A stretch of DNA of 64,000 bases. It comes from Anaeromyxobacter paludicola (GTDB lineage: Bacteria > Myxococcota > Myxococcia > Myxococcales > Anaeromyxobacteraceae). A model generated the notes under the pieces. That model saw nothing but the letters and a program-made list of their open reading frames with translations, ran no database searches and had not been told where the DNA came from. Position numbers and translations under genes: made by a program. Shown one piece after another: positions 1-64,000 of this stretch. The DNA lies in assembly GCF_023169965.1 (NCBI RefSeq), contig NZ_AP025592.1:186001-250000 (forward strand). The letters are read 5' to 3'. Position 1 is the first letter of the stretch. Every line of letters starts with the position of its first letter.

Positions 1-1
1 C

Positions 2-1141
2 AAGGAGGGCAAGGGCGCGGAGGGGATGAGCGGCAAGGACGCCCAGAAGTTCGGGTGGCTGAGGCAGCTCCTCGAGTGGCAGCGCGACCTCACCGATCCG
101 ACCGAGTTCCTCGAGACGGTGAAGGTGGACCTCTTCGCCGACGAGGTGTTCGTCTTCACTCCCAAGGGCGACGTGAAGAGCCTCCCGCGCGGCGCCACCC
201 CGGTGGACTTCGCCTTCGGGATCCACTCGCAGGTCGGCGAGCACTGCGTCGGCGCCAAGGTGAACGGGAAGATCGTCCCGCTCCGCTACAAGCTCAAGAA
301 CGGCGACACGGTCGAGATCCTCACCTCGCCCAACTCCCACCCGTCGAAGGACTGGCTCACCTTCGTCAAGACCAGCCGCGCCCAGACCCGCATCCGCGGC
401 TTCATCCGCCAGGCGGAGCACCAGCGCTCCCAGGAGATCGGCAAGGAGGTGGCGGAGCGCGAGCTGCGCCGCTTCGGCCTCACGCTCAACAAGCTCGCCA
501 AGGGCGGCGAGCTCGACGCGGCCGCGAAGGCGCTCGGCTACCGCACCGGCGACGACCTCCTCGTGGCGCTCGGCTACGGCAAGGTGAGCTCGCAGCAGAT
601 CCTGGCCCAGCTCCTCCCACCCGAGAAGCTGGCCGCACCGCCGCCGGAGGAGACGCCGGCGAACCGGCTCACCGAGCTCTTCCGCAAGGTGGCGCGCCGG
701 CCGCCCACCGGCGGGGTGCGCATCAGCGGCATCGACGACGTGCTCGTCCGCTACGGCAAGTGCTGCAACCCGGTGCCGGGCGACGCCATCATGGGCTTCA
801 TCACCCGCGGGCGCGGCGTGACGGTGCACACCGTCGGCTGCGACAAGGTCCTCACCATGGACCCGCTCCGCCGGGTGGACGTGGCCTGGGACGCCCGCGC
901 CGCCGACGTGAAGCGGCCGGTGTCGCTCCGGGTCATCACCGGCGACAAGCCCGGCCTGCTCGCCAAGATCTCGCAGACCTTCAGCGACGCCGGCGTGAAC
1001 ATCGCGCAGGCCAACTGCCGCACCACCGGCGACCGGGCGGTGAACGAGTTCGAGGTGGGGATCGGCGACGTGAAGCAGCTCAACCAGGTGATGCGCAGCA
1101 TCGAGCGGATCGACGGGGTCTACTCGGTGGAGCGCGTCTAG
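2..1141 (+). CDS. relA: RelA/SpoT-family (p)ppGpp synthetase/hydrolase, C-terminal part (5' end outside window)
   Basis: C-terminal regulatory half of a long RelA/SpoT homologue that makes or degrades the alarmone (p)ppGpp in the cytoplasm. The frame is open to the left window edge, so the catalytic hydrolase and synthetase domains lie upstream and cannot be assessed. Visible parts in order: a TGS domain beginning near VFVFTPKGDV with the PVDFAF and NGDTVEI motifs, a linker, a conserved cysteine region (KCCNPVPGD and GCDK) and a C-terminal ACT domain (KPGLLAKI...VNIAQANC). Whether it is the synthetase-only RelA or the bifunctional Rel/SpoT type cannot be decided from this part. An internal ATG at 26 is not the true start because the homology continues upstream of it. 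Confidence 0.93.
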   Translation, partial: KEGKGAEGMSGKDAQKFGWLRQLLEWQRDLTDPTEFLETVKVDLFADEVFVFTPKGDVKSLPRGATPVDFAFGIHSQVGEHCVGAKVNGKIVPLRYKLKNGDTVEILTSPNSHPSKDWLTFVKTSRAQTRIRGFIRQAEHQRSQEIGKEVAERELRRFGLTLNKLAKGGELDAAAKALGYRTGDDLLVALGYGKVSSQQILAQLLPPEKLAAPPPEETPANRLTELFRKVARRPPTGGVRISGIDDVLVRYGKCCNPVPGDAIMGFITRGRGVTVHTVGCDKVLTMDPLRRVDVAWDARAADVKRPVSLRVITGDKPGLLAKISQTFSDAGVNIAQANCRTTGDRAVNEFEVGIGDVKQLNQVMRSIERIDGVYSVERV

Positions 1142-1201
1142 CCGGGGCCTTTCCGCCGCCCGCGCGGGCGCGTTCCCGCTGCGCCGGCCGCCGCCGCGCG
1201 C

Positions 1202-1207
1202 TATCCT
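1202..1207 (+). promoter_or_regulatory. -10 box of ridA (leaderless type)
   Basis: TATCCT lies 9 bases before the ridA ATG and no Shine-Dalgarno sequence is present. Transcription starting about 7 bases after this hexamer would begin almost at the start codon. No convincing -35 element is visible. Confidence 0.5.
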
Positions 1208-1216
1208 CGCGCGACC

Positions 1217-1606
1217 ATGAAAAAGACCATCGTCGCCTCGGCGTCCGCCCCCAAGGCCATCGGCCCCTACAGCCAGGCGGTGCTCGTGGAGCAGCCCGGC
1301 CGCGTGCTCCACGCCTCCGGCCAGATCCCGCTCGACCCGGCCACGGGCGAGCTCGTGCAGGGCGACATCGCCGTCCAGGCCGAGCGCGTGCTCGCGAACG
1401 TCGGGGCGGTGCTCGCCGCGGCCGGGATGGGCTTCGCGAACGTGGTGAAGACCACCGTGTTCATGGTGGACCTCGCCGACTTCGCGCGGATGAACGAGGT
1501 CTACGGGCGCCACTTCCCCGGCGAGTTCCCGGCCCGCTCCACGGTCCAGGTGGCCGCGCTCCCGAAGGGCGCCCGGCTCGAGATCGAGGTTACCGCCGTC
1601 GGGTAG
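1217..1606 (+). CDS. ridA: RidA family reactive intermediate (enamine/imine) deaminase
   Basis: 129-aa protein of the YjgF/YER057c/UK114 family. RidA trimers hydrolyse reactive 2-aminoacrylate and related enamines/imines released by PLP enzymes, yielding keto acids and ammonia and protecting cytoplasmic PLP enzymes. The family signature is clear: AIGPYSQAV at the N-terminus, ASGQIPLDP, the KTTVFMVDLADF segment, and PARSTVQVAALPKGA near the C-terminus. Arg107 in that last motif corresponds to the substrate-carboxylate arginine. Length is typical. The ATG lies 9 bases after a -10-like TATCCT with no ribosome binding site, so a leaderless message is likely. Two KamA-type PLP/radical enzymes lie nearby, but no operon link is visible. 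Confidence 0.95.
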   Translation: MKKTIVASASAPKAIGPYSQAVLVEQPGRVLHASGQIPLDPATGELVQGDIAVQAERVLANVGAVLAAAGMGFANVVKTTVFMVDLADFARMNEVYGRHFPGEFPARSTVQVAALPKGARLEIEVTAVG

Positions 1607-1642
1607 GTCCCCACTTCCCCCCGCGTCCCGACCCCTCCCTAT

Positions 1643-1667
1643 CCCTCCCCCGCTCCGCGGGAGAGGG
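1643..1667. repeat. C/G-rich palindromic repeat, copy A1
   Basis: Inverted repeat with 11-base arms (CCCTCCCCCGC and GCGGGAGAGGG, one mismatch) around a 3-base loop. It lies in the gap between ridA and the convergent kamA gene. Related palindromes occur at 1706-1728, 13064-13088 and 26704-26742. Confidence 0.6.
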
Positions 1668-1705
1668 GAAGGCAGGGCACGCTCAGGAGAGCCGTGGGGG
1701 AGACT

Positions 1706-1728
1706 CCCTTCCCGCCGGGCGGGGAGGG
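1706..1728. repeat. C/G-rich palindromic repeat, copy A2
   Basis: Second inverted repeat in the same gap: arms CCCTTCCCGCC (1706-1716) and GGCGGGGAGGG (1718-1728) with one mismatch. It lies close to copy A1 between two convergent genes. It could also act as a bidirectional terminator, although no T tract follows. Confidence 0.5.
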
Positions 1729-1770
1729 TCGGGGAGGGGCGGCCAGGCGAACCTCGCGGCGGTCGCGCGC

Positions 1771-3009
1771 CTACGGCTCCTCGTAGGTGAAGTCCTTGCC
1801 CTCGTAGTTCCGCAGGACCCACCGCTTCCCGTCGTGGGAGACCACGTAGTCGGGGTTCATCGGGATCTTCCCGCCGCCGTTCGGCGCGTCCACCACGAAG
1901 TACGGGACCGCCAGGCCCGAGGTGTGCCCGCGCAGCGCCCGCAGGATGTCGAGCCCGGCCTGCACCGGCGTGCGGAAGTGGCTGATGCCGCGCGCGAGGT
2001 CGCACTGGTAGATGTAGTAGGGGCGGATCCGCATGAGGAGGAGCTTGTGGTTGAGCTCCTTCACGGTGGCGGGCGCGTCGTTCACGCCCTTGAGCAGCAC
2101 CATCTGGTTCCCGAGGACGCAGCCGGCGTCGGCGAGCCGGCGCGCCGCCTCGAAGGCCTCGGCGGTGCACTCCTTGGGGTGGTTGAAGTGCGTGTTCACG
2201 TAGACCGGGTGGTGGTGCCGCAGCACGTAGCAGAGGTCGTCGGTGACGCGCTGGGGCAGGGTGACGAGGTTGCGCGTGCCGAGCCGGAAGATCTCGACGT
2301 GCGGGATGGCCCGCAGCCGGCCGAGGATGTAGTCGAGCCGCTCGTCCGAGAGGGAGAGCGGGTCGCCGCCCGAGATGACGACGTCCCGGATCTCGGGGTG
2401 CGCCGCGATGTAGGCGAAGGCGGCCTCGTGCTGCGCCTTGGCCGCGGCGCTCGTCGGGTCGGCCACCTTGCGCTTGCGCGTGCAGTGGCGGCAGTACACC
2501 GGGCAGTTGTGCGTCGTGTAGAAGAGCACGCGGTCCGGGTAGCGGTGCGTGAGCCCCCGCACCGGCATGTCGCGCTCCTCGGCGAGCGGGTCGGCGAGGT
2601 CGGAGGGGTCGAGGTGCAGCTCCCCCTCGGCCGGCACCGCCTGGGCGCGGACCGGGCAGGCCGGATCCTCGGGATCCATCAGCGCCGCGTAGTACGGCGT
2701 GATGCCCATGTGGAACTCGTGCTCGGTGCCGACGCAGGCGCGCCGCTCGCCGTCGGTCACCCGGATCACCCGCTCGAGCTGATCGAGCCGGGTGACGCGC
2801 TCGCGCTGCTGCCAGTGCCAGTCGTTCCAGAGCGTCTCGGGGACGCCGGACCAGATCGAGCGCGGGCCCGGAGGGAAGCGGCTCGTGACCGAGCGCGGCG
2901 GCCGGAGGCTGGCGGCCGGCACGGGCGGGACCGGCGAGATCTCGCCCGCCGAGTTGGAGGCTTCCCGCGCCGGGAGCGGCGCGTCCGTCACGACCGGAAG
3001 GCTGGCCAT
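1771..3009 (-). CDS. kamA: Lysine 2,3-aminomutase (radical SAM, PLP)
   Basis: 412-aa KamA. Interconverts L-alpha-lysine and L-beta-lysine using S-adenosylmethionine, a [4Fe-4S] cluster and pyridoxal phosphate. The cluster motif CPVYCRHC has the CxxxCxxC spacing of radical SAM enzymes, followed by RKRK. SGGDPL is also present. The two aspartates that hold the substrate epsilon-amino group in the clostridial enzyme appear to be kept (QCDLARG and FVVDAPN), as does the PLP lysine in GGGKIP. The ATG at 3009 is preferred; the frame stays open further upstream, but the extra residues look non-coding and a promoter sits there. No ablB acetyltransferase (acetyl-beta-lysine osmolyte) is adjacent. The role could be beta-lysine production or lysine catabolism. 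Confidence 0.9.
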   Translation of the reverse strand: MASLPVVTDAPLPAREASNSAGEISPVPPVPAASLRPPRSVTSRFPPGPRSIWSGVPETLWNDWHWQQRERVTRLDQLERVIRVTDGERRACVGTEHEFHMGITPYYAALMDPEDPACPVRAQAVPAEGELHLDPSDLADPLAEERDMPVRGLTHRYPDRVLFYTTHNCPVYCRHCTRKRKVADPTSAAAKAQHEAAFAYIAAHPEIRDVVISGGDPLSLSDERLDYILGRLRAIPHVEIFRLGTRNLVTLPQRVTDDLCYVLRHHHPVYVNTHFNHPKECTAEAFEAARRLADAGCVLGNQMVLLKGVNDAPATVKELNHKLLLMRIRPYYIYQCDLARGISHFRTPVQAGLDILRALRGHTSGLAVPYFVVDAPNGGGKIPMNPDYVVSHDGKRWVLRNYEGKDFTYEEP

Positions 3010-3045
3010 CACCGTCCCCACCACGAGCGAGGCAATCCTTCCGTT

Positions 3046-3074
3046 GACATATAGACGGGGCACCCGGCGGTCAA
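3046..3074 (-). promoter_or_regulatory. Promoter of kamA
   Basis: On the minus strand, TTGACC (complement of 3069-3074) is separated by 17 bases from TATGTC (complement of 3046-3051), about 37 bases upstream of the kamA ATG. The area is a small AT-rich island in otherwise GC-rich DNA. Confidence 0.5.
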
Positions 3075-3113
3075 GGGAGCGCTCCACCCCGGCCGGCCGG
3101 GCGGCCGGCTCCG

Positions 3114-3142
3114 TTGACTTCACCGACCCCGGCAAGTAGCTT
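3114..3142 (+). promoter_or_regulatory. Promoter of the second KamA-family gene
   Basis: TTGACT (3114-3119), 17 bases, TAGCTT (3137-3142), about 46 bases before the ATG at 3189. It stands back to back with the kamA promoter, so the two paralogues are driven divergently from one 180-base region. Confidence 0.55.
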
Positions 3143-3188
3143 CCCGCCGCCCGTCCGGCCTCGCGGCCCGGGCGCGCGGCGACCCCCG

Positions 3189-4364
3189 ATGAACGACTGG
3201 CGCGAACGATTCCCCGGCGTGGCCGAGGCCGAGTGGCGCGATTGGCGCTGGCAGCAGCGCCACGCCCTGCGCACGCCCGAGGCGCTCGCCCGGCTGTTCC
3301 CGCTCACCGAGGCGGAGCGGCGCGGGCTCGAGCTCACCCGGGCCTCCTTCCGGCTCGGCGTCACCCCCTACTACGCCTCGCTCATCGACGCCGACCACCC
3401 CTCCTGCCCGATCCGCCGCCAGGCCATCCCGGTCGCGGCCGAGGCGGCCGGCGCGCCCGGCGACCTGCGCGATCCGCTCGGGGAGGACGCGCACCGCCCG
3501 GCGCGGTCCGTGGTCCACAAGTACCGCGACCGCGTCCTCTTCCTCGCCGGCGACACCTGCTCGGTCTACTGCCGCCACTGCACCCGGCGCCGCATCACCG
3601 GCGGCGAGGAGGGCGGGTTCGACCGGAGCGCCATGGAGGAGGGGGTGGCCTACGTGCGCGCCCACCCCGAGGTGCGCGACGTGCTCGTCTCGGGCGGCGA
3701 TCCCCTCGTCCTCGCCGACGAGCGGCTCGAGTGGCTGCTCGGCCTGCTCCGCGAGGTCCCGCACGTCCAGATCCTCCGGCTCGCCACCCGGGCCCCGGTC
3801 ACGAACCCGATGCGCGTGACCCCCGAGCTCGCGCGGCTCCTGCGCCGCTTCGCCCCGCTCTTCGTGGTCACCCACTTCAACCACGCCAAGGAGTGCACCC
3901 CCGACGCGGCGGAGGCCTGCGGGCTGCTCGTGGACGCGGGGGTGCCGGTCGAGAACCAGTCGGTGCTCCTGCGCGGGGTGAACTCGACGGCGCGGAACGT
4001 GCGGACCCTCAACGAGAAGCTCCTCACCTTCCGGGTCCGCCCCTACTACCTGCACCAGGGCGACCTCGCCGAGGGCACGGGGCACCTCCGCACCCCGCTC
4101 TCCTGCGGCCTCGGCATCCTCGAGGAGCTCCGCGGCCGGACGAGCGGGCTCGCGATCCCGCACCTGGCGGTGGACCTGCCGGGCGGGCTCGGCAAGGTCA
4201 CCGTGCAGCCCTCCTGGCTGCTCGGGCGTGCGGACGCGGGCGGAGCGGACGCCGGGGGCCACTGGTTCCGCAGCTACGAGGGCCGGCGCGCCTTCTACCC
4301 CGATCCCCCCGAGGCGGACTGCGGCTGCCCGTACGACGCCGTGTTCTACGGAGACGACGCGTGA
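3189..4364 (+). CDS. KamA-family radical SAM aminomutase (second paralogue)
   Basis: 391-aa relative of the divergent kamA. It has the radical SAM cluster motif CSVYCRHC, VSGGDPL, the QGDLAEG and AVDLPGG segments carrying the two lysine-binding aspartates, and a PLP lysine in GGLGKV. That set predicts a lysine 2,3-aminomutase-type reaction, but the C-terminal PLP region departs from the usual GGGGK. The substrate may therefore differ: another amino acid, or a lysine destined for elongation factor P. The C-terminus ends with a Cys-Gly-Cys segment (DCGCPYD) absent from the neighbour. The ATG at 3189 follows a good promoter. The stop overlaps the GTG of the DedA gene (GTGA), so the two are co-translated. 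Confidence 0.85.
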   Translation: MNDWRERFPGVAEAEWRDWRWQQRHALRTPEALARLFPLTEAERRGLELTRASFRLGVTPYYASLIDADHPSCPIRRQAIPVAAEAAGAPGDLRDPLGEDAHRPARSVVHKYRDRVLFLAGDTCSVYCRHCTRRRITGGEEGGFDRSAMEEGVAYVRAHPEVRDVLVSGGDPLVLADERLEWLLGLLREVPHVQILRLATRAPVTNPMRVTPELARLLRRFAPLFVVTHFNHAKECTPDAAEACGLLVDAGVPVENQSVLLRGVNSTARNVRTLNEKLLTFRVRPYYLHQGDLAEGTGHLRTPLSCGLGILEELRGRTSGLAIPHLAVDLPGGLGKVTVQPSWLLGRADAGGADAGGHWFRSYEGRRAFYPDPPEADCGCPYDAVFYGDDA

Positions 4365-5008
4365 TCCAGAAGATCATCGAAGCGCTGGCCGTGTTCACCA
4401 CCGGCGTCATCGGCGGCATGGGCTACTGGGGCGTGGCCCTGCTCATGGCCATCGAGAGCGCCTGCATCCCGCTCCCGTCCGAGATCATCATGCCGTTCGC
4501 CGGCTACCTGGTCTTCACCGGGAAGATGACGCTCCTCGGCGCCGCCTTCTGGGGCGCGGTCGGCTGCGTGCTCGGCTCCGTCCCGGCCTACTACCTCGGT
4601 CAGTACGGCGGCCGGCCGGTGATCGAGAAGTACGGCAAGTACGTGCTCCTCTCCCACCACGAGCTCGACCTCGCCGACCGGCTCTTCGCGCGCTGGGGGC
4701 AGTGGGTGGTGCTGGTGGGGCGGCTCCTGCCGGTGGTCCGCACCTTCATCGCCTTCCCGGCCGGCGTGTCGCGGATGAACATGCCGAAGTTCATCGCCTT
4801 CACCTTCGTCGGCTCGTTCCCCTGGTGCTACGGGCTCGCCTGGGTGGGCTACAAGCTCGGCGAGCAGTGGGACAAGAGCCCCTGGCTCAAGTCGATGTTC
4901 CACCGCTTCGACGCCGCCATCGTCGGGGCCGGCGTCATCGCGGTCGCGCTCTTCGTCTGGCACAAGCTGCGCGGCGCCAAGGCCACCCCCGAAGGGAACG
5001 GGGCGTAG
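4361..5008 (+). CDS. DedA family (SNARE-associated/VTT-domain) membrane protein
   Basis: 215-aa inner-membrane protein of the DedA superfamily, linked in bacteria to lipid-carrier recycling (undecaprenyl phosphate or phospholipid flipping) and to proton-motive-force maintenance. Typical features: an N-terminal amphipathic stretch, the ESACIPLPSE motif with its conserved Glu and Pro, the GRLLPVVRTFIAFPAG motif with conserved arginines, and a C-terminal hydrophobic segment ending in basic residues. The start is GTG at 4361, overlapping the upstream stop and preceded by GGAG. It heads a run of closely spaced genes down to queA. Its exact substrate cannot be read from sequence. Confidence 0.88.
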   Translation: MIQKIIEALAVFTTGVIGGMGYWGVALLMAIESACIPLPSEIIMPFAGYLVFTGKMTLLGAAFWGAVGCVLGSVPAYYLGQYGGRPVIEKYGKYVLLSHHELDLADRLFARWGQWVVLVGRLLPVVRTFIAFPAGVSRMNMPKFIAFTFVGSFPWCYGLAWVGYKLGEQWDKSPWLKSMFHRFDAAIVGAGVIAVALFVWHKLRGAKATPEGNGA

Positions 5009-5014
5009 CGGAAG

Positions 5015-6103
5015 GTGAGGCCCCTCCTCGCGCTGCTCGTCCTCCTCGCGCTGCCCGCCCGCGCCGAGGAGATGGTCCGCATCGCGGTCGCGACCGGCCT
5101 GTCCCGGGTCGAGATCTCGGGCGAGGGGCTCACCGCCGAGCCGCTGCGCGAGGGGGCGGCGCCGCAGCCGGTCAAGGACGGCCGCGCGCGGGTGGCGCTC
5201 GAGAAGGGGGAGCTCCGGCTCGACCGGGCGCCGCTCGCCGCCCCGGGCGTGCGCTTCCGGGCCGCGGGGCCGCTGCGGGTCGGGGAGGCGTCGGTCGAGG
5301 CCGAGGTGGAGGTGCGCCGCGGCGCCGCCGGCCTGGAGGTGATCCACGACCTGCCCATGGAGCGCTACGTGGCGGCGGTGCTCGCCGGCGAGATGCCGCT
5401 CTCGTTCCCGCCGGCGGCGCTCGAGGCGCAGGCGGTGGCGGCGCGCACCTACGCCGTCGGCAAGAAGATCGAGGCGGAGCAGGCGGGCCGCCTCTGGCAC
5501 CTCGGCGCCTCGGTGCTCGACCAGGTCTACAAGGGCGGCCCGCTCGATCCGCGCGCCCTGCGGGCGGCCCAGGCCACCGCGGGCGAGGTGCTCGCGAAGG
5601 ACCACCTGCCGGTCGAGGCCTACTTCCACTCGACCTGCGGAGGGCGGACCGAGCGTGGCCAGGACGCCCTCGGGCGCGACCTGCCCTACCTCCGCTCCGT
5701 CGAGTGCGGGCGCTGCAAGGAGGCGCCCAAGGCCCGCTGGACCGCGCGGTTCGACGCCGCCGAGCTGGGGCGGGCCGCCGGCCTGGGGCGCCCGGCCACC
5801 GAGGCGCGGATCACGGCCCGGACCGCCTCTGGCCGCGCCGCGCGGGTGGAGGTCTCGGCCGGGAGCCGGCGGGTGGCGCTCGCGGCGGTAGCGCTCCGGC
5901 AGCGGCTCGGCTACGAGCGGCTCCCGTCGCTCTGGTTCGAGGTGGAGCGGGACGGGCGCGCCTTCCGCTTCGACGGCAAGGGCTCCGGCCACGGCGCAGG
6001 GATGTGCCAGTGGGGCGCCGCCGGCATGGCGCGAGAGGGGGCGGGCTACCGGGACATCCTCGCCTGGTACTACCCCGGCACCGAGCTCCTGAGGATGTAC
6101 TAG
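5015..6103 (+). CDS. SpoIID/LytB domain protein (secreted, peptidoglycan-acting)
   Basis: 362-aa exported protein: a short hydrophobic signal segment (LLALLVLLALPARA), a beta-rich middle, then a SpoIID/LytB domain. That domain is known in spore formers as a lytic transglycosylase cleaving stem-peptide-free glycan. The conserved region includes LPMERYVAAVLAGEMP with the candidate catalytic glutamate, AVAARTYAV, and near the end GKGSGHGAGMCQWGA. Four Cys residues in the middle (TCGGRTE, ECGRCKE) could form disulfides. Such proteins also occur in non-sporulating Gram-negatives, where they are thought to remodel the wall during division. Start GTG at 5015, 6 bases after the DedA stop. Confidence 0.87.
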   Translation: MRPLLALLVLLALPARAEEMVRIAVATGLSRVEISGEGLTAEPLREGAAPQPVKDGRARVALEKGELRLDRAPLAAPGVRFRAAGPLRVGEASVEAEVEVRRGAAGLEVIHDLPMERYVAAVLAGEMPLSFPPAALEAQAVAARTYAVGKKIEAEQAGRLWHLGASVLDQVYKGGPLDPRALRAAQATAGEVLAKDHLPVEAYFHSTCGGRTERGQDALGRDLPYLRSVECGRCKEAPKARWTARFDAAELGRAAGLGRPATEARITARTASGRAARVEVSAGSRRVALAAVALRQRLGYERLPSLWFEVERDGRAFRFDGKGSGHGAGMCQWGAAGMAREGAGYRDILAWYYPGTELLRMY

Positions 6104-6113
6104 GGATGACGCC

Positions 6114-7145
6114 GTGAAGGTCTCCGACTTCGACTACGCGCTCCCGGAGGAGCTCATCGCGCAGGAGCCGGTCTCCCCGCGCGACGCCTCGCGCCTGATG
6201 GTGGTCCCGCGCGACCCGGCGGCGGCGCTCGCCCACCGCGCCTTCCGCGAGCTCGACGCGCTCCTCGCGCCGGGCGACCTCCTCGTGATGAACGACACGC
6301 GCGTCATCCCGGCCCGGCTCACCGGGGCGAAGGAGAGCGGCGGCAAGGTGGAGGTGCTGCTCCTCGAGCCGGACGCGCCGGGGAGCGCGCGCTGGAAGGC
6401 GATGGGGCAGGCCTCGAAGCCGCTCCGGCCCGGCGCGCGGATCGCCTTCCAGGCCTTCTCGGCGGTGCTCGAGGAGGTGCTCGGCGGCGGGTTCTACCGG
6501 GTCCGCTTCGACCGCGAGGGGGCCGCGCTCGAGGCGGCGATCGCGCGGGAGGGCTCGCTGCCGCTCCCGCCGTACATCCGGCGCGCGCCCGGCCCCGCCG
6601 ACGCCGAGCGCTACCAGACGGTGGTGGCGCGGGTGCCGGGGAGCGCCGCCGCCCCCACCGCCGGCCTCCACTTCACGCCCGAGCTCCTGGCGCGGCTCGC
6701 GGCGCGCGGCGTGGAGCGGACCTGCGTCACCCTGCACGTCGGCCCCGGCACCTTCCTGCCCATCCGGAGCGACACCGTCGAGGAGCACCGGATGCACGAG
6801 GAGCGGTACGAGGTGCCCGAGGCGGCCGCGCGCGCCTTCGCCGCCGCCCGGGCCCGCGGCGGCCGGGTGGTGGCGGTCGGCACCACCAGCGTGCGGACGC
6901 TCGAGAGCGCCGCCTCGGAGGACGGCCTGCGGGCCGGGCCGGGGCGGACCTCCATCTTCATCACCCCCGGCCACCGCTTCCGGGCGGTGGACGCGCTCGT
7001 CACCAACCTCCACCTGCCGCGCTCGACGCTGCTCATGCTGGTCTGCGCCTTCGCGGGGAGCGAGCGCGTCCTCGGCGCCTACCGGGCGGCGGTGGAGTCC
7101 CGCTACCGGTTCTTCAGCTACGGCGACGCCATGCTGCTGGTGTAG
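6114..7145 (+). CDS. queA: S-adenosylmethionine:tRNA ribosyltransferase-isomerase QueA
   Basis: 343-aa QueA. It transfers and isomerises the ribosyl moiety of SAM onto 7-aminomethyl-7-deazaguanine at tRNA position 34, giving epoxyqueuosine, after Tgt has inserted the base. Hallmarks: the N-terminal DFDYALPEELIAQEP, RDASRLM, MNDTRVIPARL, GLHFTPELL, THVxxGTF-like TLHVGPGTFLPI, the GGRVVAVGTTSVRTLES segment and TNLHLPRSTLLMLV. Length matches the family. It is followed after 3 bases by tgt, the conserved order. QueD, another queuosine-pathway enzyme, is encoded separately near 59.2 kb. Confidence 0.97.
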   Translation: MKVSDFDYALPEELIAQEPVSPRDASRLMVVPRDPAAALAHRAFRELDALLAPGDLLVMNDTRVIPARLTGAKESGGKVEVLLLEPDAPGSARWKAMGQASKPLRPGARIAFQAFSAVLEEVLGGGFYRVRFDREGAALEAAIAREGSLPLPPYIRRAPGPADAERYQTVVARVPGSAAAPTAGLHFTPELLARLAARGVERTCVTLHVGPGTFLPIRSDTVEEHRMHEERYEVPEAAARAFAAARARGGRVVAVGTTSVRTLESAASEDGLRAGPGRTSIFITPGHRFRAVDALVTNLHLPRSTLLMLVCAFAGSERVLGAYRAAVESRYRFFSYGDAMLLV

Positions 7146-8339
<1,194 letters not shown>

Positions 8340-8366
8340 GCGGGGAGGCGACCGCTCTCGAACCGC

Positions 8367-8396
8367 TTGCGAGCGCCGCTGAAATCCTGCTAAATG
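8367..8396 (+). promoter_or_regulatory. Possible promoter of yajC-secD-secF
   Basis: TTGCGA (8367-8372) and TAAATG (8391-8396), 18 bases apart, in the only sizeable gap between tgt and yajC (90 bases, locally AT-richer). The yajC ATG lies 33 bases downstream with a GGAG ribosome site. Confidence 0.35.
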
Positions 8397-8429
8397 TCAG
8401 CGCTTTTTGAAGTTTTACCGGGAGAATCC

Positions 8430-8798
8430 ATGCACCCCATCTTCAGGGCGTTCCTCTCGCAGACCGCGGGGGCCGAGGCGGCGCCCAACCCCATCGTCAG
8501 CTTCCTGCCCTTCATCGCCATCATCGTCGTCTTCTACTTCATCTTCTTCCGCCCCCAGGCCAAGCAGCAGAAGAAGCACCAGCAGTACCTGGCGGAGCTC
8601 AAGAAGGGCGACGAGGTGGTCACCCAGGGAGGGATCATCGGGCGGGTGGTGCTGGTCGAGGACCGCACCGTGACGCTCGACACGGGCGCCGGCAACAAGC
8701 TGCGCGTCCTCAAGCCGCAGATCGCGGGCGCCTGGGCGGAGAAGCCGGCGGCCGAGGCGTCCAAGACCGTCGAGGCGAAGGGGGAGGCGAAGAAGTGA
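8430..8798 (+). CDS. yajC: Sec translocon accessory subunit YajC
   Basis: 122-aa single-pass membrane protein of the SecDF-YajC complex that assists protein export at the SecYEG channel. The N-terminal part has one strongly hydrophobic helix (FLPFIAIIVVFYFIFF) followed directly by RPQAKQQKKHQQ, the family signature, then the cytoplasmic KKGDEVVTQGGIIGRV segment and a short acidic/basic tail. ATG 8430 is chosen because GGAG lies 5 bases upstream; a start at 8394 would add 12 residues not typical of YajC. The stop overlaps the secD start. Confidence 0.93.
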   Translation: MHPIFRAFLSQTAGAEAAPNPIVSFLPFIAIIVVFYFIFFRPQAKQQKKHQQYLAELKKGDEVVTQGGIIGRVVLVEDRTVTLDTGAGNKLRVLKPQIAGAWAEKPAAEASKTVEAKGEAKK

Positions 8799-10624
8799 TG
8801 GAACGCTCCTGGCTCTGGCGCATCGGGCTCATCGCCGCGGTCGCGCTCTTCTCCGTCTACCAGCTGGTCCCGAGCTGGTTCTACTTCAAGCTCCCGCCGG
8901 GCGAGCGCAACGGCCCGGCCTACGAGGAGTCGGTGCCGAAGTGGGCGCCGAACGCCCGCCGGCACCTCAACCTCGGCCTCGACCTGCAGGGCGGCATCCA
9001 CCTCGCCATGGGCGTGGACGTGGATCGCGCCGTGAAGGCCAAGGTGGCCCGCCGCGCCGACGAGATCGCCGAGTACCTGAAGGAGAAGGGCGTGCCGGTG
9101 GAGTCGGCCCAGCCCGCCGGCGACGGCCGCGTCATCGAGGTGAAGACCTCGGAGCCGGCCCGCGCCGAGAAGACGGTCCTCGACCAGTACAACTCGGAGA
9201 TGTACGCGCCCTCCGGCGCGCCGCAGGGCGCGACCTGGCTCGCGTTCAAGACCAAGGTGCTGCAGGACTTCCAGGCCAAGGCGGTGGAGCAGGCCGAGAA
9301 GACCATCCGCAACCGCGTGGACAAGTGGGGCGTCTCCGAGCCCGACATCAAGCGCAAGTCGAACAACCAGATCCAGATCCAGCTCCCGGGCTTCAAGGAC
9401 CCCGAGAAGGCGAAGGAGCTGCTCGGCCGCACCGCCCAGCTCGAGTTCAAGATCGCCGACGACGAGTCGTCGCTGCTCGACGCGGTCCGCTCCGAGCTCC
9501 CGGCCTGCCAGGGCAGCGAGGCGGGCTTCAAGATGCCGCTGCCGGCCGAGGGCTGCTGGAGCGTGGAGACGGTGGAGCTGCCCTCGGGCGGCACCCGCCA
9601 GGTCACCTTCCTCGCCGCCAACAACCGCAGCGAGCTCGACGCCGCCATCGAGAAGCACGCCAAGTCGAAGCTCGACCACGACCACGAGCTCGGCATCGGC
9701 GAGGGCACCGTCGGCCAGGGGCCGATCCGCGACCGTTACTACCGGACCTACCTGCTCCGCGCCAAGACCGAGCTCACCGGCGACTACATCGCCGACGCTC
9801 GCGCCGCGGTGGACAACTCGCAGGGGGCCGGCAAGCCGGTGGTGGTCTTCACGATGTCGCCCGAGGGCGGGCGGCTCATGGAGAAGCTGACCACCAACAA
9901 CCTGCACCGGCGCATGGCCACCGTGCTCGACGGCAAGGTCGAGACCGCGCCGTACATCCAGGGCAAGATCTCCACCAACGGCCAGATCACCCTCGGCTCC
10001 GGCCGCCCCTACCAGCAGATGTTCGAGGAGGCCAACGAGATCGCGCTCGTGCTCAAGGCGGGCGCGCTCCCGGCCCCCGTCACCATCTTCGAGGAGCGCA
10101 CCGTGGGCGCCACCCTCGGGCCCGAGCTCATCCGCAAGGGCACCACCGCGGCGCTCGTCGGGCTGCTCCTGGTGATCTTCTTCATGATCCTCTACTACCG
10201 GGCCACCGGCCTCATCGCCGACGTGGCGCTCGCGCTCAACGGCCTGCTGGTGCTCGCCATCATGGCCATCATCGGCACCACGCTCACGCTGCCGGGCATC
10301 GCCGGCTTCGTCCTCACGCTCGGCATGGCGGTGGACGCGAACGTGCTCATCAACGAGCGCATCCGCGAGGAGCTGCGCGCCGGCCGCACCGTGCGGCAGG
10401 CGGTGGACCAGGGCTACGACAAGGTCTTCTGGACCATCGTCGATGGCCACGTGACCACGCTCGTGGCCGCCGTGGTGCTGATGCAGTACGGCTCCGGCCC
10501 GGTCCGCGGCTTCGCCGTGACCCTCATCATCGGCCTCGTCGCCTCGATGTTCACCTCCATCGTGGTGACGCGCGCCATCATGGACTTCTTCACCCGCCGC
10601 GACACGGCGAGGCTGAGCGTCTGA
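8798..10624 (+). CDS. secD: Protein translocase subunit SecD
   Basis: 608-aa SecD, the RND-like subunit that uses the proton gradient to help release and pull exported proteins. One N-terminal transmembrane helix is followed by LGLDLQGGIHL, the D1 family motif, a large periplasmic domain (about residues 50-420) and five C-terminal helices starting near GTTAALVGLLLVIFFMI. FVLTLGMAVDANVLINERI carries the conserved membrane aspartate region. ATG at 8798 overlaps the yajC stop (TGATG) and follows GGGGAGG; a GTG one codon earlier is possible. The 3' end overlaps secF the same way, implying translational coupling. Confidence 0.97.
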   Translation: MERSWLWRIGLIAAVALFSVYQLVPSWFYFKLPPGERNGPAYEESVPKWAPNARRHLNLGLDLQGGIHLAMGVDVDRAVKAKVARRADEIAEYLKEKGVPVESAQPAGDGRVIEVKTSEPARAEKTVLDQYNSEMYAPSGAPQGATWLAFKTKVLQDFQAKAVEQAEKTIRNRVDKWGVSEPDIKRKSNNQIQIQLPGFKDPEKAKELLGRTAQLEFKIADDESSLLDAVRSELPACQGSEAGFKMPLPAEGCWSVETVELPSGGTRQVTFLAANNRSELDAAIEKHAKSKLDHDHELGIGEGTVGQGPIRDRYYRTYLLRAKTELTGDYIADARAAVDNSQGAGKPVVVFTMSPEGGRLMEKLTTNNLHRRMATVLDGKVETAPYIQGKISTNGQITLGSGRPYQQMFEEANEIALVLKAGALPAPVTIFEERTVGATLGPELIRKGTTAALVGLLLVIFFMILYYRATGLIADVALALNGLLVLAIMAIIGTTLTLPGIAGFVLTLGMAVDANVLINERIREELRAGRTVRQAVDQGYDKVFWTIVDGHVTTLVAAVVLMQYGSGPVRGFAVTLIIGLVASMFTSIVVTRAIMDFFTRRDTARLSV

Positions 10625-11817
10625 TGCAATTCAAGACCTTCGACATCATCCCGCACGACACGAAGTTCGACTTCGTCGGCAAGCGCCACATCGCCGTGGC
10701 GCTGTCGCTCATCGCCAACCTGGCGGTGATCGTGTTCTCCCTGAACGCCGTCCACGGCCTCAACTTCGGCGTGGACTTCGCCGGCGGCACCGAGATGGAG
10801 GTCAAGTTCGACCGCGGCGTCGATGCGGCCGACATCCGCCGCAGCGTGGAGGAGCTGGGCTTCAAGGACGCCTCGGTCCAGACCTACGGCCCCGAGTCGG
10901 AGCACAGCTACCTCATCCGCGTCGGCCGCATCGCCCTCATGAGCCAGGACGACGTGAACCGCGTCATCCAGGCGGTGAAGGCGAAGCTGCCGGTCTCGGG
11001 CGAGCCGCACTTCAACTCGGAGGTCGGCGACAAGATCGACTTCCAGTTCACGCGGAACCCGACCTCCGACGAGCTCCGGGCGGTGGTCGAGTCCACCGGC
11101 GTGAAGGTGCGCGAGGTGCGCGAGGAGGCCGGCCTCACCGCCGGTACCCGCTCGTTCGCGGTGATCACCCAGGGCATCCGCGACAAGGTGGAGAACGAGC
11201 TCCAGGCCAAGTTCTCCGACGCCAAGCCGGACGTCCGGCGCGTCGAGTACGTCGGCCCGGCCGTCGGCCGCGAGCTGCGCAACCAGGGCTTCAAGGCGAT
11301 CCTCTACGCCATGGGGCTCATCGTCATCTACGTGGGCCTGCGGTTCGACTTCCGCTTCAGCCCCGGCGTGATCATCGCGCTCCTCCACGACGCCATCATC
11401 ACGCTCGGCTACTTCGCCTTCTCCGGCCGCGAGTTCAACCTCACCGCGGTCGCCGTGATCCTGACGGTGGTGGGCTACTCGGTGAACGACACCGTGGTGG
11501 TCTACGACCGCATCCGTGAGAACCAGGCCAAGCTCAAGGGCAAGAACCTGGCGGACCTCGTGAACCTCTCGATCAACGAGGTGCTCGGTCGAACCTTCCT
11601 CACCTCGTTCGCGACCGCGCTCTCGCTGGTGGGCCTCCTCATCTACGGCGTCGGGACCATCTTCGACTTCTCCGCCGCCATGCTCATCGGCATCATCTCG
11701 GGCACCTACTCCACCTGGTTCATCGCCGCTCCGATGACCATCTGGCTGGAGGAGCGGGCCGAGAAGAAGAAGGCCGCCGCGCCGCGGCCGCACGAGGCGC
11801 AGGCGAAGTCGGTCTAG
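10624..11817 (+). CDS. secF: Protein translocase subunit SecF
   Basis: 397-aa SecF, partner of SecD. The N-terminal helix is followed by LNFGVDFAGGTEMEVKF, a periplasmic domain, then five helices. The signature VGYSVNDTVVVYDRIRENQ is present, with LNEVLGRT-like SINEVLGRTFLTS following. The tail is Lys/Ala-rich. Its ATG overlaps the secD stop. The periplasmic domain is longer than in E. coli SecF (about 323 aa total), which explains the greater length. It is the last gene of the export operon and is followed by a strong hairpin terminator. Confidence 0.97.
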   Translation: MQFKTFDIIPHDTKFDFVGKRHIAVALSLIANLAVIVFSLNAVHGLNFGVDFAGGTEMEVKFDRGVDAADIRRSVEELGFKDASVQTYGPESEHSYLIRVGRIALMSQDDVNRVIQAVKAKLPVSGEPHFNSEVGDKIDFQFTRNPTSDELRAVVESTGVKVREVREEAGLTAGTRSFAVITQGIRDKVENELQAKFSDAKPDVRRVEYVGPAVGRELRNQGFKAILYAMGLIVIYVGLRFDFRFSPGVIIALLHDAIITLGYFAFSGREFNLTAVAVILTVVGYSVNDTVVVYDRIRENQAKLKGKNLADLVNLSINEVLGRTFLTSFATALSLVGLLIYGVGTIFDFSAAMLIGIISGTYSTWFIAAPMTIWLEERAEKKKAAAPRPHEAQAKSV

Positions 11818-11841
11818 CCGAGCGCCCGTCGCGCTTCCCGA

Positions 11842-11870
11842 GGGCCGCCTCCCACGAGGCGGCCCTTTTA
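11842..11870 (+). terminator. Rho-independent terminator after secF
   Basis: Perfect 9-base-pair stem (GGGCCGCCT with AGGCGGCCC) around a 6-base loop, followed by TTTTA. It lies 25 bases after the secF stop and closes the export operon. Confidence 0.85.
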
Positions 11871-11930
11871 GTTTGCACCTGACCGGCTGCCCGGGACCCC
11901 TCCCGCCGTCGCCGGGCGGGCGCGAACCCA

Positions 11931-11959
11931 TTGCGGCGCGCCCCGCACCGTCCTAGACC
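11931..11959 (+). promoter_or_regulatory. Possible promoter of the alcohol dehydrogenase gene
   Basis: TTGCGG and TAGACC with 17 bases between them. The dehydrogenase ATG is 46 bases downstream of the -10, with a GAGGAGAG ribosome site. Confidence 0.4.
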
Positions 11960-12004
11960 TGGGTCCCCGGCAAACGAACGCTGACCCCTGACGAGGAGAG
12001 ACCC

Positions 12005-13048
12005 ATGTCCAAGGTGAAGTGCTACGCCGCCCAGGCCGCGAAGGCCCCGCTCGCACCCTGGGAGATCGCCCGCCGCGAGGTCGGGGATCACGACGTCCGC
12101 ATCGAGATCGCCTACTGCGGCGTCTGCCACTCCGACCTCCACCAGGTCCGCGACGAGTGGGGCGGCTCCGTCTTCCCCATGGTCCCCGGCCACGAGATCG
12201 TCGGGCGGGTGACGAAGGTCGGCCGGCGCGTGGAGCGGTTCAAGGAGGGCGACCTCGCCGGCGTCGGCTGCATGGTGGACTCCTGCCGCACCTGCCAGAG
12301 CTGCCGGAGGGACCTCGAGCAGTTCTGCGAGCAGGGCGCCGCCTTCACCTACAACGGCACCGAGATGGACCGGAAGACGCCCACCTACGGCGGCTACTCG
12401 TCGGAGGTGGTGGTCACGGAGAAGTTCGCGCTGAGGGTCCCATCGAGCCTCGAGCTCTCGGCGGTCGCGCCGCTGCTCTGCGCCGGCATCACCACCTGGT
12501 CGCCGCTTCGCCACTGGAAGGTGGAGAAGGGTCAGCGGGTCGGCGTGGTGGGCCTGGGCGGCCTCGGCCACATGGCGGTGAAGCTCGCCGCCTCCCTGGG
12601 CGCGGAGGTCACGATGCTCAGCACCTCGCGCTCGAAGGAGGCCGACGCCCGCCGCCTCGGCGCGCACGAGTTCGCCCTCACCCGCGACGACGAGACCTTC
12701 ACGAAGCTGGCCGGGCGCTTCGACCTCATCGTGGACACCATCTCGGCGCCGCACGACTACAACAAGTACCTCGGCATGGTGAAGGTGGACGGCACCATGG
12801 TGGTGGTGGGCGTGCCCCCCGCGCCCGAGCCGGTGGACGCCTTCTCGCTCATCGGCGGGCGCAAGAGCCTGGCCGGCTCGCTCATCGGCGGCATCCGCGA
12901 GACGCAGGAGATGCTCGACTACTGCGGCCAGCACGGGATCGTCGCCGACGTGGAGGTGATCCCCGCCGCGAAGATCAACGAGGCCTACGAGCGGATGATG
13001 AAGGGCGACGTCCGCTACCGGTTCGTGATCGACGCGAAGAGCCTGTAG
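12005..13048 (+). CDS. Zinc-dependent NAD(P)-alcohol dehydrogenase (YahK/cinnamyl-alcohol type)
   Basis: 347-aa medium-chain dehydrogenase that reversibly reduces aldehydes to alcohols. The catalytic zinc site is visible (GVCHSDLH, then GHEIVG), as is a structural zinc site with four cysteines (DSCRTCQSCRRDLEQFC). The Rossmann motif GLGGLGHMAVKLA is followed after the second strand by STSRS rather than an acidic residue, which favours NADPH. Overall pattern and length match the YahK/AdhC branch acting on broad aldehydes. It is monocistronic: its own promoter and ribosome site lie upstream, and a palindromic repeat follows the stop. Confidence 0.92.
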   Translation: MSKVKCYAAQAAKAPLAPWEIARREVGDHDVRIEIAYCGVCHSDLHQVRDEWGGSVFPMVPGHEIVGRVTKVGRRVERFKEGDLAGVGCMVDSCRTCQSCRRDLEQFCEQGAAFTYNGTEMDRKTPTYGGYSSEVVVTEKFALRVPSSLELSAVAPLLCAGITTWSPLRHWKVEKGQRVGVVGLGGLGHMAVKLAASLGAEVTMLSTSRSKEADARRLGAHEFALTRDDETFTKLAGRFDLIVDTISAPHDYNKYLGMVKVDGTMVVVGVPPAPEPVDAFSLIGGRKSLAGSLIGGIRETQEMLDYCGQHGIVADVEVIPAAKINEAYERMMKGDVRYRFVIDAKSL

Positions 13049-13063
13049 CGGCCCGCTCCCGGT

Positions 13064-13088
13064 CCCTCCCCCGCCTTGCGGGGGAGGG
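13064..13088. repeat. C/G-rich palindromic repeat, copy B (perfect)
   Basis: Perfect inverted repeat of 11-base arms (CCCTCCCCCGC and GCGGGGGAGGG) around CTT, 15 bases after the alcohol dehydrogenase stop. Its left arm is identical to copy A1. It could terminate transcription but lacks a T tract. Confidence 0.7.
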
Positions 13089-13166
13089 GAGGAGCGGCTT
13101 GAGCCCTGCCTGGGCGCGCCCGCGGGAGGTCGCGGGGCGTAACATGCCGGCCCGGGGGAAGCCGGC

Positions 13167-13913
13167 TTGCTGCTCGCGCGCGCGATCGCCGCGTTCTTGC
13201 CCGCCGTCGCGCTGGCGGCGCCGGCCCCGGCCCCTCCGGACCTCGACGCGCTGCTCCACCACCTCGACGACCTCTACCGCTCGAGGAGCTCCATCGGGCG
13301 GATGGAGCTCTCGGTGACCGGCCCCCGCGTCCAGCGCTCGCTGCGGCTCAAGGCCTGGACCATCGGCGAGGACCGGGCCCTGGTGGTCATCGAGGCGCCG
13401 CCGCGGGAGGCCGGCACCGCCACGCTCAAGGTGGGTGAGAACCTCTGGAACTGGCTGCCGCGCATCGCCCGCACCATCCGCGTGCCCCCCTCGATGATGC
13501 TCGGGTCCTGGATGGGCACCGACTTCACCAACGACGATCTCGTGAAGGAGTCCTCGCTGCGCAAGGACTTCACCACCCGGATCGAGGCGCGCACCGCCGA
13601 CCCGCCCGGCTGGAAGCTCGTCTCCGACGTCCGCCCGGGGGTGGTCGGCCGCTGGCAGCGGATCGAGACCTTCGTCTCGGACGAGCGGCTGCCGGTGCGG
13701 GAGGTCTTCTACGACCGCAAGGGCCGGCGCGCGCGCACCCTCACCTTCGACGACGTCCGCGCGCTCGGGGGCCGGCGGCTCCCGGCGCGGCTCACCCTGC
13801 TGCCGGAGGACGACCCCGGCCGGCGCACCGAGCTGCGCTACCTGGAGCTGGAGCTCGACGTCCCGGTCGCCGCCGAGACCTTCAGCCTCTCCCGCCTGGA
13901 GCGGACCCGCTAG
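13167..13913 (+). CDS. Periplasmic LolA-like outer-membrane lipoprotein-sorting protein
   Basis: 248-aa exported protein. A short hydrophobic signal (ARAIAAFLPAVALAAPA) is followed by a beta-rich domain of the LolA-like outer-membrane lipoprotein-sorting family: RMELSVTG, GENLWNWLPRIARTIRVP, MMLGSWMGTDFTNDDLV and a C-terminal TLTFDDVR stretch. Such proteins fold as a half-barrel that carries lipids or lipoproteins across the periplasm. Start is TTG at 13167 with GGGGGAAG a few bases before; no ATG or GTG is available in frame. It is followed after 9 bases by two FtsX-type permeases and an ATPase, so it is probably their periplasmic carrier. Cargo unknown. Confidence 0.8.
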   Translation: MLLARAIAAFLPAVALAAPAPAPPDLDALLHHLDDLYRSRSSIGRMELSVTGPRVQRSLRLKAWTIGEDRALVVIEAPPREAGTATLKVGENLWNWLPRIARTIRVPPSMMLGSWMGTDFTNDDLVKESSLRKDFTTRIEARTADPPGWKLVSDVRPGVVGRWQRIETFVSDERLPVREVFYDRKGRRARTLTFDDVRALGGRRLPARLTLLPEDDPGRRTELRYLELELDVPVAAETFSLSRLERTR

Positions 13914-13922
13914 GAGCCCCTC

Positions 13923-15152
13923 GTGCCCGGCACCGTCCGCATCGCGTGGCGCAGCCTCTGGCGGAACCGGCGCCGCACCGCGCTGGCGCTGGCCGCCATC
14001 GGCCTCTCGCAGGCGCTGGTGCTCTTCTACGACGGCATCATGCGCGGCTACGGCGACTGGATGGTGGCGGTGATCACCGGCCCCATGCTCGGCCACGCCC
14101 AGGCCCACGCGCCCGGGTGGCGGCGGGAGCGGTCGGTGGACCTCGTCCTGCCGCGCGCCGGCCGGGCCCTGGCGGCGATCCGCGGGCTGCCGGAGGTGGC
14201 CCAGGCCTCGGCCCGGGTCTGGGCGCCGGCCCTGGCGGCGCTGGGCGAGGACGGGCACGCGGTGGTGGTGGTGGGGCTCGATCCCGCCGCCGAGGCGCAC
14301 CGGCACGGGCTCCTCGCCGGCGCGGCCCCCGGCGCGCTCGCCGGGCGGGAGGTGCTGGTGGGGCGGCTCCTGGCCGAGAAGATGGGGATCCGGCCCGGCG
14401 CCACGCTGGCGCTGGTGGGCCAGGCCGCCGACGGCTCGCTGGCGAACGACCTGGTCCGGGTGGCCGGCCTGCTCGACACCTCGGTGGACGAGGTGAACCG
14501 GCTCGGGGTGGTGATGTCGCTGCCGGCCGCGCAGGAGCTCTTCGCGCTGGGCGACGCGGCCCACGAGCTCGTGATCCACGCCCGCGACCCGGCGAAGGCG
14601 CCCGAGGTGGCCGCGCGCGCCGCCCGCCTGCCGGAGCTCGCCGGCGCGGAGGTGCTCGACTGGAAGTCGCTCGACCCGGGGCTGGTGTCGATCGTGGCCC
14701 TGGTGCGCGCCTCGGGGCTGTTCATCCTCTTGCTGGTCTTCGTCGCCGCCGCCGCGGGGGTGGCGAACACCATGCTGATGGCCACCTTCGAGCGCACCCA
14801 CGAGCTCGGGATGCTGCTCGCGCTCGGGGTCACGCCGCGGCGGGTGGTCGGCCTCGTGGTGGCCGAGGCGCTCGCCCTCGGGCTCACCGGCGCCGCGCTG
14901 GGGACGGCCCTCGGCGGCGCCCTGGTGGCGCTCACGCACGCCCGCGGCTTCGATCTCGCCCGGCTCATGGGCGGCGGGCCCGCGCAGCTCTCGTTCGCCG
15001 GCCTGCGGATGTCGATGCGCTTCTACCCGAGCCTGGGCTGGGTCGAGCTGGTCCAGTCGTTCGGCGCGGTGGCGGTCACCTCGCTGCTCGCGGCCGGCTG
15101 GCCGGCCGCCCGGGCCGCCCGGCTCGAGCCGGCGCGGGCCATGAGGGGGTGA
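13923..15152 (+). CDS. ABC transporter permease, FtsX/MacB/LolC type (first)
   Basis: 409-aa inner-membrane permease. A basic N-terminus (WRSLWRNRRRTALALAAIG) leads into the first helix, then an extracytoplasmic MacB-type domain (about residues 45-250), then three helices in the FtsX domain. The signature between helices (FERTHELGMLLALGVTPRRVV) is typical of LolC/E and MacB. Such transporters extract substrates from the outer leaflet rather than importing them. GTG start at 13923. A second permease follows 4 bases downstream, suggesting a LolCE-like heterodimer. Confidence 0.87.
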   Translation: MPGTVRIAWRSLWRNRRRTALALAAIGLSQALVLFYDGIMRGYGDWMVAVITGPMLGHAQAHAPGWRRERSVDLVLPRAGRALAAIRGLPEVAQASARVWAPALAALGEDGHAVVVVGLDPAAEAHRHGLLAGAAPGALAGREVLVGRLLAEKMGIRPGATLALVGQAADGSLANDLVRVAGLLDTSVDEVNRLGVVMSLPAAQELFALGDAAHELVIHARDPAKAPEVAARAARLPELAGAEVLDWKSLDPGLVSIVALVRASGLFILLLVFVAAAAGVANTMLMATFERTHELGMLLALGVTPRRVVGLVVAEALALGLTGAALGTALGGALVALTHARGFDLARLMGGGPAQLSFAGLRMSMRFYPSLGWVELVQSFGAVAVTSLLAAGWPAARAARLEPARAMRG

Positions 15153-15156
15153 CGGG

Positions 15157-16392
15157 ATGGCCTGGGTCGCCGGCCGCTACGCCGTCCGCAGCGTCCGCCG
15201 CAACCTCCGGCGCACCGCGCTGTCGGTGCTCGGGGTCGCCGTCGGCTGCGCGCTCGCCATCCTCACCGACAGCTTCAACCGCGGCACCCGCGAGATGTAC
15301 GCCCGCGCCGGCGCCGAGAGCGGCGCAGGCCACCTGCGCGTCGCCCCGGCCGGCTGGCGGCTGGCGCGCGACCCGCGGCTGCGGCTCGCCGACTGGCGCC
15401 GGGACCTCGCCGCCGCCCGCGGGCTGCCCGGCGTCGCCGCCGCCACCCCGCGGGCCCGGGCCGAGGCGCTGCTCGCCATGGGCACCCACGTCGCCCCGGT
15501 GGAGCTCGCAGGGGTGGACGCCGAGACCGAGCCCGCCACCTACCGCTTCGTCCGCCGGATCGCGCGCGGCCGCTACCTCGCGCCGGGCGAGGAGGGCGCC
15601 GCGGTGGTCGGCGCGGCGCTCGCCGAGCGGCTCCGGGCCGGGCTGGGCGACGAGGTCCTCGCCACCGCGGTGGGCCGGGGCGGGCGCATCGAGGGGCTCA
15701 TGCTCCGGATCGTGGGCGTGGTCGCCACCGGGAGCGAGGAGATCGACGCCGGCATCTGCCAGGTGGCGCTCGCCGACGTGGAGCGGCTGACCGGGCTCCC
15801 CGGCGCGAGCGAGGTGACCTTGCTGCTGCGGGACTGGAAGGCCTCCGAGCCGCTCCGGCCGGCGCTGGCGGCCGCGGTGGCGCCGGGGGACGAGGTGCTC
15901 ACCTGGGGCGAGCTCTCGCCCGAGTTCCGCGACCACCTCCGGCAGGACGCCGCCACCTCGCGCCTGGTGACCGGGGTGGTGCTCCTGGTGGTGCTGCTCG
16001 GCGTCGCGAGCGCGCAGCTCGCGGCGGTGCTCGAGCGCCGGCGGGAGTTCGCGGTGCTCTCGGCCATGGGGATGAGCGCGGCCCGGATGGTGCGGCTGGT
16101 GGTGCTGGAGGCGCTGGCGCTGGGGGTCGCCGGGGCGGTGGCGGGGCTCGCGCTGGCGCTCCCGCTCTGCTGGCGCTTCGCCGCGCGCGGGCTCGACTTC
16201 AGCCGCTGGATGGGCGCGTCCTACGCCTTCCAGGGGGTGATCGTGGAGCCGGTGGTCCGGGGCGACCTCGGCCCCTGGATCCTGCCCGAGGCGCTGCTGG
16301 TCTCGCTGGGCGCGACCCTGGCGGCGTCGCTCTACCCGGCCTGGTTCGCCGCCCGCACCGATCCCGCCGCCGCCCTGAGGGTCGCCCGATGA
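15157..16392 (+). CDS. ABC transporter permease, FtsX/MacB/LolE type (second)
   Basis: 411-aa partner permease with the same layout: a basic start (VRRNLRRTALSVLG), one helix, a large extracytoplasmic domain and three C-terminal helices. The FtsX signature is RRREFAVLSAMGMSAARMVRLVVLEA. It differs enough from the neighbour to suggest a heterodimer rather than a recent duplication. ATG at 15157; its stop overlaps the ATPase start (ATGA), implying coupled translation. Together they resemble LolC/LolE, but a dedicated LolA-like protein and an outer-membrane barrel in the same operon indicate a specialised export route. Confidence 0.87.
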   Translation: MAWVAGRYAVRSVRRNLRRTALSVLGVAVGCALAILTDSFNRGTREMYARAGAESGAGHLRVAPAGWRLARDPRLRLADWRRDLAAARGLPGVAAATPRARAEALLAMGTHVAPVELAGVDAETEPATYRFVRRIARGRYLAPGEEGAAVVGAALAERLRAGLGDEVLATAVGRGGRIEGLMLRIVGVVATGSEEIDAGICQVALADVERLTGLPGASEVTLLLRDWKASEPLRPALAAAVAPGDEVLTWGELSPEFRDHLRQDAATSRLVTGVVLLVVLLGVASAQLAAVLERRREFAVLSAMGMSAARMVRLVVLEALALGVAGAVAGLALALPLCWRFAARGLDFSRWMGASYAFQGVIVEPVVRGDLGPWILPEALLVSLGATLAASLYPAWFAARTDPAAALRVAR

Positions 16393-17147
16393 CCGAGCCC
16401 GTCCTGCTCGCCCGCGGCGTCTCGAAGGTCTTCGCCCAGGGGAGGGTGGAGGTGCGCGCGCTGCGCGGCGTGGACCTGGAGGTGTCCGAGGGCGAGTTCC
16501 TCGCGCTCGTGGGCCCCTCCGGCTCGGGCAAGACCACCTTCCTCAACCTCGCCGGCGCCCTCGACGTGCCCACCGAGGGCGAGCTGCGGGTGCTCGGCCG
16601 GCGGGTGGCCGCCCTGAGCCGAAGGGAGCGCGCCGAGCTGCGGCTGCACGCGCTCGGGTTCGTGTTCCAGGCCTACAACCTCGTCCCGGTGCTCACCGCC
16701 CGCGAGAACGTGGAGTTCGTGCTCGAGCTGCAGGGCGTCCCCGGGGCGGAGCGGCGCGCCCGCGCCGAGGCGGTGCTGGCCGAGCTCGGCCTCGCCGAGC
16801 TCTCCCACCGGCGCCCCGGCGAGCTCTCGGGCGGGCAGCAGCAGCGGGTGGCCGTGGCGCGGGCGGTGGCGGCCCGGCCCCGGCTGGTGCTGGCCGACGA
16901 GCCGACCGCCAACCTCGACGGCGAGAACGCCGAGTCGCTCATGCACCTCATGCGCGCCCTGCGGGACGCCCACGGGATGACCTTCGTCTTCTCCACCCAC
17001 GACCCGCGGGTGGTGAAGCACGCCGGCCGGGTGGTCACGCTGGTGGACGGCCGGGTGGCGCGGGACGAGCCGCACGAGGTTGAGCAGGAGTACGAGCTGC
17101 CGGCCGGGAGCGGGCCGGTCGCGGGCCGGCAGGGGAGCCGGTCGTGA
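16389..17147 (+). CDS. ABC transporter ATPase, LolD/MacB type
   Basis: 252-aa nucleotide-binding subunit. Walker A GPSGSGKTT near residue 40, Q-loop in FVFQAYNLVPVLT, signature LSGGQQQR, Walker B LVLADEPT, D-loop NLDG and H-loop STHD. The best family fit is LolD/MacB, consistent with the two FtsX-type permeases directly upstream. The ATG overlaps the preceding stop, and its own stop overlaps the GTG of the following beta-barrel gene, so this is a tightly coupled operon. A 25-residue tail after the core domain is poorly conserved. Confidence 0.93.
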   Translation: MTEPVLLARGVSKVFAQGRVEVRALRGVDLEVSEGEFLALVGPSGSGKTTFLNLAGALDVPTEGELRVLGRRVAALSRRERAELRLHALGFVFQAYNLVPVLTARENVEFVLELQGVPGAERRARAEAVLAELGLAELSHRRPGELSGGQQQRVAVARAVAARPRLVLADEPTANLDGENAESLMHLMRALRDAHGMTFVFSTHDPRVVKHAGRVVTLVDGRVARDEPHEVEQEYELPAGSGPVAGRQGSRS

Positions 17148-18388
17148 GCGGGGGCCCGCCGGGACTCACCCCGGCGCGGGCGGCCCTCGCGCTGGCGCTG
17201 CTCGCCGCCGCTCCGGCCGGCGCCCGCGACCTCGCGGAGGGGCTGCAGCTCGGCACCGCCCTGCGCTCCACCGTCCTCGCCGCCCGCCTGCCGGACGATC
17301 CGCTCCTGTATCCCGAGCCCGAGGGCGCCCGCTCCACCTGGCGGCTCCGGCTCGAGCTCAAGGCGAGCGAGGGGGAGCGGCTCACCGCGCTCGCCGCATG
17401 GGAGCTGCGGCTCGACGTCGCCTCTCCGGGCGCGAGCGGGGCCGGGATCCTGCCTCCGGAGGGGCCCGCGCCCTACCGGCTCCGGCAGCTCCAGGGCTCG
17501 CTGTCGCGCTCCGACGGCTTCCTGCTCTGGCAGGAGCTCGACCGGGCCGCGCTCGCCCTCCACCTCCCGGGCCTGGAGCTGACCGCGGGGCGCCAGGCGA
17601 TCGGGTGGGGGCGGGGCGTCCTCTTCAGCGCCATCGACGTCTTCGCGCCCTTCACGCCGCTCGAGATCGACCGCGAGTGGCGGCGCGGCGTGGACGCGCT
17701 GCGGGCCGAGCTCCGGCTCGGTGATCGCTCGTCGCTCGAGCTGGTCGCCGCCGGCGCGGAGAGCTGGGACGGCACCGCCGTGGCGGGGAGGCTCCGCGGC
17801 TACCTGGGCGACGTGGACGCCGAGCTCGCCGCCGGCCGGCTCGCCGGCGACCTCTTCGTCGGGGCCAGCAGCTCGGCCGCGGTCGCGAAGGCGGAGGTGC
17901 ACGGCGAGGCGGCCGTGTTCCAGTTGCGCGAGCCGCTCGAGCCCGGGAGCGGGCGGGCCGTCTGGAAGGCGGTGGCCGGCGCCTCCTACCGGTTCGACGT
18001 CTGGCGCGGGGTGACGCTCCTCGGCGAGTACCACCGCTCCGGGTTCGGGGTGTCCGATCCGCGCACGCTCCTCGCGCGCCTCGCGTCGCCCGCCTTCGCC
18101 GCCCGCGTCGCGCGCGGCGACACCCAGATCCTGGGGCGCCACGCCGTCGCGCTGCTCGCCTCCTCCGAGCTCTCCGAGGAGCTCTCGGTGAGCCTGCTCG
18201 CGCTCGCGAGCCCGTCGGACGGCTCGGGCGTGCTGTCGCCCGGCGCGGTCTTCACCCTCGGCCAGAGCGCGACCGTGGCGGCCAACGCCTACCTGCCGTT
18301 CGGCGAAGGGCCCCGGGGCGGCCAGCTCCGGAGCGACTACGGCGCGACCGCGATCGGCGGGCTGGTCCAGCTGCGGATCTACGACTGA
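17144..18388 (+). CDS. Outer-membrane beta-barrel protein of the ABC export cassette
   Basis: 414-aa exported protein of no family I can name. A hydrophobic signal (ARAALALALLAAAPAGARD) is followed by alternating hydrophobic/charged strands, as in porin-like barrels, ending in an aromatic-terminated strand (GGLVQLRIYD). A recognisable core is GRQAIGWGRGVLFSAIDVFAPFTP then EIDREWRRGVD, a pattern I associate with outer-membrane proteins accompanying lipid transport systems. GTG start overlapping the ATPase stop. Position and topology suggest it is the outer-membrane acceptor or exit for the cargo moved by the LolA-like protein and the ABC transporter. This role is inferred from context. Confidence 0.75.
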   Translation: MSGGPPGLTPARAALALALLAAAPAGARDLAEGLQLGTALRSTVLAARLPDDPLLYPEPEGARSTWRLRLELKASEGERLTALAAWELRLDVASPGASGAGILPPEGPAPYRLRQLQGSLSRSDGFLLWQELDRAALALHLPGLELTAGRQAIGWGRGVLFSAIDVFAPFTPLEIDREWRRGVDALRAELRLGDRSSLELVAAGAESWDGTAVAGRLRGYLGDVDAELAAGRLAGDLFVGASSSAAVAKAEVHGEAAVFQLREPLEPGSGRAVWKAVAGASYRFDVWRGVTLLGEYHRSGFGVSDPRTLLARLASPAFAARVARGDTQILGRHAVALLASSELSEELSVSLLALASPSDGSGVLSPGAVFTLGQSATVAANAYLPFGEGPRGGQLRSDYGATAIGGLVQLRIYD

Positions 18389-18436
18389 GCGCCCCCCGGC
18401 CCTCCGACGGAGGGGCCCCCTGTCAGGTAGGCGTGC

Positions 18437-18442
18437 TAGCGT
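18437..18442 (+). promoter_or_regulatory. -10 box of recJ (leaderless type)
   Basis: TAGCGT lies 8 bases before the GTG at 18451 with no ribosome binding site, the same arrangement as several other genes in this window. Confidence 0.4.
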
Positions 18443-18450
18443 CCCGCGCC

Positions 18451-20169
18451 GTGAACGTTCCGGCGCGGCGGCGGTGGGTGGAGGTCCCCTGTGACGAGGC
18501 GGCGGCGCAGGGGCTGGAGCGGGCCCTCTCGCTCCACCCGCTCGCGGCGCGGACCCTGGCCTGCCGGGGGCTCGCCGATCCGGCGGAGGCCGAGCGCTTC
18601 CTCGCCGCGCGGCTCGCCGACCTGCCCGACCCCTTCCTGATGCGGGGCATGGAGGAGGCCGTCGGCCGCATCCGGCGCGCCCTCGCCGACCGCGAGCGGG
18701 TCTGCGTCTACGGCGACTACGACGTGGACGGCGTCACCTCCACCGTGATCCTCACCCGGTTCCTCCGGGCGGCCGGGGGCGAGGTGGTGACCTACACGCC
18801 GCACCGGCTGGTGGAGGGCTACGGGCTCAACGCCGGCGCGGTGGCGAAGCTCGCCGCCGATGGGGTGAAGCTGCTCGTCACGGTGGACTGCGGCATCACC
18901 AGCGTGGAGGAGGTGCGCGCGGCGGCGGCGCTGGGGCTCGAGGTGGTGGTGGTGGATCACCACACCGTCCCGGTGGCGCTCCCGGCCGCGGCGGCGATCC
19001 TGAACCCGCACCAGCCCGGCTGCGGCTACCCGTCCAAGGTGCTCGCCGCGGTGGGCGTCACCTTCTGCCTCCTCATGGCGCTCCGCAAGCGGCTGCGCGA
19101 GGCGGGCTGGTTCGGGGCGGCGCGGCCCGAGCCGAACCTGCGCGAGTACCTCGATCTCGTCGCCCTCGGCACGGTGGCCGACGTGGTCCCGCTCACCGGC
19201 GCCAACCGGGTGCTGGTGCGCCACGGGCTCGAGGCGCTGGCGAAGACCGGCCGCCCCGGGCTGCGCGCCCTGAAGCAGGTGGCCGGGGTGCCGGAGGGCG
19301 CGCCGGTCACCGCCGGCCAGGTCGGGTTCCGGCTCGGGCCGAGGGTGAACGCCGCGGGCCGGCTCGACGACGCGGGGCGGGGCGTGCGGCTGCTCCTCTG
19401 TGAGGATCCGGCCGAGGCGGCGGCCCTCGCCCGCGAGCTGGACGACGAGAACCGGGCGCGGCAGGAGATCGAGCGGCAGATCCTCGACGAGGCGCTCACC
19501 GAGGCGGCGGCGCGGGTGGCGGAGGGGGCGCGCGGGCTCGTGCTGGCGCGCGAGGGCTGGCACCCGGGCGTCATCGGCATCGTGGCCTCGCGGGTGGTGG
19601 AGCGCTTCCACCGGCCCACCCTCCTCATCGGCGTGAACGACGGGGTGGGGAAGGGGAGCGGCCGCAGCATCGAGGGCTTCCACCTCTACGACGCGCTCGC
19701 CTCCTGCGAGCGACACCTCGCCCGCTTCGGGGGGCACAAGCACGCCGCCGGGGTCACCGTGGCGCCGGAAGCGATCCCGGCCTTCCGCGCCGCCTTCGAG
19801 GCCCACGCGGCCGGCGCGCTCGGGGAGGACGATCTCGTGGCCCGCTGCCGCATCGAGGGCCGGCTCGCCGCCGGCGAGGCCACCGAGCGCGCGGCCGAGG
19901 CGCTGGAGCGGCTCGCGCCCTTCGGCGCCGGCCATCCCGAGCCGCTCTTCGCGCTCAGGGCGCGTCCCACCCGGGCCCGGAGCATGGGGGCTGGCGGAGC
20001 GCACCTCAAGCTCGCGTTCGGGGGCGTGGACGCGGTCGGCTTCTCGATGGGCGACCGGCTCCCCCTCTGCGACGGCGAGGTGGAGGTCGCGGCCTCGCTG
20101 GGCTTCGACGAGTGGGACGGCCGCCGTCGGCTACAGCTGAAGCTGAAGGACCTGCGCCGCCCCGCCTAG
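18451..20169 (+). CDS. recJ: Single-stranded-DNA-specific exonuclease RecJ
   Basis: 572-aa RecJ, a 5'-3' ssDNA exonuclease of the DHH superfamily acting in RecF-pathway recombination, mismatch repair and base excision repair. The metal-binding motifs are intact: DYDVDG, TVDCGI, VVVDHH, the GTVADVVPL motif, RVNAAGRLDDA, and in the DHHA1 part GSGRSIEGFHLYDAL and GGHKHAAG. An OB-fold C-terminal region follows. The start is taken as GTG 18451 because it follows a -10-like hexamer by 8 bases; a GTG at 18433 would add six residues upstream of that box. The stop overlaps the stop of the convergent YHS gene. Confidence 0.95.
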   Translation: MNVPARRRWVEVPCDEAAAQGLERALSLHPLAARTLACRGLADPAEAERFLAARLADLPDPFLMRGMEEAVGRIRRALADRERVCVYGDYDVDGVTSTVILTRFLRAAGGEVVTYTPHRLVEGYGLNAGAVAKLAADGVKLLVTVDCGITSVEEVRAAAALGLEVVVVDHHTVPVALPAAAAILNPHQPGCGYPSKVLAAVGVTFCLLMALRKRLREAGWFGAARPEPNLREYLDLVALGTVADVVPLTGANRVLVRHGLEALAKTGRPGLRALKQVAGVPEGAPVTAGQVGFRLGPRVNAAGRLDDAGRGVRLLLCEDPAEAAALARELDDENRARQEIERQILDEALTEAAARVAEGARGLVLAREGWHPGVIGIVASRVVERFHRPTLLIGVNDGVGKGSGRSIEGFHLYDALASCERHLARFGGHKHAAGVTVAPEAIPAFRAAFEAHAAGALGEDDLVARCRIEGRLAAGEATERAAEALERLAPFGAGHPEPLFALRARPTRARSMGAGGAHLKLAFGGVDAVGFSMGDRLPLCDGEVEVAASLGFDEWDGRRRLQLKLKDLRRPA

Positions 20170-20387
20170 GCGACTCCCCACTGGACCTGGGCCTTGCTGA
20201 AGAGGGCCCCCATCCTGGCGAGGTCCTGGAGCCGCAGCCGCTCGGCCCGCCTCTCGAAGCGCTCCTTGCACCGCTTCGAGCAGAAGAAGTAGCGGCGCCG
20301 CTTGTACTCGCTGCTGGCCGAGTCCTGCTCCACCACCGGCTTCCCGCAGATCGGATCCAGCGAAACCCCGTCGGTCCGCGCCCTCAT
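20166..20387 (-). CDS. Small YHS-domain (metal-binding) protein
   Basis: 73-aa protein with a YHS-type motif: DPICGKPV near the N-terminus, then YFFCSKRCKERF. YHS domains occur in metal-handling proteins and heavy-metal ATPases and are presumed to bind a metal through the paired cysteines. The rest is a basic helical tail (RLRLQDLARMGALFSK). ATG at 20387 is chosen because AGGAGG lies 5 bases upstream. It is convergent with recJ, sharing a CTAG at the stop codons. No metal transporter is adjacent. Confidence 0.78.
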   Translation of the reverse strand: MRARTDGVSLDPICGKPVVEQDSASSEYKRRRYFFCSKRCKERFERRAERLRLQDLARMGALFSKAQVQWGVA

Positions 20388-20578
20388 GGCCGCCTCCTTC
20401 CGCCGCTCGCCCTCGCCACCCGCCGAGGCGGAGGTGCAACCTCGGGGCCAGCGGCGGAGGGCCCGGGGGGCCGGTTTACGAGCGCCCGCACGGGCCGGGC
20501 TGTAAATGTTCGTGGCACGATCCGGAAAATAAGTCGCCTGACGGTCGGACGGGCCACCCGAGCCGCGCCCACAGCTCC
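20388..20578. other. Gap between the YHS gene and the aspS promoter
   Basis: No convincing gene. It holds a short AT-rich island around 20501-20535 which probably contains the promoter of the leftward YHS gene, but I could not identify clear -35 and -10 elements. Confidence 0.4.
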
Positions 20579-20607
20579 TTGACGGGCCGCGAGAGCGAGT
20601 GTTAGCT
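20579..20607 (+). promoter_or_regulatory. Promoter of aspS
   Basis: TTGACG (20579-20584), 17 bases, TTAGCT (20602-20607). The aspS TTG start is 28 bases further on, with GGAGG at optimal spacing. One of the clearest sigma-70-type promoters in the window. Confidence 0.6.
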
Positions 20608-20635
20608 GACCTGCTCATCTCACGGAGGGACGGCC

Positions 20636-22450
<1,815 letters not shown>

Positions 22451-22474
22451 CGCGTCACGCCACCCGGCTGACTC

Positions 22475-22513
22475 CGCGGCCGCGTCAGGCGCTTGACGCG
22501 GCCGCGCCGTTTC
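22475..22513 (+). terminator. Rho-independent terminator after aspS
   Basis: Perfect 13-base-pair stem (22475-22487 with 22494-22506; CGCGGCCGCGTCA and its complement) with a 6-base loop, followed by CCGTTT. It sits 24 bases after the aspS stop. Confidence 0.75.
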
Positions 22514-22576
22514 TCGCGCCCGGGCGCCCCTGGGCCGCGCTTCCGGCGCTGGCCTGGGGCTTGCTTCACCCCGGGC

Positions 22577-23947
22577 GTGCCGCTCCTCACCCTCTGCGTC
22601 ATCGCCCGCGACGAGGAGGCGATGCTCGAAGGCTGCCTCGCCTCGGCGCGGGACGCGGTCGACGAGGTCGTCCTCGTCGACACCGGCAGCCGCGACCGCA
22701 CCGCCGCGCTCGCCCGCGCCGCCGGCGCCCGGGTCCTCGAGCAGCCCTGGGCCGACGACTTCTCCGCCCCCCGGAACCTCGCCCTGGCCGAGGCGCGCGG
22801 CGACTGGGTGCTGCAGCTCGACGCCGACGAGCGGCTGGCGCCCGGCTCGGGCGAGGCGCTGCGCCAGGCCCTGCGCGGCGGCGGCTTCGAGCGCGGGCTC
22901 CTGCGGCTCCACAACGCCTCGCGGCTCGACGCGGCGCCCGCCGAGGTCCTGTCCGGCCGCGCCCGCCTGGGCGAGCCGCAGTGGCTGCTGCGCGCCTTCC
23001 GGCGGCTCCCGGGCGTGCGCTACGAGAGCCCCATCCACGAGTCGCCCCTGCCGTCGCTCGTCCGGGCGGGGGCGCGCCCCCGCTTCCTCGACGCCGAGAT
23101 CGTGCACCTCGGCGCCGTGCCCGGCCTCCGCGACGCCCGCGCGAAGTCGGCGCGGAACGCGGCGCTGCTCCGGCGCCGGCTCGAGGACGCGCCCGGCGAC
23201 GTGCGGCTCTGGGGCTACCTCGCGCTCGAGCTCGCCGGCGCGGGCGATCGGGCCGGGGCGGCGGAGGCCGCCGAGCGCGGCTGGCAGGTCCTCGCCGCGC
23301 TGCCGCCCGGGATCTCGGCGCACCAGCTCTGCGCCGCCCGGGCCACGCTCGCCTACAACGACGGCGACCTCGACCGGGCGCTCCAGACGGTGGACCGGCT
23401 GGTCGCGCGCGAGGGCGACTCGCCCGACGCCATGTTCCTGCGGGGCAGCACGCTGCTCCGGCTCGCCTTCCGCGAGCCGCCCGGCGCCGTTCGGCAGGCC
23501 GTCCTCGAGCAGGCGGCGCGGGCCCTCCAGGCGACGCTCGCGACCGCGGGCGCGCCGCACGAGCGCCGGACGCTCGGCGGCGCGTCGGGGCACGCGGCGA
23601 ACGGCCAGCTCGGCCTCGTCCTCCTGGCGCGGCGCGACTGGGCCGGCGCCCGCGACGCGCTCCTCGCCGCCCTCGGCGATCGCCCCGGCGACCGCGAGGC
23701 GGCGCTCGGCCTCGCCGAGGCCCGCGCCGAGCTCGGGGAGGCGGCGCAGGCGCTGCGCGAGCTCGAGCCGCTGCTCGACGCCTCGCCCGACGGCTGGGCG
23801 GTGGCGGCCCGCGCGGCCCAGGTCCTCGGCGCGCTGGACGACGCGCGGGCCCTCCTCGCCGAGGCGGCGCGCCGGCAGTCGGCCGGCTTCTCCGCGCCGC
23901 ACCGGCGCGAGCGCGCCCAGGCGCTCGCCGGCGAGGTGTCCCGGTGA
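22577..23947 (+). CDS. Glycosyltransferase family 2 with TPR-like C-terminus (tandem copy 1)
   Basis: 456-aa protein. The N-terminal GT-A domain (about residues 1-220) begins [18 protein letters not shown], with [12 protein letters not shown] for nucleotide binding and the metal-binding QLDADER. The C-terminal half is Ala/Leu-rich helical repeats resembling tetratricopeptide repeats. It presumably transfers a sugar from a nucleotide donor; the acceptor is unknown, and TPR-bearing enzymes of this kind often act on proteins or bulky glycans. GTG 22577 is chosen because it precedes the first beta strand directly. It is the first of three paralogues joined by overlapping stop/start codons. Confidence 0.85.
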
Positions 23948-25338
23948 GCCCGGCGACCGCGCCCCGCGTCTCGCTCTGTCTCATCGCCAGGGACGAGGAG
24001 CGCTTCCTCCCGGGCTGCCTCGCCTCGGCGCGGGCGGCGGTGGACGAGGTGATCGTCGTGGACACGGGGAGCCGGGACGGCACGGTGGCGCTCGCCCGGG
24101 CGGCGGGGGCCCGCGTCCTCGAGGCCCCCTGGACCGGCGACTTCTCGGCGCCCCGCAACCTGGGGCTCGCCGCCGCGACCGGCGACTGGGTGCTGCAGCT
24201 CGACGCCGACGAGCGGCTCGCCGGCGGCGCCGCCGCGGCGCTGCGGCGCGCCGTCGCCGAGCCGGGCGGCGCCGCCGCCTTCCTGGTCCGGCTCCACGAC
24301 GCCGCGCGGCTCGACGCGCCGGAGGCGGAGGTGCTCTCCGGCGCCGCCCGGCTGCGCGACGTCGCGCTCCTGCCGCGCCTCTTCCGGCGGCTGCCGGGCC
24401 TGGCCTGGCGCGGCGCGGTCCACGAGCGGATCGACGAGGCCCTCGCCGAGGCGGGGGCCCGGTTCGCGCTCTCGGACGTGGACCTCGTCCACCTCGGCGC
24501 GGTGCCGGAGCTCCGGGAGGCGCTCGGCAAGCGGGCGCGGAACACCGCCATCCTCCGCCGGGCCTGCGACGACGGCTCGGGCGACGTGACGCCCTTCGGC
24601 TACCTCTGCCTCGAGCTGCGCGCGGAGGGGCGCGGGGAGGAGGCCTGGCAGGTGGCGGCCCGCGGCTGGGCCCTCGTCCCCGGCCAGCCCCGGACCCGGT
24701 CGCTCCACAACTTCCTCGTCGCGCGGGCCATGCTGGCGCTCGATCGCGGCGAGCCGTCCCTGGCCCTCGAGAGCGTGGCGGCCCTGGAGGCCCGCTCCGC
24801 CCTGGGCGCCGACGCCCTGCTGCTGCGCGGGGTGGCCTCGCTGCAGCTCGCCCTGTCCGCCCCGGCGGCCGGCCGCGCGGCCCCCCTCGCCGCCGCGGTC
24901 GCGGCCCTGCGCGCCGCGCGGGCGCGCCACGACCTCGTCGACCCGCACCAGGTGATCGGCGGGTCGAGCGGCGACACCGCCGCCGCCCAGCTCGGGCTGG
25001 CGCTGCTCCTCTCCGGCCGCTCCGAGGAGGCGGCCGGCGCCTTCGAGGACGCGCTGCGGCTGCGGCCCGGGCTCCCGGAGGCCGCGCTCGGGCTGGCCGA
25101 GTGCCGCCTGGAGCGGGGCGACCCGGCCGGCGCGCTCGCGTCGCTCTCGCCCCTCCTCGGCGCCCGGCCCGACGGCTGGGCGCTGGCGGCCCGCGCCGCG
25201 CACGCGCTCGGCGCCGCCGCCGACGCCCGCAGCCTGCTCGCCGAGGCCCACCGGCGGGCCGGGGCCGGCTTCCTCTCGCCGCACCGGCTCGAGGCGGCGC
25301 GCGCGCTCTGGGCCGCGCTGGAAGGAGCCTCGCCGTGA
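23944..25338 (+). CDS. Glycosyltransferase family 2 with TPR-like C-terminus (tandem copy 2)
   Basis: 464-aa paralogue of the preceding gene, with the same order: [37 protein letters not shown], then helical repeats ending in [12 protein letters not shown], which aligns with the end of copy 1. GTG start overlapping the previous stop (GTGA). The DxD-type motif and nucleotide-binding aspartates are intact, so activity is likely. Divergence from copies 1 and 3 is spread over the protein, suggesting an old duplication with separate acceptor or donor specificities. The C-terminal repeats include a middle segment ([17 protein letters not shown]) matched loosely in the other two copies. Confidence 0.85.
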
Positions 25339-27602
25339 GCCGACGCCTCTCGCTCTGCCTCATCGTCCGGGACGAGGAGCGGCTCCTGCCCGGCTGCCTC
25401 GCCTCGGTGGCCGGCCTCGCCGACGAGGTCGTGGTCGTGGACACCGGCAGCGCCGACCGGACCGCCGAGCTCGCCCGGGAGGCCGGCGCGAAGGTGATCC
25501 TGCGCCCCTGGGACGACGACTTCTCGGCGGCGCGCAACGCCGCGCTCGCCGCCGCCACCGGCGACTGGGTGCTACAGCTCGACGCCGACGAGCGGCTGGC
25601 GCCCGGCGCCGCGCCGCGGCTGCGCGCGGCCGTGGAGGCCGACCGGTCGGCGGCGCTCCTCCTGCCGCTCCACGACGCGAGCCGGCTCGACGCCCCGCCG
25701 GAGGAGGTGCTCTCCGGCCGCGCCCGGCTCGGCGAGCCGGCGCTCCTCCTCCGGGCCTTCCGGCGCCTCCCCGGGATCGCCTACCGGGGCCCCATCCACG
25801 AGAGCGTCGGCGACTGGCTCGGCGCCCGCGGCCACCGGGCCGCCGTGGTGGACGCGCCCATCGTGCACTACGGCGCCGTGCCCGGCCTGCGCGCCGAGCG
25901 CGCCAAGCGGGACCGGAACCTGGACCTCCTGCGCCGCTGGTGCGACGCGGCGGACGGAGAGGTGACGCCGTTCGGCTATCTCGCGGTGGAGCTGCTCCAG
26001 ACCGGCGATCCCGACGCCGCCTGGGCGGTGGCCGAGCGCGGCTGGGCGCTCCTCGACGCGCAGCCGCCGGGCCGGGTGGTGCACCGGCTGGCGGTGGCGC
26101 GGGCCGCCGCGGCGCTGCAGCGGGGCGCGCCGGGCGCGGCGCTCGACACCCTCGACCGGCTCGCCGCGCGGGACGGCGACAGCTCCGACGGGCTCCTGCT
26201 CCGGGCCGACGCGCACCTCGCGCTCGCGCGCGCCGCGCCGCCCGGGAGCGGCGAGCGCCGGGACCGGGCCCGCGCCGCCGCCGAGGCCTGCTCCGGCGCG
26301 CTCGCGCAGGAGGGGCGCCCCGACCCCTCGCGCTTCCTCCCCGGCTCGGCCTCGCACGCCGCCGCGGCGCGGCTCGGCGCCGCGCTGCTCCTCCTCGGAC
26401 GCCCGGCCGACGCGCGGGCGGCCTTCGAGGCCGCGCTGGCGCGCGCGCCCGGCCTGCCGGAGCCGCTCCTGGGGCGCGCCGAGGCGCTCCTCGACGAGGG
26501 TCGCCCCGCCGAGGCGCTCGCCGCCCTGGAGACGCTGCTCGACGCGCGACCGGACGGCTGGCTGCTCGCCGCGGCGGCGGCGGCGGCGCTCGGGGCGGCC
26601 TCCGACGCACGGGCGCTGTTCGCCGAGGCGGGGCGCCGCTGGGGCGCGGGGATCGCCGCCGAGCGGCGGGAGCGGGGCGAGGCCCTCGCGGCGGCGCTGG
26701 GACACCCCCTCCCTGGCTCGCCCCCGCGCGGAGGGGGAGGGGATGGCCCCGTCGCTGCGCCGGGAGCGGCTCCGTCCCGCTTCGCCGTGACCGTGGTCTC
26801 CCCGCCCGGCTACCCGCACAGCCAGGCGTTCCGGGAGATCGCCGAGACCCTGCACTACGGGCTCCTCGCGCTCGGCCACGACTGCGTGCTCACCGACCGC
26901 GCCGACCTCCCCGGCCGCCGCCACGTCCTGCTCGGCTCGAACCTCCTGCCGAGCCACCCCATCCCGCTCGCGCCCGACACCGTGCTCTACAACCTCGAGC
27001 AGGTGGACCGCGCGAGCACCTGGCTCTCGCCGGCGCTCCTCGACCTGTTCCGGCGGCACACCGTCTGGGACTACAGCGAGAAGAACGCCGACGAGCTCGC
27101 GCGGATGGGGCTGCCGCGGCCGCGGGTGGTCCCGGTGGGCTTCGCCCCGGCGCTGGTCCGCATCCCCGCCCGCGAGGAGGACATCGACGTGCTCTTCTAC
27201 GGCTCGGTGAACGAGCGGCGGAAGCGCGTGCTCGACGCCCTCGCGGCGGCGGGCGCCCGGGTGCAGGCGCTCTTCGGCGTCTACGGACCGGAGCGCGACG
27301 CCTTCATCGCCCGCTCGAAGCTGGTGGTGAACCCCCACTACTTCGAGGCCAAGGTCTTCGAGGTGGTGCGCGTCTCCTACCTGCTCGCGAACGGGCGGTG
27401 CGTGGTGTCGGAGCGCGGCGCCGACCCGGTGGAGGAGCGCGCCTTCGAGGACGCGGTGGCGTTCGCCCCCTACGAGGCGCTGGTGGCCACCTGCCTGCGG
27501 CTCCTCGGCGACCCCGCCGAGCGGGCCCACCGCGCCGAGGCGGGCCGGCGACTCATGGAGGCCCGCCCGGAGTCGGAGTACCTGCGCGCCGCGCTCGGCT
27601 GA
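25335..27602 (+). CDS. Two-domain glycosyltransferase: family 2/TPR module (copy 3) fused to a GT-B-like domain
   Basis: 755-aa fusion. Residues 1 to about 455 repeat the layout of the two upstream paralogues ([36 protein letters not shown], helical repeats). A Pro/Gly-rich linker (about 456-480) is encoded by a copy of the C/G-rich palindromic repeat. A C-terminal domain (about 481-755) follows with [64 protein letters not shown] and ERGADPVEE. This resembles GT-B proteins of the CgeB/family 1 style. The GTG start overlaps the previous stop. The two modules could add consecutive sugars. It ends the tandem array. Confidence 0.83.
26704..26742. repeat. C/G-rich palindromic repeat inside a coding region (copy C)
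   Basis: Imperfect inverted repeat: CCCCTCCC on the left, GGGGGAGGGG on the right, with an internal CCCCCGC core shared with the intergenic copies. It is translated as part of a Pro/Gly-rich linker between the two domains of the third glycosyltransferase. Confidence 0.55.
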
Positions 27603-27638
27603 TCCCGAACGGGTCCGGCCTGCCGACCGGACGGGCGC

Positions 27639-27644
27639 TATCTC
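27639..27644 (+). promoter_or_regulatory. -10 box of glpA (leaderless type)
   Basis: TATCTC followed after 6 bases by the GTG start of glpA. No ribosome binding site and no clear -35 element. Confidence 0.4.
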
Positions 27645-27650
27645 TCCGGG

Positions 27651-29306
27651 GTGCCCGGCACCCCCGAGCGCTACGACGTGGTGGTCCTGGGCGGCGGCGC
27701 CAACGGCGCCGGCACGGCCCGCGACCTCGCCATGCGCGGCCTCTCGGTGCTGCTCCTCGAGAAGCGCGACTTCGGGGTCGGCGCGAGCGGCAACAGCTCG
27801 GGGATGATCCACGGCGGCATCCGCTACATGCTCTCCGACCGGCACGTGACCGAGCTCGCCTGCCGCGACTCGGGCTACATCCAGCGGATCGCGCCGCACC
27901 TGCTGTTCCGGATCCCCTTCCTCATGCCGCTCGCCGCGCGGGCCGAGGAGGCGACGCTGGTGGAGCGCGCCACCTGGTACGCCACCGAGGTCTACGTCGG
28001 GACCTACGACAAGTACCAGCCGCTCAAGCGCGGCAAGCCGTCGGTGCGGCTCTCGGCGGAGGAGACCTACGCGCTCGAGCCCTCGCTGCGCCCCGGGCTC
28101 GCCGGCGCGGTCACGCTCGACGAGTGGGGGATCGACGCCTTCCGGCTCTGCGCGCTCAACGCCCTCTCGGCGCGGCGCCACGGCGCGGTCGTCCGCACCT
28201 GGACGGCGGCCCGCGAGGTGCTGCGCGAGGGCGGCCGGGCGATGGGCGTCACCTGGCAGGACGCCCTCACCGGCGAGCGGGGCGAGGCGCGCGCGGCCGC
28301 GATCTACAACGCCACCGGCGCCTGGAGCCCCGCCTTCGCCCGCCGCCACGCCGGCGCCCGCGTCCCGATGCGGCCGGGCAAGGGGGTGCACCTCTCGCTC
28401 GACCGGCGCTTCTCCAACTACGGCGTCATCTGCAGCGCCGTGGACGGCCGGCAGATGTTCCTCATGCCGCACGAGACCGAGTCGATCATCGGCACCACCG
28501 ACGACGACTACTACGGCGATCCCGACGACCTCGAGGCTACCAACGACGAGGTGGAGTACCTGCTCGAGGGGGTGGAGTCGCTCGTCCCCGGCGTGCGCCG
28601 CGCCCGCGTGACCCGGGCCTGGTGCGGGCTGCGCACCACCATCCACGCCTACGGTCCCACCGAGGACGCGCTCTCGCGCGAGCACGCCTTCCACGATCAC
28701 GCCGCCGAGGGCGCGGCCGGGCTCCTCTCCATCTCCGGCGGGAAGCTCGCGAGCTACCGCGCCCAGTCGCAGGAGGCGGCGGACCGGCTGGTGGCGCTGG
28801 TGGGGAGGCCGGCGCGCCCGTGCCGCACGCACGAGGAGCCGCTCCCGGGCGGCGACGAGGTCCCGGACCCGGCGCGGCTCGCGGAGGAGTACGGGGTCGC
28901 GCCCGCCGCCGCGGCCCGCCTCGTCTACCGGCAGGGGAGCCGCGCGCGCGAGGTGCTGGCCCTCGTGCGCGACGACCCGCGGCTCGGGCTGGTGCTCTGC
29001 CGAGACGAGGCGATCCTGGCCGCCGAGGTGGTCCACTGCGTGCGCGAGGAGCAGGTGCGGCGGCTCCAGGACCTGCGGCGCCGCTGCCGCCTCGCCGTGG
29101 GCGGCTGCGCCGGGAGCGACTGCGCCCGGGTGGCGGCCCAGCTCGCCGGGCGCGAGCTCGGGTGGAGCGCCGACCAGGTCCGGGCCGAGCTCGCCGACCT
29201 GCTCGAGGCCGGCTGGCGCGAGCGGCGACCGGTGCTCGACGCCCACCAGCTCGTGCAGGAGGAGCTCCTGCGCGGCGTGCAGGCGGGGCTCGGGGTGGTC
29301 CGGTGA
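27651..29306 (+). CDS. glpA: Glycerol-3-phosphate dehydrogenase, FAD subunit (GlpA/GlpD type)
   Basis: 551-aa FAD enzyme oxidising sn-glycerol 3-phosphate to dihydroxyacetone phosphate and passing electrons to the membrane. The FAD Rossmann motif is DVVVLGGGANGAGTARDLA. SGNSSGMIHGGIRYM and SISGGKLASYR are conserved in the family. The C-terminal extension has several cysteines (LCRDE, HCVREEQ, RCRLAVGGCAGSDC), in the manner of the GlpA [2Fe-2S] tail. It overlaps glpB by a GTGA, which favours the anaerobic-type GlpAB complex over GlpD. No glpC is present downstream. The start GTG at 27651 follows a -10 box by 6 bases. Confidence 0.88.
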   Translation: MPGTPERYDVVVLGGGANGAGTARDLAMRGLSVLLLEKRDFGVGASGNSSGMIHGGIRYMLSDRHVTELACRDSGYIQRIAPHLLFRIPFLMPLAARAEEATLVERATWYATEVYVGTYDKYQPLKRGKPSVRLSAEETYALEPSLRPGLAGAVTLDEWGIDAFRLCALNALSARRHGAVVRTWTAAREVLREGGRAMGVTWQDALTGERGEARAAAIYNATGAWSPAFARRHAGARVPMRPGKGVHLSLDRRFSNYGVICSAVDGRQMFLMPHETESIIGTTDDDYYGDPDDLEATNDEVEYLLEGVESLVPGVRRARVTRAWCGLRTTIHAYGPTEDALSREHAFHDHAAEGAAGLLSISGGKLASYRAQSQEAADRLVALVGRPARPCRTHEEPLPGGDEVPDPARLAEEYGVAPAAAARLVYRQGSRAREVLALVRDDPRLGLVLCRDEAILAAEVVHCVREEQVRRLQDLRRRCRLAVGGCAGSDCARVAAQLAGRELGWSADQVRAELADLLEAGWRERRPVLDAHQLVQEELLRGVQAGLGVVR

Positions 29307-30643
29307 GCCCGGGCGAGCCCGCGCCACCGCTCGACGTCCTGGTGCTCGGCGGGGGGCTGGCGGGGGCGGTGGCCGCGCTGGCCGCGCGCGAGCGCGGGGC
29401 GCGGGTGGCCCTGGTGCGGCGCAGCCCCGGCGCGAGCGCCCTCTCCTCGGGCGCGGTGGGGGTGGCCTGGGACGCCGACGCCCTCCCGGGCGATCCGCTC
29501 CGCGCCCGCCGCGGCTGGCTCGAGTCGGCGCGGCGGCTGGGGGCGCGCCGGCCGGAGCACCCCTACGCCGTGGTCGGGGAGGGGCTCCGCGAGCTCCCGG
29601 CGGCGCTGGCGTTCGCGGCGAGCGAGCTCGAGGCGCTCCTCGCGCCGCCGCTCGAGCGGAACCGCTTCCTCGCCACCGCCCACGGCGCCGCGCTGGGCGC
29701 CGCGCTCTGCCAGCGCTCGATGGCCGCGGGCGACCTGCTCGAGGTGCGCGGCCGGCTCGCCGTGGCCGGCTTCCGCGGCCACCTCGGCTGGGACGCCCGG
29801 CTCGTCGCCGGCGGGCTCGCGCGCTACGCGCCGCTCGGCGGGCCCGAGCCGGTCGCGGTGGAGCTCGACCTGTTCGCCGGGCCGGGGGAGGGGCTCCTGC
29901 GCCCGCACGAGCTGGCGCGGGCGCTCGAGCCGCCCGGGGCCGCGGAGGAGGCCGGCCGCCGGCTGCGCGAGGCGCTCCCCGCCGGCGCGGCCGCCGCGCT
30001 CCTCCCGCCGGTGCTCGGGCTGCGGCTCGAGGCGCGCGTGCCCGAGCGGCTCTCGGCGGCGGCGGGCCTGCCGGTGGCCGAGCTCCTGGGCGACGTCCCG
30101 AGCGTCCCCGGGCTCCGGCTGCAGGACGCGATGGAGCGGCGGCTGCGGCAGGCCGGGGTCGAGCTGGTGGAGGGGCCGGTGGAGCGCGCCGAGGCGCCGG
30201 GGCTCGCGCTCCTCGCCGGCGGGCGCGAGCTCGTCGCGGGGGCCTGGGTGCTCGCGACCGGCCGCTACACCGGCGGCGGCGTGGCCCGGCGCGGCCGCCT
30301 GCTCGAGCCGGTGCTGGGGCTCCCGGTGCACGCCGGCGGCGAGGATCCGGCCGGGCCGCGGCTCCACGCCCGCCCCCCCGCGGCGCTCACGCGCGCCGGC
30401 TGCTTCGAGCCGCAGCCGCTCCTCGCGGCCGGGCTGCGGGTGGATCCGGAGCTGCGGCCGCTCGGCGAGGACGGGCGGCCGTTCCACCCGCGCCTCTTCG
30501 CGGCCGGCGGCGTGCTCGGGGGGCACGAGCCGGCGCAGGACGGGACCGGGCTCGGGGTGGCGATCCTGACGGGCTACGTCGCGGGGCGGGGCGCTGCCTT
30601 CACCAGCCTGCGATGCGCCGGCAGCGGGTTCGCCTCGAGGTAG
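29303..30643 (+). CDS. glpB: Glycerol-3-phosphate dehydrogenase subunit B (GlpB-like)
   Basis: 446-aa flavoprotein matching the GlpB subunit. It has an N-terminal dinucleotide-binding motif (DVLVLGGGLAGAVAALAARERG), an ALSSGAVGVAW segment where the family has a Ser-Gly stretch, and a C-terminal FAD-contact region (LFAAGGVLGGHEPAQDGTGLGVAILTGYVAG). In the three-subunit enzyme, GlpB links GlpA to the membrane [4Fe-4S] subunit GlpC. No glpC is seen here, so electrons may leave through an unlinked partner. Its last 70 bases overlap the end of the convergent glycosyltransferase gene. Confidence 0.82.
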   Translation: MSPGEPAPPLDVLVLGGGLAGAVAALAARERGARVALVRRSPGASALSSGAVGVAWDADALPGDPLRARRGWLESARRLGARRPEHPYAVVGEGLRELPAALAFAASELEALLAPPLERNRFLATAHGAALGAALCQRSMAAGDLLEVRGRLAVAGFRGHLGWDARLVAGGLARYAPLGGPEPVAVELDLFAGPGEGLLRPHELARALEPPGAAEEAGRRLREALPAGAAAALLPPVLGLRLEARVPERLSAAAGLPVAELLGDVPSVPGLRLQDAMERRLRQAGVELVEGPVERAEAPGLALLAGGRELVAGAWVLATGRYTGGGVARRGRLLEPVLGLPVHAGGEDPAGPRLHARPPAALTRAGCFEPQPLLAAGLRVDPELRPLGEDGRPFHPRLFAAGGVLGGHEPAQDGTGLGVAILTGYVAGRGAAFTSLRCAGSGFASR

Positions 30644-31374
30644 CGGCGCGCCTCGTCCACGGCGGCCTGCGGGAAGAAGCGCGGGTGGTTCAGGATCACC
30701 CGGCAGTAGAGCGGGACGTGGTTCCGCATCGCTCCGGAGACCATGCTCGACTGCTTCACGCGGTAGAAGAAGAGCGGCTCGGGGACGTGCACCGCCTTCA
30801 TGCCGCGCTCGATGCAGCCGACCCAGAAGTCGTAGTCCTCGTACCCGAACACCATGTTCGGGTTGTAGCCGCCGAGGGTCTCCCAGACCTCTCGCCGGAA
30901 GAGCGAGGTGCAGACCGCCACGTTGCGGCGGCGCAGCGTGTCCTCGTCCCAGGGGCCCATCTTCCAGATGCCGCTCTCGGCGCCGAAGCGGACCACGTCC
31001 ACGAACGCGACCGAGCAGTCGGGGTTGGCCTCCAGCGCGCCGACCGTCTTCTCGAGGAAGGTGGCGTCGATGGCGTCGTCGGCGTCGAGCGGCAGGACGT
31101 AGCGGCCGCGGGCCATCCGGATGCCGGCGTTTCGCGCCTCGGCCAGCCCGGCGTTCTCCTGCCGGAGGAGGGAGATGCGGCACGCCGGGAAGCGGGCCGC
31201 GAGGGAGCGCGCCACCGCGGCGCTCTCGTCCGGGCTGCCGTCGTCCACCACGATCACCTCGTGGTCGGCGAACGTCTGGCCGAGGACGCTCATCACCGCG
31301 AGCTCGAGGTACTGTGCCTGCTGGTAGCAGGGGATGACGACCGAGACCGCCGGGGCGCGAGCCGTGTCCGCCAT
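30574..31374 (-). CDS. Glycosyltransferase family 2
   Basis: 266-aa GT-A enzyme: VSVVIPCYQQAQYLELAV, VIVVDDGSPDES, the LPLDADD metal-binding motif, GGYNPNMVFGYEDYDFWV with the catalytic-loop acidic residues, and a C-terminal helical tail. It likely adds one sugar to a surface glycan. It is encoded 6 bases downstream of the larger multi-domain glycosyltransferase on the same strand. The second half (YEDYDFW, RVKxSSMV...M+NH) closely resembles domain 1 of that neighbour, so the two probably arose by duplication. ATG at 31374 is in a normal context. Confidence 0.9.
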   Translation of the reverse strand: MADTARAPAVSVVIPCYQQAQYLELAVMSVLGQTFADHEVIVVDDGSPDESAAVARSLAARFPACRISLLRQENAGLAEARNAGIRMARGRYVLPLDADDAIDATFLEKTVGALEANPDCSVAFVDVVRFGAESGIWKMGPWDEDTLRRRNVAVCTSLFRREVWETLGGYNPNMVFGYEDYDFWVGCIERGMKAVHVPEPLFFYRVKQSSMVSGAMRNHVPLYCRVILNHPRFFPQAAVDEARRYLEANPLPAHRRLVKAAPRPAT

Positions 31375-31380
31375 GACGGC

Positions 31381-33540
31381 CTAGCTCCCCGCCACCAGCA
31401 CGCGCTCGCCGCGGGCCTTGAGGGCCAGGTCGAGCGCGACCGGGCTCACGTCGAGGAAGACCTCGGGGGAGCTGCGGGCGATGTCGGCGAGGACGTCGGA
31501 GCGGCCGGCCGCGCAGAGCCCCAGCTCCGGGATCTGGACCGCGATGGCGGCGTACTCGGCCTGCTGCTCGAGCAGCGCCGTCAGCTCGTCGAGGAACCCG
31601 GGCGGCGGGCTCACCCGGGCAGGCAACAGCACCGCCCACGCCCGCGAGCACTCGAGCATGCCGGAGCGGACCGCGCCGGCGAGCCCCGCCTCCGACCGGG
31701 CCGGCACGACGCGCAGCCGCTCCGGACGCTCGGTGGCGAGCAGATCGGCGAACTGGCGGGTGCCGTCCTCGGACGCGGCGTCGGCCAGGATGAGCTCGTC
31801 GTCGGGGGCGAGCTCGGCCCAGGTCTCCTCCACGCAGCGGGCCACCGTGGTGAGCGAGTTCGCGGTCGGGATGATCACCGACAGCGGTGGCCTGCCCGGG
31901 CGCGCGGGGCGCGAGGGGGCGCCGCGCACGCCGTCCACGTCGGCGAGGGGCGCGCGTCCGAGCCAACGGCGGTTCAGGAGCGAGAGGTTGCGGGTTCCGG
32001 GGTCGGCCGCCTGGGCGGCGTGGCGGATCACGGCGCTCTCGCCCGAGATGAGCACCACCTTGCCGGCAGCGCGGGCGCGCAGGCAGAGGTCCACGTCCTC
32101 GCAGCCGTCCCAGAACTGGTCGTCGAAGCCACCCAGCGAGCGGAAGAGGTCGGCGCGCACCAGCATGGCCTCGTCCGACACCGCCGGGACCTCCAGCACG
32201 GCGCCGCCCCGGTCGCCGAGCGCCACCGGGGTGAGCGGGAAGGGCTTGGCGTAGGCGAGCGCGCAGCCGTTGAAGACCACCGCCCCATCCTGCGCGAGCA
32301 GCACGGCGCCCGCCACGCCCACCGTCTCGTTCCCATCGAGGAGCGAGACCAGCGGGGAGAGCCAGCCGACCCGCGGCTCGACCCCGCCCTGCAGGAAGGC
32401 GAGGTGGCGGCCCGTCGCGACCGAGGAGCCCAGGTTGAAGGCGCGGGCGCGTCCCTGGGCCGCCTCGCAGCGGACCACCCGGACGTTCTCGAGCCTCGGC
32501 AGGGCGAGGCGGCTCGCGTCGGTGCTGCCGTTGTCCACCACGATGATCTCGACGCCGACGCCGCCGTGGTCCTCGAGCAGCGCCATGAGCGTCCGGAAGG
32601 TCTGTTCCCAGGGCCCGTTCGCGGCCACGACGAGGGAGACGGCGGGGGGCGGGGCGGCGCGGTGCACAGGGTTCACGGAGGCCTCGGGGGAGGGCGGGGC
32701 GGGGGTGGTGGGGGTGGGACGGGAGCCTTCGGCCGGGCCGGGCTCCTCGAGGAGCGCCCGGGCGCGCCGGGCGGTGGCGGGGTCGCCGCCGCTGGCGGCC
32801 TCGCGCTCCAGCGCCGCGGCGCCGGCGGCGAGCCGGGCGCGGGCGGCGGCCAGCTCCTCGGGGTCGTAGAGCGCCGGGTGGTTCAGCATCAGCCGGGAGC
32901 AGAGGAGCGCGTGGTGCTTCATGGCGGTGGTGACGGCGCTCTCCGCCTTCACCCGATAGCGGAGCACCGGCTCGGGGATCCGCCGGGCGCGGGCCCCGGC
33001 CTCGGCGCAGGCGAGCCAGAAGTCCCAGTCCTCGTAGCCGAGCGACATGTTGCGCTGGTAGCCGCCGGCGCGGGCCCAGAGCTCCCTGCGGTAGAGCGAG
33101 CAGTAGGGAAGCTGGTTGCCGCGCGAGAGGGCGCCCAGCTCGAAGGTGCCGGCGCGCAGGAGCCCCTCGCGCCCGCCGAACTGGAGGACGTCCCCGTAGG
33201 CGATGGCGCACTCCGGGCTCTCTTCGAGCGCGGTGACCAGCCTGGCGAGGACGTCCGGGAGGAGCTCGTCGTCGGCGTCGAGGAAGAGGAGCAGCTCGCC
33301 CCGCGCGGCGCGGGCGCCGGCGTCGAGCGCACCCGAGAGCCCGCGGTTCTCCTGCGAGACGAGCCGGATGGCGCGGCCGGGGTGGGCGCTCGCGAGCGCC
33401 GCGGCGACCTCGCGGGTGTCGTCCGGGCTGCCGTCGTCCACGATCACGATCTCGTGGTCCCGGAAGGACTGGCGGAGCACGCTCTCGACCGCGCCGCCCA
33501 GGTACTCGGCCTGCCGGTAGCAGCGGATGGCGACCGTCAC
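31381..33540 (-). CDS. Multi-module family 2 glycosyltransferase (one intact, two apparently degenerate GT-A modules)
   Basis: 719 aa or more. Module 1 (about residues 1-230) is intact: VTVAIRCYRQAEYLGGAV, IVDDGSPDDT, LFLDADDE, LGYEDWDFWLAC. Module 2 (about 300-530) has VSLVVAANG, IIVVDNGSTDAS and a normal GCEDVDLCLRA, but FLQGGVEP stands where the DxD metal motif should be. Module 3 (about 545-719) begins LSVIIPTANSLTTVARC and has LLPARVSPPPG in place of DxD. So probably only module 1 is catalytic and the others bind the acceptor or glycan. The start is uncertain: GTG 33540 begins exactly at the domain, while in-frame CTG 33594 (with AGGAG) and GTG 33654 would lengthen it. Confidence 0.82.
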   Translation of the reverse strand: MTVAIRCYRQAEYLGGAVESVLRQSFRDHEIVIVDDGSPDDTREVAAALASAHPGRAIRLVSQENRGLSGALDAGARAARGELLLFLDADDELLPDVLARLVTALEESPECAIAYGDVLQFGGREGLLRAGTFELGALSRGNQLPYCSLYRRELWARAGGYQRNMSLGYEDWDFWLACAEAGARARRIPEPVLRYRVKAESAVTTAMKHHALLCSRLMLNHPALYDPEELAAARARLAAGAAALEREAASGGDPATARRARALLEEPGPAEGSRPTPTTPAPPSPEASVNPVHRAAPPPAVSLVVAANGPWEQTFRTLMALLEDHGGVGVEIIVVDNGSTDASRLALPRLENVRVVRCEAAQGRARAFNLGSSVATGRHLAFLQGGVEPRVGWLSPLVSLLDGNETVGVAGAVLLAQDGAVVFNGCALAYAKPFPLTPVALGDRGGAVLEVPAVSDEAMLVRADLFRSLGGFDDQFWDGCEDVDLCLRARAAGKVVLISGESAVIRHAAQAADPGTRNLSLLNRRWLGRAPLADVDGVRGAPSRPARPGRPPLSVIIPTANSLTTVARCVEETWAELAPDDELILADAASEDGTRQFADLLATERPERLRVVPARSEAGLAGAVRSGMLECSRAWAVLLPARVSPPPGFLDELTALLEQQAEYAAIAVQIPELGLCAAGRSDVLADIARSSPEVFLDVSPVALDLALKARGERVLVAGS

Positions 33541-33867
33541 CTTCGGCGGCCCGGGGGCGCGCTCCGGGGCGCTGGCGATGGGATGGGGGGACAGAGAGCT
33601 CTCCTGGCGTGGTCGATGGTCCGTGGCCCGCAGGCGGTGCAGCGTGCGTGCCACCCCGAAGGGCCGCCGTTCCAGGGCTTGCGCGCGCCGCGGCGGCCTT
33701 CCGGCGCGCCAACGCGTTGACGATGGCGGCCGCGCCTGCGCCAGAAGCCTGTCAATCGCAGGCCGACTGGCACGGGAAGCGGCCCGGGCCGCGCCGCGCC
33801 GGGGTGGCATGTGCGGTGCACTCTCTGAAGCGCCCGCCCGAGCGCGGGCCAGGGGAGCAGCGCCCGC
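33541..33867. other. Divergent intergenic region in the glycan locus
   Basis: About 330 bases between two divergent glycosyltransferase genes. No convincing gene is seen. It contains TTGACA on the minus strand (complement of 33750-33755) and TTGACG on the plus strand (33717-33722), neither with a good -10 at proper spacing, and an 8-base inverted repeat (33662-33669 with 33691-33698). Part may encode a longer N-terminus of the leftward gene. Confidence 0.4.
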
Positions 33868-35430
33868 ATGCACTTCGCCTTCGTCTGCCACGAGTATCCG
33901 CCGGTCGTCGGCGCCGGGTTCGGCCCGGCGGTCCAGGCGCTGGCCCAGGCGCTCGTCGGCGCCGGCCATCGCGCCAGCGTGGTCGGCTTCGCAGGGGCCG
34001 ACGCCCTCGCCTCGGATCGCGGGGTGGCGGTCTACCGGTTCCGGCCGCCCGGCACGGGGGAGGGGCAGGGAGACTTCGCCCGCCGCGTGCTGCGCAACCT
34101 CCTGCTCCAGGTCCACGCGCTCGATCCGGTCGAGGCCGTGGCCTGGCCGGGCTGCGAGGAGTGGTTCCTGGAGCCGATCCCGGGCGTCCGCGACGTGCTC
34201 GTCCCCCGCGCGAGCCGTCCCAGCGCCTTCGAGGTGGTGGAGACGGTCGCCGCCCGGCTGCTGGGAGCGGAGCCTCCGCCCCCGCAGCGGGCCCGCGGGC
34301 GCGCCGGGCTCAACGTCGCCCTCGCCATGCCCTACCTCGTGACGGGCGGCTCCGATCACCTGATGCAGCAGGTCTTCGCCGACCGCGCGCGCCGCGACGC
34401 CGGCCTGCTGGTCTTCTCGACCCAGGGCGCGCCGGAGGCGATGGGGACCTCGGCCCCGGGCTACGCCCGCATCACCCCCGACGTCTTCGAGCTCGCCAGG
34501 ATTCTGCCCGCGGCCTCCCACCCCGACGCCATCCTGGAGCTGCTCCGGAGCCGCCGGACCGACGTGCTGATGGTGGTCGGCTCTCGGCGCACCTACGAGC
34601 TGCTCCCCCGGATCAAGGCGGAGCTCCCGCAGATGAAGGTCGTGGACCACCTCTACAACCCGGTCGGCCACCTCGTGAGCAACCGGCAGTTCGCGCGCTA
34701 CATCGACTTCCACATCGCCGCCAACGAGGAGGTGCGGCGCGCGCTCCTGCAGGGCGGCGAGCGGGCCGAGCGGATCCAGGTGGTCCACCACGGCATCGAC
34801 ACCGCCGGCCACGACCCGGACGCGATCCCGCGGCGCGACGACCTGCCGGGGCTCGCCACCCGGCCCGGGGAGCAGGTGGTCCTGTTCGCGGGGCGCCTCT
34901 CCGAGGAGAAGGGCTGCCTGCGCTTCCTCGAGATCGCGCACCGGCTGCGGGGCCGCGGCGGGGTCCGCTTCGCCATGACCGGCGACGGCCCGCTGCGGCA
35001 AGCGGTCGAGGCGCGCGCGGCCGAGCTCGGCCTCGGCGCGACCGTGGCGCGGCTCGGCTTCGTGGACGACCCCCGCCCCTACCTCCGCCGCGCCGACGTG
35101 GTGGTGATCCCCTCCGACGTCGACGGGCTCCCGCTCGTCTGCCTGGAGGCGCTCGCCCTCGGGACGCCGGTGGTCGCCTCGGCGATCGGCGCGCTGCCGG
35201 AGGTGATCGCGCCGGGCGTGAACGGGGCGGTGGTCGCCCCCGCCGACGTGGACGGCTTCGCGCGGGCCATCGACGCGATCCTCTCGGCCGCGCCCGACCC
35301 CGAGCGGGCGCGGCGCTGCCGCGCCGACGTGGTGGCCCGCTTCGGGATCGAGGCGGTCCGCGAGCGGTACTGGGCTATATTTCACGGGCTCGCCGGCGCG
35401 CGAGCCGGAGCGACCGAGGTGCTGACTTGA
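33868..35430 (+). CDS. Glycosyltransferase family 4 (GT-B) with an extra N-terminal domain
   Basis: 520-aa retaining-type GT-B enzyme. The C-terminal donor domain is standard: LFAGRLSEEKGCLRFLEIA, MTGDGPLR, LGFVDDPRPYLRRADVVVIPSDVDGLPLVCLEALALGTPVV with the conserved glutamates. Two Rossmann-like segments precede it: residues 1-140 start like a normal family 4 acceptor domain (FAFVCHEYPPVVGAGFGP), and a second starts near residue 148 (LNVALAMPYLVTGGSDHLMQQ). The second is the one continuous with the catalytic domain (VVDHLYNPVG, HHGIDT). Usual length is 350-420 aa. The stop overlaps the TTG of the following epimerase gene. Confidence 0.85.
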   Translation: MHFAFVCHEYPPVVGAGFGPAVQALAQALVGAGHRASVVGFAGADALASDRGVAVYRFRPPGTGEGQGDFARRVLRNLLLQVHALDPVEAVAWPGCEEWFLEPIPGVRDVLVPRASRPSAFEVVETVAARLLGAEPPPPQRARGRAGLNVALAMPYLVTGGSDHLMQQVFADRARRDAGLLVFSTQGAPEAMGTSAPGYARITPDVFELARILPAASHPDAILELLRSRRTDVLMVVGSRRTYELLPRIKAELPQMKVVDHLYNPVGHLVSNRQFARYIDFHIAANEEVRRALLQGGERAERIQVVHHGIDTAGHDPDAIPRRDDLPGLATRPGEQVVLFAGRLSEEKGCLRFLEIAHRLRGRGGVRFAMTGDGPLRQAVEARAAELGLGATVARLGFVDDPRPYLRRADVVVIPSDVDGLPLVCLEALALGTPVVASAIGALPEVIAPGVNGAVVAPADVDGFARAIDAILSAAPDPERARRCRADVVARFGIEAVRERYWAIFHGLAGARAGATEVLT

Positions 35431-36416
35431 GAGTCCAGGGAGCGAAGGTCCTCGTCACCGGGGCGGGCGGCTTCATCGGGAGCCATCTCGTCGAGCTGCT
35501 GGTGCGGCGGGGGGCGAAGGTGCGCGCGATGGTGCACTACGACGCGCGCGCCGATCAGTCGAACCTCGAGCTGGTCTCCCCAGAGGTGCGGGGGGCCTTC
35601 GAGGTGGTCTCGGGCAACGTGGAGGACCCGTACTTCGTCGCCTCGGCGGTGAAGGGGCAGGAGGCGGTGTTCCACCTGGCGGCGCTGATCGCCATCCCGT
35701 ACTCGTACCTGGCGCCGGCGAGCTTCGTGGCGACCAACGTGCAGGGCACGCTCAACGTCCTCGAGGCGTGCCGCACGCAGGGGGTGTCCCGGCTGGTGCA
35801 CACCTCCACCTCGGAGACCTACGGCACCGCGCTCTACACCCCGATCGACGAGCAGCACCCGCTGCAGGGCCAGTCGCCGTACTCGGCGAGCAAGATCGGC
35901 GCGGACAAGCTGGCGGAGAGCTACCACCTGTCCTTCGGGCTGCCGGTGGCGACCGTGCGGCCCTTCAACACCTACGGGCCGCGCCAGTCGGCGCGGGCGG
36001 TGATCCCGACCATCATCGCGCAGGCCCTGGCGTCTCCGGCGATCCGGCTCGGCTCGCTGACGCCGGTGAGGGACCTCAACTACGTGCTCGACACCGTGGC
36101 CGGCTTCGTCGCGGTGGCCGAGAGCGACGCGGCGGTGGGGCAGGTGGTGAACGTCGGGAGCGGCTCGGCGGTGACCATCGGCGAGCTGGCGGCGCTGATC
36201 CTGCGCATCATGGGGATCGAGAAGGAGATCGTGGTCGACCAGGCGCGGGTGCGCCCCGAGAAGAGCGAGGTCATGGCGCTGCTCGCCGACCGGCGCAAGG
36301 CGGAGGCGCTGACCGGCTGGACGCCACGCTACACCCTGGAACAGGGACTGCGGGAGACGGTGGAGTTCGTCCGCGCGCACCTCGATCGCTTCAAGCCCGA
36401 CGTCTACAACCGGTGA
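35427..36416 (+). CDS. NAD-dependent sugar-nucleotide epimerase/4,6-dehydratase (LegB-like)
   Basis: 329-aa extended SDR. The NAD motif is VLVTGAGGFIGSHLVELLV; the catalytic set is STSETYG and YSASKIGADKLAES (Tyr-xxx-Lys), with RPFNTYGPRQSARAVIPT typical of the LegB/GDP- or UDP-HexNAc 4,6-dehydratase branch. It would make a 4-keto-6-deoxy sugar nucleotide, the usual substrate of a DegT aminotransferase such as the one at 40.4 kb. TTG start inside a TTGA overlap with the preceding stop. Followed after 4 bases by a sugar nucleotidyltransferase. The sugar identity (UDP-GlcNAc, GDP-GlcNAc or dTDP-Glc) cannot be fixed from sequence alone. Confidence 0.85.
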   Translation: MRVQGAKVLVTGAGGFIGSHLVELLVRRGAKVRAMVHYDARADQSNLELVSPEVRGAFEVVSGNVEDPYFVASAVKGQEAVFHLAALIAIPYSYLAPASFVATNVQGTLNVLEACRTQGVSRLVHTSTSETYGTALYTPIDEQHPLQGQSPYSASKIGADKLAESYHLSFGLPVATVRPFNTYGPRQSARAVIPTIIAQALASPAIRLGSLTPVRDLNYVLDTVAGFVAVAESDAAVGQVVNVGSGSAVTIGELAALILRIMGIEKEIVVDQARVRPEKSEVMALLADRRKAEALTGWTPRYTLEQGLRETVEFVRAHLDRFKPDVYNR

Positions 36417-36420
36417 CCTC

Positions 36421-37134
36421 ATGCAGGCAGTGATCCTGGCAGGCGGCAAGGGGACGCGGCTCCGCCCCTACACCACCACCTTCCCGAAGCCGCTCATGCC
36501 GCTCGACGATCTGCCCATCGTGGAGATCGTGCTCCGGCAGCTGGCGCACCACGGCTTCACCGACGTGATCATCACCACCGGCCACCTGGCCGAGCTGATC
36601 CGGCTCTTCTGCGGGGACGGCAGCCGGTGGGGGCTGCACATCGAGTACTCGCTCGAGAACGAGCCGCTCGGGACGGCCGGGCCGCTGGCCCTGCTGGCCG
36701 ACCGGCTGGAGGATCACTTCCTGGTGATGAACGGCGACCTCCTCACCACCATGAGCTACCGGCGGGTCTACGACGCCCACGTCGCCTCCGGGGCGACCGC
36801 GTCGATCGGGGTCTACCGCCGCGAGGTGAAGATCGACTTCGGCGTGATCGAGGAGGACGAGCCGGGGCGGCTGGCCCGCTACGTCGAGAAGCCGACGTTC
36901 CACTTCGACGTGAGCATGGGCATCAACGTGCTGAGCCGGAGCGCCCTGCGCTTCGTCGAGCCGGGCAAGCGGCTCGACATGCCGGACCTCATGGCGCGGA
37001 TCGTGGCGGCCGGGGAGCGGGTGAGCTGCTACCGGGAGCCCTGCTACTGGCTCGACATCGGGCGGGTGGACGACTTCCAGGTGGCGTCGGAGGAGTTCCA
37101 GAAGCGCCGGGCCGAGTTCCTGCCTCATGCCTGA
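36421..37134 (+). CDS. Sugar-1-phosphate nucleotidyltransferase
   Basis: 237-aa NTP-transferase activating a sugar 1-phosphate to its nucleotide diphosphate. The pyrophosphorylase signature is AVILAGGKGTRLRPYT, followed by FPKPLMPLDD with the catalytic lysine, MNGDLLTT for metal binding, VEKP, MGINVLSR and WLDIGRVDDF at the end. It lacks the left-handed beta-helix of bifunctional GlmU-type enzymes. This short form is common in LPS, capsule and legionaminic/pseudaminic pathways. ATG 36421 follows the epimerase gene by 4 bases, and its end overlaps the next epimerase gene by 8 bases: one operon. Confidence 0.92.
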   Translation: MQAVILAGGKGTRLRPYTTTFPKPLMPLDDLPIVEIVLRQLAHHGFTDVIITTGHLAELIRLFCGDGSRWGLHIEYSLENEPLGTAGPLALLADRLEDHFLVMNGDLLTTMSYRRVYDAHVASGATASIGVYRREVKIDFGVIEEDEPGRLARYVEKPTFHFDVSMGINVLSRSALRFVEPGKRLDMPDLMARIVAAGERVSCYREPCYWLDIGRVDDFQVASEEFQKRRAEFLPHA

Positions 37135-38017
37135 GACCGTGCTCCTCACCGGCGCGACCGGCTACCTGGGCGCGGCCCTGCGCTCCCGGGCGGTGGTCGA
37201 AGGCGCGCGCTGCCTCGCGGTGGGGCGGCGGCCGCGGGCCGAGGAGGGGTACCGGCAGCTCGACCTGGCGGCCGGTCCCGAGGCGGTGGCGGCGCTGCTC
37301 CGCGCCGAGCGGCCGCAGGTGATCTTCCACCTCGCCGGCGGCGCGGCGGGGGATCCGTTCGCGCTCAACCTGCCGCCGCTCCGGAACCTGCTCGCGGCGC
37401 TCCGGTCCATCCCCGGCTACCTGCCGCGGCTGGTGACGGCCGGGTCCGCGGCCGAGTACGGCGACCTGGGGCCGGACCCGATCGACGAGGGGGCGCGGGA
37501 GCGGCCGGTGACCGAGTACGGGGTGGCGAAGCTGGCCCAGGCCCGGCTCGTCGCGCTGGCGCGGCGGGGCGGGTTGCCGACGGTAGTGGGGCGGGTGTTC
37601 AACGCCATCGGCCCGGGGATGCCGCCCACGCTCGCGTCGGCACGCTTCGCGCGCGAGGTGCGGGCCGCCATCGCCTCGGGCGCGCGCCACGTCACCGTGG
37701 GGGATCTCTCGACGGTGCGCGACTACCTCGACGTCGAGGACGTGGCCGCGGCGCTCTGGGCCCTCGGGCACGGGGCGCTCTCCGACCCCATCGTCAACGT
37801 CTGCTCGGGGGAGGGCGTGCGGACGGGCGAGGTGCTGGCCGAGATCCAGCGCCAGCTCGGCGTGTCGCTCGAGGTGCGGACCGATCCCGGGCTCGTCCGG
37901 GGCCCGTTCGACGTCCCGGTCAGCGTCGGCAGGAACGACCGGCTGCGCGCCGCCCTGGGCGAGGCCCCGCGGTTCTCGCTCCCACGGGCGGTGGCGCGGC
38001 TGCTGGACGGAGGCTGA
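37127..38017 (+). CDS. NAD-dependent epimerase/dehydratase (sugar nucleotide)
   Basis: 296-aa SDR-extended protein. N-terminal LLTGATGYLGAALRSRAV, FHLAGGA, the catalytic TAGSAAEYG and TEYGVAKLAQARL (Tyr-xxx-Lys), RVFNAIGPG and DYLDVEDVAAAL. It is shorter and more divergent than the LegB-like gene upstream, suggesting an epimerase or 4-ketoreductase finishing the sugar nucleotide. It closes the four-gene rightward operon and is convergent with the following glycosyltransferase; only 9 bases separate the stop codons, with no obvious hairpin. Confidence 0.87.
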   Translation: MPETVLLTGATGYLGAALRSRAVVEGARCLAVGRRPRAEEGYRQLDLAAGPEAVAALLRAERPQVIFHLAGGAAGDPFALNLPPLRNLLAALRSIPGYLPRLVTAGSAAEYGDLGPDPIDEGARERPVTEYGVAKLAQARLVALARRGGLPTVVGRVFNAIGPGMPPTLASARFAREVRAAIASGARHVTVGDLSTVRDYLDVEDVAAALWALGHGALSDPIVNVCSGEGVRTGEVLAEIQRQLGVSLEVRTDPGLVRGPFDVPVSVGRNDRLRAALGEAPRFSLPRAVARLLDGG

Positions 38018-38026
38018 CGCCCCGGC

Positions 38027-39106
38027 TCACCCGGCCGCGAGCTGCTCGCGGAAGATGGCCTCGTAGCGATCCAGCGTCAGCCGCTGGTCGAACTTGCTCT
38101 CGGCCATGGCGCGCGAGCACCGCTTGAGCTCGGCGAGCTCTCCGGGCGCGGCCGTCCAGCGGGCGAGCAGCTCCGCGAAGCGGCCGACCTCCTTGGGCGG
38201 GACGAGATAGCCGTTCCTTCCCTCCTCGATCAGCTCCGGGATCCCGCCCACCGGCGAGGCGATCACCGGGATCCCGCAGGCGTTTGCCTCCATCACGATC
38301 TGGGGGCGGCCGTCGCCGCTGGACGGGACCACCAGCACGTCGAGGCCGGCGAAGGCGTCGGCGAGCTCGGGCACGTAGCCGCGGTAGTCGATGGCCTGAC
38401 GCGCGCCGCTCCGCTCGATGGTCCGCTGGACCTCGTCCGCGAGCGGGCCGCCCCCCACCATGCGGAAGGAGACCGACGGGTGGCTCGCGTGAAGCCGCTC
38501 GGCCAGCTCGACGAAGCCGAGGGGGTTCTTCTCGCCCGACATCCGGCCGACGTAGCCGATCGTGAGTCCCGCGCCGGTCCGGGGGCGGGTGTCCACGGCG
38601 AAGGCCTCCAGGTCGATGCCGCTCTCCGCCACCTTCACGTTCGGGTCGGCCTTGGACGAGCAGCGCTCGATGTAACGGCGCATGAACTGGCTCTCGACGA
38701 TCACGCCGGTCATGCACCGCTCGTGCAGGAAGTGGTTCACCGTGTGCCCGAACTCGTTGTAGAGCACGTCGAAGATCGGCGTGCGCGGGAAGCGCTCGCG
38801 GAGGTAGGGCAGGTACGGGTAGAGGGGGATCGCGCCCACCTGCAGCACCAGGCCGACGTTCCGGTGCCGGATGGCGTGCCCGAGGTGGTCGCAGTAGTCC
38901 ACGTTCTGCACGCCGGTGAGGTCCATCAGGGCGCGCGCGGCCGCGAAGTCGTTCGCCGGCTCCGGGGTCACCCTGTAGGCCAGGGCCTGCCAGGTGTGGG
39001 CGACGATGACCTCGATGCCGCGGGCTCGCATGGCGCGGAGGACCCGGAGGATGAGGGCCTCCTTGGCGAGGTAGGGCAGCAGGGCGAGGATGGTCCGGTG
39101 CGACAT
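38027..39106 (-). CDS. Glycosyltransferase family 4 (GT-B)
   Basis: 359-aa GT-B enzyme: IGYVGRMSGEKNPLGFVELAERL, VGGGPLADEV, YRGYVPELADAFAGLDVLVVPSSGDGRPQIVMEANACGIPVIASPVGGIPELI. The catalytic-site glutamate lies in the usual position of the C-terminal domain. The N-terminal acceptor domain begins LALLPYLAKEALILRVLRAM. It presumably adds a hexose to a lipid-linked or surface glycan. Co-directional with the family 2 enzyme just upstream. ATG 39106 has a GGAG ribosome site 8 bases before it. Confidence 0.9.
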   Translation of the reverse strand: MSHRTILALLPYLAKEALILRVLRAMRARGIEVIVAHTWQALAYRVTPEPANDFAAARALMDLTGVQNVDYCDHLGHAIRHRNVGLVLQVGAIPLYPYLPYLRERFPRTPIFDVLYNEFGHTVNHFLHERCMTGVIVESQFMRRYIERCSSKADPNVKVAESGIDLEAFAVDTRPRTGAGLTIGYVGRMSGEKNPLGFVELAERLHASHPSVSFRMVGGGPLADEVQRTIERSGARQAIDYRGYVPELADAFAGLDVLVVPSSGDGRPQIVMEANACGIPVIASPVGGIPELIEEGRNGYLVPPKEVGRFAELLARWTAAPGELAELKRCSRAMAESKFDQRLTLDRYEAIFREQLAAG

Positions 39107-39131
39107 GGGGGATCTCCGGGGGAGCGTGACT

Positions 39132-40172
39132 TCAGCGCCCGAGGGCGCGCGCCCGCTGGTTGAACATCGAGAGGTCGAGCTCCAGCTCCTGCTCCGGGCT
39201 CCGGGCCTGGCGCGGCGCCGGGGCCGCGCGGAAGAGCGAGAGGAGCCGGCGGCCTGCGGTGCTGAGCAGCGGCTCGCCTTCGTCGGAGAGGACGAAGCGC
39301 TCGAAGTCGGCGTAGGAGGAGAGCGCCGGCGAGGTGAGGAACATCCCGAGCAGCCGGTAGCGCTGGATGGGGGGCATGAGCGCGAACTGGTCGTGCGTCG
39401 AGACCCAGTTGAGCATCAGCGAGAGCTGGGAGTGGAGGGCGCGGCGCTCGATGAGCGGCACCAGGTTCTTGAGCAGGAGGTAGGAGATCTCCCAGTAGGT
39501 CGCGCGCGGGTCGCCGTGGGTCGCCCCGAGCGCGTGCAGCCGGTAGAAGGTCAGGGGCTCGGGGATCATCCCGAACCGGCAGCCGCCGGCGAGCGCGCGC
39601 ACCCAGAGCTCGTAGTCCGGGGCGCGGACCATCGACTCCTCGTTGAGCCCCACCTTCTCGTGCACCGAGCGGCGCAGGATGGTCGAGGAGTGGCACAGGC
39701 TGTTGCGCACGTTCCACGTGGCGACGTGGTTGAAGTCGAGCGACTGGTTGCCGGGCTGCTCGATCTCGGCCGCCTGCGGGTGGCGCTTGCCGTCCACGTC
39801 CACGACCGAGACGTAGCTGCCGACGATGTCGAGCGACGGGTCGCGTCGGAAGGCGGCCAGCTGCTTCTCGGTCTTGCGCGGGTCGATCCAGTCGTCCGCG
39901 TCCACCAGCGACAGGTACTCGCCGCGCGCCAGCGATACGGAGCGGTTGTAGCTGGCGGTCGCGCCCAGGTTCCGGTCGTTCACGTGGACGCGGATGCGCG
40001 GATCGTCGAACGAACGGATCACGTCGAGCGAGGCGTCCTGGGAGACGTCGTCCACGACCAGGAGCTCGAAGTCCTGGAACGTCTGGCCGAGGATGCTCCG
40101 GATCGTCTGGCCGATGTACTTCTCGTAGTTGTACGAGAGCACGATGAAGGAGACGAGCGGGGCAGTGGACAC
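39132..40172 (-). CDS. Glycosyltransferase family 2
   Basis: 346-aa GT-A enzyme. VSFIVLSYNYEKYIGQTIRS, LLVVDDVSQDAS, the LVDADDWIDP metal-binding motif, and APDYELWVRAL as the catalytic acidic region. A long C-terminal helical extension follows (about residues 225-346), with no membrane helix. The start is taken as GTG 40172 because AGGAG lies 7 bases before it; the upstream in-frame ATG at 40193 has no ribosome site. With the downstream family 4 gene it forms a leftward two-gene unit facing away from the acyl cassette. Confidence 0.88.
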   Translation of the reverse strand: MSTAPLVSFIVLSYNYEKYIGQTIRSILGQTFQDFELLVVDDVSQDASLDVIRSFDDPRIRVHVNDRNLGATASYNRSVSLARGEYLSLVDADDWIDPRKTEKQLAAFRRDPSLDIVGSYVSVVDVDGKRHPQAAEIEQPGNQSLDFNHVATWNVRNSLCHSSTILRRSVHEKVGLNEESMVRAPDYELWVRALAGGCRFGMIPEPLTFYRLHALGATHGDPRATYWEISYLLLKNLVPLIERRALHSQLSLMLNWVSTHDQFALMPPIQRYRLLGMFLTSPALSSYADFERFVLSDEGEPLLSTAGRRLLSLFRAAPAPRQARSPEQELELDLSMFNQRARALGR

Positions 40173-40279
40173 GGGAGGTCTCCTGTCGTTCATGACGGCG
40201 GGACGGAATGCAACTACCCTGCCGCCGCGCCAGCGCCCGAGAACAGGCGCAAATCGCCGCCGTCCCGGGCGCCCGGACG

Positions 40280-40294
40280 CTGACGGCGCGTCAG
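40280..40294. promoter_or_regulatory. Small inverted repeat between divergent units (possible operator)
   Basis: CTGACG-GCG-CGTCAG, a perfect 6-base inverted repeat in the 263-base gap between the leftward glycosyltransferase and the aminotransferase gene. No clear promoter elements were recognised in the rest of the gap. Confidence 0.25.
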
Positions 40295-40435
40295 ATGCGT
40301 GACGTTCGCCTCCTCGGCGATCGCCAGGAAGTCGCGCCAGGGGCGGGCGCTTCGGCGAGAAGACCCGTCCGGCATCGCTCGTGCATCGCGGGTCCGTGCC
40401 GCCAAGTCACTGGCGCCGGAACGGAGAAGAGGCAC

Positions 40436-41722
40436 GTGAGCCAGACCCAGCGCCGCGCCAAGCAGGACGTCAGCGAGCTCGCGATCTTCGGAGGGAAGCC
40501 CAGCTTCGAGCGCCCCCTCCACGTCGGACAGCCGAACATCGGAGATCGGGACCGCCTGCACGGGCTCCTCGACGAGATCCTCGACCGGCGCTGGCTCACC
40601 AACCACGGGCCGCTCGTGACGGAGCTCGAGTCGAAGCTCGCCAGGCTCATGGGGGTGCGCCACTGCATCGCGGTCTGCAACGGCACGGTGGCCCTGGAGA
40701 TCGCCATCCGCGCCCTGGGCCTGAAGGGCGAGGTGATCGTTCCGAGCTTCACCTTCGCCGCGACCGCGCACGCGCTGCAGTGGCAGGAGATCACGCCCAT
40801 CTTCTGCGACGTGGATCCGAGGACGCACACGCTGGACCCGGAGCGCGTCGAGCGCATGGTGTCCTCGAGGACCACCGGGATCCTCGGCGTCCACCTCTGG
40901 GGGCGAGCCTGCGACGTGGAGGGGCTGAGCGAGGTGGCGCGTCGCCACCGGCTGGCCCTGCTGTTCGACGCGGCGCATGCCTTCGCGGTCTCCCGGCGCG
41001 GTCGGATGATCGGCAACTTCGGCGACTGCGAGGTGTTCAGCTTCCACGCGACCAAGGTGTTCAACACCTTCGAGGGCGGGGCGATCGCCACCAACGACGA
41101 TCAGCTCGCTCGCCGCTTGCGCTGGATGCAGAACTTCGGCTTCTCCGGCTACGATCAGGTCGATCACATCGGCGTCAACGGCAAGATGTCCGAGATCTCG
41201 GCGGCCATGGGGCTCGTCGGGCTCGAGTCGCTCGACGAGTTCATCGGCTGCAACCGGCGCAACCACGCGCGCTACGCCGAGCTGCTGGCCGGGATCCCGG
41301 GGCTCCAGCTGCACGGCTACGACCCGGCGGAGCGGCAGAATCACCAGTACGTCGTGGTCGAGGTGGATCAGGACGCGGCCGGGATCGGCCGCGACGCGCT
41401 GGTCGAGCTCCTCCACGCCGAGAACGTCCTCGTCCGCCGGTACTTCTACCCCGGGGTGCATCGCATGGAGCCCTACCGCTCGCTCTACCCCAACGCAGGC
41501 CTGCTCCTGCCGGTCACGGAGCGGCTCGTGACCAGGACGATGATCCTCCCCACCGGCACCGGGCTCTCGGTCGAGGACGTGGACGGCGTCTGCGACCTCA
41601 TCCGGCTGGCGGTCGGGCAGGGGGCCGAGATCCTGGCGCGGAAGGCGCGCGCGCAGGGCCCCAGGGGCACGGCGGCCGCCTCGGCCAGGCCTCCCCCCCG
41701 GCTGGCCGAGGCCGCGCGCTGA
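40436..41722 (+). CDS. DegT/DnrJ/EryC1 family PLP aminotransferase
   Basis: 428-aa PLP aminotransferase of the sugar-aminotransferase fold. Motifs: LTNHGPLVTELESKLA, GTVALEIAIRALGL, PSFTFAATAHAL, LLFDAAHAF, and FHATKVFNTFEGGA with Lys207 as the PLP lysine. These enzymes normally aminate 4-keto-6-deoxy or 3-keto sugar nucleotides from glutamate. Here the gene heads the operon with ACP, acyl ligase, LuxE and LuxC, so a non-sugar aldehyde acceptor is an alternative. GTG 40436 is preferred, with a GGAGAAGAGG purine-rich site; the frame stays open upstream without protein-like content. The C-terminal 35 residues are low-complexity. Confidence 0.9.
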   Translation: MSQTQRRAKQDVSELAIFGGKPSFERPLHVGQPNIGDRDRLHGLLDEILDRRWLTNHGPLVTELESKLARLMGVRHCIAVCNGTVALEIAIRALGLKGEVIVPSFTFAATAHALQWQEITPIFCDVDPRTHTLDPERVERMVSSRTTGILGVHLWGRACDVEGLSEVARRHRLALLFDAAHAFAVSRRGRMIGNFGDCEVFSFHATKVFNTFEGGAIATNDDQLARRLRWMQNFGFSGYDQVDHIGVNGKMSEISAAMGLVGLESLDEFIGCNRRNHARYAELLAGIPGLQLHGYDPAERQNHQYVVVEVDQDAAGIGRDALVELLHAENVLVRRYFYPGVHRMEPYRSLYPNAGLLLPVTERLVTRTMILPTGTGLSVEDVDGVCDLIRLAVGQGAEILARKARAQGPRGTAAASARPPPRLAEAAR

Positions 41723-41825
41723 TGGGTCCCCCCCCAACCCTTCGCCCGGCGGTGCCGGGCCCGACCAGCGACCTCCAGCTCCGCAACCCTCTCGCCCGCC
41801 CGATGGGCGGCTCCCAGGCGACCCC

Positions 41826-42086
41826 ATGACCCACGCATCCGCAGGCTCTCTCGAAGTCCTCCGGGCCGTCTTTCGCGAGGCCCTGATGCTGCCCCCGTCG
41901 CGGTCGGTGGACGACCTCGCCTACCGGGTGGCCGCCGAGTGGGACTCGGTGGCCCACATGCAGCTCATCAACGGAATCGAGGCGGCGTTCGACCTGATGC
42001 TCGACACCGGCGAGGTGCTCGATCTCTCGAGCTTCCAGAAGGCGAGGGACATCCTGTCGGCTCGCGGGGTGAACCTTGCGCCTTGA
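41826..42086 (+). CDS. Acyl carrier protein
   Basis: 86-aa discrete carrier protein. The phosphopantetheine site is EWDSVAHMQLINGIEAAF, with Ser41 as the attachment serine in a D-S motif. The following helix-2 acidic stretch and the FQKARDIL C-terminus fit the ACP/PCP fold. It is not the housekeeping AcpP (which has DSLD), so it is a specialised carrier. The operon also encodes its own holo-ACP synthase (47.2 kb), an acyl ligase and LuxE/LuxC-like enzymes, which makes it the likely tether for the acyl group being activated and reduced. ATG 41826; its end overlaps the SDR start. Confidence 0.88.
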   Translation: MTHASAGSLEVLRAVFREALMLPPSRSVDDLAYRVAAEWDSVAHMQLINGIEAAFDLMLDTGEVLDLSSFQKARDILSARGVNLAP

Positions 42087-42822
42087 TGGCCAGATCGCGC
42101 TGGTCACCGGCTCGACGCGAGGCATCGGCTGGGCGACGGCCCGCTCCCTGGCGCGGGCCGGCGCGACCGTCGTCCTGTCGGGCCACAGCGATCCGGCCCT
42201 GCTGGCGCGCCGGGCGGAGGAGCTCTCCGCCGAGTCCGGCCGCCCCGTCCAGGGCATCCCCTGCGACGTCTCGAGCACCGCGGCGGTGCGCGCGCTCTTC
42301 CAGGAGATCTTCCGGACGCACCGACGCCTCGACGTCCTCGTGAACAACGCGGGCGTCATGGAGGACGCCCTGCTCGGCATGATCGAGGACGCGCTCGTGG
42401 AGCGCGTGCTGGGCGTGAACGTGCGCGGCGCCATCAACGTCCTCCAGGGCGCGGCGCGGCTCATGGCGCGGACGAGGAGCGGCTGCATCGTGAACGTCAG
42501 CTCGATCGTCGGCGTGCGCGGCAACGTCGGCCAGGCCGTCTACTCCGCCTCCAAGGCCGCCATCGTGGGGCTCACGCTGTCGGCCTCGAAGGAGCTCGCG
42601 CCGCAGGGCATCCGCGTGAACGCGATCGCCCCCGGGTTCATCGACACCGACATGACCCGCGCCCTTCCGCCCGAGAAGTTCCGCGACCTCGCGGCGCGGA
42701 TCGGCATGGGTCGGGTGGGTACGCCGGAGGACGTCGCCGGCGCCGTCCTGTTCCTCTGCTCGGAGCTGGCCGCCTACGTGACCGGGCAGGTGCTGGGGGT
42801 GGACGGGGGGATGCAGGTCTAA
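42076..42822 (+). CDS. FabG-like short-chain dehydrogenase/reductase
   Basis: 248-aa classical SDR. TGSTRGIGWATA for cofactor binding with a following SGHS that suggests NADPH, NNAGVMED, catalytic Ser in NVSSIVG, Tyr and Lys in YSASKAA, and a C-terminal GQVLGVDGGMQV. The closest fit is 3-oxoacyl-ACP reductase (FabG). Next to a carrier protein it probably reduces a beta-keto acyl-ACP. The TTG at 42076 overlaps the end of the ACP gene by 11 bases, implying coupled translation. An alternative role as a keto-sugar reductase is less likely given the neighbours. Confidence 0.88.
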   Translation: MRLDGQIALVTGSTRGIGWATARSLARAGATVVLSGHSDPALLARRAEELSAESGRPVQGIPCDVSSTAAVRALFQEIFRTHRRLDVLVNNAGVMEDALLGMIEDALVERVLGVNVRGAINVLQGAARLMARTRSGCIVNVSSIVGVRGNVGQAVYSASKAAIVGLTLSASKELAPQGIRVNAIAPGFIDTDMTRALPPEKFRDLAARIGMGRVGTPEDVAGAVLFLCSELAAYVTGQVLGVDGGMQV

Positions 42823-42827
42823 CCGCC

Positions 42828-44240
42828 ATGTTCCTCGCTCCCGCCCGCCATGCCGACTCGGCCCTCGCCCTGCTGGATCCCGTCGCCCGGATCGCGCTGA
42901 CGCACGGGGAGCTCCGGGAGCGCGCGGACGAGGGGGCGAGGGCGCTCGCCCTGGTCCCGCGCGGGCTCGCCGTGCTGCTGTGCCGGAACGACGTGCCCAC
43001 CGTCGTCGCGTGGCTCGCGCTCGTGGAGGCGGGGTGGCCGGTGCTGCTCCTCGACGCCGACGCCGATCCCGCGGTGACGGCGCCGCTGCTCGCCCGGTAT
43101 GTCCCCGAGGTCGTGATCGGACCCGCCGAGAGCCTGCCGGCGGCCGCGCCCTGGCGGCGGATCGCCTTCCCGGGCGCTCCAGCGGTCCGGCGCGACGGGC
43201 CCCCGGGCCCGCCGCCGCATCCCGAGCTGACCCTGCTCCTCTCGACCTCCGGCAGCACCGGCAGCCCGAAGCTCGCGCGCCTGACCCGCGCCGCGGTGGA
43301 GGCCAACGCCCGGTCGATCACGGAGGCGCTGGGGATCGCCGACCACGAGCGCGCCGCGGGCAGCCTCCCGCTCCACTACTCGTACGGACTGTCGGTGTTG
43401 AACAGCCACCTGGTCGCCGGCGCCTGCGTGGTGCTCTCCCGCGACTCGGTGGTGACCGAGCGCTTCTGGGCGACGCTGCGCGAGGGCGAGTGCACCTCGT
43501 TCGCGGGCGTGCCGTACACCTACCAGATGCTCGACCGGCTCGCGCTCGACGCGCTCCTGCCCCGGACCCTCCTCACGATGACGCAGGCCGGCGGCAAGCT
43601 GGCCGAGCCGTTCCTGAGGCGCGCCGCCGAGCGCATGGAGGCGCGCGGCGGCCGCTTCTTCGTCATGTACGGAGCGACCGAGGCGACGGCCCGCATGGCC
43701 TGCCTCCCCGCGGAGGCGCTCTGGCGGAAGATCGGTTCCGCCGGCCGGGCCATCCCCGGGGGACGGCTGACGGTCGAGGTGGAGGACGTGCGCTCCGAGG
43801 AGGCGGACCGGACGGGCGAGGTGGTCTACGAGGGGCCGAACGTGATGATGGGCTACGCGACCACCCGCGACGACCTCTGCCGGGGCGACGAGCTGGGAGG
43901 CGTGCTGAGGACCGGGGACCTGGGCCGCCTGGACTCCGATGGGTTCCTCTGGATCGCCGGGAGGTCCAAGCGGATCGCCAAGCTGTTCGGCCTGCGCGTG
44001 AACCTCGACGAGGTGGAGAACGTGCTGCGCGGCTACGCGCCCGCGGGGGTCATCGCGGGGGAAGACCGGCTGCTCGGGTTCGTGCAGGCCGGCGAGGAGC
44101 TCGATCTCGCCGGCCTCTCCGTCGAGCTCGCGCGCAGGCTGCGCGTGTACCCGCGCGCCGTCCTGCTGCGGCGCGTCGGGGCCCTGCCGCTCCTGGCCAA
44201 CGGGAAGCTGGACTATCGCGCGCTGGAGGCGCTCCGGTGA
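42828..44240 (+). CDS. AMP-forming acyl-CoA/acyl-ACP ligase (ANL superfamily)
   Basis: 470-aa adenylating enzyme. P-loop STSGSTGSPK, Y(G)ATE motif MYGATEATARM, RTGDLGRLDSDGF with the hinge, GRSKRIAKLFGLRVNLDEVE, and the C-terminal catalytic lysine in LANGKLDY. It adenylates a carboxylic acid and passes it to CoA or a carrier phosphopantetheine. At 470 aa it is short for the family because the N-terminal region is reduced. It is followed by a LuxE-like gene through a GTGA overlap; two adenylating-type proteins in tandem are notable. The acid specificity is unknown. Confidence 0.9.
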   Translation: MFLAPARHADSALALLDPVARIALTHGELRERADEGARALALVPRGLAVLLCRNDVPTVVAWLALVEAGWPVLLLDADADPAVTAPLLARYVPEVVIGPAESLPAAAPWRRIAFPGAPAVRRDGPPGPPPHPELTLLLSTSGSTGSPKLARLTRAAVEANARSITEALGIADHERAAGSLPLHYSYGLSVLNSHLVAGACVVLSRDSVVTERFWATLREGECTSFAGVPYTYQMLDRLALDALLPRTLLTMTQAGGKLAEPFLRRAAERMEARGGRFFVMYGATEATARMACLPAEALWRKIGSAGRAIPGGRLTVEVEDVRSEEADRTGEVVYEGPNVMMGYATTRDDLCRGDELGGVLRTGDLGRLDSDGFLWIAGRSKRIAKLFGLRVNLDEVENVLRGYAPAGVIAGEDRLLGFVQAGEELDLAGLSVELARRLRVYPRAVLLRRVGALPLLANGKLDYRALEALR

Positions 44241-45316
44241 GCATCGCCGACTTCTTCGAGGTGCCGCCCTTCGGCGTGGACCCGGTCACCCGGCGGGCGC
44301 GGCTGCTCGAGGAGCTCCTGCGGCTGCAGCTGCACCACGCCGCCGGCTGCGCGCCGTACGCGCGCTTGCTGGGCGCCCTCCACCCGGGAGCGTCGCCGGC
44401 CCGACTCGAGGAGGTCCCGTGGGTGCCGGTCGGGCTCTTCAAGTCCCACCGGCTGTCGAGCGTGCCCGAGAGCGCGGTCTTCAAGGTGATGCGGTCGAGC
44501 GGCACGACGGGGCAGGCGCCGAGCCAGGTCGTCCTCGACCGCGAGACGGCCGAGCTGCAGTCGCGCGCGCTGGCGCGCATCATCGGAGCCGTCGCGGGCC
44601 AGGGGCGCCTGCCCATGCTGATCGTCGAGCGCAGGGACCTGCTCCGCCGCCCCGAGGCGGGCACCGCGCGGGGCGCGGGCGTGCTCGGCTTCATGATGGC
44701 CGGCCGAAACCACTTCTTCTGCCTGGACGAGGGGTACCGGCTGGACGTGGACGGGCTCCGGGCGTGGCTCGCGAGGCACGGCGACGCGCCCTTCCTGGTG
44801 TTCGGCTTCACGTTCCTGGTCTGGCAGCACCTCGCCGAGGAGGCGCGGGGGCTCGGGCTCGACCTCTCGCGCGGCATCCTCTTCCACGGCGGAGGCTGGA
44901 AGAAGCTGCAGGCTCGGGCGGTCGGGGCGGCCGCGTTCCGCGACCAGCTGCGCGACGCCGTGCGCCTCGAGCGCGTCCACTCGTTCTACGGGATGATCGA
45001 GCAGGTCGGGAGCGTCTTCGTCGAGGGAGGCGACGGCTGGCTCCACGTGCCGTCGTTCGCCGAGGTGATCGTCCGCGACCCGCGCACGCTGGAGGCGCTG
45101 CCGCCGGGGCAGGTGGGGGTCATCGAGGTGCTCTCGGTCCTCCCGCGGAGCTATCCGGGGCACGCCATCCTGACCGAGGACCTCGGCGTGGTCCACGCGC
45201 TGGACGCGCCCGAAGCGGGCTTCCGCGGCACCGCGTTCAGCGTGCTGGGCCGGGTCCCCCGCGCGGAGCCGCGCGGTTGCAGCGACACCCTCCAGCCCCG
45301 GACCCCGGAGGCCTGA
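44237..45316 (+). CDS. LuxE-like acyl-protein synthetase
   Basis: 359-aa member of the LuxE/PaaK-related acyl-protein synthetase family. In luminous bacteria LuxE activates a fatty acid with ATP and passes it to the LuxC reductase. Visible motifs: KVMRSSGTTGQAPS (nucleotide-binding loop), FGFTFLVWQHL, LFHGGGWKKLQ, HSFYGMIEQVGSVF and SYPGHAILTEDLG, all in family order. No luxA or luxB luciferase genes are nearby, so the aldehyde is not for light. It overlaps the ligase gene and is followed after 3 bases by the LuxC-like gene, so the two presumably form a complex. Confidence 0.9.
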   Translation: MSIADFFEVPPFGVDPVTRRARLLEELLRLQLHHAAGCAPYARLLGALHPGASPARLEEVPWVPVGLFKSHRLSSVPESAVFKVMRSSGTTGQAPSQVVLDRETAELQSRALARIIGAVAGQGRLPMLIVERRDLLRRPEAGTARGAGVLGFMMAGRNHFFCLDEGYRLDVDGLRAWLARHGDAPFLVFGFTFLVWQHLAEEARGLGLDLSRGILFHGGGWKKLQARAVGAAAFRDQLRDAVRLERVHSFYGMIEQVGSVFVEGGDGWLHVPSFAEVIVRDPRTLEALPPGQVGVIEVLSVLPRSYPGHAILTEDLGVVHALDAPEAGFRGTAFSVLGRVPRAEPRGCSDTLQPRTPEA

Positions 45317-45319
45317 GCG

Positions 45320-46588
45320 ATGATCGAGGTCGTCATCCCCGCGCTGGGCGCGAGACCCGCGGACGCCTTCGCCCGCAGCCTGGGCGGCGCGCGGTCGCTG
45401 GCCCCCTTCGATCCGCGCGCGATCGAGTTCGTCGCCGCCCTCTCGGCCGAGCTCTTCCGCGATCCGGCCTGTCGCGCCCACCCCGCCATCCAGGCGCTGG
45501 CCTTCGGTACGCGGCGCGCCGCCGTCACGCGGCTCGCGGCGGCCGTCGCGGCGACCCGGCAGCCCGACATCGTGCGGGTGCCGGTCGGCGTCGTGTTCCA
45601 CGTCCCGCCCGCCAACGTGGACACCCTCTTCATCTACTCCTGGCTCTTCGCCTTCCTGGCCGGCAACCGGAGCGTGGTGCGGCTGCCCTCGCGCACCTCG
45701 CCGGTGCTCGAGGCCGTGCTGGCCGCCTTCGAGCGCGTCCGCGCCGCGTGGCCCGATCCCGAGGTCGCGGAAGCCTCGTGCTTCGTGCGCTACGGGCACG
45801 AGGAGGCGATCACGGCGGCCCTCACCCGAGCCTGCGACCTGCGGGTGATCTGGGGCGGCGACGCGACCATCGAGACCCTGCGACGGATCCCGGCACCGCC
45901 GGCGGGCCGGGACCTCTGCTTCCCCGATCGCTGGTCGCTCGCGGCCCTGCGCGCCGAGGCGGTGGCCGAGCTGCCGGAGCGGGCGCTCGAGGAGCTCGCC
46001 GCCCGGCTGTACGCCGACACCTACTGGTTCGGGCAGCAGGCGTGCTCCTCGCCGCGGCTCCTGGCGTGGGTCGGCGGGGCCGACGCGGCGCAGCGGGCCC
46101 AGCGCCGGCTGGTCGCGGCGCTCGCCGGGGAGCTCGAGCGCCGTGGCGAGGAGGTCGATCCTTCGACCGCGCTCGGCCGCGAGACGCTCGTCAACCGGCT
46201 CGCGGCGGACGGTCTCGTCGAGAGCAGGCTGCGGGCTGGCGCGGCGCTCTGGATCGTCGCGCTGGCGCCGGCGACGGGCGACGCGCCCGGAGACCCGCCG
46301 CTGCTCGTCAGGGAGCACACCGGCGGCGGGCTCTTCCTGTCCCTTCGGATCGACCGGCTGGCGCAGCTCGCTGCCCGCCTCGGCCGCCGCGACCAGACGC
46401 TGGCTCACTTCGGCTTCGAGGCCGAGGAGCTGGGGGAGCTCGTCCGGATCCTGAACGGGCGCGCGCTCGACCGGGTGGTCCCGATCGGCGAGGCGCTCCT
46501 GTTCGACCGCATCTGGGACGGCGTGGACCTGATCGAGGAGATGACCCGGCGCGTGCATCTCGTCACCACCCCAAGGCAGCTGCGCTGA
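45320..46588 (+). CDS. LuxC-like acyl-CoA/acyl-ACP reductase (fatty aldehyde forming)
   Basis: 422-aa LuxC-family reductase that takes an activated acyl group on an active-site cysteine and reduces it with NADPH to the aldehyde. The catalytic region is FGQQACSSPRLL with Cys242 as the nucleophile. The aldehyde-dehydrogenase-like cofactor domain shows VGVVFHVPPANVDT, FLAGNRSVVRLPS and VIWGGDATIETLRRIP. Length is slightly below the luminous enzymes (about 475 aa). ATG 45320 follows GGAGG by 9 bases. Its position after LuxE and near an ACP and a DegT aminotransferase suggests the aldehyde is an intermediate, not an end product. Confidence 0.9.
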   Translation: MIEVVIPALGARPADAFARSLGGARSLAPFDPRAIEFVAALSAELFRDPACRAHPAIQALAFGTRRAAVTRLAAAVAATRQPDIVRVPVGVVFHVPPANVDTLFIYSWLFAFLAGNRSVVRLPSRTSPVLEAVLAAFERVRAAWPDPEVAEASCFVRYGHEEAITAALTRACDLRVIWGGDATIETLRRIPAPPAGRDLCFPDRWSLAALRAEAVAELPERALEELAARLYADTYWFGQQACSSPRLLAWVGGADAAQRAQRRLVAALAGELERRGEEVDPSTALGRETLVNRLAADGLVESRLRAGAALWIVALAPATGDAPGDPPLLVREHTGGGLFLSLRIDRLAQLAARLGRRDQTLAHFGFEAEELGELVRILNGRALDRVVPIGEALLFDRIWDGVDLIEEMTRRVHLVTTPRQLR

Positions 46589-46597
46589 GGAGCCACC

Positions 46598-47242
46598 ATG
46601 GCGTCCACCTACATCCTCGGAGGAGGCGGCCTCGGGCGCGAGGCGCGCCTGTACCTGGACGACGCCCGGCTCGCGGGCGCGGACCTGCCGGGCTTCGGCG
46701 GCTTCCTCGAGGACTACGGCCCGAACGACGGCCGTCCGCCGGTGGCCGCGGGAGCGCGCCTCCTGGAGCGGATCCGCCCCGAGCCAGGCGATCGGTTCCT
46801 CGTTGCGGTGGGCGATCCCCTCCTACGAGCCCGGCTCGCGGCGCGGCTGAAGGCGCTCGAGCTCGCCGTCGCGACGCTGATCCACCCGAGGGCCTGGGTC
46901 GCCCCGGACGCCCTCCTGGGCGAAGGCTGCCTGGTCGCGCCCTTCGCCTTCGTGGGGCCCGGCGCGAGGCTCGGCGATCACGTGGCGCTCAACACGCACG
47001 CCTCGGTCGGGCACGACGGCTCGGTGGGCGACCACACGGTGCTGTCGCCCTATGCCGTGCTGAACGGTAACGCCGCGGTGGGCGATTCGAGCTTCCTCGG
47101 CACGGGCGCGGCGGTGGTGCCCCACCGGAGGGTAGGCCGGCGCGCCCAGGTGGCCGCGGGCGCCGTCGTCACGCGAGACGTGCCCGACTTCGCCCTGGCG
47201 AGCGGGAACCCTGCCGTGGCGCGGGTGCTGTATGCGCCGTGA
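46598..47242 (+). CDS. NeuD/PglD-like sugar acyltransferase (left-handed beta-helix)
   Basis: 214-aa acyltransferase with an N-terminal Rossmann-like domain (STYILGGGGLGREARLY) and hexapeptide repeats (LIHPRAWVAPDALLGEGCLVAPFA onward), with the catalytic histidine in NTHASVGHDGSVGDH. NeuD/PglD proteins acetylate amino sugars such as UDP-4-amino sugars or sialic-acid precursors using acetyl-CoA. In this operon the acyl donor could instead be an acyl-ACP. ATG 46598 follows GGAG by 6 bases; the end overlaps the following gene by 11 bases. Together with the DegT aminotransferase this is the usual pair for making an N-acylated amino sugar. Confidence 0.9.
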   Translation: MASTYILGGGGLGREARLYLDDARLAGADLPGFGGFLEDYGPNDGRPPVAAGARLLERIRPEPGDRFLVAVGDPLLRARLAARLKALELAVATLIHPRAWVAPDALLGEGCLVAPFAFVGPGARLGDHVALNTHASVGHDGSVGDHTVLSPYAVLNGNAAVGDSSFLGTGAAVVPHRRVGRRAQVAAGAVVTRDVPDFALASGNPAVARVLYAP

Positions 47243-47639
47243 GGCTGCCGCGCCGCCGGTCTCGATCGGGGTGGACGTCGAGGAGATCGCCCGGTTCCGC
47301 GCGCTCCTGCCGAAGCTGGCCGGCTCCCAGCGCCGGCTCTTCCACCCGGAGGAGCACGCGTACTGTCGGTCGCAGCCCGATCCGGCCGTTCACTACGCGG
47401 GCCGCTGGTGCGCGAAGGAGGCCGTGGTGAAGGCGCTCTCGGCGTGGCGCCTGCTCGTGCCCCGGCAGGTCTGCATCCTGCGGTCGAGCGACGGCCGCCC
47501 CCGCGTGCGGATCGACGCGGAGGGGGGGGCGGAGGCCGCTCGGCGCCTCGACGTGAGCATCAGCCACACCGCCTCGGTGGCGGTGGCGGTCGCCGCCGCT
47601 GCTCCGGCTCGATCGAGGCGGCGCGGAAAGCTGGCCTGA
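47232..47639 (+). CDS. Holo-ACP synthase (AcpS-type phosphopantetheinyl transferase)
   Basis: 135-aa AcpS-family protein: SIGVDVEEIARF near the N-terminus (metal-binding Asp/Glu), RLFHPEEHAYC, GRWCAKEAVVKAL with the conserved Glu-Lys region, and VSISHTASVAVAV at the end. It transfers 4'-phosphopantetheine from CoA to a serine of a carrier protein. Its place at the end of the acyl operon suggests it activates the specialised carrier at 41.8 kb rather than, or besides, the housekeeping ACP. The last 15 residues are basic and poorly conserved. ATG 47232 overlaps the acyltransferase gene. Confidence 0.85.
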   Translation: MRREAAAPPVSIGVDVEEIARFRALLPKLAGSQRRLFHPEEHAYCRSQPDPAVHYAGRWCAKEAVVKALSAWRLLVPRQVCILRSSDGRPRVRIDAEGGAEAARRLDVSISHTASVAVAVAAAAPARSRRRGKLA

Positions 47640-47676
47640 CGCCCGCTCGCTCCCTGCATCGCCGGGCTGCGGTACG

Positions 47677-47706
47677 TTGGAGGGGGACCCCCCTCCACGC
47701 TATACT
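47677..47706 (+). promoter_or_regulatory. Promoter of the dicluster protein gene, with palindromic spacer
   Basis: TTGGAG (47677-47682), 18 bases, TATACT (47701-47706), then the GTG start after 6 bases: a leaderless arrangement. The spacer contains most of a perfect 9-base inverted repeat with a 2-base centre (47678-47697), which could be an operator or a terminator of the preceding operon. Confidence 0.5.
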
Positions 47707-47712
47707 GCCCCC

Positions 47713-48162
47713 GTGCCCTCCCGCCTCTCCTCCCTCGCCTACCTCGCCTGGCGCGCGGTCGGCGTCCAGCCGGTCAAGAAGCTCGCGCAGGAGGGGAGCC
47801 CCGCCGAGCGGTTCGAGAAGAACTACGCGGCGGAGGGGCTCGTGCCCACCACCGAGGAGGACCGGGCGGTGGCCGAGGCGGCGAGCGCCTGCGTCGCCTG
47901 CGGCGTGTGCGAGGCCCGCTGCGAGCTCATGGCGGCCACGCCCCACGTCCGGGCCCTCGGGCTCCACACGGCGTTCCGGCTCTACTCCAAGAGCACGACC
48001 GAGCTGCCCTGGGCCCGCGAGGCGCTGCAGGCCTGCGCGCGCTGCGACGGCTGCGACTCGGCCTGCCCGACCGGCGTGCCCATCCAGCGGGTCATCCGCC
48101 AGCTCCTCGAGCGGCTCGAGCGGCTCCCGAAGCGCGGCGGCGGGCCCGCCGGCGCGCCGTGA
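47713..48162 (+). CDS. Small [4Fe-4S] dicluster protein (HdrC-like)
   Basis: 149-aa protein with two ferredoxin-type cluster motifs, CVACGVCEARC (about residue 60) and CARCDGCDSACPTGVP (about residue 120), separated by a region resembling the HdrC/GlpC/fumarate-reductase Fe-S class (ALGLHTAFRLYSK). It presumably passes electrons between a cytoplasmic donor and a membrane or quinone partner. The GTG at 47713 is chosen because a TATACT -10 ends 6 bases before it; an in-frame start at 47677 would lie inside the promoter. It overlaps the following kinase gene (GTGA). No obvious redox partner gene is adjacent. Confidence 0.75.
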   Translation: MPSRLSSLAYLAWRAVGVQPVKKLAQEGSPAERFEKNYAAEGLVPTTEEDRAVAEAASACVACGVCEARCELMAATPHVRALGLHTAFRLYSKSTTELPWAREALQACARCDGCDSACPTGVPIQRVIRQLLERLERLPKRGGGPAGAP

Positions 48163-49073
48163 AGCCGTACCTCATCGTCAACCCCGCGAGCGCCGGCGGC
48201 AGGACCGGCCGCCACTTCGATCGCATCGCGCGCGCCGTCCGGCGCGAGCTCGGGGACTTCGAGTGCGCCTTCACCAAGGCGCGCGGCGACGGCCGGAACC
48301 TGGCCGTGGAGGCGGTCCGGGCCGGGGGCGAGCTCGTGGTCGCGGTCGGCGGCGACGGCACCGCGAGCGAGGTCATCGACGGGCTCCTCGCGGGCGACGG
48401 TCCGGCCACCTTCGGCTACATCCCGCGCGGCACGGGCGGCGATCTCCGCCGGACCCTCGGCTGGCCGGACGATCCGGCGGGGGCGGCGCGGGTCATCGCG
48501 GCCGGCCGGAGCCGCGTCTGCGACCTGGGCCTGGTCGAGCTGACCCGCCCCGATGGCAGCCTGGAGCGGCGCCACTTCGCCAACGTCGCCGGGTTCGGGA
48601 TCTCCGGCCGGGTGGTCGCCCGGATGGAGCGGCGCTCCGGGCTCCTGCCCGGCCGGCTCGCGTTCATGCTGGCGAGCGCCCGGGCGCTCGCCGGATGGCA
48701 GGATCAGCCGGTCCGGTGGCGCGCCGACGGCGGCCCCTGGCGGGAGGACCGCGTCACCGCGCTCTCCATCTGCAACGGGCGCTACTTCGGGGGCGGGATG
48801 ATGGTCGCGCCCGAGGCGCGCATGGACGACGGCCTCTTCGACGTGACGGTCTGGAAGGGGCTCGGGCTCGGCGACTTCGCGCTCAAGAAGTCGATGCTCT
48901 ACGACGGCACGCACGTGCGGCTCCCGAACACCACCCGCCTGCGGGCGCGCTCCGTCGAGGCGGAGCCGCTTGAGGGGGCCGAGGTGCTGCTCGACGTGGA
49001 CGGCGAGCAGCCGGGCCGGCTCCCCGCCCGGTTCACGATCCTGCCCGGGGCCCTGCGCATCTGCGCGGGTTGA
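48159..49073 (+). CDS. Diacylglycerol kinase family lipid kinase (YegS/DagK-like)
   Basis: 304-aa DAGK-catalytic-domain protein. The ATP site has VNPASAGGRTG, VAVGGDGTASEVIDGLL (GGDGT motif) and YIPRGTGGDLRRTLGW, where the usual asparagine of the GTxNDFA motif is replaced by Gly-Gly-Asp. The C-terminal beta domain contains GRYFGGGMMVAPEARMDDGLFDV, typical of the family. It phosphorylates a lipid such as diacylglycerol or a related alcohol at the inner membrane. GTG 48159 overlaps the dicluster stop, implying one operon with an unexpected Fe-S partner. Confidence 0.87.
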   Translation: MKPYLIVNPASAGGRTGRHFDRIARAVRRELGDFECAFTKARGDGRNLAVEAVRAGGELVVAVGGDGTASEVIDGLLAGDGPATFGYIPRGTGGDLRRTLGWPDDPAGAARVIAAGRSRVCDLGLVELTRPDGSLERRHFANVAGFGISGRVVARMERRSGLLPGRLAFMLASARALAGWQDQPVRWRADGGPWREDRVTALSICNGRYFGGGMMVAPEARMDDGLFDVTVWKGLGLGDFALKKSMLYDGTHVRLPNTTRLRARSVEAEPLEGAEVLLDVDGEQPGRLPARFTILPGALRICAG

Positions 49074-49140
49074 TCCGGCCCTGGAGCTGCCGGCCGCTTC
49101 GAGCCCTCGCCCGGGGAGCGGGCGCCGCGCCGGCAGTGGC

Positions 49141-49146
49141 TAACCT
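49141..49146 (+). promoter_or_regulatory. -10 box (leaderless type) of the secreted protein gene
   Basis: TAACCT, 6 bases before the ATG at 49153; no ribosome binding site. Identical in sequence and spacing to the box before the gene at 59608. Confidence 0.45.
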
Positions 49147-49152
49147 TGCGGC

Positions 49153-50001
49153 ATGACCGCGCTCCTCGCCTTGCTGCTCGCCGCGGCGCCGCTGGCGCTC
49201 GAGACCCCCGCCGACGCCGACCGGCTCTGCCGCGCCCTCGCGCCGGAGCCGCGCCGGGAGGCCGGCGGCGAGCGCTCCCGCGAGGAGGCGCTCGCGGCGC
49301 GCTACCGGGCGCGGGTGGCCGCGCGCGGGCTGCGGCTGCAGCCCTGGGATCCGGAGGAGGAGCGGCTCGCGCTCGACCCCGCCGCCTACCTCGCCGCCGC
49401 GGGCGGCGCCCTCCGGCTCTGGGCGCCGGGCGGCGCGGGCGAGCTCGCGGTGCCGGCGAGCCGCGCGGTGCTCGACCGGCTGCTCGCGGCGCGCGAGGCG
49501 GGGCGGCTCGCGCTCGAGGTCACCTTCGCGCTCCGGGCCGAGCCGGGCGACTCGCCCTGCGCCCGCGTCGCCGGGGGGCGCGCGGGGGCGCTCGAGATCG
49601 TGCCCGTCGCCTGGGCCTGGCTCGACGGCGAGGAGGCGATCGCGGCGGGCGCGAGCGAGCCGGAGCGGCCGGCCTTCCGGGTGGCCGACGGCGCCCGACC
49701 CACGGTCACCGTGGACCCGGCCCCCCTCGGCGCCGCGGCGCCGCTCCAGGCCCGCGCCTCGCTCCTCGAGGGCTGCTACCGGGAGGCGCTCGCGCGCCGC
49801 CCGGCGCTCGACGGCGCCCTCGTGCTCGAGCTCGCGCCCGGCGCGGCTCCGCGCGTCGCGGCCGACACGGTCCTCGACGAGCCGCTCGCGGCCTGCGTGG
49901 CGCGGGTGGCGGCGCCGGTGCGGGCCGCCGCGCGGACCCACGTGCCGGTGCGCTTCGAGCTCGAGCCGCCCGCCACGGCGCGCGCGGTGAACGGGGGGTA
50001 A
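49153..50001 (+). CDS. Secreted protein with a TonB/AgmX-like C-terminal region
   Basis: 282-aa protein I do not recognise as a whole. The N-terminal signal is very short (ALLALLLAAAPLALE). The central part is Ala/Arg-rich with no clear domain. The C-terminal 100 residues (LEGCYREALARRPALDGALVLELA... then LAACVARVAAPVR) follow the pattern of the AgmX/TonB C-terminal domain frequent in myxobacteria: a helix with Cys-Tyr-x-x-Ala-Leu, a beta hairpin, a second Cys-Val. The paired cysteines could form a disulfide in the periplasm. It stands alone between a lipid kinase and a histidine kinase. Function unknown. Confidence 0.65.
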   Translation: MTALLALLLAAAPLALETPADADRLCRALAPEPRREAGGERSREEALAARYRARVAARGLRLQPWDPEEERLALDPAAYLAAAGGALRLWAPGGAGELAVPASRAVLDRLLAAREAGRLALEVTFALRAEPGDSPCARVAGGRAGALEIVPVAWAWLDGEEAIAAGASEPERPAFRVADGARPTVTVDPAPLGAAAPLQARASLLEGCYREALARRPALDGALVLELAPGAAPRVAADTVLDEPLAACVARVAAPVRAAARTHVPVRFELEPPATARAVNGG

Positions 50002-50114
50002 GAAGTCGCTGGCCGCGCACCCGTTGCGGCGGCGGAGCGGTCGGCGTAGGCTGCTCCTCGTCGGGGGCGAAAGGTCGAATCCTGTCCTCGCCGACTCCCC
50101 ACCAGCTCGAAGCC

Positions 50115-51935
50115 ATGTTCCAGCGATCGCCGGTCGGCATGGCCATGACCGACGCGGCGGGGCGGATCACCGCCTGGAACGAGGCCGCCGTCGGCGTGCT
50201 CGGCCTCTCGCGGGAGGGCGCCCTGGGACAGCCGCTGCCCGCGCCCGTGCCGGAGCAGGCCGCGCGGTGGGCCGAGGTGCTGGCGCGCGCCGCGGCGGGC
50301 GAGGTGCTGAACCTGCTCGAGTTCCAGTTCCGGACGCCGTCCGGGCGCGTCCGCGACGTCGCCCTGTCGCTCCTGCCGATCGAGGGGGCCGGCCTGGGGG
50401 TCATCGCCCAGGACGTCACCGAGAGGAACGCGCCGGCCCGCCGCGCCGCCGAGGCGCAGCACCGGCTCGAGGTGGTCCTCGAGGCCATCCCCGCCCCCAT
50501 CTTCTTCAAGGACGCGGCCGGCGTGTACCTCGGCTGCAACCGGGCCTTCGAGGCGTACCTGGGGCGCCCGCGCGCGCGCATCGTCGGGCTCGGCGTGCAC
50601 GAGGTCGCCCCGCCGGAGCTGGCCGAGATCTACCGCCACGCCGACGACGCGCTGCTCGCCGCGGGCGGCACGCAGGTCTACGAGACCCAGGTCCGCTGGG
50701 CCGACGGCGCGCTGCGGGAGGTGGTCTTCTCCAAGGCGACCTTCCTCGGCGAGGACGGGAAGGTGGCCGGGCTCGTCGGCAGCATCCTCGACATCACCGA
50801 GCGCAAGCGGGCCGAGCAGGCGCTCCGGGCGAGCGAGCAGAAGTTCCGGGCGGCCTTCGACCAGGCGAAGGTCGGGCTCGTGCTGCTCGGACGCGGCGCC
50901 CGCTTCGTTGAGATGAACCCCGCCTTCCGCGAGATGCTCGGCCGCTCCGACGAGGCGCTGCGGCGGCTGCGCCTCGCCGACGTGCTCCACCCGGACGACC
51001 TCGCGGCGGGGATGGCCTCCTACGAGTCCCTCGTCGCCGGGGAGCGCGACCACGCCTCCTCCCTGCGCCGCGTCCTGCGCGAGGACGGGGCGCTCCGGTA
51101 CGTGCGCATCGGCGCCTCCGCGATCCGCGACGCCGAGGGGGCGTTCGAGGCGGTGGTGGCGGTGATCGAGGACGTGACCGAGAAGGAGCTCGCCACCCAG
51201 GCCCTGCGCGAGAGCGAGGCGCGGGCCTCCCTCGCCGGCCGCCTGGCCTCGCTCGGCACGCTCGCCGCCGGCGTGGCGCACGAGATCAACAACCCGCTCG
51301 CCTACGTCGTCGCGAACCTCGACTTCGTCCGCGGCGCGCTGACGGCCGCCGAGGGGTCGGAGGTGCGCCAGGCGCTGGAGGACGCCGCCGAGGGGGCCGC
51401 CCGGGTCTCGCGGATCGTCCAGGATCTGAAGGGCTTCGCCCGGGTGGACGACGCCGTGGCCCGGGTGGACCTGGTCCGCGTGCTGCGCTCGGCCGCCAAC
51501 CTCGCCCGCGCCGAGGTGAAGCGGCGCGCGCGGCTCGAGGTGGACCTGCCGCCGCTGCCCCGGGTGGCGGGGAGCACCGCCCGGCTCGGGCAGGTGTTCC
51601 TCAACCTCCTCGTGAACGCCGCGCAGGCGATCCCCGAGGGCGATCCCGAGGCGCACGAGGTCCGGCTGCGGGCCTGGGCCTCCGCGAAGCAGGTGATGGT
51701 GGAGGTCAGCGACACCGGGACCGGGATCGACCCCGCCATCCGCCACCGCATCTTCGACCCGTTCTTCACCACCAAGCCGGTGGGGATCGGGACCGGCCTC
51801 GGCCTCGCCATCAGCCACCAGATCGTGACGGCGGCCGGCGGCACCATCGAGGTGGAGAGCGCGCCCGGCCGCGGGGCGACCTTCCGCGTGACGCTGCCGG
51901 CGTCTGCCGAGAACGACGCCGTCTCGGCGGCCTAG
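50115..51935 (+). CDS. Soluble three-PAS sensor histidine kinase
   Basis: 606-aa cytoplasmic sensor kinase with no membrane helix. Three PAS domains in tandem (about residues 1-105, 115-235, 250-370; VIAQDVTERN, GSILDITERKRAEQ and AVIEDVTEKELA mark their ends). The dimerisation/phosphoacceptor domain has GVAHEINNPLAYV with His389, and the HATPase domain carries the N box VFLNLLVNAAQAI, DTGTGIDP and GTGLGLAISHQIV. The signal is unknown and no response regulator gene is adjacent, so it is an orphan. ATG 50115 opens within the first PAS helix; no other standard start lies in the short upstream frame. Confidence 0.87.
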   Translation: MFQRSPVGMAMTDAAGRITAWNEAAVGVLGLSREGALGQPLPAPVPEQAARWAEVLARAAAGEVLNLLEFQFRTPSGRVRDVALSLLPIEGAGLGVIAQDVTERNAPARRAAEAQHRLEVVLEAIPAPIFFKDAAGVYLGCNRAFEAYLGRPRARIVGLGVHEVAPPELAEIYRHADDALLAAGGTQVYETQVRWADGALREVVFSKATFLGEDGKVAGLVGSILDITERKRAEQALRASEQKFRAAFDQAKVGLVLLGRGARFVEMNPAFREMLGRSDEALRRLRLADVLHPDDLAAGMASYESLVAGERDHASSLRRVLREDGALRYVRIGASAIRDAEGAFEAVVAVIEDVTEKELATQALRESEARASLAGRLASLGTLAAGVAHEINNPLAYVVANLDFVRGALTAAEGSEVRQALEDAAEGAARVSRIVQDLKGFARVDDAVARVDLVRVLRSAANLARAEVKRRARLEVDLPPLPRVAGSTARLGQVFLNLLVNAAQAIPEGDPEAHEVRLRAWASAKQVMVEVSDTGTGIDPAIRHRIFDPFFTTKPVGIGTGLGLAISHQIVTAAGGTIEVESAPGRGATFRVTLPASAENDAVSAA

Positions 51936-51981
51936 CGACGGCGACGGCGACGGCGGCGCCGGCCTGGCGACCGGGGGGGGC

Positions 51982-54762
51982 CTAGAGGCACCGCCAGAAG
52001 GCGGTCGCCACCAGGGTCCGCTTGTCCTTCACCTGGGCCCGCCGCTTCAGCTCGGCGAGCGCCCGGTCCTTCTCGCCGTACTTCTGCGCCTCGCCGGCGC
52101 GGAGGTCGTCGAGCTTGCGCCGGTACTCGCGCTCGGCCCGCTCCAGCATGGCGCGCCGGTCGCGCAGCGGCAGGTCCACCTTGTCGTGGAGGGCGGCGCG
52201 CGCCTTCTCCCAGGCGGCGCGGGCCTCCTCCGCCGCCCGGCGCGGCGCCACCAGGGCGTCCTCCACCGAGCGGTCCCAGCGCTCGCGCGACTCGTCGAAG
52301 GCGGTGCCGGTCCGCTCCTGGAACTCGGCCACCAGCTTGGTGCAGACCTGGGCCAGCCCGTCCTCCTGGGCCTTGCCGATGGGGATGGCGCCGCCGCGCG
52401 GGGCCGAGCGGGTCTCCCGCGCCGGCAGCGAGGCGAAGAGCTCCGCCTCCTCCTGCGGCAGGAGGTGGTAGGCCTCCCCGTCCGACCAGAGGATGAGGTG
52501 GATCACCTTCTCCTCGGAGACCACGCCCTCGAGGCCGATCTTGTAGGCGAACCACCAGCCCTCGCGGCCGCCGAGCTCGCCGAGCCGCTCCGGCAGCGCC
52601 GCCGAGTCGAGCTCGAGGAAGGAGACGGCGTCCTGCGGCCGGGCCCGGACCGCGTCGGCGGCGGCGCGCGCCAGCCGCGCGCGTCGGGCCTTGGAGCGCG
52701 GGCCGGGGAGGGCGACCACCTCGGTCTCGGGGAGCGGCTGCGCCTGCTCCCCCTCGAACACCGCCTGGACCAGCGCCTCCTCCTGCGCCTCGCGCTGGGC
52801 CACCGCCTCGCGCGCCTTCTGCTCGGCCACGCGCAGCTTCCCGCGCACCTCGCCGTCGAAGCGCTCGAAGAGGAGCGCCTGGGCCGCGGCGAGCCGCGCC
52901 TCGATCCGCTGGTCGAGCTCCCCGCGCAGCTTCGCGAACGCCTGGTCGATCTCCTCGCCGGAGCGGCAGGACTGGTAGATGTCGAGGACCCGCTTCTCGA
53001 AGTCCACGCCCGAGCCGAGCGCGCCCAGGATCTCGTCCGAGGCGCCGAAGACGCCGTCGAAGAGGGCCAGCTTCTGCGAGAGCAGGTCGTAGAGCCGGGC
53101 GTCGGCGGCGTTCTGCCGGTTGAGGAAGTTCAGCACCAGCACGTCGCGCTGCTGGCCGTAGCGGTGGCAGCGGCCGATGCGCTGCTCGACGCGCTGGGGG
53201 TTCCAGGGCAGGTCGAAGTTGACGACCAGGTTGCAGAACTGGAGGTTCAGCCCCTCCGCCCCGGCCTCGGTCATGATCAGGATCTGGCTCTTGTGGCGGA
53301 ACTCCTCCACCAGCGCCTGCCGCTTGTCGGCCCCGCCGACGTCGCCGGAGAGGCAGGTGACCGCGTAGCCCTTCGACTCGAGCAGCCGGGCGAGGTAGTC
53401 CTGCGTGCGCCGGAACTCGGTGAAGACCACCGCCTTCTGCGGCCAGCCGCAGGCGCGGGCCACCGTGAAGGTCCGGTCCACGCCGCGCACCAGCGCGTCG
53501 CACTTGGCGTTGGAGGTGATGCTGCGGGCGAGCCGGGCGCAGTCGCGCAGCTCGGCCAGCTCCGCCTTCATCTTGGAGACCGCGACCGGGCCCGACGGCG
53601 ACTGGTAGTCGAAGGCGTCCTCGGGCAGCTCCTCCAGCTCGTCCTCGAAGCCGGCCAGCTCGAGCTCGAGCGAGGCCTGCGCGGCGCACTCGGCCCCGGC
53701 GAGCTTCTCGTCGAGCGCGTCGGCGAGCTTCTCGAGGGTGTGCGCCAGGGCGAAGGAGGAGGAGGCCAGGATCTTGCGGTAGACGAGCACGAACAGCGCC
53801 CGGCGCCCCGGCGGGATGGCGTAGGTGTCCTCGCGCCGGAGGTACTCGCTCACCCGGTCGTAGAGCTCCTGCTCCCGCGGGGTGGGCGCGAAGTCCTCCA
53901 CCAGCGAGCGGCGGGCGGTGAACTTCACGTACTCCTTCACCTGGCGGCGCAGGGTGCGGACCACCACCGGCGCGAGGCGCGCCTGCAGGTCGGCCGCCTT
54001 CTCCTCGGTCATCTCGCCGGTGGCGTACTGGAGCCGGAACGCCTCCTCGTTGCCGAGCAGCGCGTCGTCGATGAAGGCGGTGAGCCCGAGCAGCTCCATG
54101 AGGTCGTTCTGGAGCGGCGTCGCCGTGAGCATCAGCTTCGGGCACTTGCGCAGCGCCTTGCGGAGCGCCTGCCCGGTCTTGTGGTCGCGCTTGTAGGCGT
54201 TGCGGAGCCGGTGGGCCTCGTCGATGACCGCGAGGTCCCAGGGCACGCGCTCGAGCTGGTCGGCGCGCAGCGCGGCGAACTGGTGCGAGCAGATGACGAT
54301 GCCGCCGGTGTCGAAGGGGTTGAGCCGGAGCCCCTGCTTCTCGGCGGCGCGGGCCCGCTCGCCGTCCACCACCTCGGAGTCGAGCGCGAACTTGCTCCGG
54401 AGCTCGTCGCGCCACTGGGCGCGGAGCGACGACGGCACCAGGATGAGGATGCGCCCGCGCCCCTCCGCCGCGAGCTGCGCCAGCACGAGGCCGGCCTCGA
54501 CCGTCTTCCCGAGCCCCACCTCGTCGGCGAGCACGGCGCCGCCGGTCGGCAGGGCCGAGAGGGCGAAGGCCGCGGCCTCTATCTGGTGGGGGTTGAGATC
54601 GACGGCCGACTGGGCGAGCGCCGGCGCGAGCCGCGAGGCGCCCGAGCCCGAGCGCGCGGTGAGCGCCTCCGCGCTGACCCGCTGGTGAAAGCGGGTGAGC
54701 CCCGCGCCGTTGCCGCCGACCTGCTCCGCGCGCTCGCGCGCGGCTGAAACCACCGACCCCAT
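51982..54762 (-). CDS. SNF2-family DEAD/DEAH ATPase (RapA-like)
   Basis: 926-aa superfamily 2 ATPase of the SNF2 type. Motif I ADEVGLGKTVEAGL, motif II VIDEAHRLRN, motif III LTATPLQN, then the helicase C-terminal part with VVFTEFRRTQDYLARLL, LSGDVGG, MTEAGAEGLNLQ and RVEQRIGRCHRYGQ. A long coiled-coil-rich C-terminal region (about residues 620-926) has alternating basic and acidic helices. Size and motif spacing match bacterial RapA-like/SNF2 proteins that act on nucleic-acid-protein complexes. ATG 54762 has GGAGG 7 bases upstream. No methylase or other restriction/defence gene is adjacent. Its substrate is unknown. Confidence 0.85.
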   Translation of the reverse strand: MGSVVSAARERAEQVGGNGAGLTRFHQRVSAEALTARSGSGASRLAPALAQSAVDLNPHQIEAAAFALSALPTGGAVLADEVGLGKTVEAGLVLAQLAAEGRGRILILVPSSLRAQWRDELRSKFALDSEVVDGERARAAEKQGLRLNPFDTGGIVICSHQFAALRADQLERVPWDLAVIDEAHRLRNAYKRDHKTGQALRKALRKCPKLMLTATPLQNDLMELLGLTAFIDDALLGNEEAFRLQYATGEMTEEKAADLQARLAPVVVRTLRRQVKEYVKFTARRSLVEDFAPTPREQELYDRVSEYLRREDTYAIPPGRRALFVLVYRKILASSSFALAHTLEKLADALDEKLAGAECAAQASLELELAGFEDELEELPEDAFDYQSPSGPVAVSKMKAELAELRDCARLARSITSNAKCDALVRGVDRTFTVARACGWPQKAVVFTEFRRTQDYLARLLESKGYAVTCLSGDVGGADKRQALVEEFRHKSQILIMTEAGAEGLNLQFCNLVVNFDLPWNPQRVEQRIGRCHRYGQQRDVLVLNFLNRQNAADARLYDLLSQKLALFDGVFGASDEILGALGSGVDFEKRVLDIYQSCRSGEEIDQAFAKLRGELDQRIEARLAAAQALLFERFDGEVRGKLRVAEQKAREAVAQREAQEEALVQAVFEGEQAQPLPETEVVALPGPRSKARRARLARAAADAVRARPQDAVSFLELDSAALPERLGELGGREGWWFAYKIGLEGVVSEEKVIHLILWSDGEAYHLLPQEEAELFASLPARETRSAPRGGAIPIGKAQEDGLAQVCTKLVAEFQERTGTAFDESRERWDRSVEDALVAPRRAAEEARAAWEKARAALHDKVDLPLRDRRAMLERAEREYRRKLDDLRAGEAQKYGEKDRALAELKRRAQVKDKRTLVATAFWRCL

Positions 54763-54913
54763 CCGTCCGCCTCCGTCCCACTCACCCTGCCGCCCGCGCC
54801 CCCCCAGGAACCGGGAGCGCTCGCCAGCGACACAAGCGGCCATCCTAGCCGATCCCCGGCGAAGGAGGGAGCGCGATCCGCCGCGCACCTGCGCCCACTC
54901 CCGCTTCCAGCGT

Positions 54914-54942
54914 TTGACCCCGGCGCCGCGCCGGTCTACATG
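54914..54942 (+). promoter_or_regulatory. Promoter of thiS-thiG (leaderless)
   Basis: TTGACC (54914-54919), exactly 17 bases, TACATG (54937-54942), then 6 bases and the ATG at 54949. This is the best-formed leaderless promoter in the window; an ATG at 54940 lies inside the -10 and so is an unlikely start. Confidence 0.65.
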
Positions 54943-54948
54943 GACCGG

Positions 54949-55149
54949 ATGCAGGTCAAGCTCAACGGCGAGATCCGCGAGCTCCCCGACGGCCTCACGG
55001 TCACCGGGCTGCTCGCCCACCTGGGCATCAAGGCCCCGCGGGTGGCGATCGAGGTGAACGAGGCGGTGGTCACCAAGGACCGCTACGAGTCCCACAAGCT
55101 CTCGACCGGGGACTCGGTCGAGATCGTCGCCTTCGTCGGAGGAGGGTAG
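54949..55149 (+). CDS. thiS: Sulfur carrier protein ThiS
   Basis: 66-aa ubiquitin-like sulfur carrier ending in Gly-Gly-Gly, whose C-terminal glycine is adenylated and thiocarboxylated to donate sulfur to the thiazole ring of thiamin. Sequence features: [14 protein letters not shown] at the start, [18 protein letters not shown] and the C-terminal [15 protein letters not shown] 54949 is chosen over ATG 54940 because the latter overlaps the -10 box. thiG follows after 2 bases with a GGAGG site formed by the thiS 3' end. thiE lies nearby but is separated by a divergent gene. Confidence 0.93.
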
Positions 55150-55151
55150 CC

Positions 55152-55928
55152 ATGGCCGCGGACGGATGGAGCCTGGGGAAGCACGCCTTCACGAGCCGCC
55201 TGCTCGTGGGCACCGGCAAGTACAAGGACTTCCCCACCATGAAGGCGGCGCTCGCCGCGTCCGGCGCCGAGGTGGTCACGGTGGCGGTGCGCCGGCTCGA
55301 TCTCTCGAAGCAGGGCGACGAGTCGCTCCTCTCCTGGATCCCGCAGGGGATGAAGCTCCTGCCCAACACGGCCGCCTGCTTCACTGCCGACGAGGCGATC
55401 CGGACGGCGCGGCTCGGGCGCGAGCTCGACATGGGCGACCTCGTGAAGCTCGAGGTCATCGGCGACAAGCGCACCCTCTTCCCCGACGTGGAGGAGCTGG
55501 TGAAGGCGGCGGCGGTGCTGGTGAAGGAGGGCTTCACCGTCCTGCCCTACACCAACGACGACCCGGTCACCGCGCGCAAGCTCGAGGACGCGGGCTGCGC
55601 GGCGGTGATGCCGCTCGGCGCCCCCATCGGCTCCGGCCTCGGCCTCCGGAACCCGTACAACCTCCGGATCATCATGGAGACGGTGAAGGTGCCGGTGCTG
55701 GTGGACGCCGGCGTCGGCACCGCCAGCGACGCGGCGCTCGCCATGGAGCTCGGCGCGGTGGCCGTGCTCATGAACACCGCCATCGCCGAGGCGAAGGACC
55801 CGGTGATGATGGCCGAGGCGATGCGCGACGGCGTGGCCGCCGGCCGCAAGTCGTTCCTCGCCGGCCGGATCCCGATGAAGCTCCACGCCTCGGCGTCGAG
55901 CCCGATGACCGGGCTCATCGGCACCTAG
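55152..55928 (+). CDS. thiG: Thiazole synthase ThiG
   Basis: 258-aa TIM-barrel enzyme assembling the thiamin thiazole phosphate from deoxyxylulose 5-phosphate, dehydroglycine and ThiS thiocarboxylate. Motifs: [48 protein letters not shown] with Lys99 as the Schiff-base lysine, [13 protein letters not shown] and [22 protein letters not shown]. Length and order are standard. Cotranscribed with thiS. Neither thiH nor thiO (the dehydroglycine source) is in the window, so that activity must be encoded elsewhere. Confidence 0.96.
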
Positions 55929-55945
55929 GGCTCCGCTCGACGGGG

Positions 55946-55962
55946 AGGGGGCGCGGCCCCCT
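55946..55962. terminator. Possible bidirectional terminator between convergent genes
   Basis: AGGGGGC-GCG-GCCCCCT, a perfect 7-base-pair stem with a 3-base loop, placed between the thiG stop and the stop codon of the convergent gene (which it slightly overlaps). No T tract on either strand. Confidence 0.35.
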
Positions 55963-56773
55963 ACAACGGCGCGGCGGGCGCGATCCGCGTCACCGACTCC
56001 ACGTCGAGCCGGAACACCCGCGACGGCTTGCCCCAGTTGCCCGCCGAGAACCCCTTCGAGATCTTCTCGAAGGCGGCCGGGTTCTGGTGCGGCGCGAACT
56101 CCTCGACCACGCCGCGGACCTGGAGCCCGGTGTAGTCGTCGAGGTCGAGGATGGTGCGGGTCTCGCGCTTGTTGGCCTTCAGGTTCATGTAGGTCTTGAG
56201 GGCGAGCCCGTCGCCGTGGAAGAGCTGCAGCCGGCCGTCGCGCAGCTCCCAGTGGTAGATGAACCGCGGCGAGATGTTCGCCTGCACGCCCACGCCCACG
56301 AGCGCCGCGCGGACCCCGCCGACCGTCTCCTGCACCTCGTCGTAGGGGATCTGCTCGAAGAACTTCATCGTGTAGGGGCTGTGGTGGACGGTGAAGATCT
56401 GCGACCCCTTCACCCGCAGGTGTCCCTCGGGGGTCTGCTCGTAGAGCGCCGACGCAGGCGTGCCCGGGTCGTTCCCCCGCGTCTTCACCTGGAAGCCCTG
56501 GTACTGGGAGACGTTGGTGACGTGGACCGTCAGGCACTGCCACGGCTCCGGCGGCCGCGGCAGGGCGCCGCGGAGCTCCACCGTCATCTCCGTCGCCGAG
56601 GCGCCCGGCTCGAGCCGGACGATCGGGTGGACCGAGACCGCGGCGTAGGTGTTCGGCTGGCTGGTCGTCCCCATGAAGCTCAGCACCTTGTCGAACGGGA
56701 CGGTGCTGAAGTGAGGGACCTGCTTGCGCTTCTGCTCTTCCAGGAAATCGACGACACTCTGAAGATCGGACAC
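55961..56773 (-). CDS. Uncharacterised protein, possible flavin split-barrel fold
   Basis: 270-aa protein that I cannot assign. The C-terminal half (about residues 155-270) reads like a pyridoxamine-phosphate-oxidase-like split barrel: YHWELRDGRLQLFHGDGLA, then LKTYMNLKANKRETRTILDLDDYTGLQVRGVVEEF, a pattern similar to the strands and R-x-N-L-x-x-N element of FMN-binding barrels. The first half has no resemblance I can name but contains HFSTVPFDKVLSFMGT. No signal or membrane helix. GTG at 56773 with GAGGAG 6 bases before. It sits between thiG and thiE, pointing the other way. A redox role is only a guess. Confidence 0.6.
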   Translation of the reverse strand: MSDLQSVVDFLEEQKRKQVPHFSTVPFDKVLSFMGTTSQPNTYAAVSVHPIVRLEPGASATEMTVELRGALPRPPEPWQCLTVHVTNVSQYQGFQVKTRGNDPGTPASALYEQTPEGHLRVKGSQIFTVHHSPYTMKFFEQIPYDEVQETVGGVRAALVGVGVQANISPRFIYHWELRDGRLQLFHGDGLALKTYMNLKANKRETRTILDLDDYTGLQVRGVVEEFAPHQNPAAFEKISKGFSAGNWGKPSRVFRLDVESVTRIAPAAPL

Positions 56774-56821
56774 GAAGGTCTCCTCGTCTCCCCTGGTGGC
56801 GAAGCGTCCGGAGGATTAGCA

Positions 56822-58132
56822 ATGGCGGTCCCCGCTGTCCACCTCATAACGGACCGCCGGCTGGTCCCGGACCTGCCGGCTCGCGCGAGACAGGCCCTTT
56901 CGGGGCTGCCGCCCGGCACGGCCGCGGTCCACCTGCGAGAGAAGGACCTCGGCGGCGCGGCGCTCCTGCGGCTCGCGCGAGCGCTCCGCGACGCCTGCCA
57001 CGAGGCGGGGCAGCTGCTCCTGGTGAACGACCGGCTCGACGTCGCCCTCGCCGCCGGGGCCGACGGCCTGCACCTGCCGGCGAGCGGCCTGCCGCCCGCC
57101 GAGGCCCGCCGCGCGCTCGGTCCGGGGCCGCTCCTCGGGGTCTCCTGCCACTCGGAGGCGGACGTGGCCCGGGCCCTCCGGGGCGGGGCCGACTTCGCCA
57201 CCTTCGGCCCGGCGTTCGCGACGCCGTCCAAGCTCCGCTACGGGCCGCCGGTCGGGCTGGAGGCGCTGCGGCGGGCGGCGGCGCTCGGCCTGCCGCTCGT
57301 CGCGCTCGGCGGGATCGACGCCGCCAACGCGGGCGCGGCGCGCGCCGCCGGGGCCGGCGGGGTGGCCGCCATCCGGGCATGGCTCGCCGCGCCCGATCCG
57401 GCCGCCGCCGTGGCCGCCCTCCTCGAAGGCTTCGAGAACCCCGCTCCCGCGCCGCGGCTCCCACCTCCCGACCCGTCCCGGAGGACCGCCATGCCCCACG
57501 ACCCGCAGCGCGAACACGGCCCGCACGACCACCACCACGGGCGCGACGCGCACGGCAACCCCGCGGACCTCGCCGCCTACGTGGCGAAGCAGGAGGACCC
57601 CTCGCGCGACGAGTGGCAGAAGCCCGACCAGGTGCTCGCCGCGCTCGGCGTCGCGCCGGGCCAGGTGGTCTGCGACGTCGGCGCGGGCCCGGGCTACTTC
57701 ACGCTCCGCCTGGCGCGGGCGGTCGGGCCGGGCGGGGTGGTGCACGCGATGGAGATCGAGCCTGCGATCCTGGCGATCCTCCGCGAGCGGCTCGCCGCGG
57801 CGGGCGCGTCGAACGTCCGCGCGCACCTCGTCGCGCCCGAGGCGCTGCCGCTCCCGCCCGAGCCGTGCGACCTCGTCCTCGTGGCCGACGTCTTCCACCA
57901 CTTCCCGGACGGCCCGGCGGCGCTGCGCGCGCTCGCGGCGCGGCTGCGCCCCGGCGGCCGGCTCGTCAACCTCGACTTCCACGCCGGCGAGCTGCCGGTC
58001 GGGCCGGGCCCGGACCACAAGGTCTCGCGCGAGGCGTTCCTCGCCGCCGCCGCGGAGGCCGGGCTCGAGGTGGACCGGGAGCTCTCGTTCCTGCCCTACC
58101 AGTACCTGTTCGTGCTGCGCCCGGCCGGTTAG
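56822..58132 (+). CDS. thiE: Thiamin-phosphate synthase ThiE fused in frame to a SAM methyltransferase
   Basis: 436-aa continuous frame. Residues 1 to about 205 are ThiE-like: VHLITDRRL, HLREKDL, LLLVNDRLDVALAAGADGLHL, GVSCHSEADV, FATFGPAFATPSK and LVALGGID, the enzyme joining thiazole and pyrimidine phosphates. There is no stop before a class I methyltransferase (residues 224-436): VCDVGAGPGYFTLRLARAVGPGG, HAMEIEP, LVLVADVFHHF. The linker has a His-rich start (EHGPHDHHHGRD). An ATG at residue 224 has an ideal GGAGG 6 bases upstream, so the methyltransferase may also be made alone. The HLPAS in place of the usual HLGQ in the ThiE part is a deviation. ATG 56822 follows GGAGG by 7 bases. Confidence 0.82.
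   Translation: MAVPAVHLITDRRLVPDLPARARQALSGLPPGTAAVHLREKDLGGAALLRLARALRDACHEAGQLLLVNDRLDVALAAGADGLHLPASGLPPAEARRALGPGPLLGVSCHSEADVARALRGGADFATFGPAFATPSKLRYGPPVGLEALRRAAALGLPLVALGGIDAANAGAARAAGAGGVAAIRAWLAAPDPAAAVAALLEGFENPAPAPRLPPPDPSRRTAMPHDPQREHGPHDHHHGRDAHGNPADLAAYVAKQEDPSRDEWQKPDQVLAALGVAPGQVVCDVGAGPGYFTLRLARAVGPGGVVHAMEIEPAILAILRERLAAAGASNVRAHLVAPEALPLPPEPCDLVLVADVFHHFPDGPAALRALAARLRPGGRLVNLDFHAGELPVGPGPDHKVSREAFLAAAAEAGLEVDRELSFLPYQYLFVLRPAG
57491..58132 (+). CDS. Class I SAM-dependent methyltransferase (internal start within the ThiE frame)
   Basis: 213-aa methyltransferase if translated from its own ATG, which follows GGAGG by 6 bases. SAM-binding motif I is VCDVGAGPGYFTLRLA, then MEIEPAIL (motif post I acidic) and LVADVFHHFPDGPAALRAL. 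The N-terminal stretch has several His residues that might bind a metal. The C-terminal part resembles ubiquinone/arsenite-type small-molecule methyltransferases in general layout; the substrate is unknown. It could be a cleaved or independently translated product of the thiE reading frame. Listed separately because the ribosome site argues for independent translation. Confidence 0.45.
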   Translation: MPHDPQREHGPHDHHHGRDAHGNPADLAAYVAKQEDPSRDEWQKPDQVLAALGVAPGQVVCDVGAGPGYFTLRLARAVGPGGVVHAMEIEPAILAILRERLAAAGASNVRAHLVAPEALPLPPEPCDLVLVADVFHHFPDGPAALRALAARLRPGGRLVNLDFHAGELPVGPGPDHKVSREAFLAAAAEAGLEVDRELSFLPYQYLFVLRPAG

Positions 58133-58566
58133 CCCGGCTCGACCGGCGCCCGCGCCGGCCGGAGGCGCCCCGGGCCGCCCACCGCCACCGCCACCGCGGC
58201 CGCCAGCATCGGCAGGTCGCGGAGCACCGTGCCCCAGGTCGCCGCCTCCGCGCCGCCGAAGCAGCCGCAGTGAAGGTCGATCCCGCGCAGGAGCGCCTGC
58301 GAGAGCCCGGCGACGAAGAAGACCAGCATCGCCGCGGTGACGAGCGCGGCGGCGCGCGCCGCGATGCCGAGGACGAGCAGGGCCCCCACCGCGAGCTCGA
58401 TCCCGACCACCGCCGCCGCGGCGGCCGGGACGAGCGCCGCCGGGAGCATCCGGTAGTTGGCGAGGTCGGTGGCGAAGGCCGCCATGTCCGGGAGCTTGGT
58501 GGCCGCGGCGTAGAGGAAGAGGGCGCCGAGCGCCGCCCGGGCGAGCGCGAGGAGCACGGGCCTCAT
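58129..58566 (-). CDS. MauE/DoxX-family membrane protein
   Basis: 145-aa inner-membrane protein with four hydrophobic helices (LALARAALGALFLYAA, AALVPAAAAAVVGIELAVGALLVLG, AAALVTAAMLVFFVAG and the C-terminal LPMLAAAVAVAV). The loop DLHCGCFGGAE is the recognisable cysteine pair of the MauE/DoxX-like group, which handles disulfide or sulfur chemistry, for instance in methylamine dehydrogenase maturation. Its ATG overlaps the rhodanese stop (ATGA), so the two form an operon. Its stop overlaps that of the convergent methyltransferase gene. No mauA- or dsb-like partner is nearby. Confidence 0.8.
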   Translation of the reverse strand: MRPVLLALARAALGALFLYAAATKLPDMAAFATDLANYRMLPAALVPAAAAAVVGIELAVGALLVLGIAARAAALVTAAMLVFFVAGLSQALLRGIDLHCGCFGGAEAATWGTVLRDLPMLAAAVAVAVGGPGRLRPARAPVEPG

Positions 58567-59081
58567 CGCGCGCCCCCGCCGCAGACGTCGCAGGGTCCGG
58601 AGACGCCCGGGCCGCCCGCGGCCATCCAGGCCGGCCAGGCTCCGGTGAGGACGCGGACCTCCCGCACGCCCCGGGCGCGCAGGCGCGTCGCCACCGCCTC
58701 CGCCCGGCCGCAGTCGGCCTGGCCGTCGTAGACCACCACCAGCGGGAAGGTGGCGAGCCGGGAGACCACCTCGTCCTCGCCGGCCCCGCCGGGCGGCAGG
58801 TGCAGGGCGTTGGTCACGTGGCCCGCCTCGTACTCGCGCGCCTCGCGGGCGTCCACGAACCCGGCCGTGCAGGCGGTGCAGCGCGCCGCGGCCTCCTCCA
58901 CCGAGATGCGCGGCGTGGCGAGCGGCCCCTGGGCCGGGAGCTGGCAGGTGCCGGCGCCGGTGTCGGCGAGCGCGCGGGCCGGCCGGCCGAGCGCCGCGGG
59001 GTGCGGCGAGAGGGCGTTGGCGCAGAGCCCGGCGAGGGCGCCGGCGAGCGCCACCCCGGCGGCCTGGGAGACGAGTCTCAC
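58563..59081 (-). CDS. Exported rhodanese-like protein with atypical active-site loop
   Basis: 172-aa protein. The N-terminal hydrophobic segment (AAGVALAGALAGLCANAL) suggests export or a membrane anchor. The rhodanese domain begins ISVEEAAARCTACTAGFVDAREAREYEAGHVTNALHLPPGG. In place of the usual active-site loop starting with Cys after Val-Val-Tyr, it has VVVYDGQADCGRAEAVA: Asp at the first position and Cys six residues later. A C-terminal CDVCGGG gives two more cysteines. It could be a persulfide carrier with a shifted cysteine or a non-catalytic domain. Cotranscribed with the MauE-like gene. GTG 59081 lies 6 bases after a TAGCAT box. Confidence 0.78.
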   Translation of the reverse strand: MRLVSQAAGVALAGALAGLCANALSPHPAALGRPARALADTGAGTCQLPAQGPLATPRISVEEAAARCTACTAGFVDAREAREYEAGHVTNALHLPPGGAGEDEVVSRLATFPLVVVYDGQADCGRAEAVATRLRARGVREVRVLTGAWPAWMAAGGPGVSGPCDVCGGGAR

Positions 59082-59087
59082 GCCGCC

Positions 59088-59093
59088 ATGCTA
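59088..59093 (-). promoter_or_regulatory. -10 box (leaderless type) of the rhodanese/MauE operon
   Basis: TAGCAT on the minus strand (complement of 59088-59093), 6 bases before the GTG at 59081. It shares a 68-base region with the divergent queD -10 box. Confidence 0.4.
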
Positions 59094-59133
59094 GCGCGCC
59101 TCCGGGCGGGGTGCACCGGGGAGGCGGGGCGGG

Positions 59134-59139
59134 TATATT
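59134..59139 (+). promoter_or_regulatory. -10 box of queD
   Basis: TATATT, 10 bases before the queD ATG at 59150. The context lacks a ribosome site, so a leader of 2-4 bases at most is expected. Confidence 0.5.
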
Positions 59140-59149
59140 GCGCGCCGAA

Positions 59150-59542
59150 ATGGGTTCCCCCGTCTACGAGATCTCCAAGGACTTCTTCTTCTCCGCCGCC
59201 CACTGCATCCGGTTCCACCCGGGGAAGTGCGAGCGGCTGCACGGCCACAACTGGCGCATCCGCGTCCACGCCCGCGCGTCCGAGCTGAACCACCTCTCGA
59301 TGGTCGTGGACTTCGCCGACCTCCAGAAGATCGTGGCCGAGCTCTGCGCCCGGTTCGACCACCGGAACGTGAACGAGGTGCCGCCGTTCGACGAGCTCAA
59401 CACCACCGCCGAGAACCTGGCGCGCTTCTTCTACCAGGAGGCGGATCGGGCCCTGCTCGAGACGGAGAAGGGGCGGGTGCGGGTCTCCAAGGTCGAGGTC
59501 TGGGAGAACGAGGGCTCGCTGGCGGTGTACCGCGAGGAGTGA
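59150..59542 (+). CDS. queD: 6-carboxytetrahydropterin synthase / 6-pyruvoyltetrahydropterin synthase family (QueD)
   Basis: 130-aa tunnelling-fold enzyme that converts dihydroneopterin triphosphate to 6-carboxytetrahydropterin in queuosine synthesis (or to 6-pyruvoyl pterin in relatives). FSAAHCIRF with the first zinc histidine, CERLHGHNWRI with the second and third histidines and the catalytic cysteine, MVVDFADLQKIV, DHRNVNEV, and the C-terminal VEVWENEGSLAVY are all in place. ATG 59150 lies 10 bases after TATATT. queA and tgt are encoded elsewhere in the window (6-8 kb), so the queuosine genes are scattered. An involvement in pterin rather than queuosine synthesis cannot be excluded. Confidence 0.9.
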   Translation: MGSPVYEISKDFFFSAAHCIRFHPGKCERLHGHNWRIRVHARASELNHLSMVVDFADLQKIVAELCARFDHRNVNEVPPFDELNTTAENLARFFYQEADRALLETEKGRVRVSKVEVWENEGSLAVYREE

Positions 59543-59595
59543 GCGCGCCCGCCTGCGTCCCGGCGGGTCCCCGGCCCGGCGTCAGGGCGAGGCGG

Positions 59596-59601
59596 TAACC
59601 T
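59596..59601 (+). promoter_or_regulatory. -10 box (leaderless type) of addB
   Basis: TAACCT, 6 bases before the GTG at 59608; no ribosome binding site. Same hexamer and spacing as for the gene at 49153. Confidence 0.45.
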
Positions 59602-59607
59602 CCCGCC

Positions 59608-62600
59608 GTGTCCACCCTCTGCCTCTTCCCGACGCCGCTGCGCGCGGCGCGCGCCACGCGCCGCCTCTGCGACGCGGAGGGAGGCATCCTCTTCGGCGCC
59701 CGGGCCACCACGCTCGCGGCCCTCGCGCCCGGGCTCCTGGCCGGGGCGGGCGATCACCGGCCGCTGCTCACCCCGCTCGCGGAGCTGCTCCTCACGGTGG
59801 AGGCCGGGCGGGCCGCGGGCGGCTCCTTCGCCGGCCTCGATCCCGCGAGCGGGCTCGCGCGCGCCCTCGCCTCGGCCCTGGCCGAGCTCCGGCGCGGGGA
59901 GGTCCCCGCCGCCGTCGCGGCCGGGGTGGCGCGGGAGCTCCCGGGCCGGGCCGGCGCGCGGCTCGGCGAGCTCGCGGCCGCGCTCGCCGCCTACGAGGCG
60001 CGGCTCGGGGAGCTCGGCGCCCTCGACGCCGCGGCGGCGCTCCGGGCCGCGGCCGAGGCGCTCCGGCGCGGCGCGCGGTCGGAGGAGACGCGCGACCTCT
60101 CGCTGCTCGTCGCCGAGGGCTTCGCCCAGGTCTCGGCGCCGGAGTGGGAGCTCCTCGCCGCGCTCGCGGCCCGCGCCGACCGGAGCCTCTTCCGGCTGCC
60201 ATTCTTCCCCGACCGGGCCGACGCCTGCCGGCCGGTGGAGCCGCTCCTGCGCAGGGTCGAGTCGCTCCACGACGTGGCCGCCCGGCGCGAGATCTCGGTC
60301 GGCTTCGGCGCCCTCGAGGAGCGCGCCCCGGCGCTCGTGGCGGCCCTCCGGGCGGTGGCGGGCGGCCCGGGCGGCGCCGGTCCGCCGGCCGGGAGCGGGG
60401 CCCTGGTGGCGGCCTGCGGCCCCGGGGAGGAAGGGGCGGCCGATGCCGCGGCGCGGCTCGCGGCCGGCTGGCTCGAGGCCGGGCTCGCCCCCGACGACCT
60501 CTGCTTCGTCGCCGCGCGCCCCGACGCGGCCGGGCCGCTCCTCGCCCGGGCCTGCGCCGCCCACGGCGTGCCCGTGAGCGGGATCCGTCCGGGCCCGCTC
60601 GCCGAGGCCCCGCCGGTGCAGGCGATCCGCGAGGCGCTCCTGGCGGCGCCGCGCCTCACGCGCCGCGCCGCGGAGCGGCTCGCCGCGTCGAGCTACCTCG
60701 GGCTGGCCGCCCTCCCGGCGCGCCTCTCCCACTGGCTCGACCGCGCCGGTGCGCTCGACGGCCGCAACCTCCCGGAGGAGGCGCTCCGCCGCCGCGCCGC
60801 GGCGCTCGAGGCCCGCCGCGCCGCGCCGGAGCGCGCCGCCCTCCTGCGCGCCGCCGACGCCCTCGCCGCGTTCGACCGCGCGCTCGCGCCCCAGCGGGCG
60901 CCCGCCACGGCGCGCGAGCGGGCCCGGCTCCTGCGCGGCCTGGTGGAGCGGGCGGGGGTGCGGCGGCGCGCCGCCCGCGCCGAGCCGGCGCTGGCGCGCC
61001 GCGACCTCGCCGCCGTCTCGGCCCTCGAGGAGGCGGCCGACGACGTCGCGCAGGCGCTGGCCCTCTGCGGCCGCGGCGCGGCGCTCCTTTCGCTCGACGA
61101 GCACGTCGCGCTGCTCGATCTCGCGTGCGGCCGCGCCGCCGGGCCGGGCGACCCGGAGCCCGCCGCCGGCGCCGTCGAGGTCTGGCCGCTCTCCGAGGCG
61201 GCCGGGCTCTCCGCCCGCGGCGCCATCCTCCTCGGCTGCGGGCGGGCCGACTTCCCCGCGCCGCCGCCTCCCGAGCCGCTCCTGCGCGACCCGGAGCGGC
61301 TCGCCCTGAACCGCGCCCTCGCGCGGGGGGCCCTCGCCACCGCGGGATCGCGACGGTCCGAGGCGGAGCACCGGGCCTTCGCCGCGCTCGCCGCCGGGCG
61401 CGAGCGGCTCGGGCTGGTCTGGCCGGCCGACGGCCCCGACGGCCCCGGCGACGCCCCGGGGCCGCTCGTGCTCGAGGCGCTGGCGGCGGCCGGCGTCCCG
61501 CTGCCCGAGGCCGGCGCCGGCGAGGCCGCGCTCCCGGAGGCCCGCACCCCCGCGGAGGCGCTCCGGGCCGCCGCCCGGCTGGCCCGGGCCGGCCACGGGG
61601 AGGGCGCGACCGAGGCGCTCCGCGGGGCGGGGGAGGCGCTGGCGCGGCGCGCCGCCGAGGCGGCCCGGCGCGGCGCGCTCGAGGCGGAGCGGCGCGAGGC
61701 CATGCTGGCCCGGACCGCCGCGCCCGGCGCCGGGCTCCTGCCGCCCGCGCTCTCGGCGGCGCTCCGCGAGGCGCTGCCGGCCGAGTGGTCGCCGACGCAG
61801 CTGGAGGCCTTCGCGCGCTGCCCCTACCAGCTCTTCCTGAAGCTCGTGCTGAAGCTCCCGGACCGGGAGTCGGCCGATCTCGACATCGACCCGCGCGACG
61901 AGGGGCAGCTCCTGCACGCGCTCATGGAGCGGTTCCTCTCGGCCCGGCTCGCCCGCGGCGCCTTCCCGGTGCGCGGGGACGAGGCCGACCGGGAGGAGGC
62001 CCGCGCGGTGGCGGCCGGCCTCTTCGCCCGCTTCGAGGCGGAGGGGAGGGTAGGGGACCCGGCGGTCTGGGCGGCTCGGCGGGAGGCGGTGCTGGCGCGG
62101 CTCGACCGGGTGGTGGAGGCGGAGGGGCGCGACGCCGGCGGGCTCGTGCCGCGGCTCCTCGAGCACCAGTTCGGCGGGCGCGGCGCCGAGCCGCCGCTCG
62201 CGATCGAGGACGGCGCCGAGACGGTGCTGCTCCAGGGGCGCATCGACCGCGTGGACTCGGGCGGCGGCCGGCTCCTCGTGCTCGACTACAAGAACGCCCG
62301 CAGCGGCGCCGAGCAGCAGGAGAAGCTCGAGCCCGAGGCGCTCGGGGAGGTCAACTTCCAGGTCCCGGCCTACCTGCTCGCGGCGGCGCGGGCGCTGCCC
62401 GGCGCGGAGCGGCTCGAGGCCACCTACCTCCTCCTGCGCTCGGCCGAGCGGGCCGAGCCGTACGCCGCCGCCGCGGGCGACGGCTACTTCGCCCTCGACG
62501 CGGCGCGCCGGGCCGAGCTGCGCGCGGCGGGCGCGCCCAACTTCGCCGACCAGGTGGCGGCGGTGGTCCGCCGGATCCGCGCCGGCGAGTTCCCCATCGC

Positions 62601-62673
62601 CTCGAGGAGCTGCAAGGGCTGCGGGTTCGGCGCGGTCTGCCGGTTCCAGGCGGCGGCGGAGGAGCCGGCGTGA
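59608..62673 (+). CDS. addB: AddB-like PD-(D/E)XK nuclease subunit of the AddAB recombination complex
   Basis: 1021-aa AddB-type protein. The C-terminal nuclease has LLVLDYKNA (Asp893, Lys895) and QVPAY (Gln918, Tyr922), the PD-(D/E)XK core. The four cysteines of an AddB-like [4Fe-4S] site are Cys738 (FARCPYQLF) and Cys1002, Cys1005, Cys1011 (SCKGCGFGAVC). The N-terminal half is a helicase-like scaffold; no Walker A GKS/GKT is visible, so it should not hydrolyse ATP. It processes double-strand breaks with AddA, whose start overlaps its end. GTG 59608, predicted leaderless. Confidence 0.85.
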   Translation: MSTLCLFPTPLRAARATRRLCDAEGGILFGARATTLAALAPGLLAGAGDHRPLLTPLAELLLTVEAGRAAGGSFAGLDPASGLARALASALAELRRGEVPAAVAAGVARELPGRAGARLGELAAALAAYEARLGELGALDAAAALRAAAEALRRGARSEETRDLSLLVAEGFAQVSAPEWELLAALAARADRSLFRLPFFPDRADACRPVEPLLRRVESLHDVAARREISVGFGALEERAPALVAALRAVAGGPGGAGPPAGSGALVAACGPGEEGAADAAARLAAGWLEAGLAPDDLCFVAARPDAAGPLLARACAAHGVPVSGIRPGPLAEAPPVQAIREALLAAPRLTRRAAERLAASSYLGLAALPARLSHWLDRAGALDGRNLPEEALRRRAAALEARRAAPERAALLRAADALAAFDRALAPQRAPATARERARLLRGLVERAGVRRRAARAEPALARRDLAAVSALEEAADDVAQALALCGRGAALLSLDEHVALLDLACGRAAGPGDPEPAAGAVEVWPLSEAAGLSARGAILLGCGRADFPAPPPPEPLLRDPERLALNRALARGALATAGSRRSEAEHRAFAALAAGRERLGLVWPADGPDGPGDAPGPLVLEALAAAGVPLPEAGAGEAALPEARTPAEALRAAARLARAGHGEGATEALRGAGEALARRAAEAARRGALEAERREAMLARTAAPGAGLLPPALSAALREALPAEWSPTQLEAFARCPYQLFLKLVLKLPDRESADLDIDPRDEGQLLHALMERFLSARLARGAFPVRGDEADREEARAVAAGLFARFEAEGRVGDPAVWAARREAVLARLDRVVEAEGRDAGGLVPRLLEHQFGGRGAEPPLAIEDGAETVLLQGRIDRVDSGGGRLLVLDYKNARSGAEQQEKLEPEALGEVNFQVPAYLLAAARALPGAERLEATYLLLRSAERAEPYAAAAGDGYFALDAARRAELRAAGAPNFADQVAAVVRRIRAGEFPIASRSCKGCGFGAVCRFQAAAEEPA

Positions 62674-64000
62674 GCAAGGTCCTCGTCTGGAGCGGCGCGG
62701 CGCAGGCGCTCTTCCGGCTCGACGCCGACACGGCGGTGTCGGCCGGCGCCGGCTCGGGCAAGACCACCTGCCTCGTCGAGCTCTGCCTGCGGCTCCTCTC
62801 CGGCGAGGCGACCGGCGAGCCCTGCGAGCCCGCCGCGCTCGCGGCCATCACCTTCACCGAGAAGGCCGCCGAGGAGCTCTCGGAGCGGCTGCGCGCCGCG
62901 GTGGGAGAGCGGGCGCGGGCGGCCGGGCCGGGATCGGACGAGGCGCGGGCCTGGCTCGCCCGGCTGCACGGCCTCGACCGGATGCAGGTCGGCACCATCC
63001 ACGGCTTCGCCTCGCGCCTGCTGCGGGAGCACGCGCTCGAGGCGGGGCTCGACCCGGACTTCGCCGTCGCCGAGGAGGAGCGGTCGTCGGAGTGGCGGCG
63101 CGAGGCGGCCCGGGCGGCGGTGGTCGAGGCGGTGGACGCCGGGCGCGCGGAGGCGCTGCGGCTCTGCGCCGGGCACGGCGCCGGTGGGCGCCGGCAGGGG
63201 CTCGCCGACGTGGTGGCGGAGCTCCTGCGCGAGCGCGCCACCCTGGGCGCGACCGGCCCGCTGCTGCCGGCCCCGGACCGGACCGAGGAGGCGCGGGCCG
63301 CGCGGGCGGCGCTGCTCCGGGCCTGCGACGGCCTCCTCGCGGCGGCCGCCGACGTCGCCACCCAGAGCGGGCGCAAGGCGATGGCCGCGCTGGCCGAGCG
63401 GGCGGCGGCGCTCCCCGAGGAGGACCGCGCGGGCCCGCTCACGGTGGGCGGCATCGGCCGGCTCACCGGGCTCGCCCAGGCGGTGAAGGGCTGGCGGGTC
63501 GGCAAGTCGGACGGCGAGCGCTCCCGATCGCTCCGGGCCGAGCTCGCCGACGCGGCCGAGGCGTTCGCGCCGCTCGCCGCGGAGGCGCTGGCCGGTCCGC
63601 AGAAGGCGGAGCTGTGCCGGCTCGCGGCGAGGGCGGAGGAGCTGTACGCCCGTCGCAAGCGGGCCGAGCACGCGCTCGACTTCGACGACCTCCTGCTCGG
63701 CGCGCGCGACCTGCTCCGCGCCGACGCGCCGCTCCGGGCCGAGCTGCGGGGGCGCTTCCGCGCGCTCCTCGTGGACGAGTACCAGGACGTGAACCGGCTG
63801 CAGCAGGAGCTCTTCGAGCTGCTCGCGTCCCCGGGCGCGGGCGAGGGCCCCCGCGCCGTCCGCGTCGGCGTGGGCGACCTGAAGCAGTCGATCTACCGGT
63901 TCCGCGGAGCCGACGTGGCGGTCTTCCGCCGGTTCATGGACGAGCTCGCGGGCGGCGGCGGGCGCGTGCTCCACCTCTCGCAGAACCACCGGTCCTCGCC
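62670..64000 (+). CDS. addA: AddA-like UvrD-type helicase/nuclease (3' end outside window)
   Basis: N-terminal 443 residues of a superfamily 1A helicase; the frame is open to the right edge. It starts at a GTG overlapping the addB stop (GTGA). Motifs seen in order: Walker A AGAGSGKTT, motif Ia ITFTEKAAEELSERL, Ib QVGTIHGFASRLLREHA, then ALDFDDLL, motif II LLVDEYQDVN, motif III VGVGDLKQSIYRFRGADV, and motif IV SQNHRSSP at the edge. The FTEKAA version of motif Ia and the partner addB identify it as AddA rather than UvrD or Rep. The C-terminal nuclease domain expected of AddA is beyond the window. Confidence 0.9.
   Translation, partial: MSKVLVWSGAAQALFRLDADTAVSAGAGSGKTTCLVELCLRLLSGEATGEPCEPAALAAITFTEKAAEELSERLRAAVGERARAAGPGSDEARAWLARLHGLDRMQVGTIHGFASRLLREHALEAGLDPDFAVAEEERSSEWRREAARAAVVEAVDAGRAEALRLCAGHGAGGRRQGLADVVAELLRERATLGATGPLLPAPDRTEEARAARAALLRACDGLLAAAADVATQSGRKAMAALAERAAALPEEDRAGPLTVGGIGRLTGLAQAVKGWRVGKSDGERSRSLRAELADAAEAFAPLAAEALAGPQKAELCRLAARAEELYARRKRAEHALDFDDLLLGARDLLRADAPLRAELRGRFRALLVDEYQDVNRLQQELFELLASPGAGEGPRAVRVGVGDLKQSIYRFRGADVAVFRRFMDELAGGGGRVLHLSQNHRSS

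Follow-up and report, generated by a model that had tools for sequence, protein, structure and literature searches.

Background

In light organs, LuxE and LuxC work on long-chain acids. Genes for both enzymes also occur in glycosylation loci: the group II flagellin glycosylation island of Aeromonas carries orf1-orf3-luxE-luxC, published without an assigned function (PMC7874193), and flagellin glycosylation islands of Enterobacteriaceae also carry a core of acyl carrier protein (ACP), SDR, AMP-ligase, LuxE, and LuxC (PMC4875605). Flagellin from an Aeromonas strain with the cassette bears an unidentified 102 Da unit and a 376.14 Da sugar, with no lipid-sized mass (PMC7874193). A similar gene set accompanied by vioA, likewise without assigned function, is found in a glycosylation locus of Dickeya zeae (PMC7575072).

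Two better characterized pathways attach short hydroxyacyl groups to amino sugars. In Vibrio cholerae, RfbL and RfbK use 2,4-dihydroxybutanoate (PMC12208996), and in the O1 serogroup a 2,4-dihydroxybutyryl group is placed on perosamine amines (PMC3441752). In Pseudomonas syringae, vioA, vioB, vioR, and acp produce dTDP-N-(3-hydroxybutyryl)viosamine, as tested with mutants (PMC3927599). Here, we describe an eight-gene run in Anaeromyxobacter paludicola that, judging from its sequence, probably supplies a surface glycan with a nucleotide-linked amino sugar whose amine bears a short hydroxyacyl group.

Gene organization

The window (the whole stretch analysed) is 64,000 nucleotides in length. Positions 40436-47639 hold eight tightly packed, co-directional ORFs on the + strand, all with intact catalytic residues and with the same boundaries as those given in the first-pass annotation of this DNA. 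Families were assigned by Pfam, with all scores above the cut-off except that of the ACP. The first gene encodes a DegT/DnrJ/EryC1/StrS aminotransferase of 428 aa (40436-41722; PF01041, 353 bits), with the PLP lysine K207 in the motif SFHATK. It is followed by genes for a dedicated ACP of 86 aa (41826-42086; PF00550), a FabG/VioR-like SDR reductase with Tyr156 and Lys160 (42076-42822; PF13561 [adh_short_C2], 230 bits), an AMP-forming acid ligase (42828-44240; PF00501 [AMP-binding], 129 bits), a LuxE-like acyl-adenylating synthetase with a C-terminal acyl-transfer cysteine, Cys348 (44237-45316; PF04443, 142 bits), and a LuxC-like thioester reductase with the catalytic Cys242 (45320-46588; PF05893, 75 bits). 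The run ends with a left-handed beta-helix N-acyltransferase of the NeuD/PglB/VioB family (46598-47242; hexapeptide transferase Pfam, 59 bits) and an AcpS-type phosphopantetheinyl transferase (47232-47639; PF01648 [ACPS], 64 bits). The ACP and SDR ORFs share 11 bp, as do those of the NeuD-type enzyme and AcpS, and the ligase and LuxE ORFs share 4 bp; the remaining intergenic gaps are 3-103 bp.

Upstream, the + strand encodes a LegB-like NAD-dependent 4,6-dehydratase (35427-36416; TIGR04180, 440 bits versus a cut-off of 475), a sugar-1-phosphate nucleotidyltransferase (36421-37134; PF00483, 148 bits), and an NAD-dependent epimerase/reductase (37127-38017; PF01370, 115 bits). A GT4-type glycosyltransferase (38027-39106; PF13692, 102 bits) and a GT2-type glycosyltransferase (39132-40193; PF00535, 106 bits) follow on the - strand. 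Downstream, the cassette is followed by genes for a ferredoxin-like protein and a lipid kinase of the YegS type. The cassette had been described as lying inside a glycan locus; this holds for its upstream side but not for its downstream side, and because sugar genes are present upstream only, we place it at the edge of such a locus. No flagellin, Maf, or pse family was found among the neighbouring proteins scanned (31384-49070); genes of these families are near the cassette in L114 and L159-type loci. An rmlB orthologue is also present in the genome, together with an rmlA-like gene; both lie approximately 100 kb from the cassette.

LuxE and LuxC

The alignment between the LuxE protein and the LuxE chain in 7xc6 takes in the C-terminal GC motif, and Cys348 is present in 90/90 alignment rows. 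The catalytic cysteine of LuxC lines up with that of LuxC in 7xc6, and the assignment of Cys242 is borne out by its presence in all 88 of the 88 rows having a residue there. Against the long-chain equivalog models, both proteins score far below the cut-offs (66 bits versus 550 for LuxE, and 21.5 versus 750 for LuxC). The first-pass annotation had noted no luciferase, with the proviso that one might lie just outside the window; no match to the luciferase family PF00296 was found across the whole 4.59 Mb genome, and a role in bioluminescence was rejected on this ground.

Carrier, AcpS, ligase, and SDR

Although the PP-binding score of the ACP is just below the cut-off (19.0 versus 20.8 bits), its identity is supported by an invariant Trp-Asp-Ser motif (W39-D40-S41). 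The proposed phosphopantetheine site, Ser41, is found in 87/87 alignment rows. A second AcpS copy at G000:C1:1050294-1050581 makes the cassette AcpS an additional one and a housekeeping role for it less likely, although either copy could serve the main ACP of the cell. A ligase homologue was found in 90/94 scanned sequences. In the SDR, Y156 is present in 81/81 rows and K160 is at least 95% conserved, and the top scores are to 3-oxoacyl-ACP reductases (FabG-like), which leaves some probability of a keto-acyl substrate.

Two gammaproteobacterial, nonulosonate-type loci (L148 and L149) bear on the role of the SDR. Both encode a ligase, an iron alcohol dehydrogenase, and an 825-aa LuxE-LuxC fusion (an ACP was also called in L149), and both lack an SDR, with the iron alcohol dehydrogenase in its place. 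Matched by architecture only, they show the RfbK-L-M-N layout of V. cholerae, in which we take RfbM to be an iron alcohol dehydrogenase and RfbN a LuxE-LuxC fusion. The earlier scheme had an acyl chain loaded on the ACP, its beta-keto group reduced, and the thioester then reduced to an aldehyde. The exchange of the SDR for an iron alcohol dehydrogenase beside the fusion instead favours conversion of an acid to an aldehyde and then to an alcohol, with the resulting hydroxy acid loaded on the ACP afterwards.

DegT and the NeuD-type transferase

The DegT protein scores 535 bits against the NCBIfam DesI model, below the equivalog cut-off of 650. Its closest solved structure is 2po3 (annotated as "4-dehydrase"; 422 bits), which we presume to be DesI, followed by a perosamine synthetase at 206 bits. 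A match to a nucleotide-sugar enzyme, an outcome that the first-pass annotation had listed as counting against its reading, is thus seen at the family level. The identity of the nucleotide sugar is uncertain, as DegT falls below the DesI cut-off, the rmlA and rmlB genes are distant, and the LegB-like dehydratase is nearer. The NeuD-type enzyme scores 164.5 bits against TIGR03570, above the cut-off of 160.8; its nearest solved structures are a pilin glycosylation protein (4m98) and a perosamine N-acetyltransferase (4ea7). Across related loci, the gene neighbouring the ACP often encodes an acyltransferase of the hexapeptide (LpxA/NeuD) or GNAT type.

Survey of related loci

A search for co-occurrence of these genes, as the first-pass annotation had suggested, shows that many phyla have the five-gene core in their glycan loci. 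Rather than appearing only in unrelated combinations, the genes are arranged in the order ACP-SDR-ligase-LuxE-LuxC in 75/91 related loci from at least seven phyla, identical to the order in the window. Loci with this order come from Actinomycetota, Acidobacteriota, Bacteroidota, Ignavibacteriota, Bacillota, Pseudomonadota, Myxococcota, and a Deinococcus plasmid. Deinococcus L010 has the same seven-gene run from ACP to AcpS, NeuD included. As the survey was gathered with LuxE and is dominated by Actinomycetota (59/91), these loci are not independent. A DegT gene is present in 66/94 sequences, whereas whole-genome counts of 175 matches over 109.8 Mb predict approximately 0.03 such genes per 21 kb.

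Proposed function

The step order, substrate, and product given below are inferred from the protein families, their conserved catalytic residues, the conserved order of the genes, the class of DegT, and the exchange of the SDR for an iron alcohol dehydrogenase. DegT would aminate a nucleotide-4-keto-6-deoxy-hexose, most likely dTDP-linked, to give a viosamine-type sugar. The substrate of LuxE would be a small carboxylic acid (probably dicarboxylic, for example malate), which LuxE would adenylate before passing the acyl group from Cys348 to Cys242 of LuxC; LuxC would reduce it to an aldehyde that the SDR could then convert to an alcohol. The AMP ligase would load this hydroxy acid on the ACP, activated by AcpS, and the NeuD/VioB-type enzyme would transfer the acyl group from the ACP to the sugar amine.

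Our guess is that the acyl group is C4H6O3 (dihydroxybutyryl), in which case the exact mass to seek here is a glycan residue of 247.106 Da. The calculated masses of this acyl group (102.032 Da) and of acylated pseudaminic acid (376.148 Da) compare with the published Aeromonas values of 102 and 376.14, and the summed calculated mass of 1491.49 fits the reported 1491.5 (PMC7874193); this assignment is arithmetic on published masses, and O-methylglyceryl is isobaric. The five-gene core may be the source of the 102 Da unit in the glycan on Aeromonas flagella.

Three other readings were weighed. The first-pass annotation had offered amination of the LuxE/LuxC aldehyde by DegT, yielding either a fatty amine or an amino-alkyl unit. 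DegT does share the gene run in the window and the strand of the cassette in L017 and L016; however, many actinobacterial loci have it on the other strand, its nearest matches are DesI and perosamine synthase, and in partner loci its place is taken by other sugar aminotransferase classes (PseC in 13/37, WecE in one) at approximately 24-38% identity. Because of this partner swapping, the protein, a predicted DesI/VioA-like nucleotide-sugar 4-aminotransferase, is unlikely to act on the aldehyde; a fatty-amine product was rejected on these grounds, and the reading as a whole appears highly improbable. We give little credence to decoration of the sugar with a long-chain fatty acyl group or fatty aldehyde (a "liposugar"), which is consistent with the light-organ substrates of LuxE and LuxC and has been suggested for related islands (PMC4875605, PMC7874193, PMC7575072). 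The partner acyltransferases are of the NeuD/VioB or GNAT type, LuxE and LuxC fall far below the long-chain cut-offs, and nothing lipid-sized accompanies the two Aeromonas flagellin masses (PMC7874193).

It is also unlikely that the SDR acts as a genuine 3-oxoacyl-ACP reductase giving a 3-hydroxyacyl product (such as 3-hydroxybutyryl), with the aldehyde feeding carbon-chain building rather than an alcohol. The FabG-like scores, the 3-oxoacyl reductase role of P. syringae VioR (PMC3927599), and the paired transketolase halves of some cassettes (L153, L012, and that of Dickeya [PMC7575072]) agree with such a route, but neither a ketoacyl synthase (VioS, KAS III) nor a transketolase was detected by Pfam among the eight genes, and an iron alcohol dehydrogenase replaces the SDR in the RfbK-L-M-N layout. 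The short hydroxyacyl amide is the likely product. Acyl activation, carriage, and reduction without luciferase survive from the original interpretation, and its amino-sugar branch is favoured; DegT amination, the step order, and the novelty of the set are not retained.

More broadly, and only tentatively, ACP-SDR-ligase-LuxE-LuxC could be a mobile "carboxylic acid reductase plus carrier" module of wide distribution, supplying dihydroxybutyryl groups, or omega-hydroxyacyl groups like them, to the amino sugars of many kinds of glycan in many phyla. This would explain the Aeromonas 102/376 Da units and replace the "liposugar" reading. If the proposal is correct, one conserved cassette, whose genes are currently taken for fatty-acid or light-related ones in flagellin islands, gains a short-acyl role in at least seven phyla, an open bacterial flagellin glycan unit gains a candidate structure, and LuxE/LuxC homologues beside glycosyltransferases should not be annotated as bioluminescence or lipid genes.

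Comparison with known systems

The cassette shares with the bacterial lux operon (luxCDABE) the LuxE-to-LuxC acyl relay via conserved cysteines, but differs in its additional ACP, ligase, SDR, and transferase, in the lack of a luciferase in the genome, and in its low scores against the long-chain models. The rfbK-L-M-N-O tetronate pathway of V. cholerae O1 shares the ACP, the AMP ligase, and the activities of LuxE and LuxC, and likewise has a reductase that forms an alcohol and an amino sugar as acceptor; there, LuxE and LuxC form a single fused protein and an iron alcohol dehydrogenase serves as the reductase, whereas the window has separate LuxE and LuxC proteins and an SDR. The P. syringae viosamine island (vioA-vioS-vioB-vioR-acp) has in common a VioB-type acyltransferase, a FabG-like reductase, a dedicated ACP, and probably the DesI/VioA type of aminotransferase (PMC3927599), but builds its acyl group with the ketoacyl synthase VioS, while the window uses a ligase and LuxE/LuxC.

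The set had been thought to match no characterised pathway. The core is not unprecedented, having already been published in flagellin glycosylation islands: that of Aeromonas contains it (PMC7874193), the Dickeya zeae locus is similar (PMC7575072), and RfbK-L-M-N is a close functional parallel. In D. zeae, LuxC, LuxE, ligase, FabG, ACP, a hexapeptide-type transferase, and VioA occur together; this locus additionally has a second FabG and a pair of transketolase halves, and its gene order is rearranged (PMC7575072). In the Aeromonas island, the five families are in the same order as in the window, with pseH, an N-acyltransferase gene, immediately upstream of them (PMC7874193); L159, matched to this layout by architecture only, contains homologues of the window cassette. 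No flagellar gene was found among the scanned neighbours of the window cassette, which, in contrast to the Aeromonas island, has a NeuD-type transferase, its own AcpS, and a DesI-like DegT.

Gene content and host genome

Eight closely packed genes on the + strand (40436-47639) form the cassette, as the first-pass annotation had described, and family calls from Pfam and NCBIfam agree with its assignments: a DegT aminotransferase, an ACP (Ser41), a FabG-like SDR, an AMP-forming ligase (LIG), LuxE, LuxC (Cys242), a NeuD/PglB/VioB transferase, and AcpS. The ACP has a Pfam score slightly under the cut-off, but the W-D-S motif is nonetheless conserved. Among alignment rows with a letter at the position in question, ACP Ser41 (87/87), SDR Tyr156 (81/81), LuxE Cys348 (90/90), and LuxC Cys242 (88/88) are invariant. 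Because Cys348 and Cys242 align with the GC and AC motifs, respectively, of the solved LuxC-LuxE complex (7xc6), a lux-type acyl relay is likely to be intact. Two large glycosyltransferase blocks are present in the window: three consecutive genes with similar starts (22577-27602; the first is a GT2 with TPR repeats) and, on the minus strand, a single gene of 1334 aa that contains three GT2 domains (31381-35385).

The host genome is one contig of 4.59 Mb. No luciferase-family gene was found anywhere in it, extending genome-wide the earlier statement that no luciferase is present. It encodes an additional AcpS elsewhere and another, distant LuxE-family gene (L002, G000:C1:2172921-2173874; 51 bits). 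The host alone of 24 genomes searched in its family has a close LuxE relative, suggesting that the cassette was gained laterally.

Distribution and gene order

Using LuxE as bait, the alignment gave 80 named loci in a sample dominated by Actinomycetota; the collection holds at least 580 candidates. The exact order ACP-SDR-LIG-LuxE-LuxC occurs in 75 of 91 loci (a set including added plasmid and whole-genome loci), with most others having one core gene missing or relocated. Actinomycetota contribute 59 members of the surveyed set, the others being from Acidobacteriota, Bacteroidota, Ignavibacteriota, Bacillota, Pseudomonadota, Myxococcota, and one Deinococcus plasmid. The Deinococcus locus has the window's seven-gene run (ACP-SDR-LIG-LuxE-LuxC-NeuD-AcpS) behind glycosyltransferases and a sugar transferase. 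In one Gammaproteobacteria order, 51/395 genomes have a LuxE match, the majority strong.

Several variants were observed. In two gammaproteobacterial loci (L161:6970-9774 and L162:8341-10971), ligase and LuxE apparently form one long ORF, possibly by read-through or as a gene-calling artefact; if true, this would favour a joint role. Besides a separate LuxE/LuxC pair (4524-5603, 5560-6825), locus L154 has an independent LuxE-LuxC fusion of 773 aa approximately 7 kb from it (13598-15916); this fusion is nearer the window's family than the 825-aa fusions discussed below. Paired transketolase halves adjoin LuxE/LuxC/ACP in L153:11370-13153 (by position and Dickeya precedent), L012:3314-5138 (by annotation), and L113:18458-19500 (by sequence start), hinting at a variant making a longer polyhydroxy acyl chain. 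A luciferase-like (PF00296) monooxygenase near the Kibdelosporangium cassette (L024:13211-14077), whose neighbour cluster recurs in approximately 16 loci, is probably a flavin or F420 enzyme and not a light gene.

Glycan context and the role of DegT

A DegT gene is present in 66/94 sequences, compared to approximately 0.03 expected per 21 kb (175 matches in 109.8 Mb of 16 host genomes). The window DegT is DesI-like (535 bits); among 37 tested, 13 are PseC-like and one is WecE-like. Partner DegTs share 24-38% identity with the window protein. The ACP-adjoining gene is frequently a hexapeptide acyltransferase (LpxA/NeuD type) or GNAT (PseH type), and further neighbours include 4,6-dehydratases, NeuB, cytidylyltransferases, and glycosyltransferases; one locus also has Maf, the flagellin glycosyltransferase, among its neighbours. 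With differing DegT partners and varied sugar genes, the core stays constant while the amino sugar varies, which argues that DegT supplies the sugar rather than acting on the cassette aldehyde. Amination of this aldehyde by DegT, one of the two branches suggested earlier, is not supported.

Proposed pathway

Gene families, conserved residues, gene order, the DegT class, and the exchange of the SDR for an iron alcohol dehydrogenase are visible in the sequences; the order of steps, the acid, and the product are inferred as follows. LuxE would activate a free acid, for which malate is the favoured guess, as acyl-AMP, from which the acyl would pass to LuxE Cys348 and then LuxC Cys242 for conversion to an aldehyde. 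The SDR would reduce this to an alcohol, the ligase would load the hydroxy acid onto ACP, and the NeuD/VioB-type enzyme would transfer the acyl to an amino sugar as an amide. The nucleotide sugar is probably dTDP-4-keto-6-deoxyglucose, since the genome has an rmlB orthologue and a gene resembling rmlA approximately 100 kb from the cassette; a LegB-like dehydratase (35427-36416) is an alternative supplier.

A mass clue comes from Aeromonas piscicola AH-3, which carries the cassette and whose flagellin bears a pseudaminic acid derivative of 376.14 Da together with an unassigned unit of 102 Da (PMC7874193); plain Pse5Ac7Ac is listed for A. caviae Sch3N (PMC3958885). The calculated masses are 102.032 Da for C4H6O3, 376.148 Da for Pse5Ac7Ac with one acetyl swapped for C4H6O3, and 1491.49 for the reported 1491.5 Da glycan. 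Dihydroxybutyryl matches these masses, but O-methylglyceryl has the identical formula, so the match is a lead and not proof. Four other candidate groups have the wrong mass: hydroxybutyryl, glyceryl, malyl, and succinyl.

Comparison with known systems

The cassette is real, conserved, and interpretable, and its reading yields a specific, useful prediction. Its gene set is also found in islands of Aeromonas group II (PMC7874193) and of Enterobacteriaceae (PMC4875605), as well as in Dickeya zeae (PMC7575072), where vioA and a transferase of the hexapeptide type accompany it; in these reports it was interpreted as fatty-acid or liposugar genes. In V. cholerae, RfbL activates 2,4-dihydroxybutanoate and loads it onto either CoA or its carrier protein, RfbK (PMC12208996); the acid is finally found on the amines of perosamine (PMC3441752). 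Two gammaproteobacterial loci, both in nonulosonate-type gene sets, have a V. cholerae-like layout in which the ligase is accompanied by an iron alcohol dehydrogenase and a LuxE-LuxC fusion of 825 aa; an ACP was also called in L149 (Vibrio and Aeromonas identities of the compared genomes rest on gene architecture). Here the non-homologous iron enzyme occupies the place of the SDR, suggesting that the SDR turns the LuxC aldehyde into an alcohol. In P. syringae, vioA-vioB-vioR-acp and a ketoacyl synthase produce dTDP-N-(3-hydroxybutyryl)viosamine, as studied in mutants using mass spectrometry (PMC3927599). The type of system is a familiar one, in which amino sugars would be decorated by way of an ACP.
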